Shown here one piece after another: positions 1-59,665 of a stretch of 59,665 nt of DNA. Origin of the DNA: a virus. The stretch lies in IMG/VR virus record IMGVR_UViG_3300042691_008532, positions 1 to 59,665 of that record, one strand, 5' to 3'. The position numbers were made by a program, and so were the translations under genes. Position 1 is the stretch's first letter; every line of letters begins with the position of its first letter. The notes beneath the pieces are model-generated. The model was not told the DNA's origin, ran no database searches, and was given only the letters and a program-made list of their open reading frames with translations.

Positions 1-69
1 AACGTTACAAAAAACAAATTAGATGGCAAAAAAGTACAAGATAGTTGAGATTAAAAAGCCTAAGAATAT
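1..69. repeat. Terminal direct repeat, left copy (circular contig)
   Basis: These 69 bases are identical to the last 69 bases of the window. The most economical explanation is a circularly permuted or circular genome assembled with an overlap. A true short terminal redundancy cannot be excluded. The repeat includes the start of the 70-residue ORF at 23 and the 3' end of the ORF that begins at 59423, so those two genes are neighbours that overlap by 26 bases. Confidence 0.95.
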
Positions 70-235
70 AATCAGAGTAAAAGGATTAAGCAAGTCAGAG
101 GCAGATGACTTGTTTGACAGCCTTACAAGGCTATACCCTAACGTAAAATTGTCGTTAATGAAACACGACGCAGATGACGAAGAGCCTGAGGAAAATTACT
201 TTGATGGACTTGACGACAACGTTGAGTATGAGTAA
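23..235 (+). CDS. Hypothetical acidic-tailed protein, 70 aa
   Basis: Unrecognised small protein with a basic N-terminal third (about residues 2-20, many Lys) and a strongly acidic C-terminal third with many Asp and Glu. In the circular genome its start lies inside the 3' end of the preceding ORF (59423-59644), a 26-base overlap that suggests translational coupling. It is the last gene before the promoter at 243-274. No catalytic motif is visible. The charge pattern could fit a small DNA-mimic or an inhibitor of a host protein, but that is speculation. Confidence 0.7.
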   Translation: MAKKYKIVEIKKPKNIIRVKGLSKSEADDLFDSLTRLYPNVKLSLMKHDADDEEPEENYFDGLDDNVEYE

Positions 236-242
236 AAATAAA

Positions 243-274
243 TTTGGCAATGTCTAAATTTCGTCGTATCTTTG
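243..274 (+). promoter_or_regulatory. Bacteroidota-type promoter for the GAT-II/GGCT gene
   Basis: TTTG at 243-246, a 20-base spacer, then TATCTTTG at 267-274. This matches the Bacteroidota primary-sigma consensus TTTG-N17-23-TAnnTTTG. It is followed by TACA, as in five other promoter-like sites of this genome. The start codon lies 71 bases downstream, after an A-rich leader. Confidence 0.8.
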
Positions 275-344
275 TACAATATTAGTTTAATAACGTGATT
301 CTGTATCTCATTAGGTACTGTCACAATCAAAATCAAATCAAATT

Positions 345-1469
345 ATGTGTGTAATCATCATCAAGCAGGGCGGGAAGACCGTCCCATTAGAGACTTTGAA
401 AACATCGTCCCGTATCAATCCGCATGGCCTTGGAATTGTTTGGCTTGATACCTACGAGGTATCTTACCATGACTCAAAAGAGTTCAAGTTACTTAACACA
501 GACAGGCCGTTTATTGCTCACTTTAGATACGCCACAGTCGGTGCTATCAATAAGAGCAACACGCATCCATTCAGATGCGGCAACAACTACAAGGAGTTGT
601 TAATGATGAACGGTACTATCAAAGGACTTGGCAATAACAAAAAGAGCGATTCAAAAGCCTTGGCCGAACAATTGGGAGACATACCACGCAACAAGTGGAA
701 GAGCGAGTTAGAGCAGCACCTGTGCAGGTTTGTGACCATCAACACACGCAACAGGACATATCAAATCTACAATAAGCATCTATGGACACAGAGGGATGGC
801 GTGTGGTATAGCAAGGGTAATGTTCTTGAGGACAACCTGATTGCGGTATATGGTACATTAAAGAAGGGTTACTCAAACTATTACAGCTACCTGACAAATT
901 CAAAATACATTGGGCGTGGCAAGACAAAAGACAAATATCCATTAATTATTAAAGGTCTTCCCTATCTGATTGAGAACAAGGGCAAAGGATTCAACGTTGA
1001 GGTTGACGTGTTCAAAGTAAGTGATACAGTGCTTGCATCCTTGGATATATTGGAGAGTCACCCTACTTGGTACAGAAGAAAGCAAGTGCCTGTCATGGTG
1101 AACGGCAAACAAATGTTTTGTTGGATATACTTCAACATCAGAGAGAAGGCCAATGGCATGGTGTTCCACGAGACGTACAAGCAGGAGTATAGGAATATGA
1201 GATGGTGGGACGATATGGAGGAAAGCGACAGTAGCGTTTATACACCAAAGCGAACACAGCAACCTACCGTTGTGAAGATTGAGCGACAGTTGTCTGCATT
1301 TGAGTTGGAGATAGACGACTGTGAGGATTGCGACTTCGACCCAACTAACGAGTTGCCGATGTGTGTGCAATGCTACAGCGACCTGCAGTTTGACGGGTTC
1401 TCAAACTACCATTGCAGCAGCTGCAATGATTGGTTCACAGAGAATGAGATTCTGTACAGGGGGAATTAA
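345..1469 (+). CDS. GAT-II amidotransferase-like / gamma-glutamylcyclotransferase-like / zinc-ribbon fusion
   Basis: A 374-residue fusion. Residues 1-~160 resemble class II glutamine amidotransferase (Ntn hydrolase) domains: the protein starts Met-Cys (candidate nucleophile Cys2), HGLG at 27-30, an HFRYATVG...NTHPF block at 59-76, and a MNGTI block at 88-92. Residues ~165-295 resemble the GGCT/AIG2 fold: VYGTLKKG at 168-175, and LDILESHPTWYRR at 233-245 with candidate catalytic Glu237. Residues 326-360 hold three CxxC pairs (326/329, 340/343, 357/360), a zinc-ribbon-like tail. Known of these families: GAT-II domains hydrolyse or transfer glutamine amide nitrogen, and GGCT-like enzymes release gamma-glutamyl groups as 5-oxoproline. 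Inference: it partners with the amidoligase at 56650-57561. It has its own promoter and is followed by a hairpin-hammerhead module. The GGCT part could instead be a binding domain. Confidence 0.8.
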   Translation: MCVIIIKQGGKTVPLETLKTSSRINPHGLGIVWLDTYEVSYHDSKEFKLLNTDRPFIAHFRYATVGAINKSNTHPFRCGNNYKELLMMNGTIKGLGNNKKSDSKALAEQLGDIPRNKWKSELEQHLCRFVTINTRNRTYQIYNKHLWTQRDGVWYSKGNVLEDNLIAVYGTLKKGYSNYYSYLTNSKYIGRGKTKDKYPLIIKGLPYLIENKGKGFNVEVDVFKVSDTVLASLDILESHPTWYRRKQVPVMVNGKQMFCWIYFNIREKANGMVFHETYKQEYRNMRWWDDMEESDSSVYTPKRTQQPTVVKIERQLSAFELEIDDCEDCDFDPTNELPMCVQCYSDLQFDGFSNYHCSSCNDWFTENEILYRGN

Positions 1470-1478
1470 TTACAACGG

Positions 1479-1494
1479 GTGTCTTCAAAGACAC
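1479..1494 (+). repeat. 16-base palindrome, copy 1 (hairpin upstream of hammerhead A)
   Basis: GTGTCTTCAAAGACAC, extended to a 9-bp stem (1477-1485 with 1488-1496). It sits 7 bases after the stop codon of the GAT-II/GGCT gene and abuts stem III of the hammerhead. There is no T-tract, so it is probably not a simple terminator. After ribozyme cleavage it would lie close to the new 3' end of the upstream mRNA. Confidence 0.9.
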
Positions 1495-1496
1495 CC

Positions 1497-1547
1497 ACCG
1501 TACTGAGATGTGCGTCTCAGCTGATGATTCTGAAAAGATGAAACGGT
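1497..1547 (+). ncRNA. Type III hammerhead ribozyme A (variant stem II)
   Basis: Stem III ACCGU (1497-1501) pairs with ACGGU (1543-1547). The cleavage site follows A1502. Stem I CTGAGA (1503-1508) pairs with TCTCAG (1515-1520) around loop TGTGCG. The conserved core CTGATGA is at 1521-1527 and GAAA at 1540-1543. Stem II has only three pairs (1529-1531 with 1536-1538) with a GAAA loop, and the normally G-C 10.1/11.1 pair is a U-U mismatch, so activity may be reduced. The loop I sequence resembles that of the satellite tobacco ringspot virus hammerhead as I remember it. The ATG of the next gene is 21 bases beyond the ribozyme. Confidence 0.85.
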
Positions 1548-1568
1548 TAATCAATTAAATCAAATCAA

Positions 1569-1895
1569 ATGAAACAAAGTATTCAATTCAACCACGAGGC
1601 AAACTCATTTACAGAAGCTATTGGAGTTAAGTTATCTCAGCATGAGTTCGCTGAGATTCTTGCAAATATTTCGGGCGAATTTTTTTCTGAAAAATCCGGG
1701 AAAATAAGTCATCTGTCAGAGATGCTGCATTATAAACTTACTTATGAGTGCATTTTATTTTTAGCTACCTGTGAGGTGTATAATAGGATAGCAGAGATAG
1801 TTGAGATTGCGGATGAAAGTGCCCCATCTGTTGGTATGCTTAAAAGAGTTATTGACGCTATCAAAAATCACAAGTCAGACATAAACATGAATTGA
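1569..1895 (+). CDS. Hypothetical protein, 108 aa
   Basis: Unrecognised, mostly helical-looking soluble protein with no cysteine cluster or membrane segment. The start is supported by the AAATCAAATCAAATG leader shared with many genes here and by its fixed distance (21 bases) from hammerhead A. If the ribozyme is active, this mRNA starts with a 5'-OH and a two-hairpin leader. Confidence 0.7.
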   Translation: MKQSIQFNHEANSFTEAIGVKLSQHEFAEILANISGEFFSEKSGKISHLSEMLHYKLTYECILFLATCEVYNRIAEIVEIADESAPSVGMLKRVIDAIKNHKSDINMN

Positions 1896-1958
1896 CATCT
1901 TTTTTATACTTTTTTATTTCAATATTCGTTAAATTGTTAACCCGTAAAATAAAATAAA

Positions 1959-2354
1959 ATGACAATTCAAATCAAAAAAGAGATAGACAGAAGCGTCTTG
2001 GAAGACATATTTGTTACAGCCTTGGAAGGCGGCAGTAATTATTGGTACTACCTGTCTGATGAGGCGTGCAGGAAAATAAGAGAGGCGGTTCCTAAATCAG
2101 AAGACCCGTATCTTAGCACAGCTATTGTTAAAGCTATCTTGGACCACGATGTAGCTGTCCCTGTCAACGATGCAGAGGATGAGGAATTAGTAGTCGGATT
2201 CATAGAGAAGAAGACAATGGCTGATAGATTGCAATTACTATCAGATAGTGAGCACAGTTGGGCATTAGAGGCACAAATTTCGGGAGACGGTGATGCGGAT
2301 AGTGCAGACATCGTGTTCCAATACTTAACAATGGGGGAGGTAGTATATGGCTAA
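1959..2354 (+). CDS. Conserved-looking phage hypothetical protein, 131 aa
   Basis: A soluble, acidic protein. The segment around residues 22-36 (ALEGGSNYWYY then LSD) resembles small proteins I have seen in other phages, but I cannot name a function. The leader is A-rich (AAAATAAAATAAAATG). Its last 8 bases overlap the start of the MazG-like gene, so the two are probably translated together. Confidence 0.7.
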   Translation: MTIQIKKEIDRSVLEDIFVTALEGGSNYWYYLSDEACRKIREAVPKSEDPYLSTAIVKAILDHDVAVPVNDAEDEELVVGFIEKKTMADRLQLLSDSEHSWALEAQISGDGDADSADIVFQYLTMGEVVYG

Positions 2355-2667
2355 GGAAACAAATGCGTATTCGTTCGACAGTTTGATTGAGAACGTAACC
2401 GATTGGGCAGACAACAGGATGCTTCTCAAAAAAGAGAATGCTTCCAAACAGATGCTGAAGGTGATGGAAGAGGTTGGGGAAACGGCCTCAGCCTTGTTGA
2501 AAGGTGACGAGTTAAAATTGATTGACGGCATAGGAGATTCATTCGTTACGTTAATCATCCTGTCAAAGCAACTTGGACTTAATCCATCTGTATGTTTACA
2601 GGTGGCATGGAGCGAGATAAAAAACCGCACCGGCAAAACCGTTGACGGTACATTCATCAAAGATTAA
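2347..2667 (+). CDS. MazG-like nucleotide pyrophosphohydrolase
   Basis: A 106-residue all-alpha protein of the usual single-domain MazG-like size. Helix-1 metal-binding EExxE is seen in VMEEVGETASALLKGD (residues ~39-54). The second acidic helix is DGIGDSFVTL (residues ~59-68). The C-terminal segment EIKNRTGKTVDGTFIKD is typical of phage MazG-like proteins. Family members hydrolyse NTPs to NMP and PPi. Phage versions are proposed to act on abnormal nucleotides or on host stress signals, which I infer only from the family. It overlaps the previous gene by 8 bases and is followed within 10 bases by the next start. Confidence 0.85.
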   Translation: MAKETNAYSFDSLIENVTDWADNRMLLKKENASKQMLKVMEEVGETASALLKGDELKLIDGIGDSFVTLIILSKQLGLNPSVCLQVAWSEIKNRTGKTVDGTFIKD

Positions 2668-2677
2668 AACAATAGTT

Positions 2678-2878
2678 ATGTTTGAAAATGAAGAAACATT
2701 CATCGCAAGGTTGAAGCGGCTGCAGGAGCAGACCGCCATTCTTATTCAGGAGTTGGAGGCAAACCCGCACTTTCCTGATGGCCATATCATAACTAAAGAG
2801 TCTTGGGATAATGCAGACAAGATTACCCATGACGGATTTGTATACGTAAAGTATAATGACCTTTGTTTTTATAAATAA
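2678..2878 (+). CDS. Hypothetical protein, 66 aa
   Basis: Start chosen at MFENEETF because an upstream in-frame ATG at 2642 would overlap the MazG-like gene. The first ~25 residues form a likely amphipathic helix (FIARLKRLQEQTAILIQELE), and the rest looks like a short beta-rich segment with aromatic residues. No family recognised. The -33 box of the next promoter (2862-2865) lies within its last codons. Confidence 0.65.
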   Translation: MFENEETFIARLKRLQEQTAILIQELEANPHFPDGHIITKESWDNADKITHDGFVYVKYNDLCFYK

Positions 2879-2893
2879 ATTGTACTATCTTTG
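2862..2893 (+). promoter_or_regulatory. Bacteroidota-type promoter
   Basis: TTTG at 2862-2865, a 20-base spacer, TATCTTTG at 2886-2893, then TACAGAATTTAA. The downstream sequence is shared with the promoter at 55947-55977. It drives the 86-residue ORF at 2930 and probably the recombination genes that follow. Confidence 0.8.
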
Positions 2894-2929
2894 TACAGAA
2901 TTTAATCAAATCAAATAAAATCAAATCAA

Positions 2930-3190
2930 ATGCAAGAAGCAAAATCAAAATTTTCAGCCTTCTCAGACACGGGAAGATTTATGAGTGCTGTATGTTACGC
3001 AGAGAAAAATCCTGACTCAAAGATAGATGAAGACTGCACAGATGTAGTTCACTACAGTGGCGGATACTTCATTCAACTTATGGACTCAGGAATCTTCAAG
3101 GTGAACGAGTCTTTTAGTAGCCGTTCATTAGACGAAGCAGAGACCTATCTATTTAAGGAGATTATTAATAAAAAAATGAACGATTCTTAA
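2930..3190 (+). CDS. Hypothetical protein, 86 aa
   Basis: Small soluble protein preceded by a good promoter and two copies of the AATCAAATCAAA leader, so it is likely well expressed early. Aromatic residues cluster in the middle (HYSGGYFIQLM). No recognisable motif. Confidence 0.7.
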   Translation: MQEAKSKFSAFSDTGRFMSAVCYAEKNPDSKIDEDCTDVVHYSGGYFIQLMDSGIFKVNESFSSRSLDEAETYLFKEIINKKMNDS

Positions 3191-3200
3191 ACGAATTGCT

Positions 3201-3208
3201 TATATTTG
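3201..3208 (+). promoter_or_regulatory. Possible -7 element
   Basis: TATATTTG fits the TAnnTTTG consensus and lies 21 bases before the ATG at 3230. No TTTG is found at the expected -33 distance, so this is a weak or regulated promoter at best. Confidence 0.4.
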
Positions 3209-3229
3209 CTTCAAAATTCAATCAAAATT

Positions 3230-3532
3230 ATGAAACAGGACGTATTTAATCAGTATGTAGACAGGGTTTGTGAATTGTTTTCGATACCTAAGGATGAGAT
3301 ATTTTCAAAGAATAAAAAGAGAGAGTTAGTTGACGCAAGGTATTTAATCTATTACTTGTGTGCCAAAAGACCAATGAAGAAATCATATATCCAACGGTAC
3401 ATGAGGGAGGCGGGTTACGACATCAAGCACTCGTCTATTATACATGGCATTGCAGAGGTGCAAAAAAGAATCGACCAAGACAAAGACTACGTTTCAGTTG
3501 TAAAAGAGTTGGAGCGTTCGGTGTTTATTTAA
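3230..3532 (+). CDS. Stand-alone DnaA domain IV-like DNA-binding protein
   Basis: A 100-residue protein that resembles only the C-terminal DNA-binding domain of the replication initiator DnaA. It has an N-terminal helix ending in FSIPKDEIFS, then KRELVDARYLIYYLC matching the DnaA helix that carries the R-x-x-A-x-Y-L pattern. The signature motif is KHSSIIHGIAEVQKRI, aligning with DHSTVIHAxxxI. The AAA+ ATPase domain is absent. The start at 3230 is preferred over 3206 because of the AATCAAAATTATG leader. It lies directly before the annealing protein and RecE-like nuclease. It may recruit host replication factors to phage DNA or compete with host DnaA. Candidate targets are the CGACAT repeats near 5.6 and 55 kb, but no DnaA box was assigned. 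Confidence 0.75.
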   Translation: MKQDVFNQYVDRVCELFSIPKDEIFSKNKKRELVDARYLIYYLCAKRPMKKSYIQRYMREAGYDIKHSSIIHGIAEVQKRIDQDKDYVSVVKELERSVFI

Positions 3533-3553
3533 TCAAATCAAAAATCAAATCAA

Positions 3554-4201
3554 ATGGAATCAAAGCAGACCGTATTTGAACGGCTATCGGCCATTAATGT
3601 AAATGACCACGTTGAACAAAAAGACAACCTTAGCTACCTGTCATGGGCATGGGCATGGAGCGAGGTTAAGAAAGCATACCCAAATACAACATATCGTGTA
3701 TTAGAAACAGAGTTTGATGAGGCACTTGGATTTATGTGTCACACTTCTGTTACAATTGAAGGAGAGACCCTTGATATGTGGCTTCCCGTTATGGATAGCA
3801 AGAACAAGGCCATGAAGAAGACAACTTACACTTACCCTACAAAGTATGGTGACAAGACCGTTGAGGCGGCTACGATGTTCGACATCAACAAGACCATCAT
3901 GCGTTGTTTGGTGAAGAACTTGGCGATGTTCGGGCTCGGCATCTACATCTACGCAGGTGAAGACTTACCTGAGGTTGAGGCCAATGCAAAGTCAGCTGCA
4001 GCACCGGTAAAAAAGGAAGAGACGAAAGCCGATGAATTGATTGAGTTGAAAAAAGGAACATCTAATTGGGTTGCAGTAGTAAAGTATGTTATTGCGAACA
4101 AAGAAATGGGCATAGAGAAAATTGGGGCACAGCTTGTGCGTAAGTATAAGATTAGTCCGGCCCTGAAAAAAGAGATTGCTAACTTAATAACTCAAGCGTA
4201 A
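3554..4201 (+). CDS. Single-strand annealing protein (DUF1071/Sak-like)
   Basis: 215 residues. Residues ~10-140 show the DUF1071 pattern: an N-terminal helix, then LSYLSWAWAWSEVKK (~26-40), a long beta-rich section, and a C-terminal helical block with INKTIMRCLVKNLAMFGLG (~115-133). These proteins are grouped with phage ssDNA annealing recombinases of the Rad52/Sak type. A Lys/Ala-rich linker (~148-160) leads to a ~55-residue helical tail. The stop overlaps the start of the next gene in a TAATG arrangement. Pairing with a RecE-like exonuclease implies a RecET-like recombination system for replication intermediates and end repair. Confidence 0.8.
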   Translation: MESKQTVFERLSAINVNDHVEQKDNLSYLSWAWAWSEVKKAYPNTTYRVLETEFDEALGFMCHTSVTIEGETLDMWLPVMDSKNKAMKKTTYTYPTKYGDKTVEAATMFDINKTIMRCLVKNLAMFGLGIYIYAGEDLPEVEANAKSAAAPVKKEETKADELIELKKGTSNWVAVVKYVIANKEMGIEKIGAQLVRKYKISPALKKEIANLITQA

Positions 4202-4959
4202 TGGATAATAAAAAACAAATAGACGGTTCAGACGTGCTGCATCTGCTACGTGACGACAACGAGTATTACAGCGGCATTGGAAAGAACTTTCTGTCAAACT
4301 CTGATATAGGCATCCTTCTGAGTAATCCTCAGGACTTTGGTAAGGAGCGTGAGGACAATAAAAACTTCATGGATGGCAGATACTTCCATCAACTAATTTT
4401 GGAGCCCGAGAAAGCCAAGGAAATGCCCTTTGTGGACGTTTCTACAAGAACGACCAAGGAGTACAAGGTGTTCTGTGAGACAAACAACATTGCGTTTTGT
4501 ATGTTAAAGAAGGAGCAGGATGAGATTCAGCGACTCGTAAGTATCATCAACGGCAACATTGCTTTCTACGATGAGATATACAAAGAAGGTAATCAGTATG
4601 AGGTGCCGGCTATTGGAACGATACAAGGTATGATGTGGAAGGGCAAGGCCGACATCGTTACTGATGAGATGGTAATTGACTTGAAGACAACAAGCGACAT
4701 TCATAAGTTCAAGTGGTCAGCAAAGTCTTACAACTACGACTCTCAATGCTATATCTATCAGGAGTTGTTTGGCAAGCCATTGGTATTTTATGTAATCGAT
4801 AAGACGACAGGTGTGCTCGGCATATTCAGACCGACAGAGGACTTTGTAAAAGGTGGAGAAGCGAAGGTCGGACGTGCTATTGAGGTGTTCAATAAATACT
4901 TCGGTGATAAATCCACAGATGATGTTATTAACTACTACATTGATGAGTATTTAATTTGA
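4201..4959 (+). CDS. RecE/exodeoxyribonuclease VIII-like PD-(D/E)XK nuclease
   Basis: 252 residues. The start region NFLSNSDIGILLSNPQDF and FMDGRYFHQLILEP fit the helical part of Cas4/RecE/RecB-type nucleases, including the metal-ligand His. The core is GMMWKGKADIV (Asp ligand) followed by VIDLKTTSD (D-x-K). It is followed by the SYNYDSQCYIYQ helix with the Q-x3-Y motif of the RecB nuclease family. Known family activity is 5' to 3' resection of dsDNA. It is translationally coupled (TAATG) to the annealing protein upstream, which supports a two-component recombination function. Confidence 0.85.
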   Translation: MDNKKQIDGSDVLHLLRDDNEYYSGIGKNFLSNSDIGILLSNPQDFGKEREDNKNFMDGRYFHQLILEPEKAKEMPFVDVSTRTTKEYKVFCETNNIAFCMLKKEQDEIQRLVSIINGNIAFYDEIYKEGNQYEVPAIGTIQGMMWKGKADIVTDEMVIDLKTTSDIHKFKWSAKSYNYDSQCYIYQELFGKPLVFYVIDKTTGVLGIFRPTEDFVKGGEAKVGRAIEVFNKYFGDKSTDDVINYYIDEYLI

Positions 4960-4980
4960 TAGAATGTAGTTCTAAAATAT

Positions 4981-5044
4981 TGCAGCCTGTTATTATTAAT
5001 CTAAAAAAAATGTTTTGGTTAGTAACAAACGAAGGCAGGCTGCA
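4981..5044 (+). repeat. 9-bp inverted repeat just 5' of the tRNA-like gene
   Basis: TGCAGCCTG (4981-4989) is the exact reverse complement of CAGGCTGCA (5036-5044), with 46 bases between. It ends three bases before the tRNA-like gene, so in RNA it could present the tRNA 5' end to processing enzymes. It is not a terminator, because no T-run follows. Confidence 0.6.
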
Positions 5045-5047
5045 TAT

Positions 5048-5152
5048 GGTCAGGTGGCGGAATGGGTAGACGCTAAACCATTTAGAGATAAGATGTAGAT
5101 TCTTGGTGAGGTAATATACTACATCATACAGGTTCGATTCCTGTCCTGACCA
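5048..5152 (+). tRNA. Atypical tRNA-like gene (Leu-type arms, anticodon unassigned)
   Basis: The acceptor stem GGTCAGG (5048-5054) pairs perfectly with CCTGACC (5145-5151), followed by A. The D-arm GCG...CGC with GAATGGGTAGA matches Leu-type D-arms. The T-arm ACAGG-TTCGATT-CCTGT is canonical. Total length is 105 bases, about 20 more than a normal tRNA-Leu, and no 5-bp anticodon stem with a 7-base loop and T33 can be drawn. AACCA...TGGTG would enclose a 23-base loop containing TTTAGAG. A 7-bp helix GATGTAG/CTACATC (5092-5098 with 5119-5125) crosses this region. Options are an interrupted tRNA-Leu, a long variable arm with a degenerate anticodon arm, or a tRNA mimic. Confidence 0.65.
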
Positions 5153-5158
5153 CACTAA

Positions 5159-5193
5159 GCAATCAACTTAGCCTTAGAGGTTGATGCTTTTTT
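5159..5193 (+). terminator. Intrinsic terminator after the tRNA-like gene
   Basis: GC(A)ATCAAC pairs with GTTGATGC around a 12-base loop, followed by six T (5188-5193). It is placed seven bases after the tRNA-like gene. Confidence 0.75.
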
Positions 5194-5229
5194 AAAACAG
5201 ACTAAGGCAAAACAAAAAAAACAGTTATT

Positions 5230-5514
5230 ATGTCACAAGCAGAAAAAGTCTTTGCTGACGGCTTCTCATTTAAAAGAAATGAGAAAGCACCGGAATTTGT
5301 TATCGGTAGATTATCTCTAAAGGTAGATGATGCCATCGCATTCATGCGAGAGAACGAGAAGAACGGTTGGGTAAACCTCAACATCAAGACCGCAAGAAGT
5401 GGGAACCATTATGTCGAACTCGACAATTACGACCCTGTAAAAAATGACTCGAAGAGTCAGAAACCAAAACAGAAAGAGGCTAAAGCCTCAGAAGATGACG
5501 GTTTCATGTTCTAA
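5230..5514 (+). CDS. Small SSB-like protein with acidic C-terminal tail
   Basis: 94 residues. Residues 1-65 form a compact beta/alpha domain (FADGFSFKR, PEFVIGRLSLKV, GWVNLNIKTA, GNHYVELDNY) that I associate with small phage proteins in replication loci. The C-terminal ~30 residues are a Lys/Gln-rich linker ending in EDDGFMF. This is the acidic tail plus terminal aromatic typical of bacterial and phage ssDNA-binding proteins, which recruit partner enzymes. It lies between the recombination pair and the primase-helicase and is closed by a terminator. The SSB function is inferred from context and tail, not from a clear OB-fold match. Confidence 0.6.
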   Translation: MSQAEKVFADGFSFKRNEKAPEFVIGRLSLKVDDAIAFMRENEKNGWVNLNIKTARSGNHYVELDNYDPVKNDSKSQKPKQKEAKASEDDGFMF

Positions 5515-5520
5515 AAAATC

Positions 5521-5545
5521 GGGGGAGTTTATACTTCCCCTTTTT
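5521..5545 (+). terminator. Intrinsic terminator
   Basis: GGGGGAG pairs with CTTCCCC around loop TTTATA, followed by five T (5541-5545). It separates the SSB-like gene from the AT-rich region before the primase-helicase. Confidence 0.85.
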
Positions 5546-5711
5546 AAACTTGTCAATAATGCTAATATATTTTTTCCTATTCTCTCTATATATATATTCC
5601 CTATTCTTCTTTTTTTATTATTTATAATTAAAGAAAAAAAACGACATTATTGACACTATTGCTGATAGTCAAATAGTTATATTTATTTAACCGACATTAA
5701 ACCGACATTGA
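5546..5711. other. AT-rich region with CGACAT repeats; candidate origin or regulatory region 1
   Basis: A non-coding, very AT-rich stretch with a short TATATATA tract, pyrimidine runs and three CGACATT(A/T/G)-like sites at 5642, 5692 and 5703. The last two are 11 bp apart, one helical turn. An imperfect inverted repeat ACTAT-TGCTG-ATAGT lies at about 5656-5670. The order pyrimidine/TA tract then CGACAT sites closely resembles the region at 54.9-55.2 kb. It directly precedes the primase-helicase, a usual position for phage origins. Confidence 0.5.
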
Positions 5712-8135
5712 ATGAATCATAATGTGACGATATTCCAAAATATCAGGGAAACCGACACACCTTTCTTCCGTGATGTTCACGTAATCCTTGAGCGTATCAA
5801 GGATGGCGCAGCATCTACAAAGGAATTGGTTAAAAAGATACGATTAGAAAAACGTAAACCTGAACGACAGGAGTTAAAGAAGCAGCTGCCTGCTATATGT
5901 TTCAGTGGAACTTTTAACAAGAGGACTGATTCGTCTCTTATAGAACATTCGGGCCTTATTTGCTTGGATTTTGATGGGTATGCCAAGCAGAAAGAGTTGT
6001 TGCAAGACAAAGAGAGCCTATCAAAAAACAAATATGTTTTTTCGGTGTTCATATCGCCATCAGGTAATGGACTGAAAGTATTGGTTAAGATACCTGCGGA
6101 TGCAGAAAACCATACTCTATACTTTAACAGCTTGGATAAGTATTTCAACAGCCCTTACTTTGACAAGACGAGCAAGAACCTTAGCCGGGTTTGCTATGAA
6201 TCATATGACCCGCTACTATTCATCAATGAGAACTCATCTGTTTGGGACATTATCGAAGAACCTGAGTATACAGAGGTCAGCAAGATAAGAGACAAGGCTA
6301 CTATACCCATTACAGACGAGAATAAGATTGTTGAGATACTTGTAAAATGGTGGGAGAAGAAGTATCCTATGGTGGAAGGACAGCGTAATCAGAATGCATA
6401 CGTCCTTGCCATGGCATTCAATGACTTTGGTATTAACAAGAGCCTTGCATCCTATGTACTAAATCAGTTTGCGACAGATGACTTTAACCTGAGAGAGATT
6501 GGAACAACCATCGACTCGGCCTATCGCCACACGGCAAACTTCGGAACGAAATACTACGAGGATGAAGAGCGTATCAATTCAATCAAAGCAAAGCTGAGAC
6601 GAGGCGTATCAAAGAAAGAGATTCGCATTCAGCTGCAGGATTCAAACTTAGACAACGAAACTATCGAGTCGGTGCTGAATAAAGTTGAGGAGGAGAATGC
6701 TTCGCAAACTTTTTGGGATAGAAACGACAGGGGTGTCATAAAGATAGTGCACATACATTTCAAACAGTTCTTGGAAGACAATGGATTCTACAAGTATTGT
6801 CCTGAGGGTGGAAAGAATTACATATTCGTGAAGGTTACAAACAACCTGATTGACCACACCTCGGACAAAGAGATTAAAGACTTTGTGCTTGCACACTTAT
6901 TAGAGTTGGATGACATCGCAGTCTACAACTACTTTGCAGACAACACAAGATTCTTTGATGAGAAGTTCTTATCACTTCTGTCAACGATTGAGATTTACTT
7001 TATTGCAGACAGCAAGGATGCATCGTACCTGTACTATAAAAACTGTGCAGTTAAGATTACAAAGGATGGCATCTCAACGCTCGACTACTTGGACTTGGGT
7101 GGGTATGTTTGGAAAGACCATGTGATAGACAGGAACTTTACGATGTGTGACGTGACAGGCAACTGTGACTTTAAAAAGTTCGTGAGCAACATCAACGGAG
7201 GTGACATCAACCGAATCAAATCAATGGAGAGCACGATAGGATTCCTATTGCACGGCTACAAAAATCTTTCCTTCTGTCCTGCTGTGATACTCAATGACGA
7301 GGTTATAAGCGACAACCCTGAGGGCGGTACAGGTAAGGGATTACTGATGAATGCACTGAGTAAGATGAAGAAGTTGGTGGTAATAGATGGTAAGTCATTC
7401 ACGTTCGAGAGAAGTTTTGCTTATCAGTTGGTCTCAGCAGATACACAAATACTTTGCTTTGATGACGTGAAGAAACACTTTGATTTTGAGAGACTGTTCA
7501 GTGTTGTAACAGAGGGCTTGACACTTGAGAAGAAGAACAAGGATGCGATTAAGATTCCGTTCAGCCGTTCGCCAAAGATTACGATTACAACAAACTATGC
7601 AATAAAAGGTGCCGGTAATTCATTTGCAAGAAGGAAATGGGAGTTAGAGTTGCATCAGTATTATACAAAGGACTTTACACCACTCGATGAATTTGGAAAG
7701 TTAATGTTTGGCGATTGGAACGATGACGATTGGTGCGAGTTTGACAACTATATGATTGGATGCCTGATGAACTACTTGAAGACAGGACTTGTTAAATCAA
7801 AGTTTGTTAATTTGAAGATACGCCAACTGTCAGCAGAGACCTGCCATGAGTTTATCGAATGGTGTGGACTTGTAGATAATACAGATAGGAACGTAATGCT
7901 TCAACCTAATACAAGACTATATAAGAATGAATTATATTCTAACTTTATTGACGAGTATCCTGACTACGGGCCAAGGGGTAGGATGAGTATAAGTCGTACT
8001 AAGTTTTATAAGTGGCTTATATCTTATGCTATCTACAAGGAAGGAACAATGCCACAGGAAGACAGAGACCAACAGGGACGTTGGATAATTATCAAGAGTA
8101 AAAAAGATGAGGGATTAGAAGAAGCGCCATTCTAA
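5712..8135 (+). CDS. Primase-helicase (BT4734/VirE-N-like primase domain plus SF3/D5-type helicase)
   Basis: 807 residues. The N-terminal ~170 residues resemble the BT4734/VirE N-terminal domain family: SGLICLDFDGY (80-90) and VFSVFISPSGNGLKVLVKI (109-127), carrying acidic residues expected of a primase-polymerase-like active site. A PriCT-like helical segment follows around 210-260. The C-terminal ATPase has Walker A NPEGGTGKG (~534-542), Walker B QILCFDDV (~578-585) and SF3 motif C KITITTNYAIKG (~621-632). This gives primer synthesis and fork unwinding in one chain. With no phage DNA polymerase visible, it probably loads a host replisome. It sits immediately downstream of origin-like region 1. 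Confidence 0.85.
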   Translation: MNHNVTIFQNIRETDTPFFRDVHVILERIKDGAASTKELVKKIRLEKRKPERQELKKQLPAICFSGTFNKRTDSSLIEHSGLICLDFDGYAKQKELLQDKESLSKNKYVFSVFISPSGNGLKVLVKIPADAENHTLYFNSLDKYFNSPYFDKTSKNLSRVCYESYDPLLFINENSSVWDIIEEPEYTEVSKIRDKATIPITDENKIVEILVKWWEKKYPMVEGQRNQNAYVLAMAFNDFGINKSLASYVLNQFATDDFNLREIGTTIDSAYRHTANFGTKYYEDEERINSIKAKLRRGVSKKEIRIQLQDSNLDNETIESVLNKVEEENASQTFWDRNDRGVIKIVHIHFKQFLEDNGFYKYCPEGGKNYIFVKVTNNLIDHTSDKEIKDFVLAHLLELDDIAVYNYFADNTRFFDEKFLSLLSTIEIYFIADSKDASYLYYKNCAVKITKDGISTLDYLDLGGYVWKDHVIDRNFTMCDVTGNCDFKKFVSNINGGDINRIKSMESTIGFLLHGYKNLSFCPAVILNDEVISDNPEGGTGKGLLMNALSKMKKLVVIDGKSFTFERSFAYQLVSADTQILCFDDVKKHFDFERLFSVVTEGLTLEKKNKDAIKIPFSRSPKITITTNYAIKGAGNSFARRKWELELHQYYTKDFTPLDEFGKLMFGDWNDDDWCEFDNYMIGCLMNYLKTGLVKSKFVNLKIRQLSAETCHEFIEWCGLVDNTDRNVMLQPNTRLYKNELYSNFIDEYPDYGPRGRMSISRTKFYKWLISYAIYKEGTMPQEDRDQQGRWIIIKSKKDEGLEEAPF

Positions 8136-8145
8136 AAAATAAAAA

Positions 8146-8478
8146 ATGACAAACAAACAAATCGTTCATATAAGCATGGTTAACTCTTTTAACCTGATAA
8201 CAGAGCGCAACACGTTAGAAGAGATTCAAGAGTCAAACATAACATTATTCGCTCATTCTCCTGAGGATGACATTACATATGAAACTTTAAAGATGATTAT
8301 AGATTACTTTGAATCAATAGAGATGTATGAATATTGTTCTGATTTGATAGAGTATCTCAATCTGAATTTTAAAGAAAACGGTACAAGAATTGGAAGCTGT
8401 GAATGTAAATACCCTGTCATAAAAAGGTACAGCAGGAAAGTGTCCTGCGATTTCTGTAATAAAAGATTATTCTTATGA
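8146..8478 (+). CDS. Hypothetical protein with C-terminal zinc-binding-like cysteines, 110 aa
   Basis: The first ~80 residues are acidic and helical. The last ~25 residues hold CECKYP followed by CDFCNKR, four cysteines in two pairs that would fit a small zinc finger. Its stop overlaps the SF2 helicase start by four bases (ATGA), so it may be a cofactor of that helicase. No named family recognised. Confidence 0.7.
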   Translation: MTNKQIVHISMVNSFNLITERNTLEEIQESNITLFAHSPEDDITYETLKMIIDYFESIEMYEYCSDLIEYLNLNFKENGTRIGSCECKYPVIKRYSRKVSCDFCNKRLFL

Positions 8479-9947
8479 TTGAAAGAAAGTTAGGGCATAC
8501 AAACAAAGAGATGTTACAATACTGTGAAAGAATAAAAAAGATTGTATTATCTAAGACAAAAGTAAAAGTCGGGAAAGGTAAAAATATTGAGTATTGTGAT
8601 ATGTTAAAGTATAAGACTGACGAATCAATTATAAATAATATTATTGAGAGTCATAATTACTACAAAAAACTATACGAAGAAGAAATGAAAGCAGCAGATG
8701 CTCTTACTAATGGAGTCATTCAGTATAGAGATTATCAGAAAGACATCATCAAGGAAGGCGCAAAGATTATCGGTGAGCATGGCTTCTTATATCTTGCGAT
8801 GGAGGTGCGTACCGGTAAGACGCTCACAAGTCTTGGCATTGCTGCGACGATAAAGAGCAACCGTGTGCTGTTCGTTACAAAGAAGAAAGCTATATCAAGC
8901 ATCGAAGCGGACTACGAGAAACTTAATCCTCCATTCGCATTGACGGTCATCAACTACGAGAGCCTTCACTTGGTAATGGATAACGAGAGGTGGGACTTAA
9001 TTATTTGTGATGAAGCACACAGCATGGGCGCATTCCCTAAACCGAGTGGAAGGGCTGAGTTGGTTGCAGAGGTGATAAGAAAGTACAGGCCACGAGTAAT
9101 ACTGTTATCAGGTACACCAACACCGGAGTCGTACTCGCAGATGTATCATCAGGTGTATGCGATACCAAACAATCCGTTCAGGGAGTTCAAAAACTTCTAC
9201 AGGTTTTGCGATAAGTATGTAAACGTAAAACAGCGCAAGATAAACGGCCTGATGGTCAACGATTATAGCAGAGGGCACGACAGTATCCTGAAGCAGATGG
9301 AGCCATTCACGATTAACTATACGCAACAGGAGGCAGGGTTTGTAGCTGAGACAAAGGAAGAAATACTTGAGGTGGAGATGAAAGAATCAACCTATAAGTT
9401 GATTAAAAGACTCAAGAGCGATTTGGTTATTGAAGGAAAAGAGGAGACCATCTTGGCTGACACACCGGTTAAACTAATGATGAAGGTGCATCAACTTTGC
9501 AGCGGAACAATAAAGTTTGAGAGTGGCAACTCAATGATATTGGACTTAAGCAAGGCCGAGTTTATAAAGAGTCGCTTTGCAGGATGCAAGATTGGTATCT
9601 TCTACAAATTCAAAGAAGAATACAATGCACTCAAGCAGGTGTTTGGTGATGAATTAACATCTGATTTAAGTGTCTTTGAAGACACGGACAAAAACATTGC
9701 GCTGCAGATTGTATCGGGTCGTGAAGGTATCAGCTTAAAGCAGGCAGACTATTTGGTGTACTACAACATAGACTTCAGCGCCACGAGTTATTGGCAGAGC
9801 AAGGACCGGATGACAACAAAGGAGCGTCTTGAGAATCAGGTATATTGGATTTTCTCAAAGGGAGGTATCGAGAAGGACATCTACAAGGCTGTCACGAAGA
9901 AGAAAGATTACACAATCAATCATTTTAAAAAAGATTTTTATGAGTAA
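8475..9947 (+). CDS. SF2 (SNF2/DEAH-type) helicase
   Basis: 490 residues with the SF2 motif set: Q-like YRDYQKDII (~77-85), Walker A MEVRTGKT (~109-116), motif Ia-like VLFVTKKKA, motif II CDEAHS (~178-183), motif III SGTPTP (~212-217), motif V-like IVSGREGISLKQAD, and motif VI YWQSKDRM, which has Lys-Asp-Arg in place of the usual QxxGRxxR. The architecture matches phage SNF2-like helicases often placed near VRR-NUC nucleases, as here. It likely remodels replication or recombination intermediates. Palindrome copy 2 lies in its coding sequence at 9670-9685. Confidence 0.85.
   Translation: MIERKLGHTNKEMLQYCERIKKIVLSKTKVKVGKGKNIEYCDMLKYKTDESIINNIIESHNYYKKLYEEEMKAADALTNGVIQYRDYQKDIIKEGAKIIGEHGFLYLAMEVRTGKTLTSLGIAATIKSNRVLFVTKKKAISSIEADYEKLNPPFALTVINYESLHLVMDNERWDLIICDEAHSMGAFPKPSGRAELVAEVIRKYRPRVILLSGTPTPESYSQMYHQVYAIPNNPFREFKNFYRFCDKYVNVKQRKINGLMVNDYSRGHDSILKQMEPFTINYTQQEAGFVAETKEEILEVEMKESTYKLIKRLKSDLVIEGKEETILADTPVKLMMKVHQLCSGTIKFESGNSMILDLSKAEFIKSRFAGCKIGIFYKFKEEYNALKQVFGDELTSDLSVFEDTDKNIALQIVSGREGISLKQADYLVYYNIDFSATSYWQSKDRMTTKERLENQVYWIFSKGGIEKDIYKAVTKKKDYTINHFKKDFYE
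9670..9685 (+). repeat. 16-base palindrome, copy 2 (inside the SF2 helicase gene)
   Basis: GTGTCTTTGAAGACAC. It is the only asymmetric copy whose centre (TTTGAA) is in the opposite orientation to transcription. It encodes part of SVFEDTD, so the reading frame differs from the copies at 16782 and 50983. Confidence 0.9.
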
Positions 9948-10143
9948 CAAAATAGAAATAGTAGTAAACGGAGTCGAGTTTCAAGAAGTAAATGCAGCTG
10001 AATATATTATACACGCAGCAGAGAATCCATATCCTTTTTTAAATTGCATTAAAGGGTCTTGGGATAATAGTTGGACTTACAAATCATTAAGATTGGATGG
10101 AAAATTTTACGCACCAAAATATTTCTATGAGAAAGAAGAGTGA
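9940..10143 (+). CDS. Hypothetical protein, 67 aa
   Basis: Starts at MSNKIEIVVN, overlapping the helicase stop by eight bases. An upstream extension in the same frame, to 9829, runs inside the helicase and is rejected. Beta-rich with several aromatic residues near the end (KYFYEKEE). Its 3' end overlaps the VRR-NUC start by 17 bases, so helicase, this protein and the nuclease are probably translated as a coupled group. Confidence 0.65.
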   Translation: MSNKIEIVVNGVEFQEVNAAEYIIHAAENPYPFLNCIKGSWDNSWTYKSLRLDGKFYAPKYFYEKEE

Positions 10144-10384
10144 GCAGGATATACAGGCAGCTAAGATAAAAGAGTTGGAGGTGCAGGGTTACTACGTCAT
10201 CAAGCTGAAGCTGACCAATAAGAACGGAATACCGGACATCATTGCTATACCACGAGACTCAGACGTATTGTTTGTCGAGGTAAAAAACGAGAACGGGAAG
10301 CTGAGTAAGCTGCAAGAGTTCAGAAAAAAAGAATTGGAAACCCACGGAGTAAAAGTGGAAGTATTTAACGGACAAAAAAAATAA
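10127..10384 (+). CDS. VRR-NUC domain nuclease
   Basis: 85 residues from MRKKSEQD. The whole protein is a minimal VRR-NUC (PD-(D/E)XK) domain: Q18-containing helix region, NGIPDIIAIP (catalytic Asp), VLFVEVKNENGKLS (E-x-K), QEFRKKELE helix and KVEVFNG end. Stand-alone VRR-NUC proteins of phages can be structure-specific nucleases, for example junction-type. Position after the SF2 helicase supports a joint role in processing branched DNA. The start was chosen to give a short overlap with the previous gene and a normal domain length. Confidence 0.85.
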   Translation: MRKKSEQDIQAAKIKELEVQGYYVIKLKLTNKNGIPDIIAIPRDSDVLFVEVKNENGKLSKLQEFRKKELETHGVKVEVFNGQKK

Positions 10385-10387
10385 GTT

Positions 10388-10540
10388 ATGACAAACAAAA
10401 TTATTAGCGGGTTGCTTTACTTAATTGTAATATTATTATACCAATTGTTTGGTAGTATAGAAAACGCTACTTTATTTTTATTTGCAGCGTGGCAGGTTGG
10501 ATATTGGAAAGAATACTATACTAAAGGGTCGTCAAATTAA
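10388..10540 (+). CDS. Small membrane protein, 50 aa
   Basis: ATG at 10388 immediately after the VRR-NUC stop, ending TAA at 10540. Two hydrophobic segments are visible: IISGLLYLIVILLYQLF (~5-21) and ATLFLFAAWQVGYW (~27-40), with a charged C-terminus. No family recognised. It could be an inner-membrane accessory or superinfection-exclusion type protein, but only the membrane prediction is supported. Confidence 0.6.
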   Translation: MTNKIISGLLYLIVILLYQLFGSIENATLFLFAAWQVGYWKEYYTKGSSN

Positions 10541-10552
10541 CGATAACAAAAG

Positions 10553-10581
10553 TATTTGCGCTCGTTTTAATGGCGCAAATA
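10553..10581. promoter_or_regulatory. 9-bp inverted repeat upstream of the nuclease gene
   Basis: TATTTGCGC (10553-10561) and GCGCAAATA (10573-10581) are exact reverse complements around an 11-base spacer, 28 bases before the ATG at 10610. There is no T-run, so an operator or RNA hairpin in the leader is more likely than a terminator. Confidence 0.5.
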
Positions 10582-10609
10582 TTGTGTTGTAACATAAAAA
10601 ATAAATACC

Positions 10610-11023
10610 ATGTTGTTTGAAACTGAAATGGATTTAATTCGAGAGAAGAAAGCGATAGACTTATTCGTGAGCACATTCAATGGTTCGTATCAGAAACTCG
10701 ACCCTTTTGATATTGACTACAAAATATTCGACAAGGATAAGAACCTAATCGCCTACGCAGAAGTGAAGGGCCGGATAAGGACAATGAAGATGGCTTACCC
10801 TCTTCCTGTGTCAGCAAAGAAAGTAGTTAAACTGATGGATAAAAGACTTGAGCCGGTACTCATATGGGCTTGTGATGATGGCATTATTTATGGACGGGTA
10901 ATGAAATTAATTGGAGAAATAAAAAGGGGAGGTCGCCCTCCCCGGATTGGTTCTTTCACGGATGATGAATTGATGGTATATTACGAAAAACAGAAAGGAT
11001 TAAAATACGTTAGGTACGTTTAA
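10610..11023 (+). CDS. Putative PD-(D/E)XK nuclease, 137 aa
   Basis: An N-terminal helix is followed by PFDIDYKIFD, LIAYAEVKGR and a following alpha/beta segment, matching a D-x(n)-E-V-K core of the restriction-endonuclease-like fold. Conserved-looking basic residues follow the core. It is the last plus-strand gene before the convergent late region. Its stop overlaps the stop of the giant minus-strand gene by four bases, and its coding sequence contains the minus-strand terminator. The nuclease call rests on the motif alone; the substrate is unknown. Confidence 0.65.
   Translation: MLFETEMDLIREKKAIDLFVSTFNGSYQKLDPFDIDYKIFDKDKNLIAYAEVKGRIRTMKMAYPLPVSAKKVVKLMDKRLEPVLIWACDDGIIYGRVMKLIGEIKRGGRPPRIGSFTDDELMVYYEKQKGLKYVRYV
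10921..10943 (-). terminator. Intrinsic terminator of the late (minus) operon, inside a plus-strand gene
   Basis: On the minus strand GGGGAGG pairs with CCTCCCC around a GCGA (GNRA) loop, followed by TTTTTATT. It is 77 bases beyond the stop of the giant gene and lies entirely within the coding sequence of the convergent nuclease gene, in-frame as Arg-Gly-Gly-Arg-Pro-Pro. The two convergent transcripts would overlap by about 100 bases. Confidence 0.8.
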
Positions 11024-14000
11024 TCTTCACCGAATTTGCGTGAACCAAATTTATCTTCTGAACTTTTTTTCTTTTTTTCTTGTTCACCAAATCCTTTAGA
11101 ACCAAATCCTGACTCCTCTTTAGGGCTGTAGTTGTACATTCTATCTTTTATCTCACGCTCAAGTTTATCTTGCTTCTTTTTTTCATCACGTTCTTCCTTT
11201 GTATCTTCATAATACTCTGAACCTTCTCCAAAATTTTTCTCATACAACTCAGGGTTGTAGCGTTTTAACTCAGTCTTATTCTCATATCCTCCGAGTAAAT
11301 CTTTTTCCTCATCCTTTTTACGCTTAGATTTTTTTTCAGCTTCTTTTATACTTGAGTAAATTGAATTAACAACTTCTTTTCTAACTTCCTTATACAAAGG
11401 AATTAGTCCTGCATGACCCAACAACTCTAACGGTATCCTTTCTTTTATGACACGGTCTTCTCTTTCTATGGCTTCTGCTTCTTTCTTTTCTGTCTCACCT
11501 GTTATAATTCTTTTTCTATTTTTAAAAATAAGAGCGCCCGTATTCAAAGCAGGAGCCATAGAGCCTCCCATATTCATTAACAATTGACCAAGATTATCAT
11601 CCTTTCTATCGTCTCTTGGAATTAAGGAGTAGGCTATACCATCTTTGTATGGGTCATACTCTCCCTCTCTCAAGAAGTCAAGATAGTTTTCGTTTACCTC
11701 TTCAAGACCATAGTTTACAACCAACTTGGTAGCATTGCCAAAGTCTCTGCCAATTAACAAAGATGAGAATGTACTGAGTAGAGATTGACCAATCTTTTGG
11801 TTCAAAGACTTTTCTGTTTCTTCCTCATCCTCATCATCTCCCATGATACCCATAATACCGTTTGCCAACATCTGAGATAGCAACGTGTAGACTGTCATAC
11901 GTGTGGCTACCGCAGCAAGCATTGCCGCACCTTGTCGCTTAGATAATGAACCGTCTCCAACCATTGCATAAATAGCTGTACGTGCTGTTACATATTCAAA
12001 TATCAAGAACCGGGTCATGTAGTTATTAAAGTTGTTAAACGCTCTCGTAGTTGCACTTTGATTTGGTTTAACTGTTCCCTTCAATATCCCCATGAATGCA
12101 TTATCAGTAGCACCTGTCATTACAGACTTTTGGTCAGCCTCTTTCTTTGCTTGCTCAATAACATCTTTGTTTGCAGACATATAAGCCTCGTCATTCTCTG
12201 CTATCTTTTTAAAGTCAACTTCAGAACCGCTGATTTTTTTAAACGCATTAGCAAATGAACCAAACCACATTGGCCTCATTATAATTTTATCAGGAGTGGA
12301 TATTAAAGCATCTGCAGTTAACTCGATTACGTTTTGATATTTCTTACCGGTCAAGTTCCAAATCTGTTGCATCTTATTATACACCGGATTTTTTGAACTA
12401 CGACCTTGAATGCCGCTTGATTGACTTAATAAAGACGTATCAACAAACTTCCCGGATAAAGTATCTGATGGGAATATTCTATTAGTCTGCTTACTATTTA
12501 CATTCTTCATAATTAATGGAGCATCTGTAGACATGATTATGCCTTTATACTTTACTCCTGTATAGAATGATTTAGGGTCTGCTATTAAAGCAAAGGAAAC
12601 GTTTGACGTTAACTCTGATAAGAATCTTCCTGTGCTTGCAAGAACAGAACGATAACCTTGCTTACTTATAAAATCAATTGCTTGGTCAGTAAGTGAGTTC
12701 TGAAGAATAGAGTTCGTCAAAAGATTGCTAACAGATTCTTCAAATGCATACTCTATTGCATTCTTTACCTCTCTCTGATTTTTTGGAAGTCTACCTTCTG
12801 CCTCCAAATCTTTTGTAACCTGATTGATTGTTCTTCTTGCGGTACGTATTGGTTCAGTCAGATGGTAATCTAACAGCACAAACTTAGCACCACGTTGCGC
12901 TGAAGCAAATACATCAAAGTTCAAAGGCTTTGCACCTTTCGTTCTTGATATTAATGACTTCGCTTTTGTTGATGGTCTTCTTGAATCGTTTGCCTGATTA
13001 AGAAAATCTGTAGCTGCACTTACATCAAGAGGCTCTGTTTCATGCAGCACATTCAAGTGTACGTAATTATTCAATGGGTCTATCGCATCTCCACGAATAA
13101 TAGCAGCAGTATATTGTGCTGTATCTTTTAACGATTCATTTACTTCACGAATATCTTTTATCGCATCCTTCTCTGCTTGATTAAAAGAGTTGTATAATTT
13201 TTCAATGTCGATATTTCCGTCAACAGAATACTTGTCAAGAATTTCCTGCAGCATATTTGCATCACGCTCACCAAACCTTGACTTACCTGCGTCAATATGC
13301 TTGATGGTTTCTTTCAAGTAAGCAGCAGCCGGATTAACCTGTTCGCTTCCTTTGTTTGATTCGTACTCAAGCTGAATCATATAGGTCATCATCTTGAACT
13401 TCGACATCAACGTTGCATCCGGATTAAGTTTGAAAGACTTTGCTACTTTCATTTCTGCATTTTCCAATATAGCTTGAACTCTTTTTAACTCAGACTTAAA
13501 TTTAGCCTCAGCTTCTGCGGCTTGCTCAAACAGTCCATTGAATATTTCTTTTGTTTTAAAGTTTCCGAATACTTGGTCGATATTGTTCAATGGATTTCTT
13601 CTTACCATTTCTGCAATACCACCCTTCTGACTTCTGATTACAGCAGCTTTAAACTTAGAGTAAAGCGCAGAGAACTTTAAAGGATTCGCAGCTTTAATGC
13701 TATTGACAATCCCTTTGCTACGAGGAATTGCATTTATTTTTTCTACCATTACCTGTGCATAATGCGGAAGGTAATTATTGTTGATGTTGTCTGCTACTTT
13801 CAGAAGATTTTTCAAATCAGTCAAATCTAACTTCATTAAAGACGAGCCTGTATTGGTAATTAAATCGGCTAATCTCTTAGCTAAATCACGCTCATCCCTT
13901 GATGGCAATCCATTACCATCAATTATTACTTGCCTTAATGCATCAATATATTCTTTCTTCTTTTCGTTAACTTCTTCTTCTGTTAATGGAGTAGCCTGTA

Positions 14001-17000
14001 CTTGAGGAAGAATATCCTTCTTATACTTTCTAAGCAATTCAGCATCCTCTTCTGTAATCTCTTTCTCACTAAGCATTTTCTTGATAGAGTCTGCATAGTT
14101 CAACTCTCCATCCTCAAACACTTGGTTGTCTGAATTATTAAACATTTCAGCTAACTCATCAACTCTTGATTGCTCGTTGTTGATTTCATTTAAGATGGCA
14201 TCAACATCATTCTTAACAACAGATTTCTCTTCAAGAGTAAGCACCTCTTGTCTTGCAGAGAACATATCAAGCAACTCTAAGTAGCGCTCAAGATATGTAT
14301 CGGGTATCAATTCAGGATTAATTGAAAACAACTTTTGTAATGGCATCATTAAACCATCAGCAATACCAATCTTAGTTGCAATATTTTTTCTCGCCTTCTT
14401 CAATTTGCTTTTTGCAACATTTATTTTATTGTCATAGTCTGCATCAGAGAATACTTTTGCCATGTAGTCAACAAAGTTTGATACAGATATTTCATTCAGC
14501 AGATTAACCTTACCAAATCTTGAAATAATATTAGCCGCTTGAACAGGTGTTATTTTCCCTGTTTTAGCCAAGTCTCTTATTTCTTGAGCCAAGTCCTTTG
14601 CAACATCTCTTGACAGTTCACGAATCCTTGAGATGATTTTCAACTTCTCTGCTCTTGATACGTTTGTAATATCTTTTAATACACCAATCACACGACCAAT
14701 TGATGCGGCTTTCCTTGGACCAACACCCATCTTAATACGTGCTTCACGCTCCATTATTTTACGCTGTGTATCATTCGCATTCTTATAGACATCAGAGTTG
14801 CGAATCATCGTCTCCAAGTTGGAAAGAATTTTCTTGTCATCAATATTTCTTGATTTTTGACGTGCAATTAAAGCATCTGCTTTAGTCATCAATGCATCAT
14901 ATTCAGCTTGTATAGGAAGCATCTGATTGATAGCATTGATACCATTGGTTATGTCTCTTACAGTTACATTGTTATCAGCAGCAGCTTTCTTAATAGCTTC
15001 CTGCAAAGTCATCCCGGCTTGAACCAAAGCCTTTATCGACTTAAGGATAACCTTCATCACAGGCAATGCGATGTTAACACCGAGCGTACCTTTCTCAAAG
15101 TTCTCAATATCTTTAATGAGATTATCAAGACCATCAATTATTTTCTGACCGGTACTTTTATTGTTTGGGTCTAACTGCATCAGTTCGTCCAATGCACCTT
15201 GAACCTCCTCAATCTCCGGCTCAACTTCCGCTTCTGCTTCTTTCTCGACATCTATTTTAGAAAATTCCTCAGGAAGCAAACCGATTTTTTGGTCAGCAAA
15301 AGTAGTCATCTCGTAAATCTGATTAGTTAAAGCAAGAGCCTCTTTAATCTTTCCTTCTTCTCTTAATCTTCTTGCTTCATCTCTCAGTCTATTTGCTTTA
15401 TCATTAACTCCTGAAAAGTTTACGTATGAGTTTTGTCCACGAGTCTCTGTCGTCATTGCTCTTCTTGCTAAAGGAGAGAACATACGAGCATGAACATTCC
15501 ATGCATTCTCTTCTCCCAATGCGCCAAATCCGTTACCTAATTCAGCATGACCAAAGAAGTCGTGAACCGCCCTAAACAAATCATTAACAAGCATAGGTTG
15601 CCCATTAATGTCTGTGAAAGAAGTTTTAGCAAGTAAAGGATTTTCTTTTCTTAATCTTTCAGTAATTTGGGTACTACCGAATCCTGATTCTGTAGAAAAT
15701 ATTTTGATGCGCTTGTTATTTCTCAAGTCATCAATCATCTCCTGAGAGTTAGCGTAAGGCTCTTCGTTGTTTATTTCAATAACATATCCTGCATCTAAGA
15801 ATGCTTTATATTGTTCAATCGTTTCTTTTACCAATGCGCTGTAAGCCTCACGAACTTTAGCGTTATTTGGCGAATGCTTCATAGCCTCAAACGCATCGCT
15901 TATTCTTTTGGCTCTTGCTTTATCGAGTTTCCTTGTCCCTTTGAAAGAAGGTCTTTTAACTCCGAACGCTCTTTGATAATATCTATCCGCAATTTCCGCA
16001 ACTGTCTTGAGGGGCTCGTTAAAGAGTCTGTTTCCGGCTGCAGGTCTTCTTGGCTCAACGCCCGAGTATTCTTCAACTGTTGTTCCTTGGAAGGCTGCAT
16101 CTCTTTGGATTGCCTGCTCAAGGGTCTCACCGAAACCTTTCCCACGAGACTTAAGTCGGGACCCATCGCCTTTAATTCCTCTAATAATTTCCTTCCTTTT
16201 TCCCTTGTCGACATATCTTGATTCTGTTGGCCTGTATTGCTGTTGTTCATAATTTATATTTTTTTCGTCCAATACTCTTACAAAGTTACCGATTTTATCT
16301 TGAAGTTGAGCATCTGCGAAGTCAAGAACGTCAGTAAATGTTACAGTTGCTTCTGTTTCATTTATGCTAAAGTTGTATATACCTGCAGCTTTCAAAGCAT
16401 TAATCGCTTCGTCAACATTGCTTACTTTAAACCGGTACTCGTTTGTATTATGCGTAACGTCTCCCTCGTTAACGTATTGCGCTGCTATAGAAGCCTCTTG
16501 AACTTCAGGTGCAAGTGTTGCTATCATCGCTGCAAACTCTTCAGCTTGGTCTAATGTAGCATCCTCAAAAGTTATCTGATTGGATATTTCAACAATCTCT
16601 TCTCCTGCATCATTTTTATAACCTCCAATCACATCGTCTATTATAATTTTTGGTATTCCGATTTGCTGTGCAAGCTGCACCAATGTCTCTTTGTAAGACT
16701 CGTATTCAGGACTTTGCCTTAACTGCTCGGCCTCTTGAACAGTTTCAATTCGGGTATTGAAGAATGGAGCAATGTTAACTCGTGTCTTTGAAGACACTAC
16801 TTCTTCTTGGACACCTTCTTGGGTAGCGACTTGAGGTTCTGCTTGGGGTTTTCCTTCCTCCATCGTTTCGCTAATTCCGGCTGTTGGCTGAATAGGTACT
16901 TGACCTGTTGTTTGCTTTTGAATGGCATCTTGTTGTATTTTTAATGTTTGTAATTCAGTTTCTAATTCGGTTCTTTTATCAACAGTATATGCTACAGGAT

Positions 17001-19674
17001 TTTCAGGACTAAGCAAATACTCTATTTCGGCAATACGCTTAGTGCGCTGTTCGGTTATATCAGGAGTTTCAATAGTGACTTGCTCTTGAGTCGCATCTTG
17101 GCTTAGTTTATTTAATTGTTCATTAATTTGGTTTATCCTCTCTCTCTGAGGCTTTACCAATGATTCATCCTTCCCTTCTATAGAGGCTTCTATCTCCTTC
17201 CTTTCCCTCAAAAGATTCATGGCCTCTTTCTTCCCGTTGATATTTAACCCCTCAGGAATCGTCCGGAACAAGCCTGCAGACGACCTGTAGTTATTAAGCG
17301 TTTGAGTGGCCTGCTCCATCGTTATCTCACCTGCATTCACCTTGTTTTTAAGGTTAACGATAAAAGCACTTTGAAGGCTTTCATCATTTGCCATTGCTTC
17401 AAACATTAAGAACTGTTCATCAGACATTCCCTTAAAGCCCTTATCCGTGTACGCTTGAGACACAGCAGAAGGTACGCCTAACACAAAACCACCAATAGCT
17501 TCTTGAGCACCGGCCTTTACAATATCAACAACAAATTCTCCAATAGACTCCGGAGTGTTAAACATCTTCATGTATTCTCCGTTAGCATTCTTCTTGTCTT
17601 TTATGATATTGTAAACCTCTTTAATTGTGGTCTCAGATATTTGTTGCGCTGCACCGGTTTCAAATTCAGCAAGACCGGCCGCACTCATTGTAAGTACGCC
17701 ACGAGCAAGCATACTCTCCACATCTTCTCTTACAAATCGAGCAAACGACTTGGCTGTCATGTTTGTTCCCGACCTTGTTAATGCTCTTGCAACAAGACTA
17801 TTAAGCAAACCCTTGCTGCCTATTACATTTCTAAAACCAAACTCTTCCAACACAGCACCGGCAATACCAATCGGAGCAACAACCATGGTTTTCTCATTCT
17901 CAGATACGTCTTTAAAGTCAGAGTCTTCAGCCATCTCTTTAAAGACATTATCTGTAACCTGAGAATACATATTTGCTGTTCGTTGAGCCCAAGCACCACG
18001 ACCCTTAGCTGCTATAATAGCGGGCAAAGACTTTGCCACACCTAAAAATGGACCACCCCAAAAGTCTTGCTCTTTTAATTTTGACCATTGAACGGTAGTA
18101 GAAGCATCGCCTAAAACTTTTCTGTTTGACTCCCGTAGTTGCTGAAGCATACCTTCCGTTCCTTCCTCACCATAAAAGACCCTTTTCTTTCTGTCATCTT
18201 TTTCTTCAGCAAGTAACTTTTCTCTTACATCTTCAGGCAAAGTATAGTACCAATTCTTAAACTGTTCTTTTAATGCGTTTATTTTTTGAACCTGCTTATT
18301 TCTTGCTTCCCTATCTCTATCGGTCTTATTAGGCATTGTCTTTAACTTATCATCCTCTGCCTTTATTGCGTTAGAAATATCCGGAGTTGAATAACCTAAC
18401 TCTTTTGCTCGATTAATAATGAACTCTTGTGCATCAGGGGCTCCAATCTCCACGCTTTCGGGAGTCATATTAATACCAAAATTGGTCCACCTTCTATATC
18501 CACCTGCAACCATCTCTCCAACTCCTTCCAACATAGCATTGGGTATACCTCCAAGCCAACTACCTTGTTTTGATTTTGCTATGGTATATTTACCAACAGC
18601 AACATCCAAGGCTTTTGATTTGGATTGAATAGACTCTTCTTCAGTTAACAGGGAGTTCATTTCCGTAGACAATGCCAATCTCTTTTGTTCCAATTGGGTT
18701 AATTTATTTTGGAACTCAGGAGTGTTTCTTTGTTCAATAGGAGTATTAGCTAATGCAGTTGCTTCTGATTCATACTGCGACTTCTTTACCAAAAACTCTT
18801 TCTGTTTTTTATTCAACGCAAGAGCAAAGTCATTTATTTTTTTAACCTCATCGTCAACCTGCTTCTGCGAGTTGAATTTCTTATCCTGCTCCTTCATTGT
18901 TTTTTCAAGAGCATACAATCTTTTTTGAGGAGTATTTTGCTTGATAAAATCTTGCAACTTCTGAGCCTCATTTGTAGACTTTGCATTTCTGAAATTGTCC
19001 AATGATATTTCTATCACCTTACCGTTAGGAGAAGTTACTTTCATGTAATCACCCAAAGCCCCGGACTCTTCAAATTTGAATCCTAAATCACCAAACTGAT
19101 ATTCCATTTCAGGAACAACATATTCTTCAGTCTTATTGACAAGACCTTTATTAATTGACGACAATCTATCCTTGAGATATTGACTCTCTCCTGCAGTTGG
19201 TTTTACCGGTAACTTATCAAAAATTTCTTCAGCCGCTTTTATCTCAGCAACTATTGGAGCATCCTTCTTAATCTGAGCAATTTTCTTCTCTGCAAATTGA
19301 GGAGTAATTGGCTTTTGTACAAATGAAATGTCAGAACGAATTGGGGCTTGTTTCTGAACAGCTTTTAAACTTATTTTAGGTTTAACCTCTTCAGTTTCTT
19401 GTGGCACCAATCCACCACCGGCCAATGGTAATTCCGTAATACTTTCTTTTTTTTTTGCTTCTTGAGGAATAGCTATTTGAGAAATTGTAGCAGGCTTATA
19501 TGTATTAAAAAAAGTTTCTTTATCCTTAATAGTAAGGCCATCTCTAAGAACAACTTCGTAAACTTTTTCTCTGTACGAATTGTCTTGAGAGTATTGAGTT
19601 TTAAATTCTTCAAATGTTTTATTAGTTTTTCCTTCCCTAATTAAAACGTCATATAACTTCTGTAATTCGTCCAT
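11020..19674 (-). CDS. Giant internal/ejected virion protein, 2884 aa (polyvalent-type)
   Basis: The largest gene and last of the late operon. Residues 3-57 hold two copies of a ~27-residue motif (LYDVLIREGK...FEEFK and VYEVVLRDGL...FFNTY) that I have seen at N-termini of large Bacteroidota phage proteins. Long coiled-coil/Gln-Glu-rich stretches follow. A conserved globular block at ~1270-1460 contains FRAVHDFFGHAELGNGFG (~1366), GEENAW and TETRGQNSYVNFSG; it resembles domains of large phage polyvalent proteins. Hydrophobic segments occur near 600, 740 and 2580 (MLAAVATRMTVYTLLSQM). The tail repeats FGSKGFGE and FGSRKFGE. Likely role: packaged in the capsid and ejected with DNA, forming or crossing the membrane conduit. 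The enzyme activity of the central block is unknown. Confidence 0.75.
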   Translation of the reverse strand: MDELQKLYDVLIREGKTNKTFEEFKTQYSQDNSYREKVYEVVLRDGLTIKDKETFFNTYKPATISQIAIPQEAKKKESITELPLAGGGLVPQETEEVKPKISLKAVQKQAPIRSDISFVQKPITPQFAEKKIAQIKKDAPIVAEIKAAEEIFDKLPVKPTAGESQYLKDRLSSINKGLVNKTEEYVVPEMEYQFGDLGFKFEESGALGDYMKVTSPNGKVIEISLDNFRNAKSTNEAQKLQDFIKQNTPQKRLYALEKTMKEQDKKFNSQKQVDDEVKKINDFALALNKKQKEFLVKKSQYESEATALANTPIEQRNTPEFQNKLTQLEQKRLALSTEMNSLLTEEESIQSKSKALDVAVGKYTIAKSKQGSWLGGIPNAMLEGVGEMVAGGYRRWTNFGINMTPESVEIGAPDAQEFIINRAKELGYSTPDISNAIKAEDDKLKTMPNKTDRDREARNKQVQKINALKEQFKNWYYTLPEDVREKLLAEEKDDRKKRVFYGEEGTEGMLQQLRESNRKVLGDASTTVQWSKLKEQDFWGGPFLGVAKSLPAIIAAKGRGAWAQRTANMYSQVTDNVFKEMAEDSDFKDVSENEKTMVVAPIGIAGAVLEEFGFRNVIGSKGLLNSLVARALTRSGTNMTAKSFARFVREDVESMLARGVLTMSAAGLAEFETGAAQQISETTIKEVYNIIKDKKNANGEYMKMFNTPESIGEFVVDIVKAGAQEAIGGFVLGVPSAVSQAYTDKGFKGMSDEQFLMFEAMANDESLQSAFIVNLKNKVNAGEITMEQATQTLNNYRSSAGLFRTIPEGLNINGKKEAMNLLRERKEIEASIEGKDESLVKPQRERINQINEQLNKLSQDATQEQVTIETPDITEQRTKRIAEIEYLLSPENPVAYTVDKRTELETELQTLKIQQDAIQKQTTGQVPIQPTAGISETMEEGKPQAEPQVATQEGVQEEVVSSKTRVNIAPFFNTRIETVQEAEQLRQSPEYESYKETLVQLAQQIGIPKIIIDDVIGGYKNDAGEEIVEISNQITFEDATLDQAEEFAAMIATLAPEVQEASIAAQYVNEGDVTHNTNEYRFKVSNVDEAINALKAAGIYNFSINETEATVTFTDVLDFADAQLQDKIGNFVRVLDEKNINYEQQQYRPTESRYVDKGKRKEIIRGIKGDGSRLKSRGKGFGETLEQAIQRDAAFQGTTVEEYSGVEPRRPAAGNRLFNEPLKTVAEIADRYYQRAFGVKRPSFKGTRKLDKARAKRISDAFEAMKHSPNNAKVREAYSALVKETIEQYKAFLDAGYVIEINNEEPYANSQEMIDDLRNNKRIKIFSTESGFGSTQITERLRKENPLLAKTSFTDINGQPMLVNDLFRAVHDFFGHAELGNGFGALGEENAWNVHARMFSPLARRAMTTETRGQNSYVNFSGVNDKANRLRDEARRLREEGKIKEALALTNQIYEMTTFADQKIGLLPEEFSKIDVEKEAEAEVEPEIEEVQGALDELMQLDPNNKSTGQKIIDGLDNLIKDIENFEKGTLGVNIALPVMKVILKSIKALVQAGMTLQEAIKKAAADNNVTVRDITNGINAINQMLPIQAEYDALMTKADALIARQKSRNIDDKKILSNLETMIRNSDVYKNANDTQRKIMEREARIKMGVGPRKAASIGRVIGVLKDITNVSRAEKLKIISRIRELSRDVAKDLAQEIRDLAKTGKITPVQAANIISRFGKVNLLNEISVSNFVDYMAKVFSDADYDNKINVAKSKLKKARKNIATKIGIADGLMMPLQKLFSINPELIPDTYLERYLELLDMFSARQEVLTLEEKSVVKNDVDAILNEINNEQSRVDELAEMFNNSDNQVFEDGELNYADSIKKMLSEKEITEEDAELLRKYKKDILPQVQATPLTEEEVNEKKKEYIDALRQVIIDGNGLPSRDERDLAKRLADLITNTGSSLMKLDLTDLKNLLKVADNINNNYLPHYAQVMVEKINAIPRSKGIVNSIKAANPLKFSALYSKFKAAVIRSQKGGIAEMVRRNPLNNIDQVFGNFKTKEIFNGLFEQAAEAEAKFKSELKRVQAILENAEMKVAKSFKLNPDATLMSKFKMMTYMIQLEYESNKGSEQVNPAAAYLKETIKHIDAGKSRFGERDANMLQEILDKYSVDGNIDIEKLYNSFNQAEKDAIKDIREVNESLKDTAQYTAAIIRGDAIDPLNNYVHLNVLHETEPLDVSAATDFLNQANDSRRPSTKAKSLISRTKGAKPLNFDVFASAQRGAKFVLLDYHLTEPIRTARRTINQVTKDLEAEGRLPKNQREVKNAIEYAFEESVSNLLTNSILQNSLTDQAIDFISKQGYRSVLASTGRFLSELTSNVSFALIADPKSFYTGVKYKGIIMSTDAPLIMKNVNSKQTNRIFPSDTLSGKFVDTSLLSQSSGIQGRSSKNPVYNKMQQIWNLTGKKYQNVIELTADALISTPDKIIMRPMWFGSFANAFKKISGSEVDFKKIAENDEAYMSANKDVIEQAKKEADQKSVMTGATDNAFMGILKGTVKPNQSATTRAFNNFNNYMTRFLIFEYVTARTAIYAMVGDGSLSKRQGAAMLAAVATRMTVYTLLSQMLANGIMGIMGDDEDEEETEKSLNQKIGQSLLSTFSSLLIGRDFGNATKLVVNYGLEEVNENYLDFLREGEYDPYKDGIAYSLIPRDDRKDDNLGQLLMNMGGSMAPALNTGALIFKNRKRIITGETEKKEAEAIEREDRVIKERIPLELLGHAGLIPLYKEVRKEVVNSIYSSIKEAEKKSKRKKDEEKDLLGGYENKTELKRYNPELYEKNFGEGSEYYEDTKEERDEKKKQDKLEREIKDRMYNYSPKEESGFGSKGFGEQEKKKKSSEDKFGSRKFGED
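16782..16797 (-). repeat. 16-base palindrome, copy 3 (inside the giant gene)
   Basis: On the transcribed (minus) strand it reads GTGTCTTCAAAGACAC, encoding part of VVSSKTRVN. It has the same orientation relative to transcription as most other copies. Confidence 0.9.
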
Positions 19675-19692
19675 TGTTATTTTTTATGAGTA

Positions 19693-21477
19693 TTACAATT
19701 CAGGTTCTACAGCCATCCCCCCACTATTATCATTTACGAACTTTTCAACGTCTTCCTTAATCTTTTCTCCACGCTCTCCAAAAGCCTTAGAAGTATATGT
19801 AAAAGTTTTCCCGTTAGGGGCGGTCACTAAAATAGTATTACCAAAACGACCACCCTTATCTTCTACTTTAAATCCTGCAGGTAAAGATGACTGTAAGTTT
19901 TTTGAGGCTATTGACGATTCAAGACTAACTGCTGTTGAAGGCATAACATAATTAACAATAGCAGTAGCTGTTTCTCCTTGTCTTGACGAAACAATGCCTT
20001 TGTACTCTTCTTTACTGAGTCGTCCAAATCCTGAACCTCCTCCTCCTGCCATCATAGCTTTTTTCCTATCTACAACACCATGCAACTCCACACCTGCTGC
20101 AGAAAAGTCTCCAAAATTAACAGGATTGCCACTTGCGTCAAGATAACTAATAGGTCTGTTTTTCTTAGAGTCTTTATATCTTAATAAAATTTTACCGGGC
20201 TGAGACATATCAATTGCTACCAATCCTTCTTCTTTAGCCATAGGAGTTCCTAATAAAATATCTGCAGCTGCTTTCTTTTCAGCAGCTGTTTTACCTGTAT
20301 ATAATTGATTCCATGCACCTGAAGCTAATTGTTGTATTTTTTGTTTATCACCTCTAACAGCCTCCCATTCAGAAGGCTGTCTGCTCTCTTGTAATTGCGC
20401 TTGACCGGTTGCATTTTGTTTTTGAATCATATCATATTTTGCACGAACCTCGTTTCTCATAAATTCATTAGAAACCTTTATTTGTTCTTCATTAAATTCG
20501 GGCATCGGTCTTCCCGTTGCAGGGTCAACCTTTATTAACACCTTCTCAGGATTCGCTTTAGCATCTGCGGCATCATATGTAAACGTATATTGCTTCCCGT
20601 TTGGAGCAAACTTCTTACTATTAGTAAGCACAGAAAGTCTATTAAAAGGATTTGCAAGAGACGCACTTATCATTTGATTCTCTGCATCTATGAACTTGAA
20701 CATTATACTTTTTGTCTCCGGGTCTATGTCAACTCTTTTTGTAATATCTTCAACAGATGTAATAACACCACCTCTTGATAAAGTACCAAAAACAATACTT
20801 GATGTTTCCTCTTTGCCTAACGAATTAGCAAATGCATCGGTAACAGCATTTGTATTAAATCTATCATATCTACCTGCTATATTATTTCTTAATGCATTGA
20901 TAGTAGTAAACTCGTTAGGGTTTTTGTTCATTGTAAAAACCTGCTTACCATCAACTGTCTGCATTTCTCTCATAGCAACACTAACCGTTCCGTCAGTTGG
21001 ATTGATATACAATTGAGACTTAGTAAAGTCTCCAAACTTCTCAGCTTGACCATTTAACCAAATCTCAAAATCTTGCGAATCATCTTTCTTATATCGTTCC
21101 ATCTTATCGGCATAAGATGTATTAAATTCTTTAACAAGGTCAAACGCTTGCTTTGTTCCATCGATAAGATTCTGACGGCTGACAATATAATCCTTTAGCT
21201 TCATGGCACCGGACTTTAATAGTCTTTCCTGCATCAGCATATACTGAGAGGCATTATCTCCATATTCTAAAGCCCATTGGTTTATCCCTTTATGCTGTCC
21301 TTGCGGGGCATTAGCCAACTCTATACCAAATCTTCTTGTTGCCTCGTCAATAGCCGCCTTCTTTTCCTCTCGGATACGCACTTCATTTTGAAGCATATCC
21401 GTCATGTTCTTGCCGACCTCAGCCCAATTTATCTGAGAGTCCGCACTTCGTTCTGCATATTTATAGTATGTTGCCAT
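19693..21477 (-). CDS. Internal virion protein, 594 aa
   Basis: Soluble, helical N-terminal ~170 residues (NWAEVGKNMTDMLQNEVRIREEKK) followed by mixed alpha/beta with several Asn/Asp-rich loops and a Gln/Ala-rich segment at ~350-380. No enzyme motif. Its place between the Ala-rich ejection-type protein and the giant protein is that of the internal (ejection) proteins in crAss-like and T7-like podoviruses. It ends 19 bases before the giant gene. Functional naming is by position only. Confidence 0.65.
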   Translation of the reverse strand: MATYYKYAERSADSQINWAEVGKNMTDMLQNEVRIREEKKAAIDEATRRFGIELANAPQGQHKGINQWALEYGDNASQYMLMQERLLKSGAMKLKDYIVSRQNLIDGTKQAFDLVKEFNTSYADKMERYKKDDSQDFEIWLNGQAEKFGDFTKSQLYINPTDGTVSVAMREMQTVDGKQVFTMNKNPNEFTTINALRNNIAGRYDRFNTNAVTDAFANSLGKEETSSIVFGTLSRGGVITSVEDITKRVDIDPETKSIMFKFIDAENQMISASLANPFNRLSVLTNSKKFAPNGKQYTFTYDAADAKANPEKVLIKVDPATGRPMPEFNEEQIKVSNEFMRNEVRAKYDMIQKQNATGQAQLQESRQPSEWEAVRGDKQKIQQLASGAWNQLYTGKTAAEKKAAADILLGTPMAKEEGLVAIDMSQPGKILLRYKDSKKNRPISYLDASGNPVNFGDFSAAGVELHGVVDRKKAMMAGGGGSGFGRLSKEEYKGIVSSRQGETATAIVNYVMPSTAVSLESSIASKNLQSSLPAGFKVEDKGGRFGNTILVTAPNGKTFTYTSKAFGERGEKIKEDVEKFVNDNSGGMAVEPEL

Positions 21478-21497
21478 TGAGAAATTTTATAATTAGT

Positions 21498-22358
21498 TTA
21501 TTTAACTAATGGAGGATTAAAAAGTAAATCTTCTCCTAACATATATTTTGGAGAAAACTGCGTAAGCCCCTTTCGCTGAGTGAATAATCCAACCTGCTGC
21601 GCTCCAATCTGACGGATAATTTTCGGGTCTATCTTACTCATAAAGTCTTGGTATTGACTCCTATTCATACCTGATACCTTGCTAAAATCAATACCATCAA
21701 CGGTACCCATCATACCTATATCTGCTTGTAGCTGCTCAGGAGTCATACCTGCTTTTTGAGCAAGTTGCTCTGCAGCGTTAAACTGTTTAACAGCCGCTGA
21801 CTTCTGATATAATGGAGCAAGAGAAGCAACCTGACTTCCTAAACTCACAACACCCTCCATACCTTGCTGCATAGCCTGAGCACTAAGTTCAGCTGCATTA
21901 GCCGCAGCTAATTGAGCACCTGCAACTTCTTCCAAATCTAATTGAACACCAATATCCCTGAGCCTGCCCTCTTCCTGTGCGGTAAGTCTCTCAAGACCGG
22001 CCATCTCTTGACCCATGGCTGTTCTAACTCCGGCCTGACCTTCCTGCTGTGCCATTTGTATACGTCCTGCTGTGGCTGCGGCACCTCTTTCACTCTCAAC
22101 ACCTGCTTGTATAGCCTGAGCGCCCTGAGATAGCAATGCCTCTCTCTCTAACTCGTATGGTTCTTTTTGAATGGCTAATTTCTCATAGACATTAATCTCA
22201 AGTTTTTTACGAGCCTCCTGCATAGCCTCCTCTGCATCACGTTCAGCTTGCTTCATGGCTCTCTTTTGTTTGCCTGCCTGAGCAAACGACATTCCGGTAG
22301 ATGCAGCTGTTGCCGCTATGCTTACTCCTGCTAAAATAGCTGATGTTGCAATTGCCAT
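21498..22358 (-). CDS. Ala/Gln-rich internal virion (ejection) protein, 286 aa
   Basis: N-terminal hydrophobic segment AILAGVSIAATAASTGMSFA (residues 7-26), then long amphipathic, Ala/Gln/Glu-rich helices (~30-170) and a less helical C-terminal ~100 residues. This layout is typical of small podovirus internal proteins that line the ejection channel, comparable in character to T7 gp14, without claimed homology. It starts two bases after the upstream GNAT-like gene ends. Confidence 0.65.
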   Translation of the reverse strand: MAIATSAILAGVSIAATAASTGMSFAQAGKQKRAMKQAERDAEEAMQEARKKLEINVYEKLAIQKEPYELEREALLSQGAQAIQAGVESERGAAATAGRIQMAQQEGQAGVRTAMGQEMAGLERLTAQEEGRLRDIGVQLDLEEVAGAQLAAANAAELSAQAMQQGMEGVVSLGSQVASLAPLYQKSAAVKQFNAAEQLAQKAGMTPEQLQADIGMMGTVDGIDFSKVSGMNRSQYQDFMSKIDPKIIRQIGAQQVGLFTQRKGLTQFSPKYMLGEDLLFNPPLVK

Positions 22359-22359
22359 A

Positions 22360-22770
22360 TTATAATTTTTTAATCATTTCACTTGTGTATGAATCGCCCT
22401 TTATATAACCGAGTTCCTCATACGTATTTATAAGACTCTCGTTCTTTATCAAGGCGTAGACATATGAACTGCCTGCATCTTTGCATATTTTCGTCAAAGA
22501 AGAAACCAATAACATAAGTGCCTCTTTTCTTTTTGGCTTATCCCTGTATTCTCTGTTTGAGATAATCCAATCAACCCATGACACCTTCGAGTTTGTCAGA
22601 TACATAAACCCGGCACAAACAGGTGTATCGTTATCGTAAACAATAATGCCGCCTTTGCCATTATTCGGAAGGAAATCTTTATTAGGAGGAACCCATCCCC
22701 ACTGCTGCCACCAACCCATAAGAGTCTCTTCGTAATCAACTTCGTTCAGTTCTCGTATAAAAAATTCCAT
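22360..22770 (-). CDS. GNAT-like acetyltransferase, 136 aa
   Basis: A short GNAT-like fold: an N-terminal WWQQWGWVPP block, GKGGIIVYDNDTPVCAGFMYL (beta4), a central SWVDWIISNREYR strand/helix with KPKRKEALMLLVSSL in the acetyl-CoA-binding helix position, and the C-terminal YALIKNESLINTYEELGY motif typical of GNATs. Similar small acetyltransferase-like proteins occur among structural genes of many phages. The substrate is unknown. A TACATTTG element lies just upstream (22778-22785). Confidence 0.65.
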   Translation of the reverse strand: MEFFIRELNEVDYEETLMGWWQQWGWVPPNKDFLPNNGKGGIIVYDNDTPVCAGFMYLTNSKVSWVDWIISNREYRDKPKRKEALMLLVSSLTKICKDAGSSYVYALIKNESLINTYEELGYIKGDSYTSEMIKKL

Positions 22771-22777
22771 ATTCCTA

Positions 22778-22785
22778 CAAATGTA
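22778..22785 (-). promoter_or_regulatory. Possible -7 promoter element (minus)
   Basis: TACATTTG on the minus strand, eight bases before the GNAT-like start codon at 22770. No clear TTTG at the -33 distance, so it is a weak candidate for a start of the internal-protein sub-operon. Confidence 0.4.
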
Positions 22786-22791
22786 TTGAAT

Positions 22792-23595
22792 TTAAGGAAA
22801 ACTTTTCATAACCTCTGTCTGTACAACAAACAATTCCACCTTACTTGTGGATGAGTTTGTAATATTAAAAATACAATAATGCCCCAACACGCCATGCGAC
22901 TCAGCTACAGAATTTTTGATATACAAAAAGAATGCATCCTGAATCGGTATTGGAACAGTTCCGGGTATTGATGTATTAATTGTTAATTGGTTTATGTTGT
23001 TTGGGAGGTCTACAGTTATAGCCGTAACCCTGCCGGCAAGAACAGGAGTAGTATAAGGAGGCAAGGAAAAGTATAAAAGGTCGCCAATGCTGATAATACT
23101 GCCAATTGAAATGGTAAGCGGAAACTTAACAATATTTCCACCTGTTACTTGGGAACTTCTTCCAATACCATTTACGCTTCTCAATGCAAGTTCGCCAATT
23201 GAATTATTGCGAACAAAAGCAAAAAATGCAGCCTCCTTTTTCTCAAACCAATTCGCTTCAATAAATCCTGAAAACTGTAAGTCAGTCTGTAATGTAACGT
23301 CCCATTTGGCATCTCCTTCCAAATTTATCGTCTTAAATAATTTGTTCTCAAGAGGAGATGCATTGAAAACACTTTGAAGTGTAGCCGGAGTAAAGGCTCC
23401 TGCAGGGTTTCCAATCTTTATAAACCAAGGCGTATAAAAAGTATTTCTACTTTCGTTTACATTGTGTCGATACAAGTCCCCGCCTTTGAAAGTGTAAAAA
23501 TAATTATTCATTCCTATCATCCAATCAGGATAATAAGAATAAAAAGAAACCCATCCATCAACCATGTCACTATATGATAGCGTATAATTTGCCAT
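22792..23595 (-). CDS. Tail/virion structural protein, 267 aa
   Basis: Beta-rich with many aromatic residues in the first 60 positions (YTLSYSDMVDGWVSFYSYYP, then MNNYFYTFKGGDLY). This start is common to proteins near the tail hub of Bacteroidota podoviruses. No enzyme motif. It lies directly downstream of two other tail proteins in transcription order. I infer a tail or tail-fiber-anchoring role. Confidence 0.6.
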   Translation of the reverse strand: MANYTLSYSDMVDGWVSFYSYYPDWMIGMNNYFYTFKGGDLYRHNVNESRNTFYTPWFIKIGNPAGAFTPATLQSVFNASPLENKLFKTINLEGDAKWDVTLQTDLQFSGFIEANWFEKKEAAFFAFVRNNSIGELALRSVNGIGRSSQVTGGNIVKFPLTISIGSIISIGDLLYFSLPPYTTPVLAGRVTAITVDLPNNINQLTINTSIPGTVPIPIQDAFFLYIKNSVAESHGVLGHYCIFNITNSSTSKVELFVVQTEVMKSFP

Positions 23596-23606
23596 AGTTA
23601 TTTATT

Positions 23607-24359
23607 TTATAGACACCCTGCATCACAAGATGTAAATATATCTAAGTTTAATGTTGTCCCTAAATCAGTATTCAACACAGTATAAAGTGTACTTGTTAAT
23701 GTAGTTGAAGATACCAAACAAGAGGAATCGTTAATAATTCCTAAACAAATTGCATTAGCCGTATCACTTGGAGATGTACACCCGGTTGCAGTTGCTACAA
23801 CACCAATTACATCATCTTCGTATACTGTGTAGGTCCCGCTTGATGATGCACTCCTACTCTCAACAATAATACCATTTACATACAAATCCATTGTTCCTAC
23901 TAAATCTGTATCTGTAAAAGTCCAAGATAATGTAGCAGACGTTGCAGGGCAATTTCCTATAGCTATTACAACACCAAAACTATTAACTTCAAACCAATCA
24001 TTCCCCCCTGAAATAGAACCTGATGCTCTATAAAATCCCTCTTCAAGAGTTGTTGTTGCACAGGAATCAGTAGTTATAGTATCCCCAAGGTTTATAATAC
24101 CCGATGGGCTATAATAAGTTTCTGTCTCACCCAACAAACAACACGTAGCAGACGATACAGCCGATACGCTTGCATCAAATGGTATATATGAAGGGCATAT
24201 CTGTTGTGGCAACAAAACACCATCAAGCTGCTGCCTAACAATAACACCTTCAGCGTAATATCCGTCAGCAGAAATAGTAGTCAATGATGCATCATCAAAA
24301 ACAGATGTTGCTGATGCGAGAGAAGGAGCGTTTAAATAATATATTCCACTTGTTGCCAT
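23607..24359 (-). CDS. Ig-like/beta-sandwich virion protein, 250 aa
   Basis: Start set at MATSGIYYLN (24359), after the stop of the preceding gene at 24371; the longer in-frame start at 24389 would overlap it. Thr/Ser/Ala-rich, low in charge, with TLSWTFTDTDLVGTMDLYVNG and DDVIGVVATATG patterns characteristic of Ig-like or carbohydrate-binding beta-sandwich modules. Cysteines are unusually frequent for a cytosolic protein. Probably a tail or head-surface decoration protein that binds the host surface. Confidence 0.55.
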   Translation of the reverse strand: MATSGIYYLNAPSLASATSVFDDASLTTISADGYYAEGVIVRQQLDGVLLPQQICPSYIPFDASVSAVSSATCCLLGETETYYSPSGIINLGDTITTDSCATTTLEEGFYRASGSISGGNDWFEVNSFGVVIAIGNCPATSATLSWTFTDTDLVGTMDLYVNGIIVESRSASSSGTYTVYEDDVIGVVATATGCTSPSDTANAICLGIINDSSCLVSSTTLTSTLYTVLNTDLGTTLNLDIFTSCDAGCL

Positions 24360-24370
24360 ATAAAATTTTA

Positions 24371-27300
24371 TTAAAGAGGTTCGGTACAATTACAACAAAC
24401 ATCTATTATACTTTCACTTGAATAACAAAGTTCAACAGGAACAGATTCTCTAAAGTCCCATATTAAATATAAATAATCTTGCAATCCCGGAACAGTAAAG
24501 TTTGCGAAATTATACGCACCTCCTCCTTGATTTGGAGTAGCCGTAGTTGCTAATCCTAACAAAGTATTAATATCTAACGGGTTATTGTTATATAGTGTAT
24601 CTGATACATGATACCTAAACGAGTCACTTGCAGGGTCAAATACAAATGTATCTGTAGCAAACTTATTAGAAATCAAACTAACAACACTTCCTGCGGGTGG
24701 GAATCCACCTGACCCTACAAAACTTGTTGCTGCAGTATACTTCGATACAAGAGGAGATGTTGTCCCTGAAGCAAAAGTTACAAGACTTGATTGCAATGGA
24801 GACGTATATGAGCCGCTTACATACCTATATTGGGTATGTACGGTTTGGCCTGAATCAAAATCATTAGTCAATACTATCTGAACAACTGTTAAAGATTGAG
24901 CCTGACAACAATTTGCAAGTACATTTAAGACAATATCACCTGTATAATTTATTGTAATGGATACAGTCTCAGCAGTAATACTATCCTTGTCAAAGGTAAT
25001 TACACCACTCTCATTAATAAACCCTGTAGAATCTGTTACTCCATTATAATCTATTGCAATCTCAAAAGACCCCCCTTCGCTTATTGAAACAACTGTATAT
25101 TCAATGTCAGCAATACCTATGGTTGGGCCTAAATCAACACAATACTCAATTGTTTTAATTTCTTCTTCTAATGTTGTTAATGTAAATGTTTGAGATATAC
25201 CACATTCTAAACACTCAGGATTATAAGGAAGACCAACTTCATTGCTTGATAAAACATACTCATTCATGTAAGGGTCAAACCCTCCAAGTTTCTGAGTATT
25301 AAAAGACTCGTTGAATGTATCTCTGAACCAAGTTCTCATGTTCATGTCTGAGATAACTTTCAATTGGTCTTGCGTGTATGAATCGCCTCTTAATTGCAGA
25401 ACGGCTCCACGCTTTATATCGGTGAAGTATCTGTCGTAACCCCATTGCGTGTAACTCTCCGGATTGAAACTGATACCATACTTCTCTGTCCGGGCAATCT
25501 GTGTTCCCAATACCTGAGGTACTGATGCAATCACACCGCCACCGGTAGAGTCTGAAATCAAATTCTTGTCGGCCAATACGTAAGAGATTTTATCCTCCTG
25601 AAGAACAAGAACATCAGTCTGTCTTCCATCAATCACATAAATATTGCCAAACGACGGCTCTAATACTTTATAGTTAAGAAGACCTAAGTTAAACTCATTA
25701 AGTTTATTAACGTTTGATTCGGCACTATAAACACCACTATATGTAATATCGGCAAATCGGTCAGCTTCTTTGTAATCCTGAGCCGACACACTTGTAACTC
25801 TATTGCCAAGATTAAATGAGTTCCCAACAATAGAGTCCCTTATCTTATAACTTTCTGCTCCGTTTCCAAACGCAAAACAATTAAAAAACTTAGTATCTAT
25901 TATTGCGGGGACACCATTTGGTATATCTTGGTCTTGTATATTACCCATGTGATTGCCATCTACAATAGCAAAAGACATTTCGTTTTCAAAAAACACATCA
26001 GGCAATGCATCACTTGGAAGAGTTTCAAATATCAAAGTTTTATCAGAACGAAACACAGTTATGTTTACCTCTATATTTGATGCACGAGACAAAGGATAGT
26101 TGATACCATTACAAGGCAACGTTCCTGTTACCATCAATTGCAATTCATTGGTAGTAGTGTTTCTATAAAATCTATAATAGTTAGTACATAAAGCAGTTGG
26201 TATATCTCCTAATGTATTCGTTATGCCGGATACAAATTGATTATCCGGAACGCACTGACCTGCTCCTGCGTAACGTATGCCATCATTTAAAATTTGTTGC
26301 ACGTTATCACCAACAAACCAATCATACATATTATCGTATGAGTTAGAAGATATTAATGTCTTCTCCAATAAGTTTCTTCTCTCTTCACAATTATTACCAA
26401 CACCACCTCTCGACTGTTTAATACTTAATACTATCCTGCTTCCTGCAGGAATATTATAGTCAGAAAATTCCCACGTAGGATTCAATGGGTCAAAACCCGC
26501 AGTCCTCACAGTATTCATTGGATAATATAAGATAGGGAACGGGCCTCCTCTTGGAGAAGTTTTTGTTATTTTACCCGGTGCAATAATTGCCAACTCATCC
26601 TGAATTATATTGAAGCTGTTTGGATTAATCTTCATGTATACACCTGCAGGAATTGGAATTAAAACAGAAGGGTCTAATACACTTGGTATCTCAATAAAGT
26701 TTGAAGCCTGAGCAGACTTCTCAAGAACAGTAGCATACACGCAAGATGTTGTAGCACCGTTTGAATCTGCCTTTACAATTAACCTGTCTCCCACTTCAAT
26801 CTTTCTTGCATTTTCTCCTTCAAGAAGAAAGTATGCATTATTGGTTAATGGGTCTTGGAAAAATATGCTGCAATAAATTGTCTCATAATTCTCTTGGTCA
26901 GGCTTAATTACAAATTTGTATCGTGTAGCCCAAGCCGGAGGCAATTGTGTTGGAGGGATTGTTACCTGAATAGAGTTTTTAAAAGAAGAAAACCCACAAG
27001 GAATATGTTCTGTATTATTTGGACTTACGAGAGCCGTAGTTGCTCTATTAAAATCATCCATATACACAATGCCAATCTCGTAATCTCTGTTGCTATGTAA
27101 ACTTTGTGGATTAGCAATCTCCTGAAATGTAGCTTCTGCAAAAGAAACATCATAGTATTCATATACCGTTTGAGTAGGAGTAATCAAATTGTCTACGTAT
27201 CTCATTGCCGGAAACTGAAATCCTATTATACTGCTTGATGGTGATGTTACTATTAGAATAGGCTGATTAACTGCGCTTATCCCACTGCCATTTTTTGTAA

Positions 27301-28810
27301 GCGTATCCAAGTTATTAGGAACCGCACAATTAAATGAATCAGTAAATGTTATTCCGTTACAGGCATTTGCAACAGGCTCAATATTAGCAGTAGTACCTAC
27401 TGCATTTTGAAATTCTACACTTGTAGCTAACTCATATACAGATGAATAATTCTTTGATAAGAAAAACGAAAAGTCAAGTTGAAGGTCATCTGTTGTCTCA
27501 GTAGGGAAAGGAGTTTGTCCGGAGAATTGTGCGTGGCCTATGGTAAGTGAAATACTTATTGCAGAACCTGCAACCAAATTCTGACCTGCTAAGTCAATAG
27601 TAAGCGTAGCATTAGGAATACTCACGCTTCCATTGATGGTATAATTGCCTGAACTTAGCCCGTCTGTTATACTCGTATTACCAATAGGAGTAGAAATTAA
27701 TTCGGTAGTGTACTCAAACTTAACAGGAGCACCAAATATATCTATCAAATCATAACCCTCTACATAATTGCCATACATTAAACGGTTGCCCATAATTGTC
27801 TGAGCCTTCGCATAACGAGGGACATTATCATATAACCTTAATAATTCAGCTTCTGATAATATTGTAAAAATCTTGCTGTTAGTAAAGGTATATTGATACT
27901 CTGTATTATCGGCAAGTCCTAAGTTTGACTTATCAAGTTTTTCAATAATCTTTATTATGTTCCCATCAGCTTTCTTAAATAACAAGTCAACACCAACAAC
28001 AAGCGGACCGCCTGAGTTATAAGTAATAATTGCTGAGTTGCAAAAATTGGTCATGCCTTCGTTCAAAAAACTATCAATGCTAAAGCTAAAAGGATTAGGC
28101 ACGAAAGCAGGCTGAGACCATTGAGATGTTGCACTATATTCACCATCAGCATATTTGTACCTATAAGCAAAACAAATAAATCGTGTATTCAAATAGTTCT
28201 CTTGTCCGTTTGTCACAAAAGGTTGAACTTGAGGCGATTGCACAGGTGGCTTCTTGATAACAAGTAAAGACTCTGCAGATATTTGGTCAATATTTAATAT
28301 TGGATTTGGATAGTTCCTTTTTATATTAATACACCTCGGTGCATTATAATCATCGGTAAAAAATAACAAGTCTTCCAATATGTCAACACCGGTGATGAGA
28401 TAATTTGGGTTAAAATTTAAAATTGTATTCACGCCTCCTCCATCATCTATAGAAACAACAAGGTATGTAAGGATGTTTGTAAACACATTATAAGAAACAA
28501 TCAAATCAAGTTTGCCTGTATTACCTACAGGAAAATTATTATCGTGAACAAACCAATAAATGGTTTCTGTCGCACTGTCTTGTATGGCACCAATACATCT
28601 TGCTGTTGAACTAAGTGGCGTTCCATCAATATAAGCAAGAGATGTCAGTGGAATATTTCCTTTTGTATTCTCAATAACACCAATTTCAGAGTTCTCAGTA
28701 GAACCCATCCTAATATTCATAGCATCCACATACTCGCCTTCAGGAAGTAGTCTTTCATCAACTACTTTATTCATTTTTCCCGCTATGAAATTCCTTGTAA
28801 TTTTTGCCAT
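24371..28810 (-). CDS. Large tail hub/stabilization protein, 1479 aa
   Basis: Starts MAKITRNFIAGKMNKVVDER then LLPEGEYVDAMNIRMGS, an N-terminus I associate with the large stabilization or tail-hub protein of crAss-like and related podoviruses. The first ~1150 residues look like beta-propeller/beta-sandwich virion sequence with many Asn and Tyr. Residues ~1160-1479 are Thr/Ser/Cys-rich Ig-like repeats (SISEGGSFEIAIDYNG, VSITINYTGDIVLNV), probably exposed. It is placed between the ring/neck proteins and other tail proteins. Function by analogy only. Confidence 0.7.
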   Translation of the reverse strand: MAKITRNFIAGKMNKVVDERLLPEGEYVDAMNIRMGSTENSEIGVIENTKGNIPLTSLAYIDGTPLSSTARCIGAIQDSATETIYWFVHDNNFPVGNTGKLDLIVSYNVFTNILTYLVVSIDDGGGVNTILNFNPNYLITGVDILEDLLFFTDDYNAPRCINIKRNYPNPILNIDQISAESLLVIKKPPVQSPQVQPFVTNGQENYLNTRFICFAYRYKYADGEYSATSQWSQPAFVPNPFSFSIDSFLNEGMTNFCNSAIITYNSGGPLVVGVDLLFKKADGNIIKIIEKLDKSNLGLADNTEYQYTFTNSKIFTILSEAELLRLYDNVPRYAKAQTIMGNRLMYGNYVEGYDLIDIFGAPVKFEYTTELISTPIGNTSITDGLSSGNYTINGSVSIPNATLTIDLAGQNLVAGSAISISLTIGHAQFSGQTPFPTETTDDLQLDFSFFLSKNYSSVYELATSVEFQNAVGTTANIEPVANACNGITFTDSFNCAVPNNLDTLTKNGSGISAVNQPILIVTSPSSSIIGFQFPAMRYVDNLITPTQTVYEYYDVSFAEATFQEIANPQSLHSNRDYEIGIVYMDDFNRATTALVSPNNTEHIPCGFSSFKNSIQVTIPPTQLPPAWATRYKFVIKPDQENYETIYCSIFFQDPLTNNAYFLLEGENARKIEVGDRLIVKADSNGATTSCVYATVLEKSAQASNFIEIPSVLDPSVLIPIPAGVYMKINPNSFNIIQDELAIIAPGKITKTSPRGGPFPILYYPMNTVRTAGFDPLNPTWEFSDYNIPAGSRIVLSIKQSRGGVGNNCEERRNLLEKTLISSNSYDNMYDWFVGDNVQQILNDGIRYAGAGQCVPDNQFVSGITNTLGDIPTALCTNYYRFYRNTTTNELQLMVTGTLPCNGINYPLSRASNIEVNITVFRSDKTLIFETLPSDALPDVFFENEMSFAIVDGNHMGNIQDQDIPNGVPAIIDTKFFNCFAFGNGAESYKIRDSIVGNSFNLGNRVTSVSAQDYKEADRFADITYSGVYSAESNVNKLNEFNLGLLNYKVLEPSFGNIYVIDGRQTDVLVLQEDKISYVLADKNLISDSTGGGVIASVPQVLGTQIARTEKYGISFNPESYTQWGYDRYFTDIKRGAVLQLRGDSYTQDQLKVISDMNMRTWFRDTFNESFNTQKLGGFDPYMNEYVLSSNEVGLPYNPECLECGISQTFTLTTLEEEIKTIEYCVDLGPTIGIADIEYTVVSISEGGSFEIAIDYNGVTDSTGFINESGVITFDKDSITAETVSITINYTGDIVLNVLANCCQAQSLTVVQIVLTNDFDSGQTVHTQYRYVSGSYTSPLQSSLVTFASGTTSPLVSKYTAATSFVGSGGFPPAGSVVSLISNKFATDTFVFDPASDSFRYHVSDTLYNNNPLDINTLLGLATTATPNQGGGAYNFANFTVPGLQDYLYLIWDFRESVPVELCYSSESIIDVCCNCTEPL

Positions 28811-28811
28811 T

Positions 28812-29735
28812 TTATTTTATTTGCTTGTCCATACCTCTTAAATTCATCAACAGTCTTCCCGGATGAATATTACTGATTCTGATTTTTGCATTTCTCAATA
28901 GCGCAGCTTTCTCTTTACGGGCACGAGCAACAATGTACTCTTGCACACCTAACTTTGAATTGAGTATTTCATATTGAATGTAAGCGTAGACATACTTTTC
29001 AAACAACTTATTTACTGTTATTCTTGAATTATCTCCACCCTCCATGCCATCTGAAACATACTCAAGAATACAAGACAGCCCGGACATTGATGAATCAAAA
29101 TTAATCACTCCGCTTTTACGGTCAACGTTAAACGTAGGATTGAAGTTTGCCGTCTCTGTATTGAGGCCATAAGCTGCACCGATGTTTCCTTCAAAGTACC
29201 ACATACCATCATAGTTCCAACCTAACTGACCATTGAATTGATTTCCTTGGTTAAGATAGATGCTCTTCTTGATGTGAGTCAAACGGTCATAATCAATTTC
29301 GGAATATTGAGGAGATAAAGCGTTCCCATTTTGGTCAAATAAAATTCGTCCTGTATTATCCTGTAAGTACGCTTTTGATGAAATTGTTTGAATGTTTTCA
29401 GACAAAGGACGAAGCCATCCGTCTTTATATAATGAAATACGTACCCAATTTACAAAATCAGATGGTAAGATATACCTAAGCATATCGGGCACCGTTAACT
29501 CCAATACTTTTATCTCTTTAAATGCATCGTAATTCAATTCCTGAATAGCACGTTTTGCATGGAATAATATCTTATATCGCTCTTCATTGTTTACTAAGGA
29601 ATGGTTTCCCGAGTACATTAACAAAAAATTATTTACAATGTCTTGAAGACTTATATATTGATAAGAGCCCCAATTGCTATCCTCAGGAGTAACACCCCCG
29701 TTCTCGTAATATTGATATTGTGAAATATATGCCAT
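28812..29735 (-). CDS. Neck/ring (tail tubular) protein, 307 aa
   Basis: Helical start with QDIVNNFLLMYSGNHSLVNN, then KRAIQELNYDAFKEIKVLEL and a beta-rich middle, a pattern of head-to-tail adaptor/ring proteins of Bacteroidota podoviruses. The C-terminal part is helical and basic (VARARKEKAALLRNAKIRIS). It is followed after one base by the large hub gene. It would form one of the rings under the portal. Confidence 0.65.
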   Translation of the reverse strand: MAYISQYQYYENGGVTPEDSNWGSYQYISLQDIVNNFLLMYSGNHSLVNNEERYKILFHAKRAIQELNYDAFKEIKVLELTVPDMLRYILPSDFVNWVRISLYKDGWLRPLSENIQTISSKAYLQDNTGRILFDQNGNALSPQYSEIDYDRLTHIKKSIYLNQGNQFNGQLGWNYDGMWYFEGNIGAAYGLNTETANFNPTFNVDRKSGVINFDSSMSGLSCILEYVSDGMEGGDNSRITVNKLFEKYVYAYIQYEILNSKLGVQEYIVARARKEKAALLRNAKIRISNIHPGRLLMNLRGMDKQIK

Positions 29736-29745
29736 GGTTTATTTT

Positions 29746-30684
29746 TTATGGATTTTGTTCTTGCTGTTGTTTTGCAAAACCAAATTGAGCAACCTCTGAT
29801 TCTCTTATAGATATACCACAATACTGAAGAATCCTTGTTACTAACTTATATTCATCTTCAGTAGGCAACTCAAAGTCTTGATAGTCTAACTGTGATTGGT
29901 CAAACACCGGCTCCCCATTTGATAATGTAATATATGTCCATTTTGGATTTTTCGGAAACCGAAAATAAGTAGCCTCTACCTGACCTTTATTTGCTATAGT
30001 TAAAGGGTAAAACGCAATGGTCTCACCTTGAAGAACATAGGCGGGATATTCGTTTGTCGGTGGCGTTAAATTTGAATTATTCAATAAGAGTATCTTAGAA
30101 TTAAGAACTTTTTCAGCCTGCACCTTTGTTGAAGCAGAAAAGATTCCATAACTATTTCCTGAAGCTAAGAATATATTTGAATCTAAAATTATTGTAGTAT
30201 TATTTAATACAGATTGTACGGTTGATATTAGTCCTGTAGTAATATTAGTAACAATATCACCGGGCAAAATACCATCTGTTGTGAAAGTTGCTGTACTATC
30301 AACCAATCTACCACTTATAACAGATGTATTCGTACCTATTTTTAGTGTAATAGGATAGCACTTCAGGTCTAATAACATATAAGACAGATAACCTGTAGTA
30401 GTTAACGATGGAGCAGAGAAAATATTGCCTTGAACTTTTGACAAATAGTCTGTTCTTAAAAAGCCTTCCATTGCCTCAGCAATCGGCTTGCTCCTGTCGG
30501 CATAATCGGTGCCTGCCATACGAGCGTTCTCAGCATTTATTACTTGATTGTAAGCGTCAAAATACTCTTCGTAAATTTCCATCTGAGCATTCTGAGCATA
30601 CAGATTAAAGTCAGAAGGAGAGATATATCCGTAGTTGTTTTTGTTCAACACGGACAAGACCATGTTTCTTACAGAATTTATCAT
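29746..30684 (-). CDS. Head-tail connector (neck) protein, 312 aa
   Basis: The start at MINSVRNMVL (30684) is chosen because the longer ORF to 30816 would include the terminator and promoter at 30700-30737 and overlap the upstream gene. The N-terminus (VLSVLNKNNYGYISPSDFNLYAQNAQMEI, given here by its position 8-36 character) is typical of connector proteins. Residues ~140-205 contain a beta module with GTNTSV, LVDSTATFTTDG, GDIV and NNTTIILDSNIF that is clearly related to a module in the protein at 50208-50699. It sits between the head genes and the second ring protein. Confidence 0.7.
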   Translation of the reverse strand: MINSVRNMVLSVLNKNNYGYISPSDFNLYAQNAQMEIYEEYFDAYNQVINAENARMAGTDYADRSKPIAEAMEGFLRTDYLSKVQGNIFSAPSLTTTGYLSYMLLDLKCYPITLKIGTNTSVISGRLVDSTATFTTDGILPGDIVTNITTGLISTVQSVLNNTTIILDSNIFLASGNSYGIFSASTKVQAEKVLNSKILLLNNSNLTPPTNEYPAYVLQGETIAFYPLTIANKGQVEATYFRFPKNPKWTYITLSNGEPVFDQSQLDYQDFELPTEDEYKLVTRILQYCGISIRESEVAQFGFAKQQQEQNP

Positions 30685-30699
30685 TTTTATATTTTCAAA

Positions 30700-30728
30700 C
30701 AAATATACATAAAAAAAAGGGGCACAAT
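30700..30728 (-). promoter_or_regulatory. Promoter for the neck/tail operon (minus)
   Basis: TATATTTG on the minus strand (30707-30700) with ATTG 17 bases upstream (30728-30725). The spacer overlaps the terminator hairpin of the previous transcription unit, so termination and re-initiation are back to back. The start codon is 15 bases downstream. Confidence 0.6.
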
Positions 30729-30737
30729 ATGTACCCC
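30711..30737 (-). terminator. Intrinsic terminator (minus) after the gene at 30767
   Basis: On the minus strand GGGGTACA pairs with TGTGCCCC (8 bp, one G-T) around loop TAT, followed by eight T (30718-30711). Confidence 0.9.
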
Positions 30738-30766
30738 CCTCGATTGCTGCTATATTGATTATGACC

Positions 30767-31519
30767 TTACGACATAGCCGCTTCCAACATTTTAAGAGAG
30801 TCAATGCCCTCATCACTCTGTAGGAAGTGAGCCGTCATTTGATATGGGTCTTCTCCGTATGGGACTGACAGCATTTTCTTTTTATTTGAAGAGGTATTAT
30901 ACCAAACCTCTTTATCATTATTTCTTAAAATTAGTAATTTATTTTCAAAGAACAAATGAACCTTGGCCTGAAATTTTAATTCAGGGTCATTAAGAATATT
31001 TAAAAACTCTTCCGGCTCATTCTTGGCAAATACCAAAATATCCCGTCTTAGTTCTGCAGTTGTCACTGTTGATGGGTCTTTACCAAATAACACACGTGTA
31101 AGGGTCTCTATTTGGTCTACAGCTAAATCTTTAGCTTCTACCATAGCTTTAATCTGAAGGTCCAAATCGCTCACTTCAGCTGCCGCATCCTTCTCCTTAT
31201 CTACCTCTGAAAATACAATTCCATTTAGAGGATGGTAATGAAGGAACTCCTGTAATACCGGATTGTTCTTTGGGACTCTTAAAAATCCGTCTTCAAATAT
31301 AATCGGCTCAATAATCGCATTCCCGTCCTGTTGGTCTTCAAATGGAGACTTCTGATTGATTGCATATCTTAATGCACGATTAACGTTATTCTTTTCATCA
31401 TACCACATTAATGGGTATCTTGGATGATTCCTTGAAGCTAATGTGTACGATAGAGGGTTGCCTGTTTTAAGTTTATAAACTTTATCTGTAGGCACTAATT
31501 TTTTTTCACTTATTGACAT
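30767..31519 (-). CDS. Virion-associated protein downstream of MCP, 250 aa
   Basis: Start at MSISEKKLVP, supported by the AAATCAAATCAAA leader; the longer in-frame start at 31576 would include the MCP terminator. The N-terminal half carries SYTLASRNHPRYPLMWYDE and LRYAINQKSPFED. The C-terminal half has a predicted helical hairpin (~110-150) and LTRVLFGKD. Similarly placed proteins in crAss-like phages are head-associated. It is framed by terminators on both sides, so it can be its own transcription unit. Exact function unknown. Confidence 0.6.
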   Translation of the reverse strand: MSISEKKLVPTDKVYKLKTGNPLSYTLASRNHPRYPLMWYDEKNNVNRALRYAINQKSPFEDQQDGNAIIEPIIFEDGFLRVPKNNPVLQEFLHYHPLNGIVFSEVDKEKDAAAEVSDLDLQIKAMVEAKDLAVDQIETLTRVLFGKDPSTVTTAELRRDILVFAKNEPEEFLNILNDPELKFQAKVHLFFENKLLILRNNDKEVWYNTSSNKKKMLSVPYGEDPYQMTAHFLQSDEGIDSLKMLEAAMS

Positions 31520-31541
31520 TTTATTGAATTTGATTTGATTT

Positions 31542-31574
31542 AAAAAAAGGAGAGTGTCTTTGAAGACACCCTCC
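31542..31574 (-). terminator. MCP terminator built on the 16-base palindrome (copy 4)
   Basis: On the minus strand GGAGGGTGTCTT pairs with AAGACACTCTCC (12 bp, one G-T) around CA, followed by seven T. The core at 31554-31569 is GTGTCTTCAAAGACAC, identical to the hairpins in front of hammerheads A and B. This is the one copy with a proper T-tract, showing that the palindrome can be used as a 3'-end hairpin. Confidence 0.9.
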
Positions 31575-31592
31575 ATTGGGCTAACTTATCTA

Positions 31593-33011
31593 CTATCCAT
31601 AACGGAACAATACAAAGTTGTTTGCACCTAAGGTACATACACAACGCTCAGACAAGAAGTTTACCTCCATTGCATCCAAGTCAGAGTTGTTTGCACCTCC
31701 GGCAGAACCTGTAATCCAAGTCTTATAACGTCTGTCTTCTGCTTCAGAAGCACGATAGCGAACGTGCAAGAAAGGACGCTTGGCGTTCTTGCCAAGGATT
31801 TGGTCGTATACTGAGGTAGAACCTGCAGGAACTAACAAACCGGTAATAGTACCTGTTGCAGTTGCAATTGTAGTATTAAGACCACCACGCATTGTTGGGT
31901 CGTTCAGATATTTCCAATCAGACTTATAAAAGTCATAACCTCTGCGGAAACCTGTGAAACCTAAGTTTAACGCCATGTCAACATCATTGTCAAACAGACC
32001 ATAAGATGCAGCGCCTGCAGCGTTAGCACCATTGTATCCGTTCAAAGTAGCCAACATATTGTCGATGTCAAAACTCAAACCACGGTTTACAAATACAACG
32101 TTTTCTTCGATAGCACCTTGCTTATCCAAACGAGAAACGATAGAATCCCAATCAGACAAACTTGTTGGAGTACCACCGCCCCAAACGTTGCCTCTGTTAT
32201 TTACTACGTAGAATACCCCTTCAGAACCCATCATACCTGCAGTTTTAGCACCTGAACCTACAGCAGCAGGAACAGCTTCAATCATTGCAGTTTCAAGATA
32301 ATCTTCAAAGCGAAGACGAGTTTCGTGCTCTGATTTTAAATACCAAAGATACCCGGTAGCACCGTTTTCTGTGGTTACTTCAACCCAACCAATTTGAGCC
32401 ATGTCAGAACCGTTAACCGCATATTTATCTTTAATGATAATAGGGTTATTTGAGAAAATGTCATCTTCAGCTTCCAAAGAGCCAATCATTCCGTTAGTTC
32501 CTTTTTTAAACTCAGAACCGTAAATGAATACAGTACATTGAGTAGAAACTGCAAAAGCCTGACCACCTGCTTCGTAGAAAGCTACAGTAAAGGTTGTTGC
32601 TGAAGGAACTGCTGTTACGATACCTTTGTTGAACACACCTGAAGTGTTGTTCTGAATCATAACAGTTTGGCCAACACGGATTGCAATGTAAGTCACACCT
32701 GAATCAGCTACAGTAAATGTCGCTGTTGCGGCACCTGCTGCTGCGGCTGATGTACAGTTTGTGTATTTAATATGCAAGCGGCCTTGCTCTGCCCATTTGA
32801 TTTGGTCAGAATTAGAAGGCATCTCTGCTCCTACCATACGTAAAAAAGATGCAATTGTGCGATTACCATAACGCTCAAATTCTTTCTCATAAGTATCAGG
32901 GAGATACTGATTCAAGAAGTTGAAGTTAGTAATGTAGTTTGTTTGTAACGCCACCTGTTCTGCAGAAGGCTGCAGCGCAAAAGTGGGGTTGCTTAAAAGT
33001 GTACCTGCCAT
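31593..33011 (-). CDS. Major capsid protein
   Basis: 472 residues, the size and style of crAss-like major capsid proteins: an N-terminal helical arm (residues 1-70), an Ala/Thr-rich inserted beta domain (~88-165: AAAAGAATATFTVADSG, GQTVMIQNNTSG, TTFTVAFYEAGG), then the HK97-like core with EAEDDIFSNNPIIIKDKYAV, GSDMAQIGWVEV and HETRLRFEDYLE (~230). It is preceded by a scaffold-like acidic protein and followed by a strong terminator, consistent with high expression. The start follows an A-rich leader. Confidence 0.85.
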   Translation of the reverse strand: MAGTLLSNPTFALQPSAEQVALQTNYITNFNFLNQYLPDTYEKEFERYGNRTIASFLRMVGAEMPSNSDQIKWAEQGRLHIKYTNCTSAAAAGAATATFTVADSGVTYIAIRVGQTVMIQNNTSGVFNKGIVTAVPSATTFTVAFYEAGGQAFAVSTQCTVFIYGSEFKKGTNGMIGSLEAEDDIFSNNPIIIKDKYAVNGSDMAQIGWVEVTTENGATGYLWYLKSEHETRLRFEDYLETAMIEAVPAAVGSGAKTAGMMGSEGVFYVVNNRGNVWGGGTPTSLSDWDSIVSRLDKQGAIEENVVFVNRGLSFDIDNMLATLNGYNGANAAGAASYGLFDNDVDMALNLGFTGFRRGYDFYKSDWKYLNDPTMRGGLNTTIATATGTITGLLVPAGSTSVYDQILGKNAKRPFLHVRYRASEAEDRRYKTWITGSAGGANNSDLDAMEVNFLSERCVCTLGANNFVLFRYG

Positions 33012-33030
33012 TTTTTTAATTTTTTAAATG

Positions 33031-34143
33031 TTATTGTTTTTTTATACTGCGGATTTTCAGTTTTCTTCCCGAATCAGGGTTTACCGCCTTCACCTGCATT
33101 CCTCCTGATACTTTTCCAACTTCAGGAACGCTTTGCTGAGACATATTAATGTTTTTAATCTTACGAGTAACATCATCAGTAGCATCAGCCTTTCCTTGTT
33201 CATAAAAGAACTTTGCAAACTTCTCAGGATTCATTGCTATAGACAAAGACCTATGGTATCCTGCCGCATCCTTAATCAAACCTTTTTCATCCAAAAACTT
33301 ATTAATAAAGTTCTGTGGTGTTGATTGAAGTTTTTTTAATTCATTGGCATCACCCGGAGAAAACACAATTTTCTTGTCATTAACATTAAACTCAAAACCT
33401 TTGAACTCATTGCTAAAAACTTCATCTGTCTTTTGGTCAAACCATTGACGCTTGCGTTTTGCCTCCTCTTCCAAAGTCTTCGCCTTATTGATGTACTCTT
33501 TGTAGCTTTCATACTCTGCCTTCTCTTCATCGGGAATAGATGCCATTCTTGACTCAAGGGGCACCTTGTATTTCTCTTTATGAGAATTGAAGTATTTCTT
33601 TGCTTCAGCGAGTACCTTCTTTTTTGCGATTTTAGCTTTCTTAATAGAAGAATCATCATCTAACTGTTCGTCATAATGATATTCTTCCATCAAGGAATTG
33701 ATGTCTTCTTCATCAAGTCCTTCTTGAGTAGCGGTCAAATATTCCTTAAGAAGTTGGTCCGGATTCATTGATTCGTAATCCTTATTCAACTTTAAGAAGT
33801 CTTCAAAACCTCTACCTGTTTCTTGCTTGTATTTTAAAAAAGCAGACACATCTTCAGGTAACTTTTCAGTTTGCTCTCTTTCAGCAACAAGTTCCTCTAA
33901 AGAATTTATCTGTTTATTATACCTCTTACCAATATATGAAAGAACATCTTCTTCTTTTAACTCAACATCATTATTACTTATTTCAGACAAGCTATTTGCA
34001 TCTGAATTTTCATTACCTGTTGATTCGTTAGAATCATCGTTGTTTGTGGTTAAAGATTTCTCATGCTCATCAAGCAATTGTTTCTCTACCTCTTGAACAC
34101 TTTTTGGCTCGATAATATCTAACGCTCTTACTTTAAACTCCAT
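33031..34143 (-). CDS. Putative scaffolding protein, 370 aa
   Basis: Highly charged, Glu/Lys-rich, largely helical (~65-310) with an acidic Asn/Asp/Ser-rich region at 33-60 and a basic C-terminus (GRKLKIRSIKKQ). It is located between portal and MCP, where podoviruses encode the scaffold. No protease motif is seen. A TATTTTTG element and the AATCAAATG leader lie before the start, so it may begin a head-gene transcript. Confidence 0.7.
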   Translation of the reverse strand: MEFKVRALDIIEPKSVQEVEKQLLDEHEKSLTTNNDDSNESTGNENSDANSLSEISNNDVELKEEDVLSYIGKRYNKQINSLEELVAEREQTEKLPEDVSAFLKYKQETGRGFEDFLKLNKDYESMNPDQLLKEYLTATQEGLDEEDINSLMEEYHYDEQLDDDSSIKKAKIAKKKVLAEAKKYFNSHKEKYKVPLESRMASIPDEEKAEYESYKEYINKAKTLEEEAKRKRQWFDQKTDEVFSNEFKGFEFNVNDKKIVFSPGDANELKKLQSTPQNFINKFLDEKGLIKDAAGYHRSLSIAMNPEKFAKFFYEQGKADATDDVTRKIKNINMSQQSVPEVGKVSGGMQVKAVNPDSGRKLKIRSIKKQ

Positions 34144-34163
34144 TTGATTAAATTTAATTTGTA

Positions 34164-34171
34164 CAAAAATA
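34164..34171 (-). promoter_or_regulatory. Possible -7 promoter element for scaffold/MCP (minus)
   Basis: TATTTTTG followed by TACA on the minus strand, matching TAnnTTTG plus the GTACA extension seen at five other sites. No TTTG at the -33 distance. It lies 20 bases before the scaffold start. Confidence 0.5.
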
Positions 34172-34189
34172 GATTAAAATTCTGACATT

Positions 34190-36625
34190 TTATCGTGGTT
34201 CAAATTCAGCCAAATCAAAACCATCTAAACTGTCCTCGTTTGATTCAAAACTTAAAGGAGGCAAATTGTTTTTACGTTGGTTTATCAGTTTTGATTGCTC
34301 TGAGTTCTGCTGACTGATACGCTTAGATTTAGCTTCCTCTTTCATCTCCTCTCTCTTATTCAAATCTTCGACCTCCATGCTACGAAGCTGAAGATTATAA
34401 TCAAACTCTTCTCTCATCAGTAAAGACTTCAATGACGCATCGTTCTTATTCTTCTCTATTTCAAAAGCAATTTCAGCCTGCTTAATCTTAATTTTCGACT
34501 GAGTCTCCATCTCAATCTTTTGCATAGCTGCCTGTGCAGCAAACTGCTGAGATTGTAACTGTTGCTGTGCCTGAACAGCTTGCTTCTGCATAGCCATCTT
34601 CTCTTCTCTTTCCTGAGTCTTAATACGTTTCATTTTGAGAAGTTGATTGGCCAACTTTATATTTCGTATTTCACGAATATCAATAGCATCTTCAAGATTA
34701 ATATCTCCTTTTGACAATGCCATTTGAATGTTTGCTTCAAGCTGCGACTTTTGCTCTTCATCAGGAGAGATTTCAATAAAAATACCAAAGTCATAAATAT
34801 AAAGGTCTTTAATATCATTAAGAATAGACACGTTATACTTTCCAATTTGATTGGTAAATTCATCAGCAAAATCAGAATATTCCAATATGTCTGCAATACG
34901 ATAGGTTAATGCTTCTGATAATGAACGATATAAATACAATGAAGCATCAAGGATGTGCCTTGTTGCTGTATTTGAATTTAATGCAGCCAATTTCTGTAGA
35001 CCAACTAATGCATTAGGGTCAGGAGTAGAACCATCTCTTGCTTCATTTAGCCCTGTCACAGACCTAATCATATCAATATAATGATTCATGTTTGTGATAA
35101 GCATTTGTGTTTTGGATGCACCTGAATTAGATGTAAGCTGAGTAATTGGGACTCTTGCATTATTAAAGTCTCCATCTTGAGTAAAACTTCTTCCTATTAC
35201 ACTACCTGTTTGGAAATATAGTCTTAATGCATCCTCAGGATTGTATGCATTACCGTTGCCAAGGTCAACCTCATTTAAACCATCGGCATCAATGAACACA
35301 CCATCAGGAACAGTCCGGGCAATAACCTGCTGTAACTTTAAATGCGTAATTTGAATTAGGTCAGCAAATGGGACCATTCTACGACAAAGAGATTCAATAA
35401 CGCCTTTATACATACGAGGAGCACAAGCCACATAATTAGGCAATGCGTGTTGAGATGCTGACTTTGGACGTACCATATTCTCAGACAATTTCCACTGTAT
35501 AAGCATATTGGTTCCCATTACCATAATCCCTTCATACCATACATCAATCGTTCTCTCAATCTTTTCAAAGTTACCCTCTTCCATCATCTCTACAGGAGGA
35601 TTAAAAGTGTCGTCTTTTTCAATAACACGAGAACCGCCACTTTCAAGTTTCTTCTTTTTATAGACAATCTTTTTTGTTGTCTTATAATTAAAGTACAAAA
35701 GGGTACAAGTATCACGATAGAACATACTATTCTCATAGAATTGTGCTACGTTGTAATAATCATACCAAGCCTGACTATATTGAGTTATTTCTTGTAAATC
35801 TTCTTTGGTTAAAGATTGGTCAATTTTCATCAATTCTGTAAGAGGAACTGTTTTAATTTCTCCCCAATAAAAACAATCTTTAAAAAATGGGTCTTCCGTG
35901 TAACTATATACCACATTTGCCGGGTCTACGTAAGATATTTTAACACCGGTACCCTGAAGAAACTCGTGCTTTGCAATGCCAATACCGATTACCGTAATGT
36001 CGTAATCCAATCGTTTGCGAATATCATCATAATGATTTTCGTCAAAGATGGTATTAATTGCTTCTTCTTCGGCAATCTCAATAGCCGGTTTGTAATTAAG
36101 CTGCATAAAAAGAGATAACTCTTCGTCAGTTTGAGGCAGCTTTTCAGAGTCCATCATAAATGGATTAACTCCTGTTTCTTCCTGTATAATACTCAGAACA
36201 GGAGCGCCAACCATTTGGGCTTCTACCATATCCTGATATTTACTTCTTTTTGATTGAGACATGGCATCCTGAGAATAAGCCTTAACTTTAAAAAGCCTTC
36301 CGGACATTCCATTAACAACTATATCAATAAACTTTGGCAAAATTGGAACCGGTGTCCAATCTAAATTAAGATAAGATAAGTCACCATCAATTGCTAATTC
36401 ATTTTTGTATTTTGCAATAGGCTGTTCACCTCTTGCATATAAACGAAGTCTTCTAAAATCCTGCCATTGACTATAGTATCTACATGAACTTCCGTCTTTA
36501 CGGAACCACTCATATTGAATAGCTTGACCAACCTGAAGGCCAAATGAATCAGATTCTTTTTCTGCATCAGTCGCCAATTGACTTGGAAAAGAAGTAGCGT
36601 TTATTTGTATTTTTATATCTTTCAT
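34190..36625 (-). CDS. Portal protein
   Basis: 811 residues, within the 750-850 range of crAss-like portals. Indicative segments: RRLRLYARGEQPIAKYK (~59-75), SYLNLDWTPVPILPKFIDIV (~84-103), YVDPANVVYSY, and the C-terminal Gln-rich coiled coil (~660-760, MAMQKQAVQAQQQLQSQQ) that would form the portal crown or barrel. Its start overlaps the terminase stop by four bases (ATGA). It would form the dodecameric DNA channel. No sign of truncation. Confidence 0.85.
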   Translation of the reverse strand: MKDIKIQINATSFPSQLATDAEKESDSFGLQVGQAIQYEWFRKDGSSCRYYSQWQDFRRLRLYARGEQPIAKYKNELAIDGDLSYLNLDWTPVPILPKFIDIVVNGMSGRLFKVKAYSQDAMSQSKRSKYQDMVEAQMVGAPVLSIIQEETGVNPFMMDSEKLPQTDEELSLFMQLNYKPAIEIAEEEAINTIFDENHYDDIRKRLDYDITVIGIGIAKHEFLQGTGVKISYVDPANVVYSYTEDPFFKDCFYWGEIKTVPLTELMKIDQSLTKEDLQEITQYSQAWYDYYNVAQFYENSMFYRDTCTLLYFNYKTTKKIVYKKKKLESGGSRVIEKDDTFNPPVEMMEEGNFEKIERTIDVWYEGIMVMGTNMLIQWKLSENMVRPKSASQHALPNYVACAPRMYKGVIESLCRRMVPFADLIQITHLKLQQVIARTVPDGVFIDADGLNEVDLGNGNAYNPEDALRLYFQTGSVIGRSFTQDGDFNNARVPITQLTSNSGASKTQMLITNMNHYIDMIRSVTGLNEARDGSTPDPNALVGLQKLAALNSNTATRHILDASLYLYRSLSEALTYRIADILEYSDFADEFTNQIGKYNVSILNDIKDLYIYDFGIFIEISPDEEQKSQLEANIQMALSKGDINLEDAIDIREIRNIKLANQLLKMKRIKTQEREEKMAMQKQAVQAQQQLQSQQFAAQAAMQKIEMETQSKIKIKQAEIAFEIEKNKNDASLKSLLMREEFDYNLQLRSMEVEDLNKREEMKEEAKSKRISQQNSEQSKLINQRKNNLPPLSFESNEDSLDGFDLAEFEPR

Positions 36626-38871
36626 CTGATTAATTGACTTGTGGTTCCATCATTTTTATACTTAGCGAAGTTAATAATTAATTTTGATTCTTTTTTCTCA
36701 GGAACATATAGATGCTTTTGGTTGGCCATTATACACAATCCGGAACTAATTGATGCATCAAAACGAGTTCTATCATTTATATCAAATTTAGCCCAATCCT
36801 CAAGAGTCCTTGTAAAAGGCATTGTTCCCATTTCCTCAGGGTCTCTATACTTCCCTTCCAAGTCTAATCCAATATGCTTCTCAATATAAGATTCGATAGC
36901 AGATGCGTGTGCCTGCTTAACATCTTCTGATGTATTCGGAATACCACCTAACTCACGCTCAGTCTTTGTTAATTTATTAAAAGGTTTATCAGGACGATTA
37001 ATACAGAATCCTCTGTATCCTCTATTCTTGAAATGATAAAGCAACCTTGGCTTATTGTTCTCGGCTAAGATTGGCATACCGTAAAATACACAAGCCATTA
37101 AAACTTCCTCAAAGAATATCTCAGCCGTTTGAGGACGAGCAATGTATTCAAGAAAAAACTGATTAACAGGGGCATCGTCCATGTGAAACTTGGTCATGCC
37201 GTGGAGGGAACCATTTGACCCACGACCACCAACTACGGCTGAAATGTCGTAAGAGTCGCAACCAAAAGAACCAAGATGCTCATTGCCGGGATATTTAATT
37301 CCACTCCTTACGTGTATGTTATTCTGCATATGTTTTGGGGGCGCCCAACTTATACTAAACCGGCCACGATGGTCAGGTGTCCAAATAACCTGCGTGTCTT
37401 TTATACCATCCTTCCAAGAAAATGACCCTCGAGTGATGTATTGCTCCTTAATCATCGAGTCATTATAGTCAATCTGTTGGTATATCTTTGTAAGATTGAA
37501 AAGTGCCTGCTTGCTTTCATCTCTGAATGCATGAGACCTTGTTCTTGGAAACTGACGATAAAACTCGTTTAATGCTTCTGAATCATTCTTCAATGACTCC
37601 ACTTCAGCCTCCCAATAGTCAATAGCCCCATTCTTTATCATTGCCCCATCAATACCAAGAACAGGTGTGTCCGGTTTTCTGAATACAGGGAATCCATATC
37701 TGTCGATAAAGCCCTCCATGTTCCATTCCATTGGGATGAATAAAGAGTAAAGCCCACTTTTTGTCTGACCATTTGCATTACGCTTTTGTACGTTTGATTC
37801 CTCAAACATATCCTTGTAGTTCTGACCTCCCTTTGATAGTGCATTGGAAGTTGAACCCATCATACACTTCCCGATAATTTTGCTACCAATACGAAGACAA
37901 GTCTTGGTCACTCGCCAATTCTCTTTGATGCTTACCGGCTTTGTCCACTTACCACTCTCGTCATGGGCCAAGAATAACAGCTTCTCTCCATCATAAGAGT
38001 TATCCTCCGTGTTCTTCCAATCTATTGTCGTGTCAAGACCATCCACATCATTGTCGTCTGACTCGTACATATTCTTCTTGGTAATCTTGGATGCCGGTAC
38101 CCTGAACGCCAATTCAGTCTTTGGCTTGTCCATACCATCCATGATTGGCTTGAAAAAAAACGGAAGCCTGCTGTTAATTGGAACGACCTTGTCGGTAAAC
38201 ATTTTCTTTGCATCGGCACCGGTCTTTGATAAAATACCTATACGTGCATTCCTTGCAAGAGTACCAATATTGACACACTCAGAAGATGACATAAATGAAA
38301 ATCCGGAACGTCTTATCTTCAGGTATATCATACCAAAAGCCCTTGGGTCAGCACGACAGGCTTCCCAAAATATCCAATAGATTCTGTTGGCCTCACGGAA
38401 GTCAGGATATCCAACGTCAATACTTGCCCACTGCAGGTACATATAGTGAGACCCGGTGATATAGGTCTTGACTCCACAGTTCAGGAACCAATAACCTTCG
38501 TCACGATAGTTGAACTCCTGCTCAATATAGTCTACCCACCGGGCTTTAAATTCTTTTGGCTTATCGTTCCACTGAAATATGGACTGTATCTTGGCCAACT
38601 CTCTTGGAAGTTCCTGTCGCTCCCAATACTGTTCGACCTTGCTTGAGTGTCTTTGATGACACTTTTCGGGCTCAACAGGAAGTGCAATCCTTAGCCCTTC
38701 GATTTCTATTACCTGCCCAATTTGTCCGGTCTTTGAAATGACAATAACATCATATTGGTCATTATACCCATAGAGCCATGACCTCACTCTGTTCTTATTA
38801 GAGATGACGGCTTTGGGTATGTAGTCTACGAGTACCCGGTATAAACTATTGTCTTGACCTTCTTTCTGCAA
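36622..38871 (-). CDS. Terminase large subunit
   Basis: 749 residues. The ATPase domain has a Walker A-like KIRRSGFSF (~184-192), in which the usual G-x-x-G-K-S/T is R-R-S-G-F-S, so the canonical lysine is absent and the arginines may substitute. Walker B LLFLAHDES is at ~297-305 with the catalytic Glu. The RNase H-like nuclease domain starts near FGCDSYDIS (~536-544), which supplies the first catalytic Asp. Downstream HASAIESYIE and a second acidic cluster complete the domain. It packages DNA into the prohead through the portal encoded next. Confidence 0.85.
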   Translation of the reverse strand: MQKEGQDNSLYRVLVDYIPKAVISNKNRVRSWLYGYNDQYDVIVISKTGQIGQVIEIEGLRIALPVEPEKCHQRHSSKVEQYWERQELPRELAKIQSIFQWNDKPKEFKARWVDYIEQEFNYRDEGYWFLNCGVKTYITGSHYMYLQWASIDVGYPDFREANRIYWIFWEACRADPRAFGMIYLKIRRSGFSFMSSSECVNIGTLARNARIGILSKTGADAKKMFTDKVVPINSRLPFFFKPIMDGMDKPKTELAFRVPASKITKKNMYESDDNDVDGLDTTIDWKNTEDNSYDGEKLLFLAHDESGKWTKPVSIKENWRVTKTCLRIGSKIIGKCMMGSTSNALSKGGQNYKDMFEESNVQKRNANGQTKSGLYSLFIPMEWNMEGFIDRYGFPVFRKPDTPVLGIDGAMIKNGAIDYWEAEVESLKNDSEALNEFYRQFPRTRSHAFRDESKQALFNLTKIYQQIDYNDSMIKEQYITRGSFSWKDGIKDTQVIWTPDHRGRFSISWAPPKHMQNNIHVRSGIKYPGNEHLGSFGCDSYDISAVVGGRGSNGSLHGMTKFHMDDAPVNQFFLEYIARPQTAEIFFEEVLMACVFYGMPILAENNKPRLLYHFKNRGYRGFCINRPDKPFNKLTKTERELGGIPNTSEDVKQAHASAIESYIEKHIGLDLEGKYRDPEEMGTMPFTRTLEDWAKFDINDRTRFDASISSGLCIMANQKHLYVPEKKESKLIINFAKYKNDGTTSQLIR
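38647..38662 (-). repeat. 16-base palindrome, copy 5 (one mismatch, inside terL)
   Basis: The minus strand reads GTGTCATCAAAGACAC, one base different from the consensus, in the same orientation relative to transcription as most copies. Confidence 0.7.
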
Positions 38872-39142
38872 ATCCTTGTTTTGTATCTGTTCTGCTTGTA
38901 CCTCGCTCTGATGCTTCTATGGTTTCTTTCTCAGACTCAATCCTGCTTAATATTTCAAACGCATCGAATATCGCCAATTTCTTTGTTGCTGCTGCATTCT
39001 TCAATTTATCCGCTGCAAGTTCATCTCCGTTGTCTTCTTCTCCTTTTTTTACAACACTTTCTTCCGCAACTTTAATCAGTTCGTCAACAGCTTTGTAGCC
39101 GGCCTCAATAATTCTCAGCTTTATTTCTTTTGTATTCTTCAT
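38846..39142 (-). CDS. Putative terminase small subunit, 98 aa
   Basis: A small, helical, charged protein (EIKLRIIEAGYKAVDELIKV then DELAADKLKNAAATKKLAIFDAFEI) overlapping the terL start by 26 bases. This is the expected position of the small terminase, and the helical oligomer-forming character fits. No helix-turn-helix was identified, so the call is positional. The C-terminus is rich in Arg, Ser and Thr. Confidence 0.5.
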   Translation of the reverse strand: MKNTKEIKLRIIEAGYKAVDELIKVAEESVVKKGEEDNGDELAADKLKNAAATKKLAIFDAFEILSRIESEKETIEASERGTSRTDTKQGFAERRSRQ

Positions 39143-39152
39143 TTTTTTTAAA

Positions 39153-39716
39153 CTACAGTTTGATTGTTATTTGATGGTCATACATTCTGTACAGCTTCTC
39201 GCCTTCGACATTAAACTCATATTCACTATCAGGAGAAAAACATACAGTATCTCCCTTCTCAATTCCTCGTTGTAATAAATACTCATTTGGATAAACCATT
39301 GTAGCCATAAGAGGCTCTTCACTGAATGGTTTTTTGATATAACTCTCAGTAGCAGGAATTGGTTTTACAAAGCAATAGCGGTCATAAGCGTTCCACGTAG
39401 AACCCTTTTTGTACATGAAAAATTGGTCTGTTTCAATAAAGAACAAATCGTCCCTAAAGAACGACTTGCCACTTTTTTGCCTGCCCTTAATGTCGTTGTA
39501 ATATTTGAAGACGTTATGATGCACAAGAAGTATATCGCCTTCTGAGATTGGTCCATTATATCCCAAAGGAAGACTCACTACTTCGGCAAAACGATTAGAG
39601 AATTTATGGTCTTCTTCAGAAGTGCTGATAATAAATTCAACCCCTCCAATGTCTTTTGTGTTATCGTATCTCTTCCCCTTTACCGGTTTTGTTATAAAAT
39701 AAAAAGGAGACCTCAT
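39153..39716 (-). CDS. Virion-region protein with a GroES-like C-terminal fold, 187 aa
   Basis: Residues ~50-75 (PLGYNGPISEGDILLVHHNVF) and ~150-187 (GIEKGDTVCFSPDSEYEF then EGEKLYRMYDHQITIKL) match the beta-barrel pattern of co-chaperonin GroES, in which a G-D-x-V motif precedes an extended hairpin and a terminal strand. If correct it is a second GroES-like protein beside the one at 52871. It lies just upstream of the terminase genes. An assembly-factor role is plausible but unproved. Confidence 0.5.
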   Translation of the reverse strand: MRSPFYFITKPVKGKRYDNTKDIGGVEFIISTSEEDHKFSNRFAEVVSLPLGYNGPISEGDILLVHHNVFKYYNDIKGRQKSGKSFFRDDLFFIETDQFFMYKKGSTWNAYDRYCFVKPIPATESYIKKPFSEEPLMATMVYPNEYLLQRGIEKGDTVCFSPDSEYEFNVEGEKLYRMYDHQITIKL

Positions 39717-39943
39717 TAGATATTGATATTGTATTCAATTGAAATAGGAATATTTGATGTAAACTCTTTCCAAAGCAACACTTCGTTTTTCTCGTTTATA
39801 ATATACACCTTTATTGATTGTTTAATTGAATCAAATGAAATAAGATGTACAGAGTAAGTATCCCCGAGAACCTTCTGACCTACAAGGTAGTGCATAGCAC
39901 CACCTTTGTAGTCAGGTCCGACAGATATTTTACGGATGTCCAT
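39716..39943 (-). CDS. Hypothetical protein, 75 aa
   Basis: Beta-rich small protein (YLVGQKVLGDTYSVHLISFD). It is linked to both neighbours by one-base TAATG overlaps, so the three genes are translationally coupled. No motif recognised. Confidence 0.65.
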   Translation of the reverse strand: MDIRKISVGPDYKGGAMHYLVGQKVLGDTYSVHLISFDSIKQSIKVYIINEKNEVLLWKEFTSNIPISIEYNINI

Positions 39944-40341
39944 TACAGTTGCTCCTCTTCCTCTTGAATAAAATCAATACCGGTTGTCCAATCTTTCAAA
40001 AAAGTCAACGTCTCCAAGCCATCTTTGTTAATCACTTCGATGACCTTGAACTCAAACTCCTTGTTTGACAACTCTTCAATTTGCTTGCTCAACTTCTTGA
40101 TGCCTTCCTTGTTGAATTTGTAACCACCCTTTTCATCAACCAATAAGATACCCTTATCGTCAGTGGCCGCATTATCCAAACGGAGTTCCTCTATCTTCTT
40201 CTGATACTCCTCACTGTATGGCTTTAATTTCTCATACATCTTAAACAGCTTTTTCTGTACCTTGGTTTCTTGATTACCAATAGTGTTGCTGATTTGGTTT
40301 ACGAGCAGATTGAGGTCTTTGTAGCTTTTCTTGATTGTCAT
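39943..40341 (-). CDS. Hypothetical coiled-coil protein, 132 aa
   Basis: Lys/Glu-rich with a long helix at ~20-60, a short beta hairpin (GILLVDEKGGYKFN, ~75-88) and an acidic end (EEEEQL). Preceded by an AATTTGATTTTA-type leader (minus: AAAATCAAATTAAATG), suggesting it begins a transcript or translation unit. Function unknown. Confidence 0.65.
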   Translation of the reverse strand: MTIKKSYKDLNLLVNQISNTIGNQETKVQKKLFKMYEKLKPYSEEYQKKIEELRLDNAATDDKGILLVDEKGGYKFNKEGIKKLSKQIEELSNKEFEFKVIEVINKDGLETLTFLKDWTTGIDFIQEEEEQL

Positions 40342-40405
40342 TTAATTTGATTTTAATTATAAAATGTAAAAATAATGAAAAGAATTTAAACAATCACTCT
40401 TAGAA

Positions 40406-40690
40406 CTATGGTGCAATAGGAGGAAAGTCTCCAATAATAGTCAAGTTAAGCTGTTCAGCTATCCAATCCCATGCATAGGAATCAACTTCCCATTGGTCAT
40501 AAGCTGCACCTGTCATTGTCAAATTACCTTGTGCAACTTGAATGCCTTCAGCGCCATCATTTTCTGTCATCATGCTATAATAAAAAGTAGCACTTGTGTT
40601 CAATATTACACTGACAGCGTAAGCGTTTAATATCTTCGCCTCTAATGTTTGTCCATTGTTCCAAATAAGAACCGGTTGAATTTGTTTCAT
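40406..40690 (-). CDS. Hypothetical virion-type protein, 94 aa
   Basis: A compact beta-rich protein with few charges (VSVILNTSATFYYSMM, QGNLTMTGAAYDQW), following a group of fiber-like genes. Probably a structural or fiber accessory protein, by location only. Confidence 0.55.
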   Translation of the reverse strand: MKQIQPVLIWNNGQTLEAKILNAYAVSVILNTSATFYYSMMTENDGAEGIQVAQGNLTMTGAAYDQWEVDSYAWDWIAEQLNLTIIGDFPPIAP

Positions 40691-40702
40691 TTTTATTTTT
40701 TT

Positions 40703-41413
40703 TTATAGTCCATAAATACCCATTGTTCCAAATGGGTCAAAAGATACAAAACTTGATTCGTAAAAAGTAATCCTTCTCCACGTAGTCGCATCATTACCCA
40801 ACGTCAACTGCGTCTGCGCTACGTTATTGGTAGGTGCAGCCGTTGTTTGTATTTGATAAGCAAACGTAGCTGATTGGTCATTACCTGCCAAGTTTCTATA
40901 CTGAGCAGACAAAGTTCCTTTCGTCCAATTCGTACCGGATAGTGTACCCCATGTATTATCGTCAGCTGTCATCCAAGAGGCTATTGTTACGTTGCTTCCA
41001 TTGGCAGGTGTAACACCTGTTACTGTAATTGTTGCCGCTGCAGCTGCAGCTGTTGTTGCTATTTGTTCAGTTGACCATATATTCGTAGCGTTATCGGGTC
41101 TAAACACTAACATAATAGCGCTCGTGTTTGTTCCTGCGCTAAAGTTAAACGAAGGATTTGCATCCCACGTCCCATTAAACGTTGCCCAAAAGGTATTCAT
41201 TGCAACGTTTGCTGTAGTAATGTTCCTGCCAATCTCTGTCCACGCTTGTCCCCCTGTGTTATTTACTGAAAAAGTAGCCGTACCTCTTTGTTGTACATAC
41301 ACAACCACTAAATCCCCTTCCAACATAGATGCCGGTGGAGTAAGAGTAATCGTTGTTGTTGCGTTTGTGCCATTATCAACAGGCACAGATGTTGCTCCAA
41401 AGAAAGTAGGCAT
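40703..41413 (-). CDS. Fiber/baseplate-type beta-sandwich protein, 236 aa
   Basis: Start at MPTFFGATSV (41413), which overlaps the upstream stop as TAATG; the longer GTG start at 41443 is less likely. Thr/Ala/Asn-rich with TITLTPPASMLEGDLVVVYV and ATFSVNNTGGQAWTEI, a pattern found in receptor-binding or virion surface beta-sandwich proteins of many phages. Located in the fiber cluster. Confidence 0.6.
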   Translation of the reverse strand: MPTFFGATSVPVDNGTNATTTITLTPPASMLEGDLVVVYVQQRGTATFSVNNTGGQAWTEIGRNITTANVAMNTFWATFNGTWDANPSFNFSAGTNTSAIMLVFRPDNATNIWSTEQIATTAAAAAATITVTGVTPANGSNVTIASWMTADDNTWGTLSGTNWTKGTLSAQYRNLAGNDQSATFAYQIQTTAAPTNNVAQTQLTLGNDATTWRRITFYESSFVSFDPFGTMGIYGL

Positions 41414-41610
41414 TATAAATAAATTGAGTATTCGTTTAACCACAAGGAGTCGATAATCTCTTGGTCAGTCATAGTTTCAGGAAATATGAAAGGGCTTCTT
41501 GAAAACTGAATAACCAATAAACCATCTTCATATCCGTTGCACTCAGCAATCAAAGACATCATTCCGTCACCTATAACAACCTTATCGAAAAGTTCAATAG
41601 TTTTTGTCAT
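41413..41610 (-). CDS. Hypothetical protein, 65 aa
   Basis: Small acidic protein (VVIGDGMMSLIAECNGYEDG) between two fiber-type genes, coupled to the next gene by TAATG. It could be a small fiber chaperone or adaptor; no evidence beyond location. Confidence 0.6.
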   Translation of the reverse strand: MTKTIELFDKVVIGDGMMSLIAECNGYEDGLLVIQFSRSPFIFPETMTDQEIIDSLWLNEYSIYL

Positions 41611-41615
41611 GTTCG

Positions 41616-42287
41616 TTAGATTTCATATCCATAAATAGCAACATCTAATGATATTGCCGCATCTGTAGTTATCCTTAATTGATGGTCTGCTGTCGCAGCA
41701 AATATGCCAAAAGGGAGACTGATAATTGCACCGGGTCTTGCATTTGCAGACGGAGCAAAAGAGCCTGCCCATACAAGTTGGTCAGTACCGGCTGTATAAG
41801 TTGTATCACCGGACGCACCAAACCAAACAATCACTCTCGCTGCAGTTGTTGCATACGAAGCAATTGATAGGTATGTCACGACAACTTTCTTTGTAGCTGT
41901 TGGAATCCACATCGCAGTACCTGTTTGCTGCGTAGTATAGTTTGCGCTTCTCCAAACCTGCATAGCAGAGTCAATCGTTCCAATTAACTGTCTTCCAAAA
42001 ACGTCAGCAATACCATTCACTCTGTCATCGGTTGCGACAGGAGTTGGTAGTGCAGATTCTGCTCTAAATCCTATTTTCACGGGATTACCGGTATCAGGAG
42101 CATCATTTGCTACATTCCCAACAACGGGCAATGTTTCGTTTGATATGTTAGCTATGACCGAACCGCTTACATCTAACGGTTCATTTTGAACCGTAACAGG
42201 TAAAGACGATTGGTTTGATGCTACTACTACAGGGGCTGAGTCAGCCATTGTAGCCTGTCCATTTGGGTTATTCGGGTTGTATGACAT
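41616..42287 (-). CDS. Virion surface protein, 223 aa
   Basis: The N-terminal segment ATMADSAPVVVASNQSSLPV is a motif seen in many phage structural proteins. The middle is Ala/Val/Thr-rich and the C-terminal ~130 residues form a beta-sandwich-like block. It starts three bases after the giant fiber gene ends, implying joint expression. Likely part of the fiber or a decoration protein. Confidence 0.6.
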   Translation of the reverse strand: MSYNPNNPNGQATMADSAPVVVASNQSSLPVTVQNEPLDVSGSVIANISNETLPVVGNVANDAPDTGNPVKIGFRAESALPTPVATDDRVNGIADVFGRQLIGTIDSAMQVWRSANYTTQQTGTAMWIPTATKKVVVTYLSIASYATTAARVIVWFGASGDTTYTAGTDQLVWAGSFAPSANARPGAIISLPFGIFAATADHQLRITTDAAISLDVAIYGYEI

Positions 42288-42290
42288 TTT

Positions 42291-45200
42291 TTATATTATT
42301 AACCAATTTGAATTATTAGATACGAGTGTAATAGACTCATTTACTCTAACAAGTACAGCAGTAAGACCTCCATCTATTGTTTCAGAACCTGCTCCATCTA
42401 CTGTTAAATTTGGAGTACCTGCTGATTTTTTAACCACAATGGTAGCCTTATTTCCTACCGCTGTAGGAAGGGTTACAGTAAATGTACCACCCGTAGTATC
42501 ACAAGATACTATTTTTGTTCCTGCGGTTGCTGTTTCAGAATATGTAGTCGATACTGATGCAACAGAGTATGCAACATCAGCAGGGGTTAAATAATCAGTT
42601 CCTGCTATCGCTGCGCTGATTGCTGTACCATTACCTTTCAATAAACCGGTTACGGTTGTACTGATAGTGATAGCCGGAGTTGTAGAAGCGTTTGCTACAC
42701 TACCTGCAAAACCGTTTGCTGACACTACAGATACAGATGTAACAGTGCCTGAGCCTCCTCCACCTGCAGCGTTGAGTAATCTCCAACCGCCACTTGTGTT
42801 CTCGTAAGTACCTTCCGTTCCGTCTGTCTGATATACAATCAAACCAACTGCAGGAGAACTGATAGCAGTTCTCTGTGCGGCTGTCATACGTGGAGGAAGA
42901 AAACCTTGGGTGGTAGATTCTATTGAAACAGCTGCTGAAGCAGGTATTGTTTGCCAAGTTCTCCAACCAAGATGCAATGTTTTAACTGTTGCAATAAACG
43001 CTTCTTGGTTAGTTACTTCTGTGTTATTAGTAGCAAAACGAAACTGACCATTACCGAATAAGCCGATATATCCAACGTTTGACGTTTGATTATTATCACT
43101 AAAAAACCTTAATCCACCGAAAGATTGAGAACTTGCATGAACTAAAGAAACCCATCTTCCTGAACCTGCTCCAAGTGTTGTATTTCCAACTAAAATACCG
43201 CCTGATGTTTCACCACCCGTCATAAAGTTCCGAGTATTAAATTGGTCGAAAACTTCAAAAAACTGAGTTGAACTACTTGTTATTGTTGCACCTGATGTAG
43301 TTATAGTTAATCTATTTTGAACCCTTGCAGTACCATTCACATCTAACTGAAAACCTGCATCAGTAAACGTACCACCGTTCTGTATAACAACGTTACCTGT
43401 ACCACCAAAAATTCTCATCCTATCAGTCAATGACTGAAGTGTAGTACCTGCCGTTGTAGCCGTGGCAGTAGAAAAAACTAAACTTCCGGGAGCCCCCGTA
43501 CCTGTTCCTCTTGCACCTGCTAAAACTAAGTTTAATGCTGCTGCATCTGTCTTTCCCGCTTCCGTAGTTGGTTGAAGCACAACCCCACGGTTACCACCTC
43601 CAAGCTGATTGACTGTTGAATAACCAATACCGAAATAGACATTATTTAAGTAGTCAGCTGCAGACCCCCCTATACCAAATGTAACTGAACGGGTTAAAGC
43701 AGTACCACCACCAAAATGAATACTATTGCTTATATCACCATTTGTTACCTGATTATTTACAGCAATATGAATATTACCACTACCCGAAATTATCCCTCTA
43801 CCTGCAAACATTCCAATAAAAACATTAGTGCCACCTGAGGTCAACTCATTACCGGCTTGTCTACCAATTAAAGTATTTTGTGCTCCTGTCGTAAGTAGAC
43901 CTCCACCCCCAAAAACATAGTTTGCATCTCCTGTTGGGGCAAATGTTATATTGGAAACTTGTGATGAAGGAGCAATATAAATAGAGCCGTTAATCAATCC
44001 TACCTTATGCTGATATAATAAAGTCTTGTCACCACCTGTAGTATCAGGATTGTATAACCAACGCATATAAGAACCTGCAGTAGTCCCGCCTTGAGAAAAA
44101 ATCAGGTTATTAACCGTTGACGTTGCTATAGTAAACGCACCTTGTACTCTCGCAGTTCCATTGACATCAAATTTATAACCTGCGTCTGTAGATGTTCCAA
44201 TAAGCGTGTTTCCGCTTGTAGAATTAAAGATGTTATTACCAATAGTATTGCGAAATGCAATTAGAGTGACATTTGTTAAATTGGTTGCTGTTGGCTCATA
44301 TGATATACCATAGACAATACCCGGATTAGCGTTTCCGGTAAAATCATATGTTGTATATATTCTAAAATCTTTATAAGTTCCACCGCCTAAACCTGTGGCG
44401 GTTTTTGTACCTGTTAATCCAAATGAAAAATTGTTGTTTGTTGGGTCACTTAAACCTCCTCCACTTGTTAAATATGTACTATAGAATCCGAATGTAAAAC
44501 TTTGTATCGGGCTTGCACCACCATTTGTGTAGGCTTGTAATACACTACCTCCTGCACTACCTGAAATTCCTAACAAATACGATATAGTTGCACTTGTAGG
44601 AGTTAAGAATCCATTGTAAGTAGTATTACCATTTAATCGAGTTGTTCCATTAACATCCAACCTAAATCCTGCATCAGTAAACGTACCACCGTTCTGTATA
44701 ACAACGTTACCCGTTCCTCCAAAAATCCTCATCCGTTCAGTCAATGACTGAAGCGTAGTGCCGGTTGTTGTAGTAGTAGATGTAGAGAATGATACGTTGC
44801 CCGGAGTTCCTGTGCCTGTACCTTTACCTCCTGCGATAGTTATATTACCTCCGTTTCTATCTGCTGTATTCCCACCACCACTTGCGTTAATAGTTGTTGA
44901 GTTAGCATTTCCTCCACTCATAGCTTGAACACCACCGCCTATATAAACATCGTTTATACTATAAGTGCCTGAAACATCATCACCGCCAATTACAAGCTGT
45001 CTGCTTGCTGTTGTTGTAGCAAAAAGACCAATAGCTATTGATGCAGTATGAGCAGCAGTACCTCTATCACCAATCATTATAGAAAACGCTCCGCTTGCAG
45101 TAGTAATATTCCCAATAGCTATTGCTGATGCATTTGAAGCTGTACCACCAATAGCAACACTTCCGCTATTACTCGTAGAACCACTAATAGCTACACCTGC

Positions 45201-48128
45201 TGTTGCATTACCTCCTATTGCAATTGCACCATTAGTAGACTGTGCACCCTGTCCTAACCTTGAAATCGCAATACCTCCACCACTTGCATTAGCTGTGTAT
45301 CCAATAGCCACATTACCTGTTCCTGTGCCAACTACAGCGCTATTACCTATAGATATACCAACAATAGAAGAATTATTAAAAGTTCCGCTACCAATAAAAA
45401 TACCTCTATCAGCCGTTTGTGCAGTTGTGCCTGATGTAAGTAGATTTAAAGAAGTAGTACCAAAGTTTGTATAATAAACACTTGACCTTGTAGTCCCATT
45501 AACATCAAACTGAAATCCTGCATCGGTCGTAGTGCCAACACCTATTCTACCGTTAGAAAAGAATCTTGTTGTTGTGCTTCCTACAATATCTAATGAGTTA
45601 GTACTAAGTGTAAGAGCCCTGTTACCTGTCAGCGTTCCGTCACTATTGTAAATGTTTGTTCCACTATACTGAGGAATATTCAGCGTAGAGCCAACCAATG
45701 TAGCCGGTCCACTTGAACCGGTTGTAGTCAGTGTCAATGCATCCTGCTTACCATTAAACGTAGACCAATCCGCTGAACTTAAAAGTCCTCGATTCGTTAC
45801 GTTTGCCGTAGGAATATTAAACGTATGAGTCGCTCCAACACTTGAGATGTTAAAGTCAGTACCACTTGAACCTGTACCAAAATATTGAACCTGTTCAATC
45901 AAACCGTTCAATGCTAATATGCCGGTAGAGAAAGTTGTAATAATCTGACAAAGATGCGGCCCCTCAGTATGAAGTGTAATCGTTCTACCTGAAGTAGCAA
46001 TATACACCCTGATAGCTAATCTGTCAGTAAGGGTTAACGTTGTTTGAGGAACAGCCAATACTGTAATGTATAAGTCGATAGCCGTTCCACCTGTAATTCC
46101 TTTAGGGTTTACAGCATCGCTTGCTATCAACGTAAATACAACCCCATCATACTTGTATAACTCTACATAGTAAGAAGGAGTACCTCCTCCTGATGATGCA
46201 CTAAAAAACAACTCAAACGTCCAATTGCCGGCAGGTATATTAAGTAAAGCAGGGACTCCTGCATCTGTAATAAACTGTGCAACATAACCATCTGTGCTGA
46301 TATTAAAGTCCGTTCCTGCTCCCAAAATAGGAGTTTTGCTCATTTCATAGTATGTGTTACCTACAAATGTGCCTTGGTTAACACTACCATTCAGGTAATA
46401 AGATACAGAGGCTCCGCCACCACCTCCATTGGTAGGGAAATTTGCTAACGTACCATCACCTCTTATATATTGAGATGCAATACCTGCTCCTGTTATTGCA
46501 ATCGTTCCATTGCTTGTTAATGGACTATTAGTCACATTAAATGCGCTTGGCATAGATACACCCACCGAAGTAAGTCCTAAGTCGGTCCAAGAAGCCGAAA
46601 TCGTTCCGCCATCTTGCTGATTAAGTGTTAATGTCTTAGTTGTTGTCCCTGTAACAGCTGCACTAACAATTGAATTGTCGTATGCTGTATCCCAATTAGC
46701 AGAGTTGTCTGTAATATATGAAATAGTACCACCAACAGACTTTACTAAACCATTACCAAGTAAAGCATTTTGCTTGCTATTAAATGTAGTCCAATCAAGA
46801 CTGCTTATATATCCATCTTGACTACCATTTCCTTGCTGAATGGTAAAAATGCCTGTTATATTATTATAAAGCAAAGGGGATGCAGCACTTATAGCATTCC
46901 TTGCCCTGTTATTTGTAAAGTATAAGTTTGTAATTCCCTCGGGAATGTTGTCTGAAATTAAGCTAACGGCTCCTGTAAATCCATTTACTGAAGTAACCGC
47001 ATCTGTATTATCAACCTTTTGCCAAGTACCACCATTAAATATAGCCCAATCTCCTACTTTCCAATCAGAGATGCCGTTAAGATTTGTTGAACCGGCAACA
47101 TTTACAACATAATAATGGCCTTGAACACCAATACTACTTGTAAGAATCGGGAAGTTTATATTAGCATTCCATGTTCCCTGATATTGAACACCTCCAACTA
47201 ATCCGTTGATTTGATTTTGAAGTTTACCGAAGGCTGTCAAAATACTGTCTGTAGCAATAATCGAGCCCCCCATTATGTTCAAGCCCGTTAATATTTTTGA
47301 TATTACAGCAGAATTGTTCAGCGTAATTGGAACAGAGCCGGGTCCTGTAGCCGTAGCTTCACCGGTAAGAGCAGTAATATAATTGCCTGCGTTCTGCTTC
47401 CCATCAAAATTAATCCAATCAGAAGAACTAAGGTATCCACTTTGTACACTATTAGCTACCTGTATACTAAATACTCCGGATATAGAATTAAAAAGTAATG
47501 GAGAAGCAGCAGAGTATGTCGGTAAATTAACCCATTTGATACCTGTGCCTGTGCTTGATAACACTTGACCGTTTGTTCCTGAAGAAGAAAATCCATCAGT
47601 TAATAATCCAAGAATATAAAGATTATCATTAATCGTTGCGGTATCCGTATTTACATCAAACGCTTCAAGGTTTGCATTAAGGATAATATCAACATCAGCT
47701 ACGTCGCCTGATGTAAGAACCTGTTGCAATGTAGGTATTACCACCGGCATTGTGTACCAAGAAACACCTGTCCCCGTACTTATTAAAAAATCACCGGGTA
47801 ATCCAATACTATCTGATGAATCAAAAAGTTTGCCTTCAACATGAACCTCTTCGCTTAAATAAGTTTTATATAATTCTGCTACATTAGTTACCTCAATATT
47901 AGTAGTAGTTATCTTGCCAAAAAGATTAATATTCTGTGTAGCCGTATTCCCATAATCCAAAACACCCTGCAAATTATTTGCAGGGATATTTGGAATAAAT
48001 AGTTGAAGCAGTTCTAATAGGGTAAAGTTATATGTAACATCTTCGATTTCGCCACCAACGCTCGTGCCGATTAACTTGTCTGCTAATTTAGGAATAGGCA
48101 CAACTTCGTATGTACTAATCTTTGACAT
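42291..48128 (-). CDS. Giant tail fiber / receptor-binding protein, 1945 aa
   Basis: Residues 1-45 are an N-terminal module (MSKISTYEV, then VTYNFTLLELLQLF) shared with the 88-residue protein just upstream; this is probably the virion-anchoring domain. The rest is Gly/Thr/Ser/Asn-rich with recurrent DAGFxLDVNGT(T/A)R units. A YadA/Hep-Hag-like stretch (NVAIGYTANA, GAIAIGGNAT, SVAIGGTASN, IAIG) lies near 930-1030. Two nearly identical GTTLQSLT(E/D)RMRIFGG...VNGT blocks are encoded at about 43354 and 44668. The C-terminal region begins with FLPPRMTAAQRTAISSP, a motif before many fiber tips. A trimeric, modular fiber that diversifies by recombination is the likely picture. Confidence 0.8.
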   Translation of the reverse strand: MSKISTYEVVPIPKLADKLIGTSVGGEIEDVTYNFTLLELLQLFIPNIPANNLQGVLDYGNTATQNINLFGKITTTNIEVTNVAELYKTYLSEEVHVEGKLFDSSDSIGLPGDFLISTGTGVSWYTMPVVIPTLQQVLTSGDVADVDIILNANLEAFDVNTDTATINDNLYILGLLTDGFSSSGTNGQVLSSTGTGIKWVNLPTYSAASPLLFNSISGVFSIQVANSVQSGYLSSSDWINFDGKQNAGNYITALTGEATATGPGSVPITLNNSAVISKILTGLNIMGGSIIATDSILTAFGKLQNQINGLVGGVQYQGTWNANINFPILTSSIGVQGHYYVVNVAGSTNLNGISDWKVGDWAIFNGGTWQKVDNTDAVTSVNGFTGAVSLISDNIPEGITNLYFTNNRARNAISAASPLLYNNITGIFTIQQGNGSQDGYISSLDWTTFNSKQNALLGNGLVKSVGGTISYITDNSANWDTAYDNSIVSAAVTGTTTKTLTLNQQDGGTISASWTDLGLTSVGVSMPSAFNVTNSPLTSNGTIAITGAGIASQYIRGDGTLANFPTNGGGGGASVSYYLNGSVNQGTFVGNTYYEMSKTPILGAGTDFNISTDGYVAQFITDAGVPALLNIPAGNWTFELFFSASSGGGTPSYYVELYKYDGVVFTLIASDAVNPKGITGGTAIDLYITVLAVPQTTLTLTDRLAIRVYIATSGRTITLHTEGPHLCQIITTFSTGILALNGLIEQVQYFGTGSSGTDFNISSVGATHTFNIPTANVTNRGLLSSADWSTFNGKQDALTLTTTGSSGPATLVGSTLNIPQYSGTNIYNSDGTLTGNRALTLSTNSLDIVGSTTTRFFSNGRIGVGTTTDAGFQFDVNGTTRSSVYYTNFGTTSLNLLTSGTTAQTADRGIFIGSGTFNNSSIVGISIGNSAVVGTGTGNVAIGYTANASGGGIAISRLGQGAQSTNGAIAIGGNATAGVAISGSTSNSGSVAIGGTASNASAIAIGNITTASGAFSIMIGDRGTAAHTASIAIGLFATTTASRQLVIGGDDVSGTYSINDVYIGGGVQAMSGGNANSTTINASGGGNTADRNGGNITIAGGKGTGTGTPGNVSFSTSTTTTTGTTLQSLTERMRIFGGTGNVVIQNGGTFTDAGFRLDVNGTTRLNGNTTYNGFLTPTSATISYLLGISGSAGGSVLQAYTNGGASPIQSFTFGFYSTYLTSGGGLSDPTNNNFSFGLTGTKTATGLGGGTYKDFRIYTTYDFTGNANPGIVYGISYEPTATNLTNVTLIAFRNTIGNNIFNSTSGNTLIGTSTDAGYKFDVNGTARVQGAFTIATSTVNNLIFSQGGTTAGSYMRWLYNPDTTGGDKTLLYQHKVGLINGSIYIAPSSQVSNITFAPTGDANYVFGGGGLLTTGAQNTLIGRQAGNELTSGGTNVFIGMFAGRGIISGSGNIHIAVNNQVTNGDISNSIHFGGGTALTRSVTFGIGGSAADYLNNVYFGIGYSTVNQLGGGNRGVVLQPTTEAGKTDAAALNLVLAGARGTGTGAPGSLVFSTATATTAGTTLQSLTDRMRIFGGTGNVVIQNGGTFTDAGFQLDVNGTARVQNRLTITTSGATITSSSTQFFEVFDQFNTRNFMTGGETSGGILVGNTTLGAGSGRWVSLVHASSQSFGGLRFFSDNNQTSNVGYIGLFGNGQFRFATNNTEVTNQEAFIATVKTLHLGWRTWQTIPASAAVSIESTTQGFLPPRMTAAQRTAISSPAVGLIVYQTDGTEGTYENTSGGWRLLNAAGGGGSGTVTSVSVVSANGFAGSVANASTTPAITISTTVTGLLKGNGTAISAAIAGTDYLTPADVAYSVASVSTTYSETATAGTKIVSCDTTGGTFTVTLPTAVGNKATIVVKKSAGTPNLTVDGAGSETIDGGLTAVLVRVNESITLVSNNSNWLII
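43354..43450 (-). repeat. Fiber internal direct repeat, copy 2 in transcription order
   Basis: About 97 bases that are nearly identical to 44668-44764 (offset 1314). They encode the block with LQSLTDRMRIFGGTGNVV and NGGTFTDAGFQL. Confidence 0.85.
44668..44764 (-). repeat. Fiber internal direct repeat, copy 1 in transcription order
   Basis: Counterpart of 43354-43450, encoding LQSLTERMRIFGGTGNVV and NGGTFTDAGFRL. Several differences are synonymous, which suggests an old duplication kept by selection or gene conversion. Confidence 0.85.
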
Positions 48129-48142
48129 TCCGCTAAAATTTT

Positions 48143-48409
48143 TTAATGTACTACTTTCAAATAATCACCTGTTCTATATATCTGACCAACAACCAATCCG
48201 CCTAATAAAGCAGCAGCATTATCAGCATATACCGGAACATCATCTATCACAATAGCAGGAGCGCTAAAGTGCGCTTGGAAAAGTTGCAATAACTCAGCCG
48301 GTGTAAAATTGTAAGTTACATTTGGCGGAGTTCCCTCTGTACGTGTGCCAACGAGTTTATCGTCCAACATTGGCAACGCATTTATTGGATATGAACTAAT
48401 TTTTGACAT
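48143..48409 (-). CDS. 88-aa mini-fiber sharing the giant fiber's N-terminal module
   Basis: Begins MSKISSYPINALPMLDDKLV and continues with VTYNFTPAELLQLF, matching residues 1-45 of the downstream 1945-residue fiber. Only ~40 further residues follow, ending in a QIYRTGDYLKVVH hairpin. It could be a short spike using the same attachment site, a capping or adaptor subunit, or the relic of a second fiber. It overlaps the preceding gene by 14 bases. Confidence 0.75.
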   Translation of the reverse strand: MSKISSYPINALPMLDDKLVGTRTEGTPPNVTYNFTPAELLQLFQAHFSAPAIVIDDVPVYADNAAALLGGLVVGQIYRTGDYLKVVH

Positions 48410-48635
48410 CTTCTTTTGGTTTTATTTCTCCTGTTTGCATATTAATTACAGTATTCTCTCCGTATTTATTAATAAGATACTTCTCATTTTCAATAAAAGA
48501 GTCTTTAATCTTATTCGCCTCAGCAATATAAATTTGCTTTTGCAACTCAAGTTCTCCAAGAGCAATCTTAACCTTTGTATACTCTTGTGTCCCATTTTTG
48601 ATAAAATTTAATTCTTCTGCTGTTAAATGTGGCAT
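48396..48635 (-). CDS. Small helical protein upstream of the fibers, 79 aa
   Basis: Starts MPHLTAEELNFIKNGTQEYT and continues as one long helix rich in Lys and Glu; such short coiled-coil proteins are common in Bacteroidota phages near fiber genes. It has a good promoter (48656-48686) and the AAATCAAATG leader. Function unknown. Confidence 0.65.
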   Translation of the reverse strand: MPHLTAEELNFIKNGTQEYTKVKIALGELELQKQIYIAEANKIKDSFIENEKYLINKYGENTVINMQTGEIKPKEDVKN

Positions 48636-48655
48636 TTGATTTTATTTTGTTTGTA

Positions 48656-48686
48656 CAAATATAATGATAAACTAACCTTTTACAAT
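48656..48686 (-). promoter_or_regulatory. Bacteroidota-type promoter for the fiber cluster (minus)
   Basis: On the minus strand ATTG (48686-48683), a 19-base spacer, then TATATTTG (48663-48656) followed by TACAAA. It lies in the 3' end of the spanin gene, so fibers can be transcribed separately from lysis genes. Confidence 0.7.
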
Positions 48687-49130
48687 GTACCTATATCCAA
48701 GATATAAAAGCACGACAATCAGCAAAAGCCATAAGAGATTTGAATAGTTGGCTTTCCTGTCAATCTTCTTCTCAGAATCCTTGGCTTTTACTCTTTTTTT
48801 GACGGAAACTTGCCTTACTTCCGACTGCTGAGTGGTTGATTTTGACGAGTCAACTGTACGTTTACGGTTTTTTGTAGCCCGGACCTTGGCATTGAAATAT
48901 TTGACGTTGCCGATTATAATCGGCTTTGAGGTATCAATTGGAGTTATCTCAAACTCTTCGCTACTATCAATCGTAGTAATAGCGTTTTGAATTGTATTGA
49001 TTTGATGCTTCTGCTCTACAACAGAACTATCTGTACTCGTTTGCGTTTTACTCTCAGATTTTGTAAGTTTTTTTGCTGCACAGCCAAATAAAAAGAAAAC
49101 CCATAACAATAGTAAAATATATTTGCGCAT
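48672..49130 (-). CDS. Putative unimolecular spanin (u-spanin), 152 aa
   Basis: The N-terminus MRKYILLLLWVFFLFGCAAK is a lipoprotein signal with lipobox LFGC and Cys17 as the lipidated residue (Ala at +2 fits the outer membrane). A ~110-residue Ser/Thr/Lys-rich periplasmic region follows. The C-terminus has a transmembrane helix NLLWLLLIVVLLYLGY (~131-146) with a short basic tail. An outer-membrane lipoprotein with a C-terminal inner-membrane helix is the u-spanin design (T1 gp11 type). It is the third gene after holin and endolysin. It would fuse the two membranes in the last lysis step. Confidence 0.75.
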   Translation of the reverse strand: MRKYILLLLWVFFLFGCAAKKLTKSESKTQTSTDSSVVEQKHQINTIQNAITTIDSSEEFEITPIDTSKPIIIGNVKYFNAKVRATKNRKRTVDSSKSTTQQSEVRQVSVKKRVKAKDSEKKIDRKANYSNLLWLLLIVVLLYLGYRYIVKG

Positions 49131-49134
49131 TGTT

Positions 49135-49641
49135 TTAAATTAAGACATAGCCACCCTTGTCAACAGTACCCTGATTGAGCAACTTCTGCAGTTCAGTAAT
49201 GGACTTACCAAATGTTTTTTGAAAATGAGGAGCATCTACAAACTTCCAATCGCCTCCCCATTCCCATCCATATCTCTTAAAGATGGTTACGATTTCAATC
49301 CAATCAGATTTACGGTCTCCATCAAAATCAGCTTTGGTATCCCAAGAAGCAGACTCCTTTGTCCCATTCCCATCTTTGTCTATTAACAGAACAATATCAA
49401 TAGCCAACCCATAGTTGTGATAAGATTGGCCACCTCTTGCATTAGTTACTTTTCTCCCCGGCTTTGTTCTTCCTTGAGCAAACAATTCATCCTGCTCTTT
49501 GATTGTTCGCAGGGTGTAAGAAAAACGACAACCGGCAGAGCCGGTTAATTGTTCAATAATTTCATCATATATTTCAAAAGCCTCTTCTCTTAACGTTGGA
49601 TGAAGCAAAGCGATTCTATCTAAAGTAATTTTATCTTTCAT
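49135..49641 (-). CDS. Endolysin, M15-family peptidase (VanY/L-Ala-D-Glu type)
   Basis: 168 residues. The zinc-site motif SYHNYGLAIDI gives His75 and Asp82; VDAPHFQ gives Asp136 and His139. Between them the DKDGNG (88-93) and DFDGDRKSDW (105-114) loops resemble calcium-binding EF-hand/dockerin-type loops and form an insertion in the M15 core. No signal peptide, consistent with release by the holin encoded just upstream (overlap of four bases). It would cut peptide bridges in peptidoglycan. Confidence 0.85.
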   Translation of the reverse strand: MKDKITLDRIALLHPTLREEAFEIYDEIIEQLTGSAGCRFSYTLRTIKEQDELFAQGRTKPGRKVTNARGGQSYHNYGLAIDIVLLIDKDGNGTKESASWDTKADFDGDRKSDWIEIVTIFKRYGWEWGGDWKFVDAPHFQKTFGKSITELQKLLNQGTVDKGGYVLI

Positions 49642-50069
49642 CTTATCTCATTTACATCTGATTTTAACTCTTTCGCACGACTAAGAGCCTTCTTTAACAT
49701 TGACCAAATGTTAATGTTAAAAGCCTGCTCAATATTTTCTTTTATCGAAACCAATTCAATAAAAAGCAAAAGCATTGCTGATATTTTTGTAAACATAAAT
49801 TCAAACCCAAAAGCGTGTTTAACAAATTCATTCAGCAAATATTTATCCATTAAAAACAAAAACAATACGCAAGTTTCATATAAAAGCATTTTGCTTATAA
49901 TACTCGACAAGTTTCTACTTGTAAAACTCTTCCAACCTTTCAATTTAACTGATTTGAAAATTCCTGTAAATGTGTCGAGAATAATAGCAGACGCTACGGC
50001 CACCAATAATCCATGTATCGGTGTAAATAAAATTATTAAAGAAGCGAATGCGTAGTTCAAGTATTTCAT
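49638..50069 (-). CDS. Holin
   Basis: 143 residues with hydrophobic segments at ~5-30, ~62-78 and ~92-108 and a charged C-terminus. The motif VASAIILDTFTGIFKSVK (~25-42) with a conserved Asp and following G-W-K-S-F-T-S-R and SSIISKM is the pattern of the phage holin family common in Bacteroidota and Firmicutes phages. It is the first gene of the lysis cassette (holin, endolysin, u-spanin), with four-base overlaps on both sides. Confidence 0.8.
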   Translation of the reverse strand: MKYLNYAFASLIILFTPIHGLLVAVASAIILDTFTGIFKSVKLKGWKSFTSRNLSSIISKMLLYETCVLFLFLMDKYLLNEFVKHAFGFEFMFTKISAMLLLFIELVSIKENIEQAFNINIWSMLKKALSRAKELKSDVNEIR

Positions 50070-50197
50070 CTTCCTTGACCTTTGTATGGTTTATTATAAA
50101 GTTTACTTCTCTTGTTTGTACTCGTCTTTGTCTTTGCAGCAACGCCTCTCTTCTTTGGCTTCTTTGCGTAAGATGATGATGCTATAACTTTTGCCAT
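50066..50197 (-). CDS. Basic 43-aa protein
   Basis: Encoded from ATG at 50197 to TGA at 50066, the stop overlapping the holin start (ATGA). Very Lys/Arg-rich (AKKPKKRGVAAKTKTSTNKR) and probably nucleic-acid binding. It belongs to a run of small basic proteins at the start of the late operon, probably packaged with DNA. Confidence 0.6.
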   Translation of the reverse strand: MAKVIASSSYAKKPKKRGVAAKTKTSTNKRSKLYNKPYKGQGR

Positions 50198-50207
50198 CTT
50201 TTAATTT

Positions 50208-50699
50208 TTACCAAAGTGCATTAATAAGCGTTGCAGTTGTACCACTTGCAACCGAATGAACTTTAACTACCTGAACAGGAAGTATTGTGCCTACCGGAAC
50301 TGCATTAAATGTAACTATATCTTGCCCAATTGTTGTAACTCTTACATTACCGGCACCTCCTACAAATAAAAAACATCCCGGATTGCCGTTTGAGGTCTGA
50401 GGACTTGCCTGATATACTACATATGCTTTAGCTGTTGCTGCAAAAATATTAGCATTTAGGAGCAGTGTTGTTGCATTTACAACAGAAACAACTGTTGCTA
50501 CAGTGCCATCAGTTGTATTGTATACGACATCTCCTGTTGCGACACCTTTTGTAATAAAATCAGCAGCAGCATCTACAAGAGACGATGCGACTACAGATGT
50601 ATTTGTTCCAACAGCAATGTCTGATGGATATGGAATATCTGCATTATCTGTTGGTATTACACGTAATGCTCTTGAGAACGTTGTTTTAAAAACTGACAT
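50208..50699 (-). CDS. Head decoration/virion protein, 163 aa
   Basis: Beta-rich, low-charge protein. Residues ~29-100 (GTNTSVVASSLVDAAADF, GDVVYNTTDG, VVNATTLLLNANIF) are clearly related to a module in the connector protein at 29746-30684. Residues ~105-163 resemble a second small beta-barrel (GCFLFVGGAGNVRVTTIGQD). Its size and composition fit a capsid decoration or head-fiber base protein. Confidence 0.6.
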   Translation of the reverse strand: MSVFKTTFSRALRVIPTDNADIPYPSDIAVGTNTSVVASSLVDAAADFITKGVATGDVVYNTTDGTVATVVSVVNATTLLLNANIFAATAKAYVVYQASPQTSNGNPGCFLFVGGAGNVRVTTIGQDIVTFNAVPVGTILPVQVVKVHSVASGTTATLINALW

Positions 50700-50702
50700 A
50701 GT

Positions 50703-50876
50703 TTATTTTTTTTCTTGGTAAGGGAATGCTCTGTTTAATGCGTCTCTTCTTTGCTTACAACCACAATCTTTACCGGTAATTTTTGAAACAGTTTCAACAA
50801 CTTTTTTTATTCCGGTAGCTGTAGTTATTTTTTCTATCGAATCACCGAGACCTTTGCTTTTCGATTTTTGTTCCAT
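50703..50876 (-). CDS. Small conserved-type protein with CGC motif, 57 aa
   Basis: ATG at 50876 after an AAATCAAATG leader, TAA at 50703. The pattern GLGDSIEKITTATGIKKVV followed by DCGCKQRRDALNRAFPY is one I have met in small proteins of Bacteroidota phages. The two Cys and the basic segment could bind metal or nucleic acid. Function unknown. Confidence 0.65.
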   Translation of the reverse strand: MEQKSKSKGLGDSIEKITTATGIKKVVETVSKITGKDCGCKQRRDALNRAFPYQEKK

Positions 50877-50887
50877 TTGATTTGAGT

Positions 50888-51223
50888 TTAAATATTTGAA
50901 ACCCTTCTTCCCATTCCGACCCTTGACTTTTCTGCCTTTTTAGCCGCAAGTTTAGAAGGACTTATTTCTGATTTTGTTTTTGGTGTCTTTGAAGACACTC
51001 GCTTTGTTGGCCTGCAGTATTCATTCTTTCCACCGGCACCACACGCTTTACCGGTTCTTGTATCCTGCCACTTCTCTTTCTCCCATCTTTTCAAACTACT
51101 TCCTTCCTCAGATTTGCGAACACTGCCTGATGCCTTCCGGCACTTAGCAATCGCTTGCGAAGCACGAGCCGAAGGGAACACATCATACGATGCTTTGACT
51201 TTTTTGTAGCAAGCGTCTTTCAT
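50888..51223 (-). CDS. DUF5872-like basic protein, 111 aa
   Basis: Starts MKDACYKKVKASYDVFPSAR then QAIAKCRK, the DUF5872-type motif found in many phages and giant viruses. A WQDTRTGKACG segment and a Lys/Ser/Pro-rich tail follow. Likely a small DNA-associated virion protein. Palindrome copy 6 lies in its coding region. Overlaps the next upstream gene by four bases. Confidence 0.7.
   Translation of the reverse strand: MKDACYKKVKASYDVFPSARASQAIAKCRKASGSVRKSEEGSSLKRWEKEKWQDTRTGKACGAGGKNEYCRPTKRVSSKTPKTKSEISPSKLAAKKAEKSRVGMGRRVSNI
50983..50998 (-). repeat. 16-base palindrome, copy 6 (inside the DUF5872-like gene)
   Basis: The minus strand reads GTGTCTTCAAAGACAC, encoding part of RVSSKTP; like copy 3 it encodes Ser-Ser-Lys-Thr. 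Confidence 0.9.
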
Positions 51224-51483
51224 CTTTTTAGTCTCACACTGTTTTTAGAAGGGTTGTACTTAAATTCACTCTTTGGCTTGCCGGTAGCTTTCGAGGCTCT
51301 ATCTTTCGCTCTCTCCTCAGCTGTCATTGCATTCCTTTTCATCCCCTCTTTTGTATAAGTCTTACCATCTGCCTTCAAGTGTCCACGCTTTTGCAAAATA
51401 CTTATGGCCAATCCACGGTCTCCAACCTGAGCAGTCAATCGCTCAATTAATTTACCACGTCCCATAAACTTTTGCGTTGCCAT
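51220..51483 (-). CDS. Basic hypothetical protein, 87 aa
   Basis: Helical basic protein (GRGKLIERLTAQVGDRGLAI, EGMKRNAMTAEERAKDRASK) whose kind commonly neighbours DUF5872-like proteins in marine and Bacteroidota phages. The start overlaps the preceding stop as TAATG. Presumed virion-associated DNA-binding protein. Confidence 0.65.
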   Translation of the reverse strand: MATQKFMGRGKLIERLTAQVGDRGLAISILQKRGHLKADGKTYTKEGMKRNAMTAEERAKDRASKATGKPKSEFKYNPSKNSVRLKR

Positions 51484-51773
51484 TAATACTTTCCTTTACG
51501 TCCTTTCGGATTGCTTTGTGTTGAGCCGCCCGGTCCTGCCCATAGATTCTTACAAGCCCAATATCTCGGAGTCAGCTTATCATTTGCTGAGTCGCAACCA
51601 TGTCTTGCTTTGAAACTTTTACGTGCAGCTGCACTGTAATTATGGCCATAACCCTTTGCTCCAAAGTGGAGGAGTTTCTCCTCCCCTCCGGAACAGGCTT
51701 TTACCATCCTCTTCTTACCGGGTCTGTCCGATGGAACAGGACGGTTGCATTTCATTTTTGATTTGTCTGCCAT
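51483..51773 (-). CDS. DUF6321-like basic protein, 96 aa
   Basis: Start at MADKSKMKCNRPVPSDRPGK (51773), four bases after the stop of the preceding 58-residue gene; the longer start at 51794 is less likely. Motifs: VKACSGGEEKLLHFGAKGYG, AARKSFKARHGCD and TPRYWACKNLWAG. I recognise this as a widespread small phage protein (DUF6321-like). Conserved Cys residues could bind metal. Function unknown. Confidence 0.7.
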   Translation of the reverse strand: MADKSKMKCNRPVPSDRPGKKRMVKACSGGEEKLLHFGAKGYGHNYSAAARKSFKARHGCDSANDKLTPRYWACKNLWAGPGGSTQSNPKGRKGKY

Positions 51774-51777
51774 AGCA

Positions 51778-51954
51778 TTACTGACGGAACGCACGAGTTG
51801 TGTGCCCGGGTGTTGTTACGACATCTTTTTTCTTTAACTCAGGTAGGGCATACGCATCTTTTGGAGATACAGCTTTCTCAACCTCAGCAATTGTCTCTTC
51901 AGAAAGCTGAACGTCTTCCTGAATTACTTCTTCTACTACTTTACTTTTTGCCAT
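51778..51954 (-). CDS. Hypothetical acidic protein, 58 aa
   Basis: ATG at 51954, TAA at 51778. Composition: Glu/Val-rich first half (AKSKVVEEVIQEDVQLSEET), then a basic end containing TTPGHTTRAFRQ. Four-base spacing to the next gene supports an operon. No family recognised. Confidence 0.6.
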   Translation of the reverse strand: MAKSKVVEEVIQEDVQLSEETIAEVEKAVSPKDAYALPELKKKDVVTTPGHTTRAFRQ

Positions 51955-51960
51955 AAAAAA

Positions 51961-52116
51961 TTATTTAGCTTTTTTCATTAATTTTTTAGTTACTGATGCG
52001 GCACCTTTTGTCATAGACAAAGTCTTACCTTTCAGCGGATTCTTAATGCTTGGGCCACCGCCTGTTGGTGCTTTCAACTTAGAAGATGCCGGGAGATTTG
52101 GAATTGACTTTTTCAT
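51961..52116 (-). CDS. Basic 51-aa protein
   Basis: ATG at 52116, TAA at 51961, no internal stop. Lys-rich with a Pro/Gly hinge (KLKAPTGGGPSIKNPLKGK) and a basic C-terminus. Member of the run of small basic proteins at the head of the late operon. Confidence 0.6.
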   Translation of the reverse strand: MKKSIPNLPASSKLKAPTGGGPSIKNPLKGKTLSMTKGAASVTKKLMKKAK

Positions 52117-52139
52117 TTTTTTTTGTTTTATATGATTAA

Positions 52140-52376
52140 TTAATCTTGTAACGTAACTAATTTACCTAACTTACTTGTAGATGAAAGTTTTGCTGAAGAA
52201 TTTTTTCGTTGTTGTCTATTCTTAGCAAGATTGTCTTTTAATTTTTCTTTCCCCGCTTGAATAGCTTGAATTTTTAACGCTTGCTTATTCTTAAATGTAA
52301 TAGCATCTAAATCTTGGCGAAGTGTATTTACTTTTTCTTCAGTAGTTTTTTCTGTCTGTTTTTGATTAGAAGCCAT
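52140..52376 (-). CDS. First late gene: small charged helical protein, 78 aa
   Basis: Begins MASNQKQTEKTTEEKVNTLR and continues as a likely single helix with many Lys and Gln, ending with a Ser-rich tail. It directly follows the strong minus promoter at 52403-52435. Its high-expression position and composition suggest a virion or DNA-binding protein. Confidence 0.65.
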   Translation of the reverse strand: MASNQKQTEKTTEEKVNTLRQDLDAITFKNKQALKIQAIQAGKEKLKDNLAKNRQQRKNSSAKLSSTSKLGKLVTLQD

Positions 52377-52397
52377 AACTTAATTTTTTTAGCTTTG
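52361..52397 (+). promoter_or_regulatory. Possible promoter for the winged-helix gene (plus)
   Basis: TAGCTTTG at 52390-52397 with TTTG 25 bases upstream (52361-52364), slightly longer than the usual spacing. It is divergent from the late promoter, and the two -7 elements are only five bases apart. Confidence 0.5.
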
Positions 52398-52402
52398 CCT
52401 TA

Positions 52403-52435
52403 CAAATGTAATAAATTAAATCAAATGAAATCAAA
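52403..52435 (-). promoter_or_regulatory. Late-operon promoter (minus)
   Basis: On the minus strand TTTG (52435-52432), a 21-base spacer, then TACATTTG (52410-52403). The -33 box lies in the first codons of the divergent regulator gene, so binding of that regulator's product here could control both directions. Confidence 0.75.
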
Positions 52436-52874
52436 ACCACACGACTACCTAAAATTTTGGCGGGTAATCCGCTATTACGTAAAAGCCAAACACAAGTTAA
52501 GTCAGGCCGACCTTGACATTATCCTGTTCTTATACTCTGAAGGATACTTCGGACAAGATTCTTTTGAAAAATTTGTTGAACTTGTAAGTTGGGACATTAA
52601 CCGATTCAAACGTCTGAAGCGTGAAGGATGGATAGAACTCTTCAGAAAAAGAAGCGGAAAGAAACGGGCGCTTTATCAGTTAAGTTATAAAGCTACCCGT
52701 CTTGTACTTGACATTTACAGAAAACTAAACGGGGAAGAAATCCCCGTTAGTAAGTCTGCTAACCCTATGTTTTTAAAGAATGTGTCTTATAACGATAAGG
52801 TATACCGTAACATGATTCTTGAAATGAATGCTTATAACCGAGCGCAAAACAAACTCAAGAAAACTGACGATTAG
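52425..52874 (+). CDS. Winged-helix (MarR-like) putative regulator, 149 aa
   Basis: Start at MKSKPHDYLKFWRVIRYYVK (52425), preceded by an AAATTAAATCAAATG leader; the upstream in-frame extension covers the promoter and is rejected. Residues ~20-90 fit a winged helix: LSQADLDIILFLYSEGYF, SWDINRFKRLKREGWIELF as the recognition helix region, then a basic wing RKRSGKKRALYQLS. It is divergent from the late operon, so it is a good candidate for the early-to-late switch. Its stop overlaps the GroES stop tail-to-tail by four bases. Confidence 0.65.
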   Translation: MKSKPHDYLKFWRVIRYYVKAKHKLSQADLDIILFLYSEGYFGQDSFEKFVELVSWDINRFKRLKREGWIELFRKRSGKKRALYQLSYKATRLVLDIYRKLNGEEIPVSKSANPMFLKNVSYNDKVYRNMILEMNAYNRAQNKLKKTDD

Positions 52875-53128
52875 ATAACCACTACTACGTCACGTTCAGA
52901 TATAATCGTGAACTGCTCGTCATTAATGAGCATAGTGAAGCTGTGCGACTTGTCATAATACAGGTCGTCACCTTCGTCAATAACACTCACGTCAGTTCCG
53001 GGTGCTACCACTGTCGCTCTTTTGTAGCGCAGTTGATTGGTATCCTCACCCGACAGTATCAATCCGGACTCAGTCTTTATCGACTCAGCCACGTCCTTCA
53101 CTACGATATACTTTCCAATTGGTCTCAT
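52871..53128 (-). CDS. groES: Phage GroES-like co-chaperonin
   Basis: 85 residues, slightly shorter than bacterial GroES (~97). MRPIGKYIVVKDV is the first strand, SIKTESGLILSGED corresponds to the mobile loop (normally with Gly-Gly-Ile-x-Leu; here Gly-Leu-Ile-Leu), RATVVAPGTDV follows, and ISERDVVVVI is the final strand. It starts eight bases after the GroEL stop, an order (EL then ES) opposite to the bacterial groESL operon. Presumed partner of the phage GroEL in folding capsid or other phage proteins. Confidence 0.8.
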   Translation of the reverse strand: MRPIGKYIVVKDVAESIKTESGLILSGEDTNQLRYKRATVVAPGTDVSVIDEGDDLYYDKSHSFTMLINDEQFTIISERDVVVVI

Positions 53129-53136
53129 ACTTGGTT

Positions 53137-54762
53137 TTATTGCTGCTCGTAAGACCGAGCCATTGTGATAATTGCGTTTGTACTGAGAATAGTGGTTGCT
53201 ACGCTTACTGCGTTCTGCAGGGCTGACCGTGTCACCTTCAACGGGTCAATAACACCCATACCAATCAGGTCTCCCATCTCTCCCGTCTTCAGATTGTAAC
53301 CATGACCCATCGGAACCTCGCCTTTGTAAACCTCACTTGGTTTAAGTCCCGCATTGGTCAGTATCTGCTGAAACGGAGCCATGAGTGCATTCCTTAAAAT
53401 GTCAAGAGCAGCAGTATACTCCCGGCTCATACCATCGTGACCAACTAAAAATGCACTCTCCTCAAGCAGTGCTTTACCGGCACCGGGTAAGATACCTTCC
53501 TCTAACGCTGAACGGACAGCACATACTGCATCATCAACTCTATCATACAACTCCTTCTGCTCAAGGTCAGTCTGACCGCCCACAAAAATAACACCGATGC
53601 CACCACTGAGCGAAGCAATACGCTCCAAAATGAAGTCTTTGTCCGCTTTGCGTGTCGCTTGCTTATGTGCGTCCCATAATTGAGCCACTCTCTCCTCCAC
53701 CTGTGCCTCGTCACACTTAGCCGAACTGCGGATAATAACCGTTTTATCTTTTCCAATAATCACTTTTGCTGCATGGCCTAAGTCTCCATAGTTGATATGG
53801 CTTAAGTCGTCACCTGTTTTCTCGCTGAAGTAGGTAGCACCAACGCTGATAGCGATGTCCTGCATCAACTCATGCTGCTTGTAACCAAAATTAGGAGGAG
53901 GAATCGCCACCACTTTCAGGTTTCCTTTCACGGTATTGGCCGCAAGCGTATTTACAACATTTGTATTGCACGGAGATATAATCAACAGCTTCTTACCTTC
54001 TGTAATAATAGGCTTCAGCACGTTCTCAATCTGCAGGATATTTGAAATCTCAGTGTCAGCTACCAAGACCATCACATCCTCAAACACGCACTCATCTTTT
54101 TTGGCATCATTAATGAACAAAGGGCTCAGATACCCTCTGTCAATCTTCAATCCCTTGGTCGTCTCTGCATAAGTCTCAGCAGTTTGGCTGCGCTCAACCG
54201 TTACGATGCCGGTCTTGCCAACATCTTTATACACCTCAGAAATAATTTTACCTATCTCACGGTCATTGTTCGCTGAAATAGAGGCCACGTCTAAGAGCAT
54301 GGAGGCACTAACCTTTTTTGCTCTACGCCTTAACTTGTCCACCACCTTGTTACTCATGTCCACCATATGCCTCAACACCTCCGTCCGGTTCATATCCTCT
54401 TTAATATGCTCAAGACCTCCAAGAACTAACCCTTCTGTCAACACAATAGCAGTTGTAGTTCCATCACCGGCTGACGTTGCCGTCTTCTCTGCCGCCTCCT
54501 TCATCATCTTAACCGCAAGGTTCTCCGATGGGTCAAGCAGGTCAATAGACTTAGCAACAGTCACACCATCTTTGGTCACAGTGATGCCATGCGTGTGATA
54601 CGGACTCTCAATCAGCACCGTATTGCCACCCGGCCCAAGCGTTGACTTGACCGCCTTCGACATCTTTACCACTCCATTGATTAACTTTTTACGGCCTGTA
54701 TCGCCAAAGTCTAAGTTTTTTGGAGAATATCCCACTCCTGAGGTCTCAACCATTTGATTCAT
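53137..54762 (-). CDS. groEL: Phage GroEL-like chaperonin
   Basis: About 541 residues from MNQMVETSGV (54762; ATG at 54753 is also possible). The longer ORF to 54834 would run through the promoter and is rejected. Conserved chaperonin features: TLGPGGNTVLIE (ATP P-loop region), TKDGVTVAK, AGDGTTTAIVL (catalytic Asp), ISANNDREIG, EGILPGAGKALLE and NAVSVATTILSTNAII. The apical domain is divergent and the C-terminus ends in SYEQQ, without the Gly-Gly-Met tail. It has its own promoter and is co-transcribed with GroES. Phage chaperonins are known in large phages, and one in a ~60-kb genome is unusual. Confidence 0.9.
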   Translation of the reverse strand: MNQMVETSGVGYSPKNLDFGDTGRKKLINGVVKMSKAVKSTLGPGGNTVLIESPYHTHGITVTKDGVTVAKSIDLLDPSENLAVKMMKEAAEKTATSAGDGTTTAIVLTEGLVLGGLEHIKEDMNRTEVLRHMVDMSNKVVDKLRRRAKKVSASMLLDVASISANNDREIGKIISEVYKDVGKTGIVTVERSQTAETYAETTKGLKIDRGYLSPLFINDAKKDECVFEDVMVLVADTEISNILQIENVLKPIITEGKKLLIISPCNTNVVNTLAANTVKGNLKVVAIPPPNFGYKQHELMQDIAISVGATYFSEKTGDDLSHINYGDLGHAAKVIIGKDKTVIIRSSAKCDEAQVEERVAQLWDAHKQATRKADKDFILERIASLSGGIGVIFVGGQTDLEQKELYDRVDDAVCAVRSALEEGILPGAGKALLEESAFLVGHDGMSREYTAALDILRNALMAPFQQILTNAGLKPSEVYKGEVPMGHGYNLKTGEMGDLIGMGVIDPLKVTRSALQNAVSVATTILSTNAIITMARSYEQQ

Positions 54763-54784
54763 ACTTGATTTTATTTGTGATGTA

Positions 54785-54816
54785 CAAATATAGTCAGTCA
54801 ATAGTACATTAACAAC
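54785..54816 (-). promoter_or_regulatory. Promoter of the chaperonin operon (minus)
   Basis: On the minus strand GTTG (54816-54813), a 20-base spacer, then TATATTTG (54792-54785) followed by TACA. Its position decides against the long GroEL start. Confidence 0.7.
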
Positions 54817-54840
54817 CTTTTTTAGAAACACCATTACAGA

Positions 54841-55240
54841 TTGGTGGCGTGGAACGCAGCCGGTGTGTCGATTTTTTTAAGGCCAATGTCGAATTTTGTC
54901 GACTTTATGACAAATATTTGAAGACTAAAAATCAATGAAACCCAATGCAGTAAATGGTTTTAGAAAAATACAGCAAAAAAACTGCTGCCAAAACATCACC
55001 CTCCCCTATATATATATATATATTCCCCCTCTCTCTATTATTTTTATTATTATAAACTTCTTTATTTTTCGACATAATCGACATAAAAAGAATATAGTAT
55101 TAATAACCAATTAGTTATAAAAATTAAAACGACATAAAAACGACATAAAAGAAGGGTATTCATGTCGATTCTATCATGGACTGAAATAAAAAAGGGAACC
55201 TAAGAATAGGCTCCCACATTCACTAAATACAAAAACAAAC
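54841..55240. other. AT-rich region with CGACAT repeats; candidate origin or regulatory region 2
   Basis: 400 bases with no gene. It holds CGACAT or its complement ATGTCG at 54886, 55070, 55079, 55130, 55141 and 55162, plus a GTCGAC at 54898. The four central sites are CGACATAA in pairs 9 and 11 bp apart. A (TA)n tract starts at 55008, followed by C/T-rich and AT-rich DNA. The order and sequence resemble 5546-5711. It is flanked by divergent and convergent units, away from the late operon. Confidence 0.55.
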
Positions 55241-55498
55241 TCAATCCATCTCAGGACCTTCCATCATCTCAGACTTAATGTTTCCCAAAAATACAGCCTC
55301 AGACATCATCTGAACCTTCTGAGAACGCTTCATGTCCTTACGAATCGAAGCAGCCTGAGCAATACCGGTAATACCATCAGGACGATTGTTAATCTGCATA
55401 CCACCACTCACACTTAAACCAAAACTCGCACCCTTCTGTTGGTATATACTATTCGACAAGTCCTTCTTGTAAACACTGTTACTGAATCTTAATTTCAT
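55241..55498 (-). CDS. Hypothetical protein, 85 aa
   Basis: Start at MKLRFSNSVYKKDLSNSIYQ (55498). The longer ORF to 55651 uses atypical low-complexity sequence and is rejected. Gly/Ser-rich middle (GASFGLSVSGGMQINNRPDG) and a Met-rich helical end. Weak TATCTTTA element upstream. It is an isolated gene between two non-coding regions. Function unknown. Confidence 0.55.
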   Translation of the reverse strand: MKLRFSNSVYKKDLSNSIYQQKGASFGLSVSGGMQINNRPDGITGIAQAASIRKDMKRSQKVQMMSEAVFLGNIKSEMMEGPEMD

Positions 55499-55946
55499 AA
55501 AATGATTTTTTAACGTGAAACATAAAGATAAAACTTTTTGAGATACAAGTACTGTTTGGGCTATATAGCGGTTTTGCGTTGCGGTGCTCGGACCGAAAGT
55601 CATTTTTTTTTCGACGGGTGGGGGTGCGTTTCTGAAAATTCCTTCAAACATTTTTGGCGTTTTCCATGGGCTGATATGTGAACGGGGAATAATCTGCCTT
55701 GCATCCTGCTGCTGCTGCTTCGTTTATCGTATGCAATACCCTATCTGCTTTGTTTTGCTTCGCTGCTGCTGCTGCTGCTACATTCTAAATGTGAAAATGT
55801 GTCTTCAAAGACACAGCGCACACCCTGAAAGGGGGCTTTGCCCCTTCTTCGTTCCTCTTAAGTGTAAACATTTTGCTTCCTGTCCTGCTTTATTTTACGA
55901 TTAAAAAACATTTTTTGGACATAATTCAAAAAAACATTGAAAAAAA
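55499..55946. other. Gene-poor region with CTG repeats and hairpins
   Basis: About 450 bases, less AT-rich than its surroundings. It contains two runs of CTG triplets (about 55709-55720 and 55762-55779), palindrome copy 7 (55799-55814) and a GC-rich hairpin GGGGC-TTT-GCCCC (about 55829-55847) followed by a T/C-rich stretch, a possible terminator. The plus-strand ORF over it (55584-55904) is dominated by Cys/Leu runs from the CTG tracts and lacks the usual leader, so I do not call it. A structured RNA is possible. Confidence 0.5.
55799..55814 (+). repeat. 16-base palindrome, copy 7
   Basis: GTGTCTTCAAAGACAC with one extra T-A pair at the base (8-bp arms). Not followed by a hammerhead. It lies 203 bases before the start of the operon that contains the amidoligase. 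Confidence 0.9.
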
Positions 55947-55977
55947 TTTGTTTGCAAAAAGAATTAAACTATATTTG
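55947..55977 (+). promoter_or_regulatory. Bacteroidota-type promoter for the amidoligase operon
   Basis: TTTG at 55947-55950, a 19-base spacer, TATATTTG at 55970-55977, then TACAGAATTTAAA, matching the downstream sequence of the promoter at 2862-2893. It is probably the main early promoter of this segment. Confidence 0.85.
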
Positions 55978-56017
55978 TACAGAATTTAAACGATTAATCA
56001 ACTAAAAATCTACAAAC

Positions 56018-56650
56018 ATGAGTAATCTACTTGCAATTGAGTCAAACTTTTTAAACCTTGCCGAAATTAAGCAAGCGTTAAACCTGACTGAAATCAGGAC
56101 GGTAAGCCGCAATCTTAGCAATGCTAAGAAAAAGAAATTTGAACAGTCTTTAGTCTTATCCAAACTTGTTGTGAAGGCCGTTGAGTGGTTTCACTCAGAA
56201 GAGGGCAAAGCAAAGTGTGCAGAAGAGGGCATTGAGTGGAGCAATGAGGAAATCGGGAACAAAGTATTCGGGTGGCAAAAGTCGTATTTCTACAAAGTAG
56301 TAAAAGCAGGCAAGTTGCCTGAAACAACCGTTGAAACCTTTGTTGCAAAGTGCAATGAAATTGAGGCACAAGGCGAAGAGGCAAACCGTTCCATTGAAGG
56401 TTTATTGAAATTTGCGAAGCAGGTGGAAAGCGCACAAAGCGAAGGTGGACAAGATAGCGAAGATAGCGAAGCAGCGGAAAGCGCACAAGTTGAAACAAGG
56501 GTACAAACCGTTTTTACCATGACTTACAAAACCGATGCAGGTAACGTGTCCGTTCGTGTGGATGCAAACGGCAATGTAAAAACCACTAACACAAGCGAAC
56601 AAATTCAGGCCGCAATTAATTTTCTTACTAACACTTTAAATAAAATCTAA
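56018..56650 (+). CDS. Hypothetical protein, possible DNA-binding regulator, 210 aa
   Basis: The N-terminal ~110 residues are helical and include IEWSNEEIGNKVFGWQKSYF then YKVVKAGKL, compatible with a helix-turn-helix of the type in which 'IG...G.S...Y' spans the turn and recognition helix. An acidic, Ser/Gln/Glu-rich linker (~135-160) leads to a small beta domain (QTVFTMTYKTDAGNVSVRVD). First gene after the promoter; its stop and the amidoligase start overlap as TAATG, so the two are expressed together. The regulator idea is tentative. Confidence 0.65.
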   Translation: MSNLLAIESNFLNLAEIKQALNLTEIRTVSRNLSNAKKKKFEQSLVLSKLVVKAVEWFHSEEGKAKCAEEGIEWSNEEIGNKVFGWQKSYFYKVVKAGKLPETTVETFVAKCNEIEAQGEEANRSIEGLLKFAKQVESAQSEGGQDSEDSEAAESAQVETRVQTVFTMTYKTDAGNVSVRVDANGNVKTTNTSEQIQAAINFLTNTLNKI

Positions 56651-57561
56651 TGAGCACAAGTACACAGGGCATAGTATATGGGATGCATGGATACGGTTTA
56701 AACCGTTACGGTCGCAGAGTCTCAAGGGGTGCAATACAGGGTTACCATGACAAGCCGCACCCGTTATTTCTCAATAAAACAGCTTTTAGGGCTGACATTG
56801 AAGGGCTTAAAAAAGTAACGCAGAAGGCGGCAATAAAAATCGACGGGAGCGAGTTTACATCTCGTTTCACTATCGGCATGGAGGTTGAAAAAAACCAATT
56901 GCACAGGGGCGCTGTGAGAGAGTATGAGTTATTATGCGGTTTTGAGCGTGACGGGTCATGCGGCTATGAGGCTGTCACCCATATCCTGCCTTTGCTCCCA
57001 TCGGGCAAATGGAGGACGAAGGTTTACGATATGATGCACAAAGCTGAGCGTATAATTGATGACCGTTTCAGCCCGTCAGATAAGCGTTGTGGCGGCCATA
57101 TTACGGTTGGTGTTGATGGTATGACAGGCTCACAATTGAGAGACCTTATAAGGGTTAATGCAGGTATACTGTATGCAATGTTCCGCAATCGGTTAAAAAA
57201 CGGCTATTGCTGCTACAACAGCCGTATGCAGGATGCACAAAGCTGTGCTAATTGGCACAGTAAATATCAGGTTTCACTTGCAAAAGACTATTGCTTAGAG
57301 TTTCGCTTGCCTTCACGCTTTGAGAGTGTAAAACAGATGATGAGACGCTATGAGTTGATGTATGAATTAGTAAATTTTAGCGTGAACAAGCCAAACGGCA
57401 AGTATGAAGACTTTCTTAAAATTATCCGTCCCATTATTGTATCAATGTATAACGGGGATGTAACGAAGGCAGAAGAAATTTTATCCCTTTCTAAAGAGTT
57501 CAGGACGTATATTTTGAAAGGAACAATAACAGATGCTATACGGCCTTATTTATACCTGTAG
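56650..57561 (+). CDS. Amidoligase_2-like (COOH-NH2 ligase, glutamine-synthetase fold) enzyme
   Basis: 303 residues. Motifs of the Amidoligase_2 type: FTIGMEVEKN (GxExE, 76-80), ERDGSCGYEAVTHILPL (Asp101, Glu107), CGGHITVG (147-154, the C/G-x-H-x-H/T-V block) and CLEFRLPSR (215-223, the E-x-R end motif). Together these form the metal/ATP and substrate site of glutamine-synthetase-like ligases, which join a carboxylate to an amine using ATP. Comparative work on this family links it to GAT-II and GGCT-like domains, both found here in one protein (345-1469). The substrate is unknown: protein, peptidoglycan, polyamine or modified base. It is translationally coupled to the upstream gene and is followed by a hairpin and hammerhead B. 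Confidence 0.8.
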   Translation: MSTSTQGIVYGMHGYGLNRYGRRVSRGAIQGYHDKPHPLFLNKTAFRADIEGLKKVTQKAAIKIDGSEFTSRFTIGMEVEKNQLHRGAVREYELLCGFERDGSCGYEAVTHILPLLPSGKWRTKVYDMMHKAERIIDDRFSPSDKRCGGHITVGVDGMTGSQLRDLIRVNAGILYAMFRNRLKNGYCCYNSRMQDAQSCANWHSKYQVSLAKDYCLEFRLPSRFESVKQMMRRYELMYELVNFSVNKPNGKYEDFLKIIRPIIVSMYNGDVTKAEEILSLSKEFRTYILKGTITDAIRPYLYL

Positions 57562-57574
57562 TTGAGCAAACGGG

Positions 57575-57590
57575 GTGTCTTCAAAGACAC
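57575..57590 (+). repeat. 16-base palindrome, copy 8 (hairpin upstream of hammerhead B)
   Basis: GTGTCTTCAAAGACAC, extended to a 10-bp stem by GGG/TCC with one G-T pair (57572-57593). It starts 10 bases after the amidoligase stop and abuts stem III of the hammerhead. Confidence 0.9.
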
Positions 57591-57593
57591 TCC

Positions 57594-57644
57594 GCTGTCT
57601 CAGGGTGTGTGCCCTGACTGATGAGTTCAAAAGAACGAAACAGC
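57594..57644 (+). ncRNA. Type III hammerhead ribozyme B (canonical)
   Basis: Stem III GCTGT (57594-57598) with ACAGC (57640-57644). Cleavage is expected after C57599 (a GUC site). Stem I TCAGGG/CCCTGA (57600-57605 with 57612-57617), loop TGTGTG. Core CTGATGA 57618-57624. Stem II GTTC/GAAC (57625-57628 with 57633-57636), loop AAAA. GAAA 57637-57640. All conserved positions fit, and the whole strongly resembles the satellite tobacco ringspot virus ribozyme in layout. The ATG of the next small gene is 22 bases beyond. Confidence 0.95.
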
Positions 57645-57666
57645 AAACTAATAAAATCAAATTAAA

Positions 57667-57771
57667 ATGGGACAGTACATTTCTATTTTCGAGGTAGTTG
57701 CCATATCGGTAATTGCTATCTTTTGTTACGTTTTTATCAAAGCCATTATTAAACTATTTAAATCAAATTAA
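57667..57771 (+). CDS. Small single-pass membrane protein, 34 aa
   Basis: ATG at 57667, TAA at 57769-57771. Sequence character: a short polar start, a hydrophobic helix (VVAISVIAIFCYVFIKAII, ~10-28) and a basic end (KLFKSN), giving N-out/C-in orientation. It is the gene immediately behind hammerhead B and has the AAATCAAATTAAAATG leader. It stops two bases before the next start. It could be a small inner-membrane effector. Confidence 0.6.
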   Translation: MGQYISIFEVVAISVIAIFCYVFIKAIIKLFKSN

Positions 57772-57772
57772 C

Positions 57773-58333
57773 ATGAGACAGGTGACCTTAAATGTTTTAA
57801 CGGCCTTTTTATCAGGCCGCACATTAAAAGCAGGCAACACAAAAACAGATGGCCAAAGCGTTTGGTTGCATGGCAACAAAATTATTGAGCGAAGGGATGA
57901 CGGTATATGGATAACCAATGCAGGGTGGAATAGTGCAACCACTAAGGAGAGGTTAAACGGGTTGCAGGGCGTAAATATAAGGCAGAGAAACGGTGTTTGG
58001 TTTCTGAATGGTATACCATGGAACGGAGATTGGGTGAATGTTAGAGACTATGAGCAGGGCTCACAATATGTTGCAGAGACAGTAAGCTATGAGCATGAGT
58101 TTGATGTTACGAGCGAGTGGATGAATGCGGGATACAGTAGGCCAACCTATTTTGTGTTTCACACGTTGGTGGAAAGTGAGAGAGAGGCGGTGGAAAAGCT
58201 GCTGAGAGACCATGGAATCGAGAGTAAGCGGATGGAATCAGACACTGATGGTGTATACCGTCCTAACTATTTTGTAATCGTTCATCCTGACAAACATAAA
58301 GAGGCGTTAGATATTCTTAACAATCAAAATTAA
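57773..58333 (+). CDS. Conserved-type phage hypothetical protein, 186 aa
   Basis: Start at MRQVTLNVLTAFLSGRTLKA (57773) rather than 57713, which would overlap the membrane-protein gene. The N-terminal ~85 residues carry a motif widespread in phages: NTKTDGQSVWLHGNKIIER, WITNAGWNSATTKERLNGL and WFLNGIPWNGDWVNV. The C-terminal half has RPTYFVFHTLVESEREAVEK and RPNYFVIVHPDKHKEALDIL, an internal pseudo-repeat with R-P-x-Y-F-V. Function unknown. Confidence 0.7.
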   Translation: MRQVTLNVLTAFLSGRTLKAGNTKTDGQSVWLHGNKIIERRDDGIWITNAGWNSATTKERLNGLQGVNIRQRNGVWFLNGIPWNGDWVNVRDYEQGSQYVAETVSYEHEFDVTSEWMNAGYSRPTYFVFHTLVESEREAVEKLLRDHGIESKRMESDTDGVYRPNYFVIVHPDKHKEALDILNNQN

Positions 58334-58338
58334 ATAAC

Positions 58339-58566
58339 ATGAATCAGAACGTTAAAGTTGTGGGTGGTATCGTCTACCTGCTTGTTACAGAGAAAGCAAA
58401 AGAGGTATTCCAAAGTGGACTGTTTGATGTGTACAAGTTGCACAATGATAATTCGGAGAGTTTATGCGAGTCGTATGCAGACATAAACGATGCGTTGGAG
58501 GTCGGCCTTGACCTTGGTATTGAGGTTGATTTGCTTAACGACATAGTGAAAGCGCTTATTGGTTAA
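58339..58566 (+). CDS. Hypothetical protein, 75 aa
   Basis: Starts with a beta strand (VKVVGGIVYLLVTEKA) then an acidic helical half (DINDALEVGLDLGIEVDLLN). Five bases after the previous stop. This type of short protein occurs near the WITNAGW-type protein in other phages, in my recollection. No function known. Confidence 0.65.
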   Translation: MNQNVKVVGGIVYLLVTEKAKEVFQSGLFDVYKLHNDNSESLCESYADINDALEVGLDLGIEVDLLNDIVKALIG

Positions 58567-58582
58567 TCGTTCAATGTGGGCG

Positions 58583-58598
58583 GTGTCTTTAAAGACAC
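58583..58598 (+). repeat. 16-base palindrome, copy 9 (symmetric; upstream of hammerhead C)
   Basis: GTGTCTTTAAAGACAC, a perfect palindrome. The stem extends outward as GCG/TGC (58580-58582 with 58599-58601), which uses bases that also belong to stem III of hammerhead C, so the two folds compete. Confidence 0.9.
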
Positions 58599-58651
58599 TG
58601 CTGTCCTAAGATGAGTATCTTAGCTGATGAGTTCAAAAGAACGAAACAGTA
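58599..58651 (+). ncRNA. Type III hammerhead ribozyme C
   Basis: Stem III TGCTGT (58599-58604) with ACAGTA (58646-58651, one G-T pair). Cleavage is expected after C58605 (GUC). Stem I CTAAGA/TCTTAG (58606-58611 with 58618-58623), loop TGAGTA. Core CTGATGA 58624-58630. Stem II GTTC/GAAC with loop AAAA (58631-58642). GAAA 58643-58646. Stems I differ in sequence from copies A and B but keep pairing, which is covariation within one genome. Start codon 20 bases beyond. Confidence 0.95.
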
Positions 58652-58671
58652 ACCCACTAAAAATTAAAAAC

Positions 58672-59091
58672 ATGACAGACCTGTTTGACAAAATCGAATC
58701 GCTACCTGAAAAAGTACAGACTATCCTTAACGAATTTGCGTTAAAGGATAACAGTTACAGCAACTGTGCAGAGTTGCTAAGGCTAATGGAGGCGGAGGGT
58801 TATACGTTTGAGTATGGCCTTGACGCTGTGCCTTATGGCCTTGTACGAAAAGTAAAGGTCGAGGTTTATGGACACGACATATTTGTTGCTTGTCCGCATT
58901 GCAACAACTCAGAAGAGCAATCAGGTGACGAGCAGAGGCATCACCTGCAAGTGTTTGAGATAACGGAGTGGCGTGAAGATGTGGAGGGACAGAACGAGTT
59001 GTCGGAGATGAGATGCTGCTGTTGTGGTGGCGAGTTCCTGCTTGAGTGGGACTATGAGAATGTGCAGGAGTGCGAGGAAGATGGCGAGTAA
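58672..59091 (+). CDS. Hypothetical protein with zinc-ribbon-like cysteines, 139 aa
   Basis: Start at MTDLFDKIESLPEKVQTILN (58672); the in-frame start at 58627 lies inside hammerhead C and is rejected. The N-terminal ~60 residues are helical. A beta domain follows with CPHCNN (~79-84) and, after ~35 residues, RCCCCGGEFLLEW, a CxxC...CCCC arrangement compatible with a zinc ribbon. Acidic end. I recall similar proteins in phages with unknown function. Confidence 0.7.
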   Translation: MTDLFDKIESLPEKVQTILNEFALKDNSYSNCAELLRLMEAEGYTFEYGLDAVPYGLVRKVKVEVYGHDIFVACPHCNNSEEQSGDEQRHHLQVFEITEWREDVEGQNELSEMRCCCCGGEFLLEWDYENVQECEEDGE

Positions 59092-59141
59092 CCGGTATGA
59101 GTGCGGCCCCGGGTGAATCAACCCGGGGGGCAAGTGACCGG
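59092..59141 (+). ncRNA. Strong structured RNA element between genes
   Basis: CCGGT (59092-59096) pairs with ACCGG (59137-59141); inside it TGC pairs with GCA, and CCCCGGGT pairs with ACCCGGGG around loop GAATCA. Internal loops are ATGAG/AGTG and GG/G. It starts directly after the stop codon of the zinc-ribbon-like gene and occupies the same intergenic slot as the hammerhead modules. A short AT-rich run follows, so a terminator is possible. It does not fit the hammerhead, twister or HDV core as far as I can tell. Confidence 0.6.
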
Positions 59142-59171
59142 CAAATTTTATAACAATCAAAATCAAATCAA

Positions 59172-59426
59172 ATGACGACTAAAATTTGGCTTAGAGGAGG
59201 TTATAAAAACTTAAAACCAACAGATACGGTTAATACTTGGAAGGCCGTCGAATCGTTTACTGTTAGTAACAATTTAAGACCATGCCTTATTAAGCAGCAA
59301 GGAGGTTATTATAAAATAGAGAAAGACGGAGTCTTAACCTTTGTAACTGAGACGCTATACTCAATAACGTTTGAAGAGTTATACAGAAAACTTAAAGACC
59401 ATAACAATCAAAATCAAATCAAATGA
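59172..59426 (+). CDS. Hypothetical protein, 84 aa
   Basis: Basic N-terminal half (TTKIWLRGGYKNLKPTDTVN), beta-rich core (YYKIEKDGVLTFVTETLYSI) and a helical tail ending in NQNQIK, which is the translated AATCAAAATCAAATCAAA leader of the next gene. It overlaps that gene by four bases (ATGA). Family unknown. Confidence 0.65.
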   Translation: MTTKIWLRGGYKNLKPTDTVNTWKAVESFTVSNNLRPCLIKQQGGYYKIEKDGVLTFVTETLYSITFEELYRKLKDHNNQNQIK

Positions 59427-59644
59427 CACAAGAACAAATGAAAATTGAAATCGAAAGAAAAGAAACGGTACAGGATGTAATTGACCGCTTGCTTTACCTT
59501 CCTGCTGATAAACTTGCAAAGTATAAGCACTTCCTTGACACGTTGGTTGAACTATACCCTATTGACGTGAGGGTGGTGGATGGCGTAAGGATTTATAACG
59601 TTACAAAAAACAAATTAGATGGCAAAAAAGTACAAGATAGTTGA
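59423..59644 (+). CDS. Hypothetical protein, 73 aa
   Basis: A helical N-terminal half (MTQEQMKIEIERKETVQDVI) and RLLYLPADKLAKYKHFLDTL, then a beta hairpin. The C-terminal codons lie in the terminal repeat, so in the circle its end overlaps the 70-residue gene at 23-235. Function unknown. Confidence 0.65.
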   Translation: MTQEQMKIEIERKETVQDVIDRLLYLPADKLAKYKHFLDTLVELYPIDVRVVDGVRIYNVTKNKLDGKKVQDS

Positions 59645-59665
59645 GATTAAAAAGCCTAAGAATAT
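59597..59665. repeat. Terminal direct repeat, right copy (circular contig)
   Basis: Exact copy of positions 1-69. It contains the first codons of the 70-residue gene that is annotated in full at 23-235. Confidence 0.95.

Follow-up and report, generated by a model that had tools for sequence, protein, structure and literature searches.

A palindrome that changes together with one regulator-like gene points to a genome-wide control system in uncultured aquatic bacteriophages

Cluster A mycobacteriophages such as L5 and Bxb1 carry many genome-wide copies of a short site, the stoperator, mostly outside promoters, at which their Rep repressor blocks elongation (PMC6550527, PMC9283540). From phage to phage, the stoperator motif varies along with the repressor, and it is preferentially oriented with transcription; the sites are 13-14 bp long, asymmetric and bound by a monomer, and the phages are temperate or extrachromosomally maintained (PMC6550527, PMC9283540). 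In Bacillus phage SPbeta, a genome-wide repeated element found in promoter regions, SPBRE, is bound by one master repressor, MrpR (YopR), which has a tyrosine-recombinase fold (PMC10516654). Type III hammerhead ribozymes have also been described in phages and viruses, with a halovirus example lying in an intergenic region upstream of a start codon (PMC3088659).

Our analysis showed that a phage contig of 59,665 bases, here called the window in its full length, and many of its relatives carry a recurrent palindrome whose sites are genome-wide, fixed in place, under nucleotide-level selection within genes and, in genome comparisons, co-changing with a regulator-like gene. This co-change points to a genome-wide system of gene control. 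The window has about 39% GC and a direct terminal repeat of at least 50 bases. Its genes include those for GroEL, a terminase, a VirE-type primase and a P22-like portal. Among annotated relatives the nearest is the Manatee Spring podovirus MW202828.1, and the closest cultured relatives are Flavobacterium phages of the genus Elemovirus (NC_055853), which share the gene order primase, terminase, portal, GroEL and a size of about 60 kb, but in which no recurrent palindrome was found. The group is common in metagenomes, with hundreds of terminase relatives; those in bacterial and archaeal species genomes occur solely in metagenome-assembled bins, and therefore no prophage form was found. As neither an integrase nor a partition gene turned up among those window proteins that were searched, lysogeny is not supported. 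One terminase 75% identical to that of the window phage lies in a 1-Mb archaeal bin chromosome (CP070801.1; L507, Aenigmatarchaeota bin, 861-883 kb), a placement that is probably a mis-assembly.

Nine palindromes in the window and their fixed places in relatives

A first-pass annotation had described nine copies of one 16-base palindrome in numbers far above chance, and a direct motif search of the window found all nine at their positions. The six-base arms are perfect (GTGTCT-N4-AGACAC) in eight of them, the copy at 38647 having a mismatch at arm position 6. The pattern GTGTC-N6-GACAC is found nine times against 0.01 expected, with a maximum of one in 100 dinucleotide shuffles of the window. 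The copies and the features associated with them are as follows.

1479-1494, plus strand: palindrome, 5' of a hammerhead
1495-1549, plus strand: predicted type III hammerhead ribozyme, upstream of ORF 1569-1895 (Rfam RF00008, 24.7 bits, E 0.0023)
9670-9685, no strand assigned: palindrome within helicase gene 8475-9947, frame 1, encoding SVFEDT; kept in relatives
16782-16797, no strand assigned: palindrome within the gene for a 2884-aa virion-type protein (VSSKT); one copy in the same gene region in relatives
31549-31574, minus strand: palindrome (31554-31569) at the top of a hairpin that, with the seven T behind it, resembles an intrinsic terminator; located after gene 31593-33011
38647-38662, no strand assigned: palindrome with one mismatch, within the terminase large subunit gene, codons 70-74 (0-based)
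50983-50998, no strand assigned: palindrome within gene 50888-51223 (111 aa; VSSKT); kept in 41 of 53 relatives
55799-55814, no strand assigned: palindrome in a divergent spacer, centred about 176 bp upstream of where transcription of the regulator gene is predicted to start
55945-55983 (start approximate), plus strand: predicted Bacteroidota-type promoter of the regulator gene (TTG-N17-21-TAnnTTTG), by pattern match only
56018-56650, plus strand: candidate trans-acting regulator, 210 aa, first early gene (genome co-occurrence and AF2 model)
57575-57590, plus strand: palindrome, 5' of a hammerhead
57592-57646, plus strand: predicted type III hammerhead ribozyme, core and stems (RF00008, 43.5 bits, E 6.6e-8)
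58583-58598, plus strand: palindrome, symmetric TTTAAA form, directly 5' of a hammerhead
58599-58651, plus strand: predicted type III hammerhead ribozyme, core and three stems (I, 8 pairs; II, 4; III, 5)

The various contexts assigned to these copies in the first-pass annotation also hold. The copy at 31554, described as a terminator stem after the major capsid protein gene, tops the sole terminator-like site of its region, just past a capsid-type gene and reading GGAGGGTGTCTTCAAAGACACTCTCC-TTTTTTT on the minus strand; those at 1479, 57575 and 58583 sit 0-7 nt 5' of the three hammerheads; and the four copies in coding regions use three different frames.

The palindrome is not specific to the window, the conservation check showing that it recurs at the same places in related genomes. 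A recurrent palindrome is present in 4 to 19 copies per genome across a family of uncultured aquatic bacteriophages. GTGTC-N6-GACAC itself occurs 8 to 19 times per whole record of palindrome-bearing relatives (the reversed control pattern gave zero) and was the top result in 18 genomes of a search for any recurrent inverted repeat. The shared places are terminase codons 70-74, the helicase gene, the 111-aa gene, the capsid-gene terminator, the giant virion-type gene, the divergent spacer of the regulator and the early-gene spacers, and the distance from the terminase copy to the capsid-gene copy is fixed at about 7.1 kb. As in a stoperator system, copies of one site are thus dispersed and mostly outside promoters. 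The divergent-spacer copy is also found in seven relatives (G012, G013, G014, G017, G018, G019 and G047), 146-215 bp upstream of the regulator's predicted start; this distance, together with several leader copies lying downstream of a predicted start, led us to reject promoter overlap as a general rule. Within the site, positions 6, 7, 10 and 11 are variable and the central step is nearly invariant, being a pyrimidine-purine (YR) step (CA/TG, TA or CG) in 257 of 261 distinct copies; in G047, where positions 7 and 10 are loosened, the central step is kept in 12/12 copies.

Some other repeats were set aside: the inverted repeats of G004, G006, G016 and G056 look like chance occurrences, with unique spacers and mostly coding, those of G051 are a coding repeat, and a 12-mer of G068 is a tandem repeat located at contig ends. 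Both ends of the G068 contig (L534, L536-L537) bear tandem 14-16 bp repeats, GGTACGGGTGTACATT.

Within genes, GTGTC..GACAC is present at the terminase position in 67 of 126 distinct terminases. Among 115 assessable conserved codons of these 67, synonymous entropy falls below 0.2 in the five motif codons only, two-fold codons averaging 0.8 and four- and six-fold codons 1.7. As the outer ten bases of the motif served to pick this set, the fair claim is one conditional on protein sequence; the selection leaves untouched only the inner bases and the count conditioned on amino acids. CLQRH could be encoded in 288 ways, and all 60 terminases that have it are coded as in the palindrome, one of them with CTC in place of CTT; in the residues listed for palindrome-free terminases, CLQRH does not appear. 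Similarly, 51 of 59 helicase sequences with SVFEDT and 39 of 40 sequences of the 111-aa gene with VSSKTP are palindromic. In the giant virion-type gene (window 11020-19674), most genomes have VSSKT or VSLKT at the site; G009 has SVFEDT there in another frame, and it is therefore the DNA that is kept, not the peptide. These codon patterns show that the coding-region sites are held by nucleotide-level selection. The giant gene has one palindrome per palindrome-bearing relative examined, in the same region and amid unrelated local sequence.

A gene that comes and goes with the palindrome

When the ORFs of the window were screened, the gene at 56018-56650 was found in 19/19 palindrome-bearing and 0/5 palindrome-lacking genomes. 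The survey was extended to 70 IMG/VR genomes, consisting of the first set and a larger set picked by primase similarity, not by motif. Of these, 39 have both the gene and a recurrent palindrome, 27 have neither, one has the gene only and three have the palindrome only. An initial table had read 37, 30, 1 and 2; it changed when an iterated HMM found the gene in G033 and G068 and when G049 turned out to carry GTGTGTTCGAACACAC. The lone gene-only genome has two palindrome copies. Among the palindrome-only genomes, the contigs of G048 and G049 end before the regulator locus, and G046 has the locus, minus the gene, and four partly decayed copies; in its sister G041, the helicase copy is one base off. 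For twelve of the protein-negative, palindrome-free genomes the survey included a de novo scan and the iterated HMM; for fifteen it covered GTGTC copies and the first HMM only. In independent sister pairs on the primase tree, 7.4 of 9 agree and none disagree (median p 0.016; this test predates two further protein matches); the sisters G014 (13 copies and the gene) and G004 (no copies, no gene) exemplify a joint change. Judged from gene content and motif counts, gene and palindrome have been gained or lost together several times on the tree. An intact helicase palindrome is present in G016 (L249) and in G022 (L269, a partial contig), in neither of which the regulator gene was found; these copies are suggested to be relics or recombinants.

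The product of the gene is predicted to be a DNA-binding helix-turn-helix (HTH) protein, on the basis of its sequence pattern and of an AF2 model (pLDDT 85.8) with HTH helices at residues 76-84 and 88-98 and a C-terminal beta-hairpin/helix; a single-sequence AF2 run (pLDDT 43.5) was left out. The predicted transcription start lies at about 55983. Sequence and fold searches of the PDB gave no significant match, which does not in itself imply a new fold, and Pfam and PHROG yielded no family of known function. There was no ParB, KorB or integrase family match, and no tyrosine-recombinase fold among the fold matches listed. We found no homolog in the phage collection outside MW202828, and the gene is absent from the 84,980 bacterial and archaeal species genomes searched. 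Two further genes with a 19/19 profile, 345-1469 and 56650-57561, were rejected as partners of the palindrome, being missing from five palindrome-bearing genomes and present in the palindrome-less G004. The first is gamma-glutamyl cyclotransferase-like and the second has a weak amidoligase match; they occur in the same set of genomes and are possibly a modification pair.

Regulator-bearing genomes that lack GTGTC copies, in which the protein has diverged, have other recurrent palindromes in a like layout, the difference extending to every copy: GTCTC-N6-GAGAC in G032 (eight copies) and G039 (12), GTCTG-N6-CAGAC in G045 (four), GTCTA-N6-TAGAC in G068 (four), TCCGT-N4-ACGGA in G067 (eight), GTGCA-N6-TGCAC in G035 (four), CGTAT-N5-ATACG in G033 (five) and GTGTCGTTAACGACAC in W01 (14). 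The site motif thus co-varies with the phage's own regulator, as it does for stoperators. The predicted recognition helix reads GWQKS[YF]FYK in most GTGTC genomes, GWNKSYLFK in G032, GWEKAQLHR in G039 and GLSKAQGHK in W01; the tracking is imperfect, since G003, G009, G013 and G037 keep GTGTC despite unusual helices. The clearest case is G032, in which the variant palindrome is found at the places of the terminase, helicase and hammerhead sites and of the capsid-gene terminator, the terminase reading SLQRD for CLQRH and the helicase SLFEET for SVFEDT; the G049 helicase reads SVFEHT. The primase sisters G033 (L511-L513) and G035 (L469-L472) have differing palindromes and strongly diverged regulators, a difference that is perhaps a recent specificity switch.

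Probable DNA operators re-used in RNA hairpins

We consider it probable that the palindromes are dispersed double-stranded DNA operators of the phage's own early regulator (56018-56650), re-used in spacer RNA hairpins. We infer that the protein binds the palindromes and that binding controls transcription. The regulator would bind a GTGTCTTCAAAGACAC-type duplex as its own site, most likely as a dimer with one subunit per GTGTC half-site, and the pyrimidine-purine step would provide a kinkable centre. Since most sites are inside operons and not at promoters, the most likely effect of the bound regulator would be to block elongation within early and late operons in the manner of a stoperator, in addition to limiting transcription from promoters. 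In transcribed spacers, the palindrome would also form part of an RNA hairpin, which would be an intrinsic terminator in some places and in others the 3' hairpin that remains upstream of the cut made by a hammerhead. The number of sites would rise with genome copies during phage replication, and the resulting titration might, speculatively, release the late genes, the blocking of which would need a relief step. An extended version, which we regard as rather doubtful, is that in a strictly lytic lineage one early dimeric regulator acting on operators inside essential genes runs the whole lytic programme: replication would add sites, titrate the regulator and time late expression, operator identity would dictate terminase and helicase amino acids, and spacer operators fused to hairpin-hammerhead modules would cut mRNA at the same points.

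The first-pass annotation had favoured an RNA-level role, with copies oriented with transcription, rather than a DNA operator. The three hammerheads in the window are predicted to be type III ribozymes, with the core CUGANGA...GAAA, three stems and ends open at stem III. Those after the copies at 57575 and 58583 pass a core-plus-stem scan; in Rfam, the scores of 43.5 and 24.7 bits are both below the RF00008 gathering score of 48.5, 58599-58651 has a weak type I match only (18.7 bits), and no match in the window reaches the gathering threshold. The core-and-stem scan showed a hairpin immediately 5' of every hammerhead that it detected, a few of these hairpins lacking the palindrome, and it found no hammerhead in the full protein-negative genomes G004, G006 and G016. 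Early-spacer type III hammerheads with a GC hairpin directly before them are also seen in relatives (G001 34296, G014 20086, G002 55269, G011 58412, G019 24725). At hammerhead-linked copies the stem extends beyond the palindrome with covarying pairs (mean run 3.97), flank pair 2 being paired in 26/30 copies (shuffled 13.6) and pair 4 in 29/30 (shuffled 23.2), and U-tract copies also extend. In the 81 coding copies there is no such extension (mean run 0.48, background 0.61).

As to orientation, seven of eight asymmetric copies in the window are in the TCAA orientation, a weak result (sign test about 0.07), and the copy at 55799 has no defined strand for this count because it lies in a divergent spacer. 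In relatives, TCAA outnumbers TTGA 89:19 on the sense strand of same-strand spacers, a strong preference, and the coding copies stand at 43:28. Divergent or convergent spacers contain both forms, relatives keep the helicase copy in the 'wrong' orientation, and both orientations have been conserved for long times. Tetraloop stability was rejected as the cause of the bias, the predicted hairpin energies being equal.

It could be argued from the covarying flanks, the spacer bias, the hairpin before every hammerhead and the copies of W01 and G039 lying 15-35 nt before start codons that the site is a 16-base mRNA hairpin (GUGUC stem, loop of 4-6 nt), bound by the same or another protein to control translation, processing or RNA stability, with the hammerheads in the same system. 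We think this unlikely as the main function. The coding copies are not extended, both loop orientations are long conserved, copies occur in divergent promoter spacers, the symmetry of the variant palindromes continues across the loop (GTTAAC, TCGA), the centre is YR in 257/261 copies and the partner protein resembles a DNA-binding HTH. These observations, together with the co-change with an HTH-type gene, point to a site in double-stranded DNA that serves a second time in RNA hairpins, and the dismissal of a DNA operator was most likely wrong. The RNA role proposed earlier is, from the stem and loop patterns, real but secondary, in spacers before hammerheads or U-tracts. The simplest reading is of a double-stranded DNA site everywhere that is also part of a hairpin in same-strand spacers. 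Against the operator reading, a symmetric DNA site would not by itself lead one to expect the spacer orientation bias, an intact helicase copy persists in G016 and G022, in neither of which the gene was found, and the tracking by the recognition helix is imperfect.

ParB-parS, RK2 KorB-OB and Noc are systems with partition or chromosome-organising sites. A role of this kind, in which the protein bridges or spreads on phage DNA and regulates no gene, would fit a 16-bp palindrome that spans the genome at fixed places (such as the terminase and capsid-gene copies about 7.1 kb apart) and whose single copy in the giant gene keeps to the same region. This seems quite improbable, given that there is no ParA among the window proteins searched, that the sites of W01, G039 and G033 concentrate in early-gene leaders and that the regulator has no ParB or KorB family match. 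Ordinary hairpins, that is, terminator and 3'-protecting stems sharing one sequence by chance with no trans-acting partner, would account for the good intrinsic terminator at 31554 and for the hammerhead copies being hairpins, but this very improbable reading is already contradicted by the coding copies and the co-variation: identical cores occur in unrelated contexts including frozen codons, they are lost jointly with one gene and change in sequence genome-wide, and palindrome-free hairpins do the same job at some hammerheads. Many identical copies, oriented in spacers, would also be expected of a repeat that moves or is copied and pasted, or of hairpins that act as promoters for an RNA polymerase of the phage; this is just as hard to credit, as the shared sequence ends at 16 bp, copies sit at orthologous codons over about 70-90% protein identity, both orientations are kept, presence follows the HTH gene and the giant proteins yielded no match to a polymerase family.

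Comparison with stoperators, SPBRE and phage hammerheads

Most known dispersed silencing sites are those of temperate phages. The Bacteroidota-type phages studied here, a broad and uncultured family with apparently no lysogeny, seem to run a similar scheme, in which symmetric sites inside essential genes would bend the protein sequence of those genes. The many natural site-protein pairs would be a ready set for working out the recognition rules of a protein family that has no named function. The likeness to stoperators lies in a single dispersed site, mostly outside promoters, whose motif co-varies with the regulator; the resemblance is in how the system would work. Unlike the asymmetric 13-14 bp stoperator, the site is a 16-bp palindrome; it lies at fixed codons in the terminase, helicase and other genes, there is no integrase or parABS among the window proteins searched, and spacers combine the site with hammerheads. 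Set beside the stoperator preference for orientation with transcription, the counts here are 89:19 in same-strand spacers and 43:28 in coding copies, and the copy in the helicase gene is reversed. Compared to SPBRE and MrpR, many sites here are intragenic and the listed matches of the regulator include no tyrosine-recombinase fold. We have not filed the system under either of these because its site is a palindrome and its protein family is unnamed. The hammerheads resemble known phage type III examples (RF00008) in their catalytic core, stems, intergenic location and position upstream of a start codon, but here a hairpin, in most cases with the palindrome in it, stands before each of them, a pairing that we did not find in the literature searched; such operator-hairpin-hammerhead spacers would tie transcription control to RNA cutting at the same positions.

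Follow-up and report, generated by a model that had tools for sequence, protein, structure and literature searches.

The window, by which we mean the whole stretch of viral DNA analyzed here, is the 59,665-nt record IMGVR_UViG_3300042691_008532. Its bases 1–69 recur as 59597–59665, and because of this 69-base end repeat, the assembly is circular or terminally redundant. Both genes of interest, ORF 56650–57561 (303 aa) and ORF 345–1469 (374 aa), are present on one strand (+), and since the window ends join, the second starts ~2.38 kb downstream of the first. This agrees with a sequence-only reading of the locus, which had placed a fusion gene about 2.4 kb onward on the same strand, across the circle junction. 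That reading had also taken the first gene for an Amidoligase_2-type ligase and the second for a GAT-II/GGCT fusion, linked the three activities in one amide-bond pathway, and suggested structure prediction as a check. The locus comprises the following features:

1–69, no strand: direct repeat identical to 59597–59665, circle junction (repeat comparison)
345–1469, + strand: GAT-II/GGACT/zinc-ribbon fusion protein, 374 aa (Pfam, Foldseek)
345–839, + strand: predicted class-II glutamine amidotransferase (Ntn) domain; Cys2 nucleophile, R61, H74, N89-G90, and D102 invariant in alignments
843–1142, + strand: predicted GGACT-type cyclotransferase domain; Y169-G170-T171-L172, E237, Y243, and Y262 invariant
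1362–1424, + strand: C-terminal zinc ribbon, CxxC...CxxC; C340, C343, C357, and C360 invariant
1479–1494, + strand: hairpin GTGTCTTCAAAGACAC after the GAT/GGACT gene (pattern match)
1497–1547, + strand: type III hammerhead after the GAT/GGACT gene, predicted cleavage 1502/1503 (motif match, covariation)
56018–56650, + strand: conserved 210-aa protein with no Pfam family; its stop codon and the ligase ATG share one base
56650–57561, + strand: predicted divergent glutamine-synthetase-like amidoligase, 303 aa (AF2 model, Foldseek, hhalign; no Pfam hit itself)
57575–57590, + strand: hairpin GTGTCTTCAAAGACAC after the ligase gene (pattern match)
57592–57646, + strand: type III hammerhead ribozyme after the ligase gene, predicted cleavage 57599/57600 (Rfam Hammerhead_3, covariation)
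58583–58650, + strand: third hairpin-hammerhead element, after ORF 58339–58566

Homologues of the 210-aa protein occur in 55 of 58 loci and adjoin the ligase gene upstream in nearly all of them. Farther upstream, on the opposite strand, window positions 53137–54834 (−) encode a GroEL-like chaperonin (Cpn60, E = 8.9e-59), which is found in 45 of the 58 loci. Window positions 57773–58333 encode a Kyanoviridae Gp96 domain protein (E = 3e-10), homologues of which precede a further 18 hammerheads in relatives. The leader AAATCAAATCAAATG is repeated just before many start codons (320–346, 59150–59176, 59401–59427, and others); it looks like a Bacteroidota-type translation leader, hinting at the host phylum.

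Taken together, the structure model, profile–profile comparisons, and motifs indicate that ORF 56650–57561 encodes a glutamine synthetase (GS)-like amidoligase too divergent for Pfam Amidoligase_2 (PF12224). The GxExE (G76, E78, E80), DGS...E (D101, S103, E107), CGGH (147–150), and EFR (217–219) motifs, which the sequence-only reading had pointed out as GxExE, D-G-S...E, C-G-G-H, and E-F-R-L, are invariant in 42–43 homologues. The invariant residues that correspond to PF12224 motifs are G76, E78, E80, D101, S103, E107, H150, Y206, E217, F218, and R219, and the Lys preceding Y206 (KY motif) is absent from the invariant list of the family. The ExE, D-S...E, H, and E-F-R residues correspond by position to those that bind metal and phosphate in glutamine synthetase.

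Conventional profile searches did not recover this relationship: none of the 43 family members matches the PF12224 HMM even at E ≤ 1 or reaches its gathering threshold (22 bits), no member attains any Pfam cut-off, and the window record yields no PF12224 match at E ≤ 10. A sequence search of solved structures with the ligase profile gave no match, and a scan of bacterial genomes found no relative of the ligase; at the sensitivity of that scan, the family looks confined to phages. The sole direct sequence hint was a match to PHROG 2443, “amidoligase enzyme”, for which the best-scoring family member reached E = 9e-4. Profiles were also compared with hhalign, taking as reference eight phage proteins that pass Pfam PF12224. 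The window ligase family scored 85.9% (E = 5.2e-6), rising to 92.1% (E = 6.2e-7) with one divergent relative added, over 183–185 columns with collinear motifs; 30 column-shuffled controls peaked at 2.6%, and the reversed control gave 0.1%. An HMM of the eight reference proteins matches the family with E-values down to 7.6e-7. Two reference residues are not kept, which is why we regard the protein as a divergent amidoligase branch: the second His of HxH is replaced (H150-I-T152; reference invariants H98 and H100), and the third acid of GxExExE is missing (E80-K-N82; reference invariant E37 in 8 of 8 proteins). Given these two absences, the chemistry of the ligase may differ from that of the reference amidoligases. 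Thus, the earlier Amidoligase_2-type assignment is borne out by hhalign (86%–92%), structure matches, and motifs, but the family escapes a plain Pfam HMM search.

Structure prediction returned the GS-like fold for the ligase. The AlphaFold2 model, built from 42 sequences, has a pLDDT of 90.1 and a pTM of 0.90. When it was compared with viral structures (BFVD) using Foldseek, the named matches following close relatives were predominantly amidoligases (E ~1e-6). The PDB matches were led by γ-glutamylmethylamide synthetase (GmaS), followed by glutamine synthetases, and also include YbdK, PafA, and Dop; the best of them (E ~6e-4, TM ~0.3) constitutes fold-level evidence only, and whole-chain TM-scores are low throughout (0.35–0.50 for reference amidoligases and ~0.3 for solved GS). 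We rejected the reading of the ligase as an ordinary glutamine synthetase that supplies nitrogen, because the nearest predicted structures are phage amidoligases and not GS.

Sequence and model predict that the product of ORF 345–1469 combines three parts, a class-II GAT domain, a domain of GGACT type, and a zinc ribbon; the active-site residues to be expected do not vary among its homologues. The GAT-II domain carries Cys2, R61, H74, N89-G90, and D102, presumably the active-site set of a GlmS-type class-II GAT. The GGACT assignment is the stronger at the Pfam level (PF06094, E = 3.2e-21, 76.6 bits against a cut-off of 22.8), and the solved relatives nearest in sequence are the mouse and human γ-glutamylamine cyclotransferases (2.4e-13). 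The same two enzymes are nearest by fold, and the fusion model superimposes on human GGACT (3jub; Foldseek 6.7e-10) with an rmsd of 1.8 Å. The active site of GGACT comprises Tyr7-Gly8-Thr9-Leu10, Glu82, Tyr88, and Tyr115 (PMC2954230); the equivalents in the fusion are Y169-G170-T171-L172, E237, Y243, and Y262, invariant in 32 homologues, so that 7 of 9 active-site residues were both located and found invariant. As for the other half of the GAT-II/GGCT designation proposed earlier, the domain model has GFAT-1 and EgtC, a γ-glutamyl hydrolase, among its matches, but Pfam GATase_4/6 scores for the window protein stay below threshold (18–20 bits; cut-offs 23–27).

To assess linkage, we used 84 viral records retrieved via the ligase, 69 of which extend at least 5 kb past it. 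The fusion lies downstream of the ligase on the same strand in 68 of these 69 records, most of which represent one phage lineage, the loci having been picked for carrying one or the other gene of the pair. The intervening gap spans 0.57–4.88 kb (median 1.96 kb). Nine records without the fusion stop 0–1.8 kb past the ligase, and in the reverse search, full fusion-retrieved records lacked the ligase only where the contig ended ≤2 kb upstream of the fusion. Both genes are present in 58 of 58 loci (L061 being counted on its GAT-only protein), as are several flanking replication genes, whereas the window genes between them are found in 0 to 26; the pair thus outlasts its surroundings. Within the window phage lineage, the two genes are inseparable, and the co-occurrence in related phages expected by the sequence-only reading is nearly total.

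Two records deserve mention in their own right. At 6977–9123, the 61-kb record L061 encodes a second, divergent ligase (402 aa) and, immediately after it, a GAT-II protein that lacks GGCT and bears a zinc ribbon; this ligase lies upstream of the usual one, and the record is without the usual fusion. The second ligase is a bridge sequence to canonical amidoligases. In MW202828, a 574-aa CDS was considered as a Rosetta-stone fusion and rejected: its additional 225 aa match no Pfam family, and an in-frame ATG belonging to the ligase itself follows a gene-end hairpin. The 574-aa CDS is probably a read-through from a neighboring gene.

More compelling than the single-lineage records is Phage C75C1 (OQ984151; 39.5 kb, circular), an independent lineage in which an Amidoligase_2 gene (E = 3.5e-30) is located ~0.85 kb upstream of a relative of the fusion. 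Beyond this case, an amidoligase adjoins or lies near GAT-II in LUZ24, Bas94, RIO-1, MEP402, Tesla, and an Acinetobacter phage, and a LUZ24-type amidoligase relative is present in 302 of 50,697 phage records.

Both genes end in the same hairpin-hammerhead element, as had been read from the sequence, but so does a third one. Hammerhead motif matches number 3 in the window against 0.19 expected, and hairpins 9 against 0.12 expected. Rfam reports no hammerhead in the window at the gathering score; at a permissive threshold, the post-ligase element matches Hammerhead_3 with 43.5 bits (gathering 48.5) and E = 6.7e-8. In the 86 related loci, the core motif matches the coding strand 170 times and the opposite one 6 times, a few of the pattern matches being spurious; a hammerhead follows just 3′ of the ligase stop in 55 of these loci and of the fusion stop in 32. 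About half of the element copies in related loci sit after the ligase or the GAT/GGACT gene. In an alignment of 59 hammerhead sequences, 95.8% of cells are paired (at most 46% in the slid-alignment control), with 254 double changes versus 72 in shuffles, and the elements accordingly display the conserved core and three covarying stems of type III hammerheads. Phage hammerheads bounding single genes were already known (PMC3088659). Because ORF 58339–58566 also ends in a hairpin-hammerhead, the element is not exclusive to the pair; it is a lineage-wide 3′-end device and only weakly indicates a link between the ligase and fusion genes. Further GTGTCTT...AAGACAC hairpins without hammerheads lie at 9670, 16782, 31554, 38647, 50983, and 55799 of the window. 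In L049 (MW202828), the region 17146–28555 contains 14 copies of the perfect palindrome GTGTCGTTAACGACAC, most of them close to the ends of genes and none with a hammerhead, a hairpin of the same kind with a different sequence.

The assignment of amidoligase-containing phage cassettes to peptidoglycan modification reportedly goes back to a prediction by Iyer et al. in 2009. In podoviruses, amidoligase, GAT, GGCT, COOH-NH2 ligase, and ATP-grasp genes have been described as a peptidoglycan-modification cassette (PMC5498523; also PMC11945000 and PMC3890496), conserved among the replication genes of RIO-1, phiEco32, 7-11, PA11, tf, LUZ24, PaP3, and CW02 (PMC5498523), and peptidoglycan action is a proposal even for these known cassettes (PMC5498523). 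None of the papers searched on amidoligase/GAT/GGCT cassettes describes an activity or a substrate determined by assay. The window likewise carries amidoligase, GAT-II, and GGCT together, and phages with this combination having already been described, the combination itself is not new. No window ORF matches a second (COOH-NH2) ligase or an ATP-grasp profile at E ≤ 10, and given the absence of these partners, pathway reasoning based on the cassettes may not be transferable to the window. Since C75C1 has the same fusion protein beside a textbook Amidoligase_2, the window pair is a reduced, divergent two-gene form of the phage amidoligase/GAT/GGCT cassette.

We consider it likely that the two genes are the writer and the eraser or nitrogen-handling halves of one amide-bond pathway in this reduced form, in line with the pathway originally proposed for the ligase, GAT-II, and GGCT, which the near-total co-occurrence and the C75C1 partnership uphold. 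The pathway chemistry is well supported as an inference from the observed folds, active-site residues, and linkage; its reactions, direction, target, and timing would be as follows. Using ATP, the ligase would turn a carboxylate, probably the γ-carboxyl of glutamate or a glutamyl peptide, into an acyl phosphate for coupling to an amine. Release of γ-glutamyl-amine units as 5-oxoproline would fall to the GGACT domain, and the GAT-II domain would hydrolyze glutamine or a γ-glutamyl amide. The hammerheads would cut a polycistronic early transcript just after each gene, leaving a hairpin-capped 3′ end. Following the proposal made for the known cassettes, we tentatively name a host cell-wall or cell-surface peptide, altered early in infection, as the leading candidate among the possible targets. 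A more elaborate scheme, in which the ligase γ-glutamylates a host amine early, the fusion removes or recycles the product, and the hammerheads set separate dosages of the two proteins, seems unlikely.

Nearly as likely a target as a cell-wall or surface peptide would be a protein or a small amine: a tag placed on host or phage proteins, polyamine, or lysine could serve take-over or counter-defence. GGACT is known to act on γ-glutamyl-lysine and other γ-glutamylamines, and the fold neighbors of the ligase include both GmaS, which uses a small amine, and PafA, which uses a protein lysine. Such neighbors, however, do not define the substrate, and no recognizable substrate protein, recruitment domain, or tag peptide adjoins the genes. 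Action on phage DNA or nucleotides, with the ligase coupling an amino acid to a base precursor, would explain the placement of the ligase beside replication genes: primase, recombination, or DNA polymerase genes adjoin in the window lineage, C75C1, LUZ24, Bas94, RIO-1, and MEP402. We nevertheless hold this to be decidedly improbable, as the cassettes assigned to peptidoglycan share the same location (PMC5498523) and no base-hypermodification enzyme was detected among the ten window ORFs scanned against Pfam. It is very improbable that the ligase, although GS-like, has an altered or lost catalytic activity and binds without joining. The loss of the second HxH His and of one acid that the reference proteins have would fit such a role, but ExE, D-S-E, H, and E-F-R, at the GS metal and phosphate ligand positions, are invariant in 42–43 homologues. 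Finally, that the two genes are functionally unrelated and held together by lineage synteny, as the predominance of one lineage and the 58 of 58 conservation of several flanking replication genes might suggest, is the least credible reading, given the turnover of the intervening window genes (0–26 of 58), the recurrence of the partnership in the unrelated C75C1 with a different ligase subtype, and the amidoligase–GAT adjacency in other phages.

Amidoligase/GAT/GGCT sets are common among phages, and if the two genes indeed form one pathway, a natural two-gene version would show its indispensable parts, namely, one ligase, one GAT, and one γ-glutamylamine cyclotransferase. It points to γ-glutamyl-amine chemistry and makes the question of what these sets modify testable with two proteins. 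In addition, the window lineage offers many ribozyme-bounded genes for the study of phage mRNA 3′-end formation.

Compared with known systems, the window resembles the peptidoglycan-modification cassettes of LUZ24/PaP3, RIO-1, phiEco32, and PSA-HP1 in the clustering of a GS-like amidoligase, a class-II GAT, and an AIG2/GGCT cyclotransferase among early/replication genes. It differs from them in having one divergent ligase only, without a detectable COOH-NH2 ligase or ATP-grasp, in combining GAT and GGCT in one protein with a zinc ribbon, and in the spacing of the genes, which lie 2.4 kb apart and each end in a hammerhead. Phage C75C1 shares a fusion protein 45% identical to that of the window over 263 aa, also downstream of an amidoligase, whereas its own ligase is a canonical Amidoligase_2 and its 298-aa fusion stops soon after the GGACT domain. 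With PF12224 Amidoligase_2, the window ligase has in common collinear motifs, the predicted GS-like fold, and the gene partnership, while falling under Pfam HMM detection and lacking the second HxH His and the third acid. Relative to mammalian GGACT (1vkb, 3jub), the phage domain keeps the YGTL, Glu82, Tyr88, and Tyr115 equivalents (rmsd 1.8 Å) but occurs in a fusion with GAT-II and zinc-ribbon parts. As in the phage type III hammerheads described by Perreault and colleagues in 2011 (PMC3088659), several hammerheads bound single genes in a phage transcript; in the window lineage, however, each is preceded by a GTGTC...GACAC hairpin, and copies are found repeatedly after the ligase and GAT/GGACT genes.

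Follow-up and report, generated by a model that had tools for sequence, protein, structure and literature searches.

Type III hammerhead ribozymes as probable cut points between early genes in a clade of tailed phages

Background

What hammerhead ribozymes do in phages has been an open question ever since they were first found, and a 2017 review still described the role of hammerheads in prokaryotes in the same terms. Perreault et al. (2011) describe clustered hammerheads that flank genes or short gene blocks in phages and prophages, and propose that they process transcripts (PMC3088659). According to the same source, some phage-type hammerheads cleave in vitro and in E. coli, and the U10.1-U11.1 mismatch occurs in nature and is the best tolerated one (PMC3088659). 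The haloviruses HF1 and HF2 have a hammerhead (HHphage) 13 nt before an early gene, with a mapped 5' end near the cut (PMC3088659). The preliminary description of the present DNA took a repeated hairpin-ribozyme-leader cassette acting as a series of intercistronic cutters to be undescribed; as an idea, a series of intercistronic ribozyme cutters is already contained in the 2011 paper (PMC3088659).

The DNA analysed here, referred to as the window, is the whole of IMG/VR record IMGVR_UViG_3300042691_008532 (59,665 nt). Its sequence and that of its relatives suggest, with a probability of about 80%, that type III hammerheads serve as fixed cut points which punctuate the polycistronic RNA made early by a clade of tailed phages.

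Results and discussion

The record is circular, with a 69-bp overlap shared by both ends, and because of this all three hairpin-hammerhead modules of the window fall into one early operon region on the plus strand (56018..59596/1..9947). Bacteroidota-type promoter-like sites lie ahead of the operon with modules 1 and 2 (55947..55977, plus strand; TTTG..TANNTTTG) and ahead of the gene upstream of module 3 (243..274, plus strand). Both are weak pattern matches, the pattern being found 8 times in the window against 4.25 expected, and the same pattern has no match inside the three hammerhead junctions.

Module 1 follows an amidoligase-like gene (56650..57561, plus strand) that has 48 related loci. 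By sequence the name is weakly supported, with phrog_2443 at E 0.03-0.08 (0.077 for the window protein) and Pfam PF12224 at E 0.14, so that assignment via Pfam failed; it is based on PHROGs, motifs and a glutamine-synthetase-like fold, for which the top PDB match has E 1.1e-4. The module opens with a hairpin at 57572..57593, GGGGUGUCU-UCAA-AGACACUCC, which contains the palindrome GTGTCTTCAAAGACAC at 57575-57590. A 10-bp hairpin had been reported here; it does lie directly upstream of the ribozyme, but has 9 bp and a UCAA loop, and reaches 10 bp only if C57571-G57594 is counted, a pair that competes with stem III. The hammerhead itself, at 57594..57644 as originally proposed, has stem III GCUGU/ACAGC, a 7-bp stem I, CUGAUGA at 57618-57624, and stem II GUUC-AAAA-GAAC followed by GAAA. 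Its core has the G10.1-C11.1 pair and a GUC triplet, and cleavage is predicted after H17, C57599. An A/T-rich leader (57645..57666) then gives the 22 nt to ATG 57667 that had been noted, which opens a hydrophobic 34-aa ORF without family match (57667..57771); a longer ORF with a Kyano_Gp96 domain (PF23790) follows at 57773..58333.

The two further modules that had been described have the same order, all on the plus strand. Module 2 (58583-58651) consists of the hairpin GTGTCTTTAAAGACAC (58583..58598) and a hammerhead at 58599..58651 with G10.1-C11.1 and a predicted cut after C58605; its A/T-rich leader (58652..58671) leaves 20 nt to ATG 58672. Module 3 (1477-1547) lies behind a GAT2-GGCT fusion gene (345..1469; PF06094 E 3.2e-21, PF13522 E 8e-4, phrog_2520). 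It has the hairpin GGGUGUCU-UCAA-AGACACCC (1477..1496), a hammerhead at 1497..1547 that is non-canonical in its U10.1.U11.1 mismatch and GUA triplet, with a predicted cut after A1502, and an A/T-rich leader (1548..1568) of 21 nt to ATG 1569. Elsewhere in the window, at 59092-59141, a stop codon is followed directly by a strong hairpin whose internal loop is asymmetric; this element was rejected as a further conserved cassette, its internal-loop pattern being found only in the window among related loci.

The preliminary description had looked to a covariance search for support, and this turned out mixed with the general family model. RF00008 detected module 1 at 43.5 bits (E 3.3e-6) and module 2 at 28.3 bits, both below its gathering score of 48.5, and missed module 3, so that an Rfam search of the window at gathering level has zero matches. 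The clade's own model, R1, gives modules 1, 2 and 3 scores of 80.9, 74.2 and 67.5 bits, and was built from an alignment of 101 sequences that includes the three window copies. In 60 dinucleotide shuffles of the window one match of such quality was found, against three in the window, all on the plus strand.

An exact hairpin-plus-core pattern identified 65 stretches in IMG/VR viral contigs, and a ribozyme-blind search with the amidoligase-like protein identified 48 loci; together they yield 146 different hammerheads of type III. Run against the genomes of 84,980 prokaryote species, the exact pattern has a single match, which lies inside coding DNA and is not a hammerhead, and prokaryote genomes were rejected as a source. 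One to five copies, clustered on one strand, occur in 40 of 42 related IMG/VR records, a fraction biased upward by the choice of most records through the hairpin-ribozyme pattern. Among named records, the terminase is most similar in MW202828 (77%), the Flavobacterium elemo phages (45%), Maribacter phage Panino and Cellulophaga phages, and the hosts of this tailed-phage clade are therefore probably Bacteroidota.

Conservation of the cassette and its core in related phages, which had been named as a test of the proposal, is extensive. The CUGANGA ... GAAA core and a NUH triplet (GUC, GUA, GUU or AUC) are present in all three window copies and in the 101 aligned distinct ribozymes, in which the core is invariant or nearly so. 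Across these 101, 96.4% of pairs are standard, and two-sided changes number 459 against 128 in shuffles and affect 13 of 16 pairs. The covariation score is 0.738 (0.249 shuffled; at most 0.124 for slid partners), and the helices are 94, 99.9 and 93% paired. All three stems covary and stem III is open, as in type III hammerheads; stem I is fixed at 7-8 bp, loop II is A-rich across the family, and the loop sequences UGWGUG and RAAA, candidates for a tertiary contact between loops I and II, are conserved. Genomes hold up to five hammerheads, which share one orientation among the genes of the operon, as in the multi-hammerhead operons of Perreault et al. (PMC3088659). On these sequence grounds the window modules are type III hammerhead ribozymes, predicted to cleave themselves. 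That they are inactive relics which merely resemble hammerheads might be thought from the Rfam gathering score, unmet by all window copies, and from core mismatches in some copies, but such an origin is scarcely credible, as 101 different sequences retain CUGANGA and GAAA and each of the three stems shows compensatory changes.

Some hammerheads of unusual form were also seen. A copy at the GGCT junction of locus L077, near position 14476, reads CCGATGA where CUGATGA is usual; this U4C change also occurs in a viroid hammerhead. In the cultured Cellulophaga phage phi19:3 (KC821608, 21782-21828, minus strand), a weak R1 match of 20.6 bits at a gene boundary was rejected as type III and reads as a type I hammerhead, UAGAUUAA-CUGACGAG...CGAAA-UGCUGUGAAGCA-UC-UUAAUCUA.

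The placement of the 146 hammerheads is regular on both sides, with an ORF stop upstream of 142 of them, mostly within 70 nt, and an ATG downstream, mostly after 17-28 nt. The upstream gene is amidoligase-like in 52 of the 146 and GAT2-GGCT in 39, and at 37 of 47 gene-anchored loci a hammerhead is found within 200 nt of the amidoligase-like stop. A core-only scan added at least seven further phages with the amidoligase-like gene, at 44-83% identity to known copies (five at 44-56%); among the matches listed, seven of seven such phages have the hammerhead 30-55 nt past the stop of this gene. Upstream genes in the pattern-found set amount to 8.5 effective families and downstream genes to 37.8, and because downstream genes are so much more varied, the module is tied to the 3' end of the upstream gene and not to the downstream leader.

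This bears on the possibility that the ribozyme mainly serves the gene that follows, by giving it a structured 5'-OH leader that would set mRNA stability or translation. The near-constant spacing to the ATG agrees with this, as does the hammerhead 13 nt before an early gene in elemo phages, where no gene precedes it, and in HF1/HF2 (PMC3088659). All 68 elemo phage records have one hammerhead region, with an identity of at least 99%. In elemoA (NC_055852) it lies at 19140-19082 on the minus strand (R1 41.5 bits, RF00008 36.3), 13 nt ahead of gp62. It is part of the 5' leader of the first early gene, and neither a gene nor an abutting hairpin directly precedes it. Hammerheads are therefore not used solely for processing behind a gene, and the elemo copy could serve the downstream mRNA. 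For the present clade, in which the conserved neighbour is the end of the upstream gene together with its hairpin while downstream genes vary far more, a leader device is unlikely as the main role. A structured leader of about 170 nt also separates a promoter-like site from the elemoA hammerhead (19312-19141, minus strand); leader and ribozyme together have a fold z-score of -2.2 and no Rfam match.

The preferred reading, punctuation of the polycistronic RNA, starts from the order of the cassette: gene end, hairpin, ribozyme, short A/T-rich leader and next start codon. Self-cleavage after position 17 in the cell would let the upstream mRNA end in the hairpin and some 6 nt more, with a 2',3'-cyclic phosphate at the 3' terminus. 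The downstream mRNA would start with a 5'-OH and retain stems I and II as a folded leader that stops about 20 nt short of its start codon, and stability or translation may be affected. The main conserved target is the 3' end of the amidoligase-like gene and of GAT2-GGCT, which probably act in one pathway, and the cut may uncouple these two genes from the variable small genes behind. The cassette had been put forward as a cutter of early polycistronic RNA. It is repeated, conserved and most likely does cut, but its arrangement follows the upstream 3' end and not the downstream leader (8.5 versus 37.8 families).

A hairpin of at least 8 bp abuts stem III (offset 0) in 64% of the 146 relatives, compared with 0.7% at matched sites that follow other genes and 0.4% at randomly chosen ones, and the distance from its end to the cut is 5-7 nt in most copies. 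Hairpins other than the GTGTC/GACAC type occur in 28 copies, among them some with GAAA-, UUCG- and UCAA-type loops, and other lineages repeat hairpins of their own, such as GTGTC-N6-GACAC in L173 and L192 and GTGAGGGTTCAAACCCTCAC, found three times in L235. Since so many different hairpin sequences occur at stem III, the hairpin is retained while its sequence changes between lineages. Its function as an intrinsic terminator was rejected, as it abuts stem III and has no U tract at ribozymes. MW202828, the closest named relative by terminase, has the hairpins and lacks the hammerhead, and so hairpins can occur at these junctions without a ribozyme. There, the palindrome hairpin GTGTCGTTAACGACAC is seen behind the amidoligase-like and GAT2-GGCT genes.

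The usual module hairpin is one copy of a 16-bp palindrome, GTGTCTTYRAAGACAC. Of 29 clade records, 27 hold 7-16 copies of it per genome, one holds a single copy and one holds none; its reversed sequence is found 0 times. In the window the palindrome is found at 1479, 9670, 16782, 31554, 50983, 55799, 57575 and 58583, and at 38647 with one mismatch; the copy at 31554, on the minus strand, does have a U tract. Copies are found in ribozyme cassettes, between genes and inside genes. In an apparent groEL gene the palindrome stands at the same codons. The palindrome is probably the site of a phage protein, and because it recurs, also inside genes, protection of 3' ends is not the only possible role of the hairpin.

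The number of palindromes and the multiple ribozyme copies would also agree with an origin of hairpin and ribozyme from an element, selfish or forming RNA circles, that has multiplied within the genome. However, the ribozyme stems differ between copies of one genome, the genes between copies are not repeats, so that the repeated unit of retrozymes and viroid-like elements is lacking, and the junctions are orthologous across distant phages. Palindromes and ribozymes also occur without each other (genomes G036/G038 and G040), and a selfish element is highly improbable.

The junctions offer a separate line of evidence for punctuation by cutting. Behind the amidoligase-like gene, 76 usable junctions hold a hammerhead in 67 cases, a tRNA-like element with acceptor stem and T arm in eight (L079, L084, L099, L103, L104, L108, L111 and L113), and a hairpin only in MW202828; at other ORF ends the frequencies are 1.2% for hammerheads and 0.9% for tRNA-like elements. 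Three of the eight tRNA-like elements were judged by eye, and the Fisher p value is 1.5e-7 with script calls alone and 1.8e-15 with these three included. The L078 call is a frame break and was left out. Five loci called as lacking a hammerhead by the strict script were filter losses that do hold variant hammerheads, with a weaker stem III in L093 and L095 and a variant stem II in L027, L028 and L065. On the protein tree the tRNA-like state represents four changes, at least two of them forced by well supported branches. Behind GAT2-GGCT (n = 71) there are 45 hammerheads and, by reading, five tRNA-like elements; about one third of these junctions have neither, several having a hairpin only and others nothing.

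Minimal tRNA-like elements are plausible substrates of RNase P or RNase Z. The hammerhead and the tRNA-like element, two unrelated RNAs, are interchangeable at one junction and would have in common only that they are cut, the former by itself and the latter plausibly by RNase P or Z. That an orthologous junction almost always has a cleavable RNA, whether ribozyme or tRNA-like, is comparative evidence for selected cutting, and since two unrelated cleavable RNAs interchange, this exchange is the best evidence and argues that endonucleolytic cutting is the selected function.

Similar elements are found between genes in L079, L084, L093, L099, L101, L103, L104, L108, L111, L113 and others, often beside a palindrome hairpin. 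Many have no proper anticodon arm, and some consist of an acceptor stem and T arm alone. The window has a tRNA-like element at 5048-5152, which scores 38.5 bits as tRNA in Rfam and was missed by ARAGORN.

The 10.1-11.1 pair divides the 146 hammerheads into classes: G-C in 100, U.U in 36, A.A in 9 and G.U in one. G-C predominates behind the amidoligase-like gene (46/52), and U.U or A.A behind GAT2-GGCT (30/39). The A.A class has no mention in the accessible part of Perreault et al. 2011 (PMC3088659). U.U and A.A copies would be expected to cut more slowly. On the GGCT tree, where 20 of 38 junction relatives are U.U, core classes are maintained along branches whose length suffices for every stem to be rewritten, and this persistence over deep divergence suggests that the weakened core at this junction is kept by selection. 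H17 is linked to the class (A with U.U, C with G-C, U with A.A); the linkage was rejected as an independent signal, as on the GGCT tree it follows clades with few changes, and shared descent therefore explains much of it.

The retained U.U or A.A core, as if partial cutting were selected, might also point to regulated switches under ligand, ion or translation control, with the abutting hairpin competing with stem III. Hairpin flanks pair with stem III no more often than in the control, though, and the fixed stem lengths leave no space for an aptamer domain; regulation of this kind is very unlikely. Within the punctuation reading, a more specific scheme is possible and is offered tentatively. 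One orthologous early-operon junction would keep its cut point and swap its cutter, either a hammerhead or a minimal tRNA-like element as putative RNase P/Z substrate, often with a hairpin marking the new 3' end. Rates would be specific to the junction, with the canonical core behind the amidoligase-like gene and U.U or A.A behind GAT2-GGCT. The conserved U.U and A.A cores are natural material on how weakened hammerheads work and on rate tuning per gene, and the cultured Flavobacterium elemo phages, with one copy each, make a direct test possible.

Comparison with known systems

The modules resemble the sTRSV-type III hammerhead of RF00008 in their core, open stem III and short stem II with a 4-nt loop, and loop I UGWGUG resembles that of sTRSV. 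They differ from it in the fixed 7-8 bp of stem I, the A-rich loop II, the conserved U.U and A.A classes and the score below gathering level.

The phage hammerheads of Perreault et al. have no constant gene identities, and an abutting hairpin is unmentioned in the accessible part of that paper (PMC3088659), whereas the present clade has a fixed junction (amidoligase-like, GAT2-GGCT), a hairpin at stem III and replacement by a tRNA-like element. The HHphage of HF1/HF2 likewise lies shortly before an early gene (13 nt), but belongs to archaeal viruses and has a variant core and a single copy (PMC3088659). The concept of processing by ribozymes is not new; the hairpin cassette, the fixed junction and the tRNA-like replacement are new here, in that no earlier report was found in the openly licensed literature, which is not proof of novelty.

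Two other systems divide polycistronic RNA in a comparable manner. In the early operon of phage T7, RNase III cut points between cistrons leave hairpin 3' ends; those sites are cut by a host protein enzyme, whereas here the RNA would cut itself. In mitochondria, tRNA elements between genes punctuate polycistronic RNA as processing signals, whereas in the present clade the tRNA-like elements are minimal or degenerate, and one orthologous phage junction has either such an element or a ribozyme.
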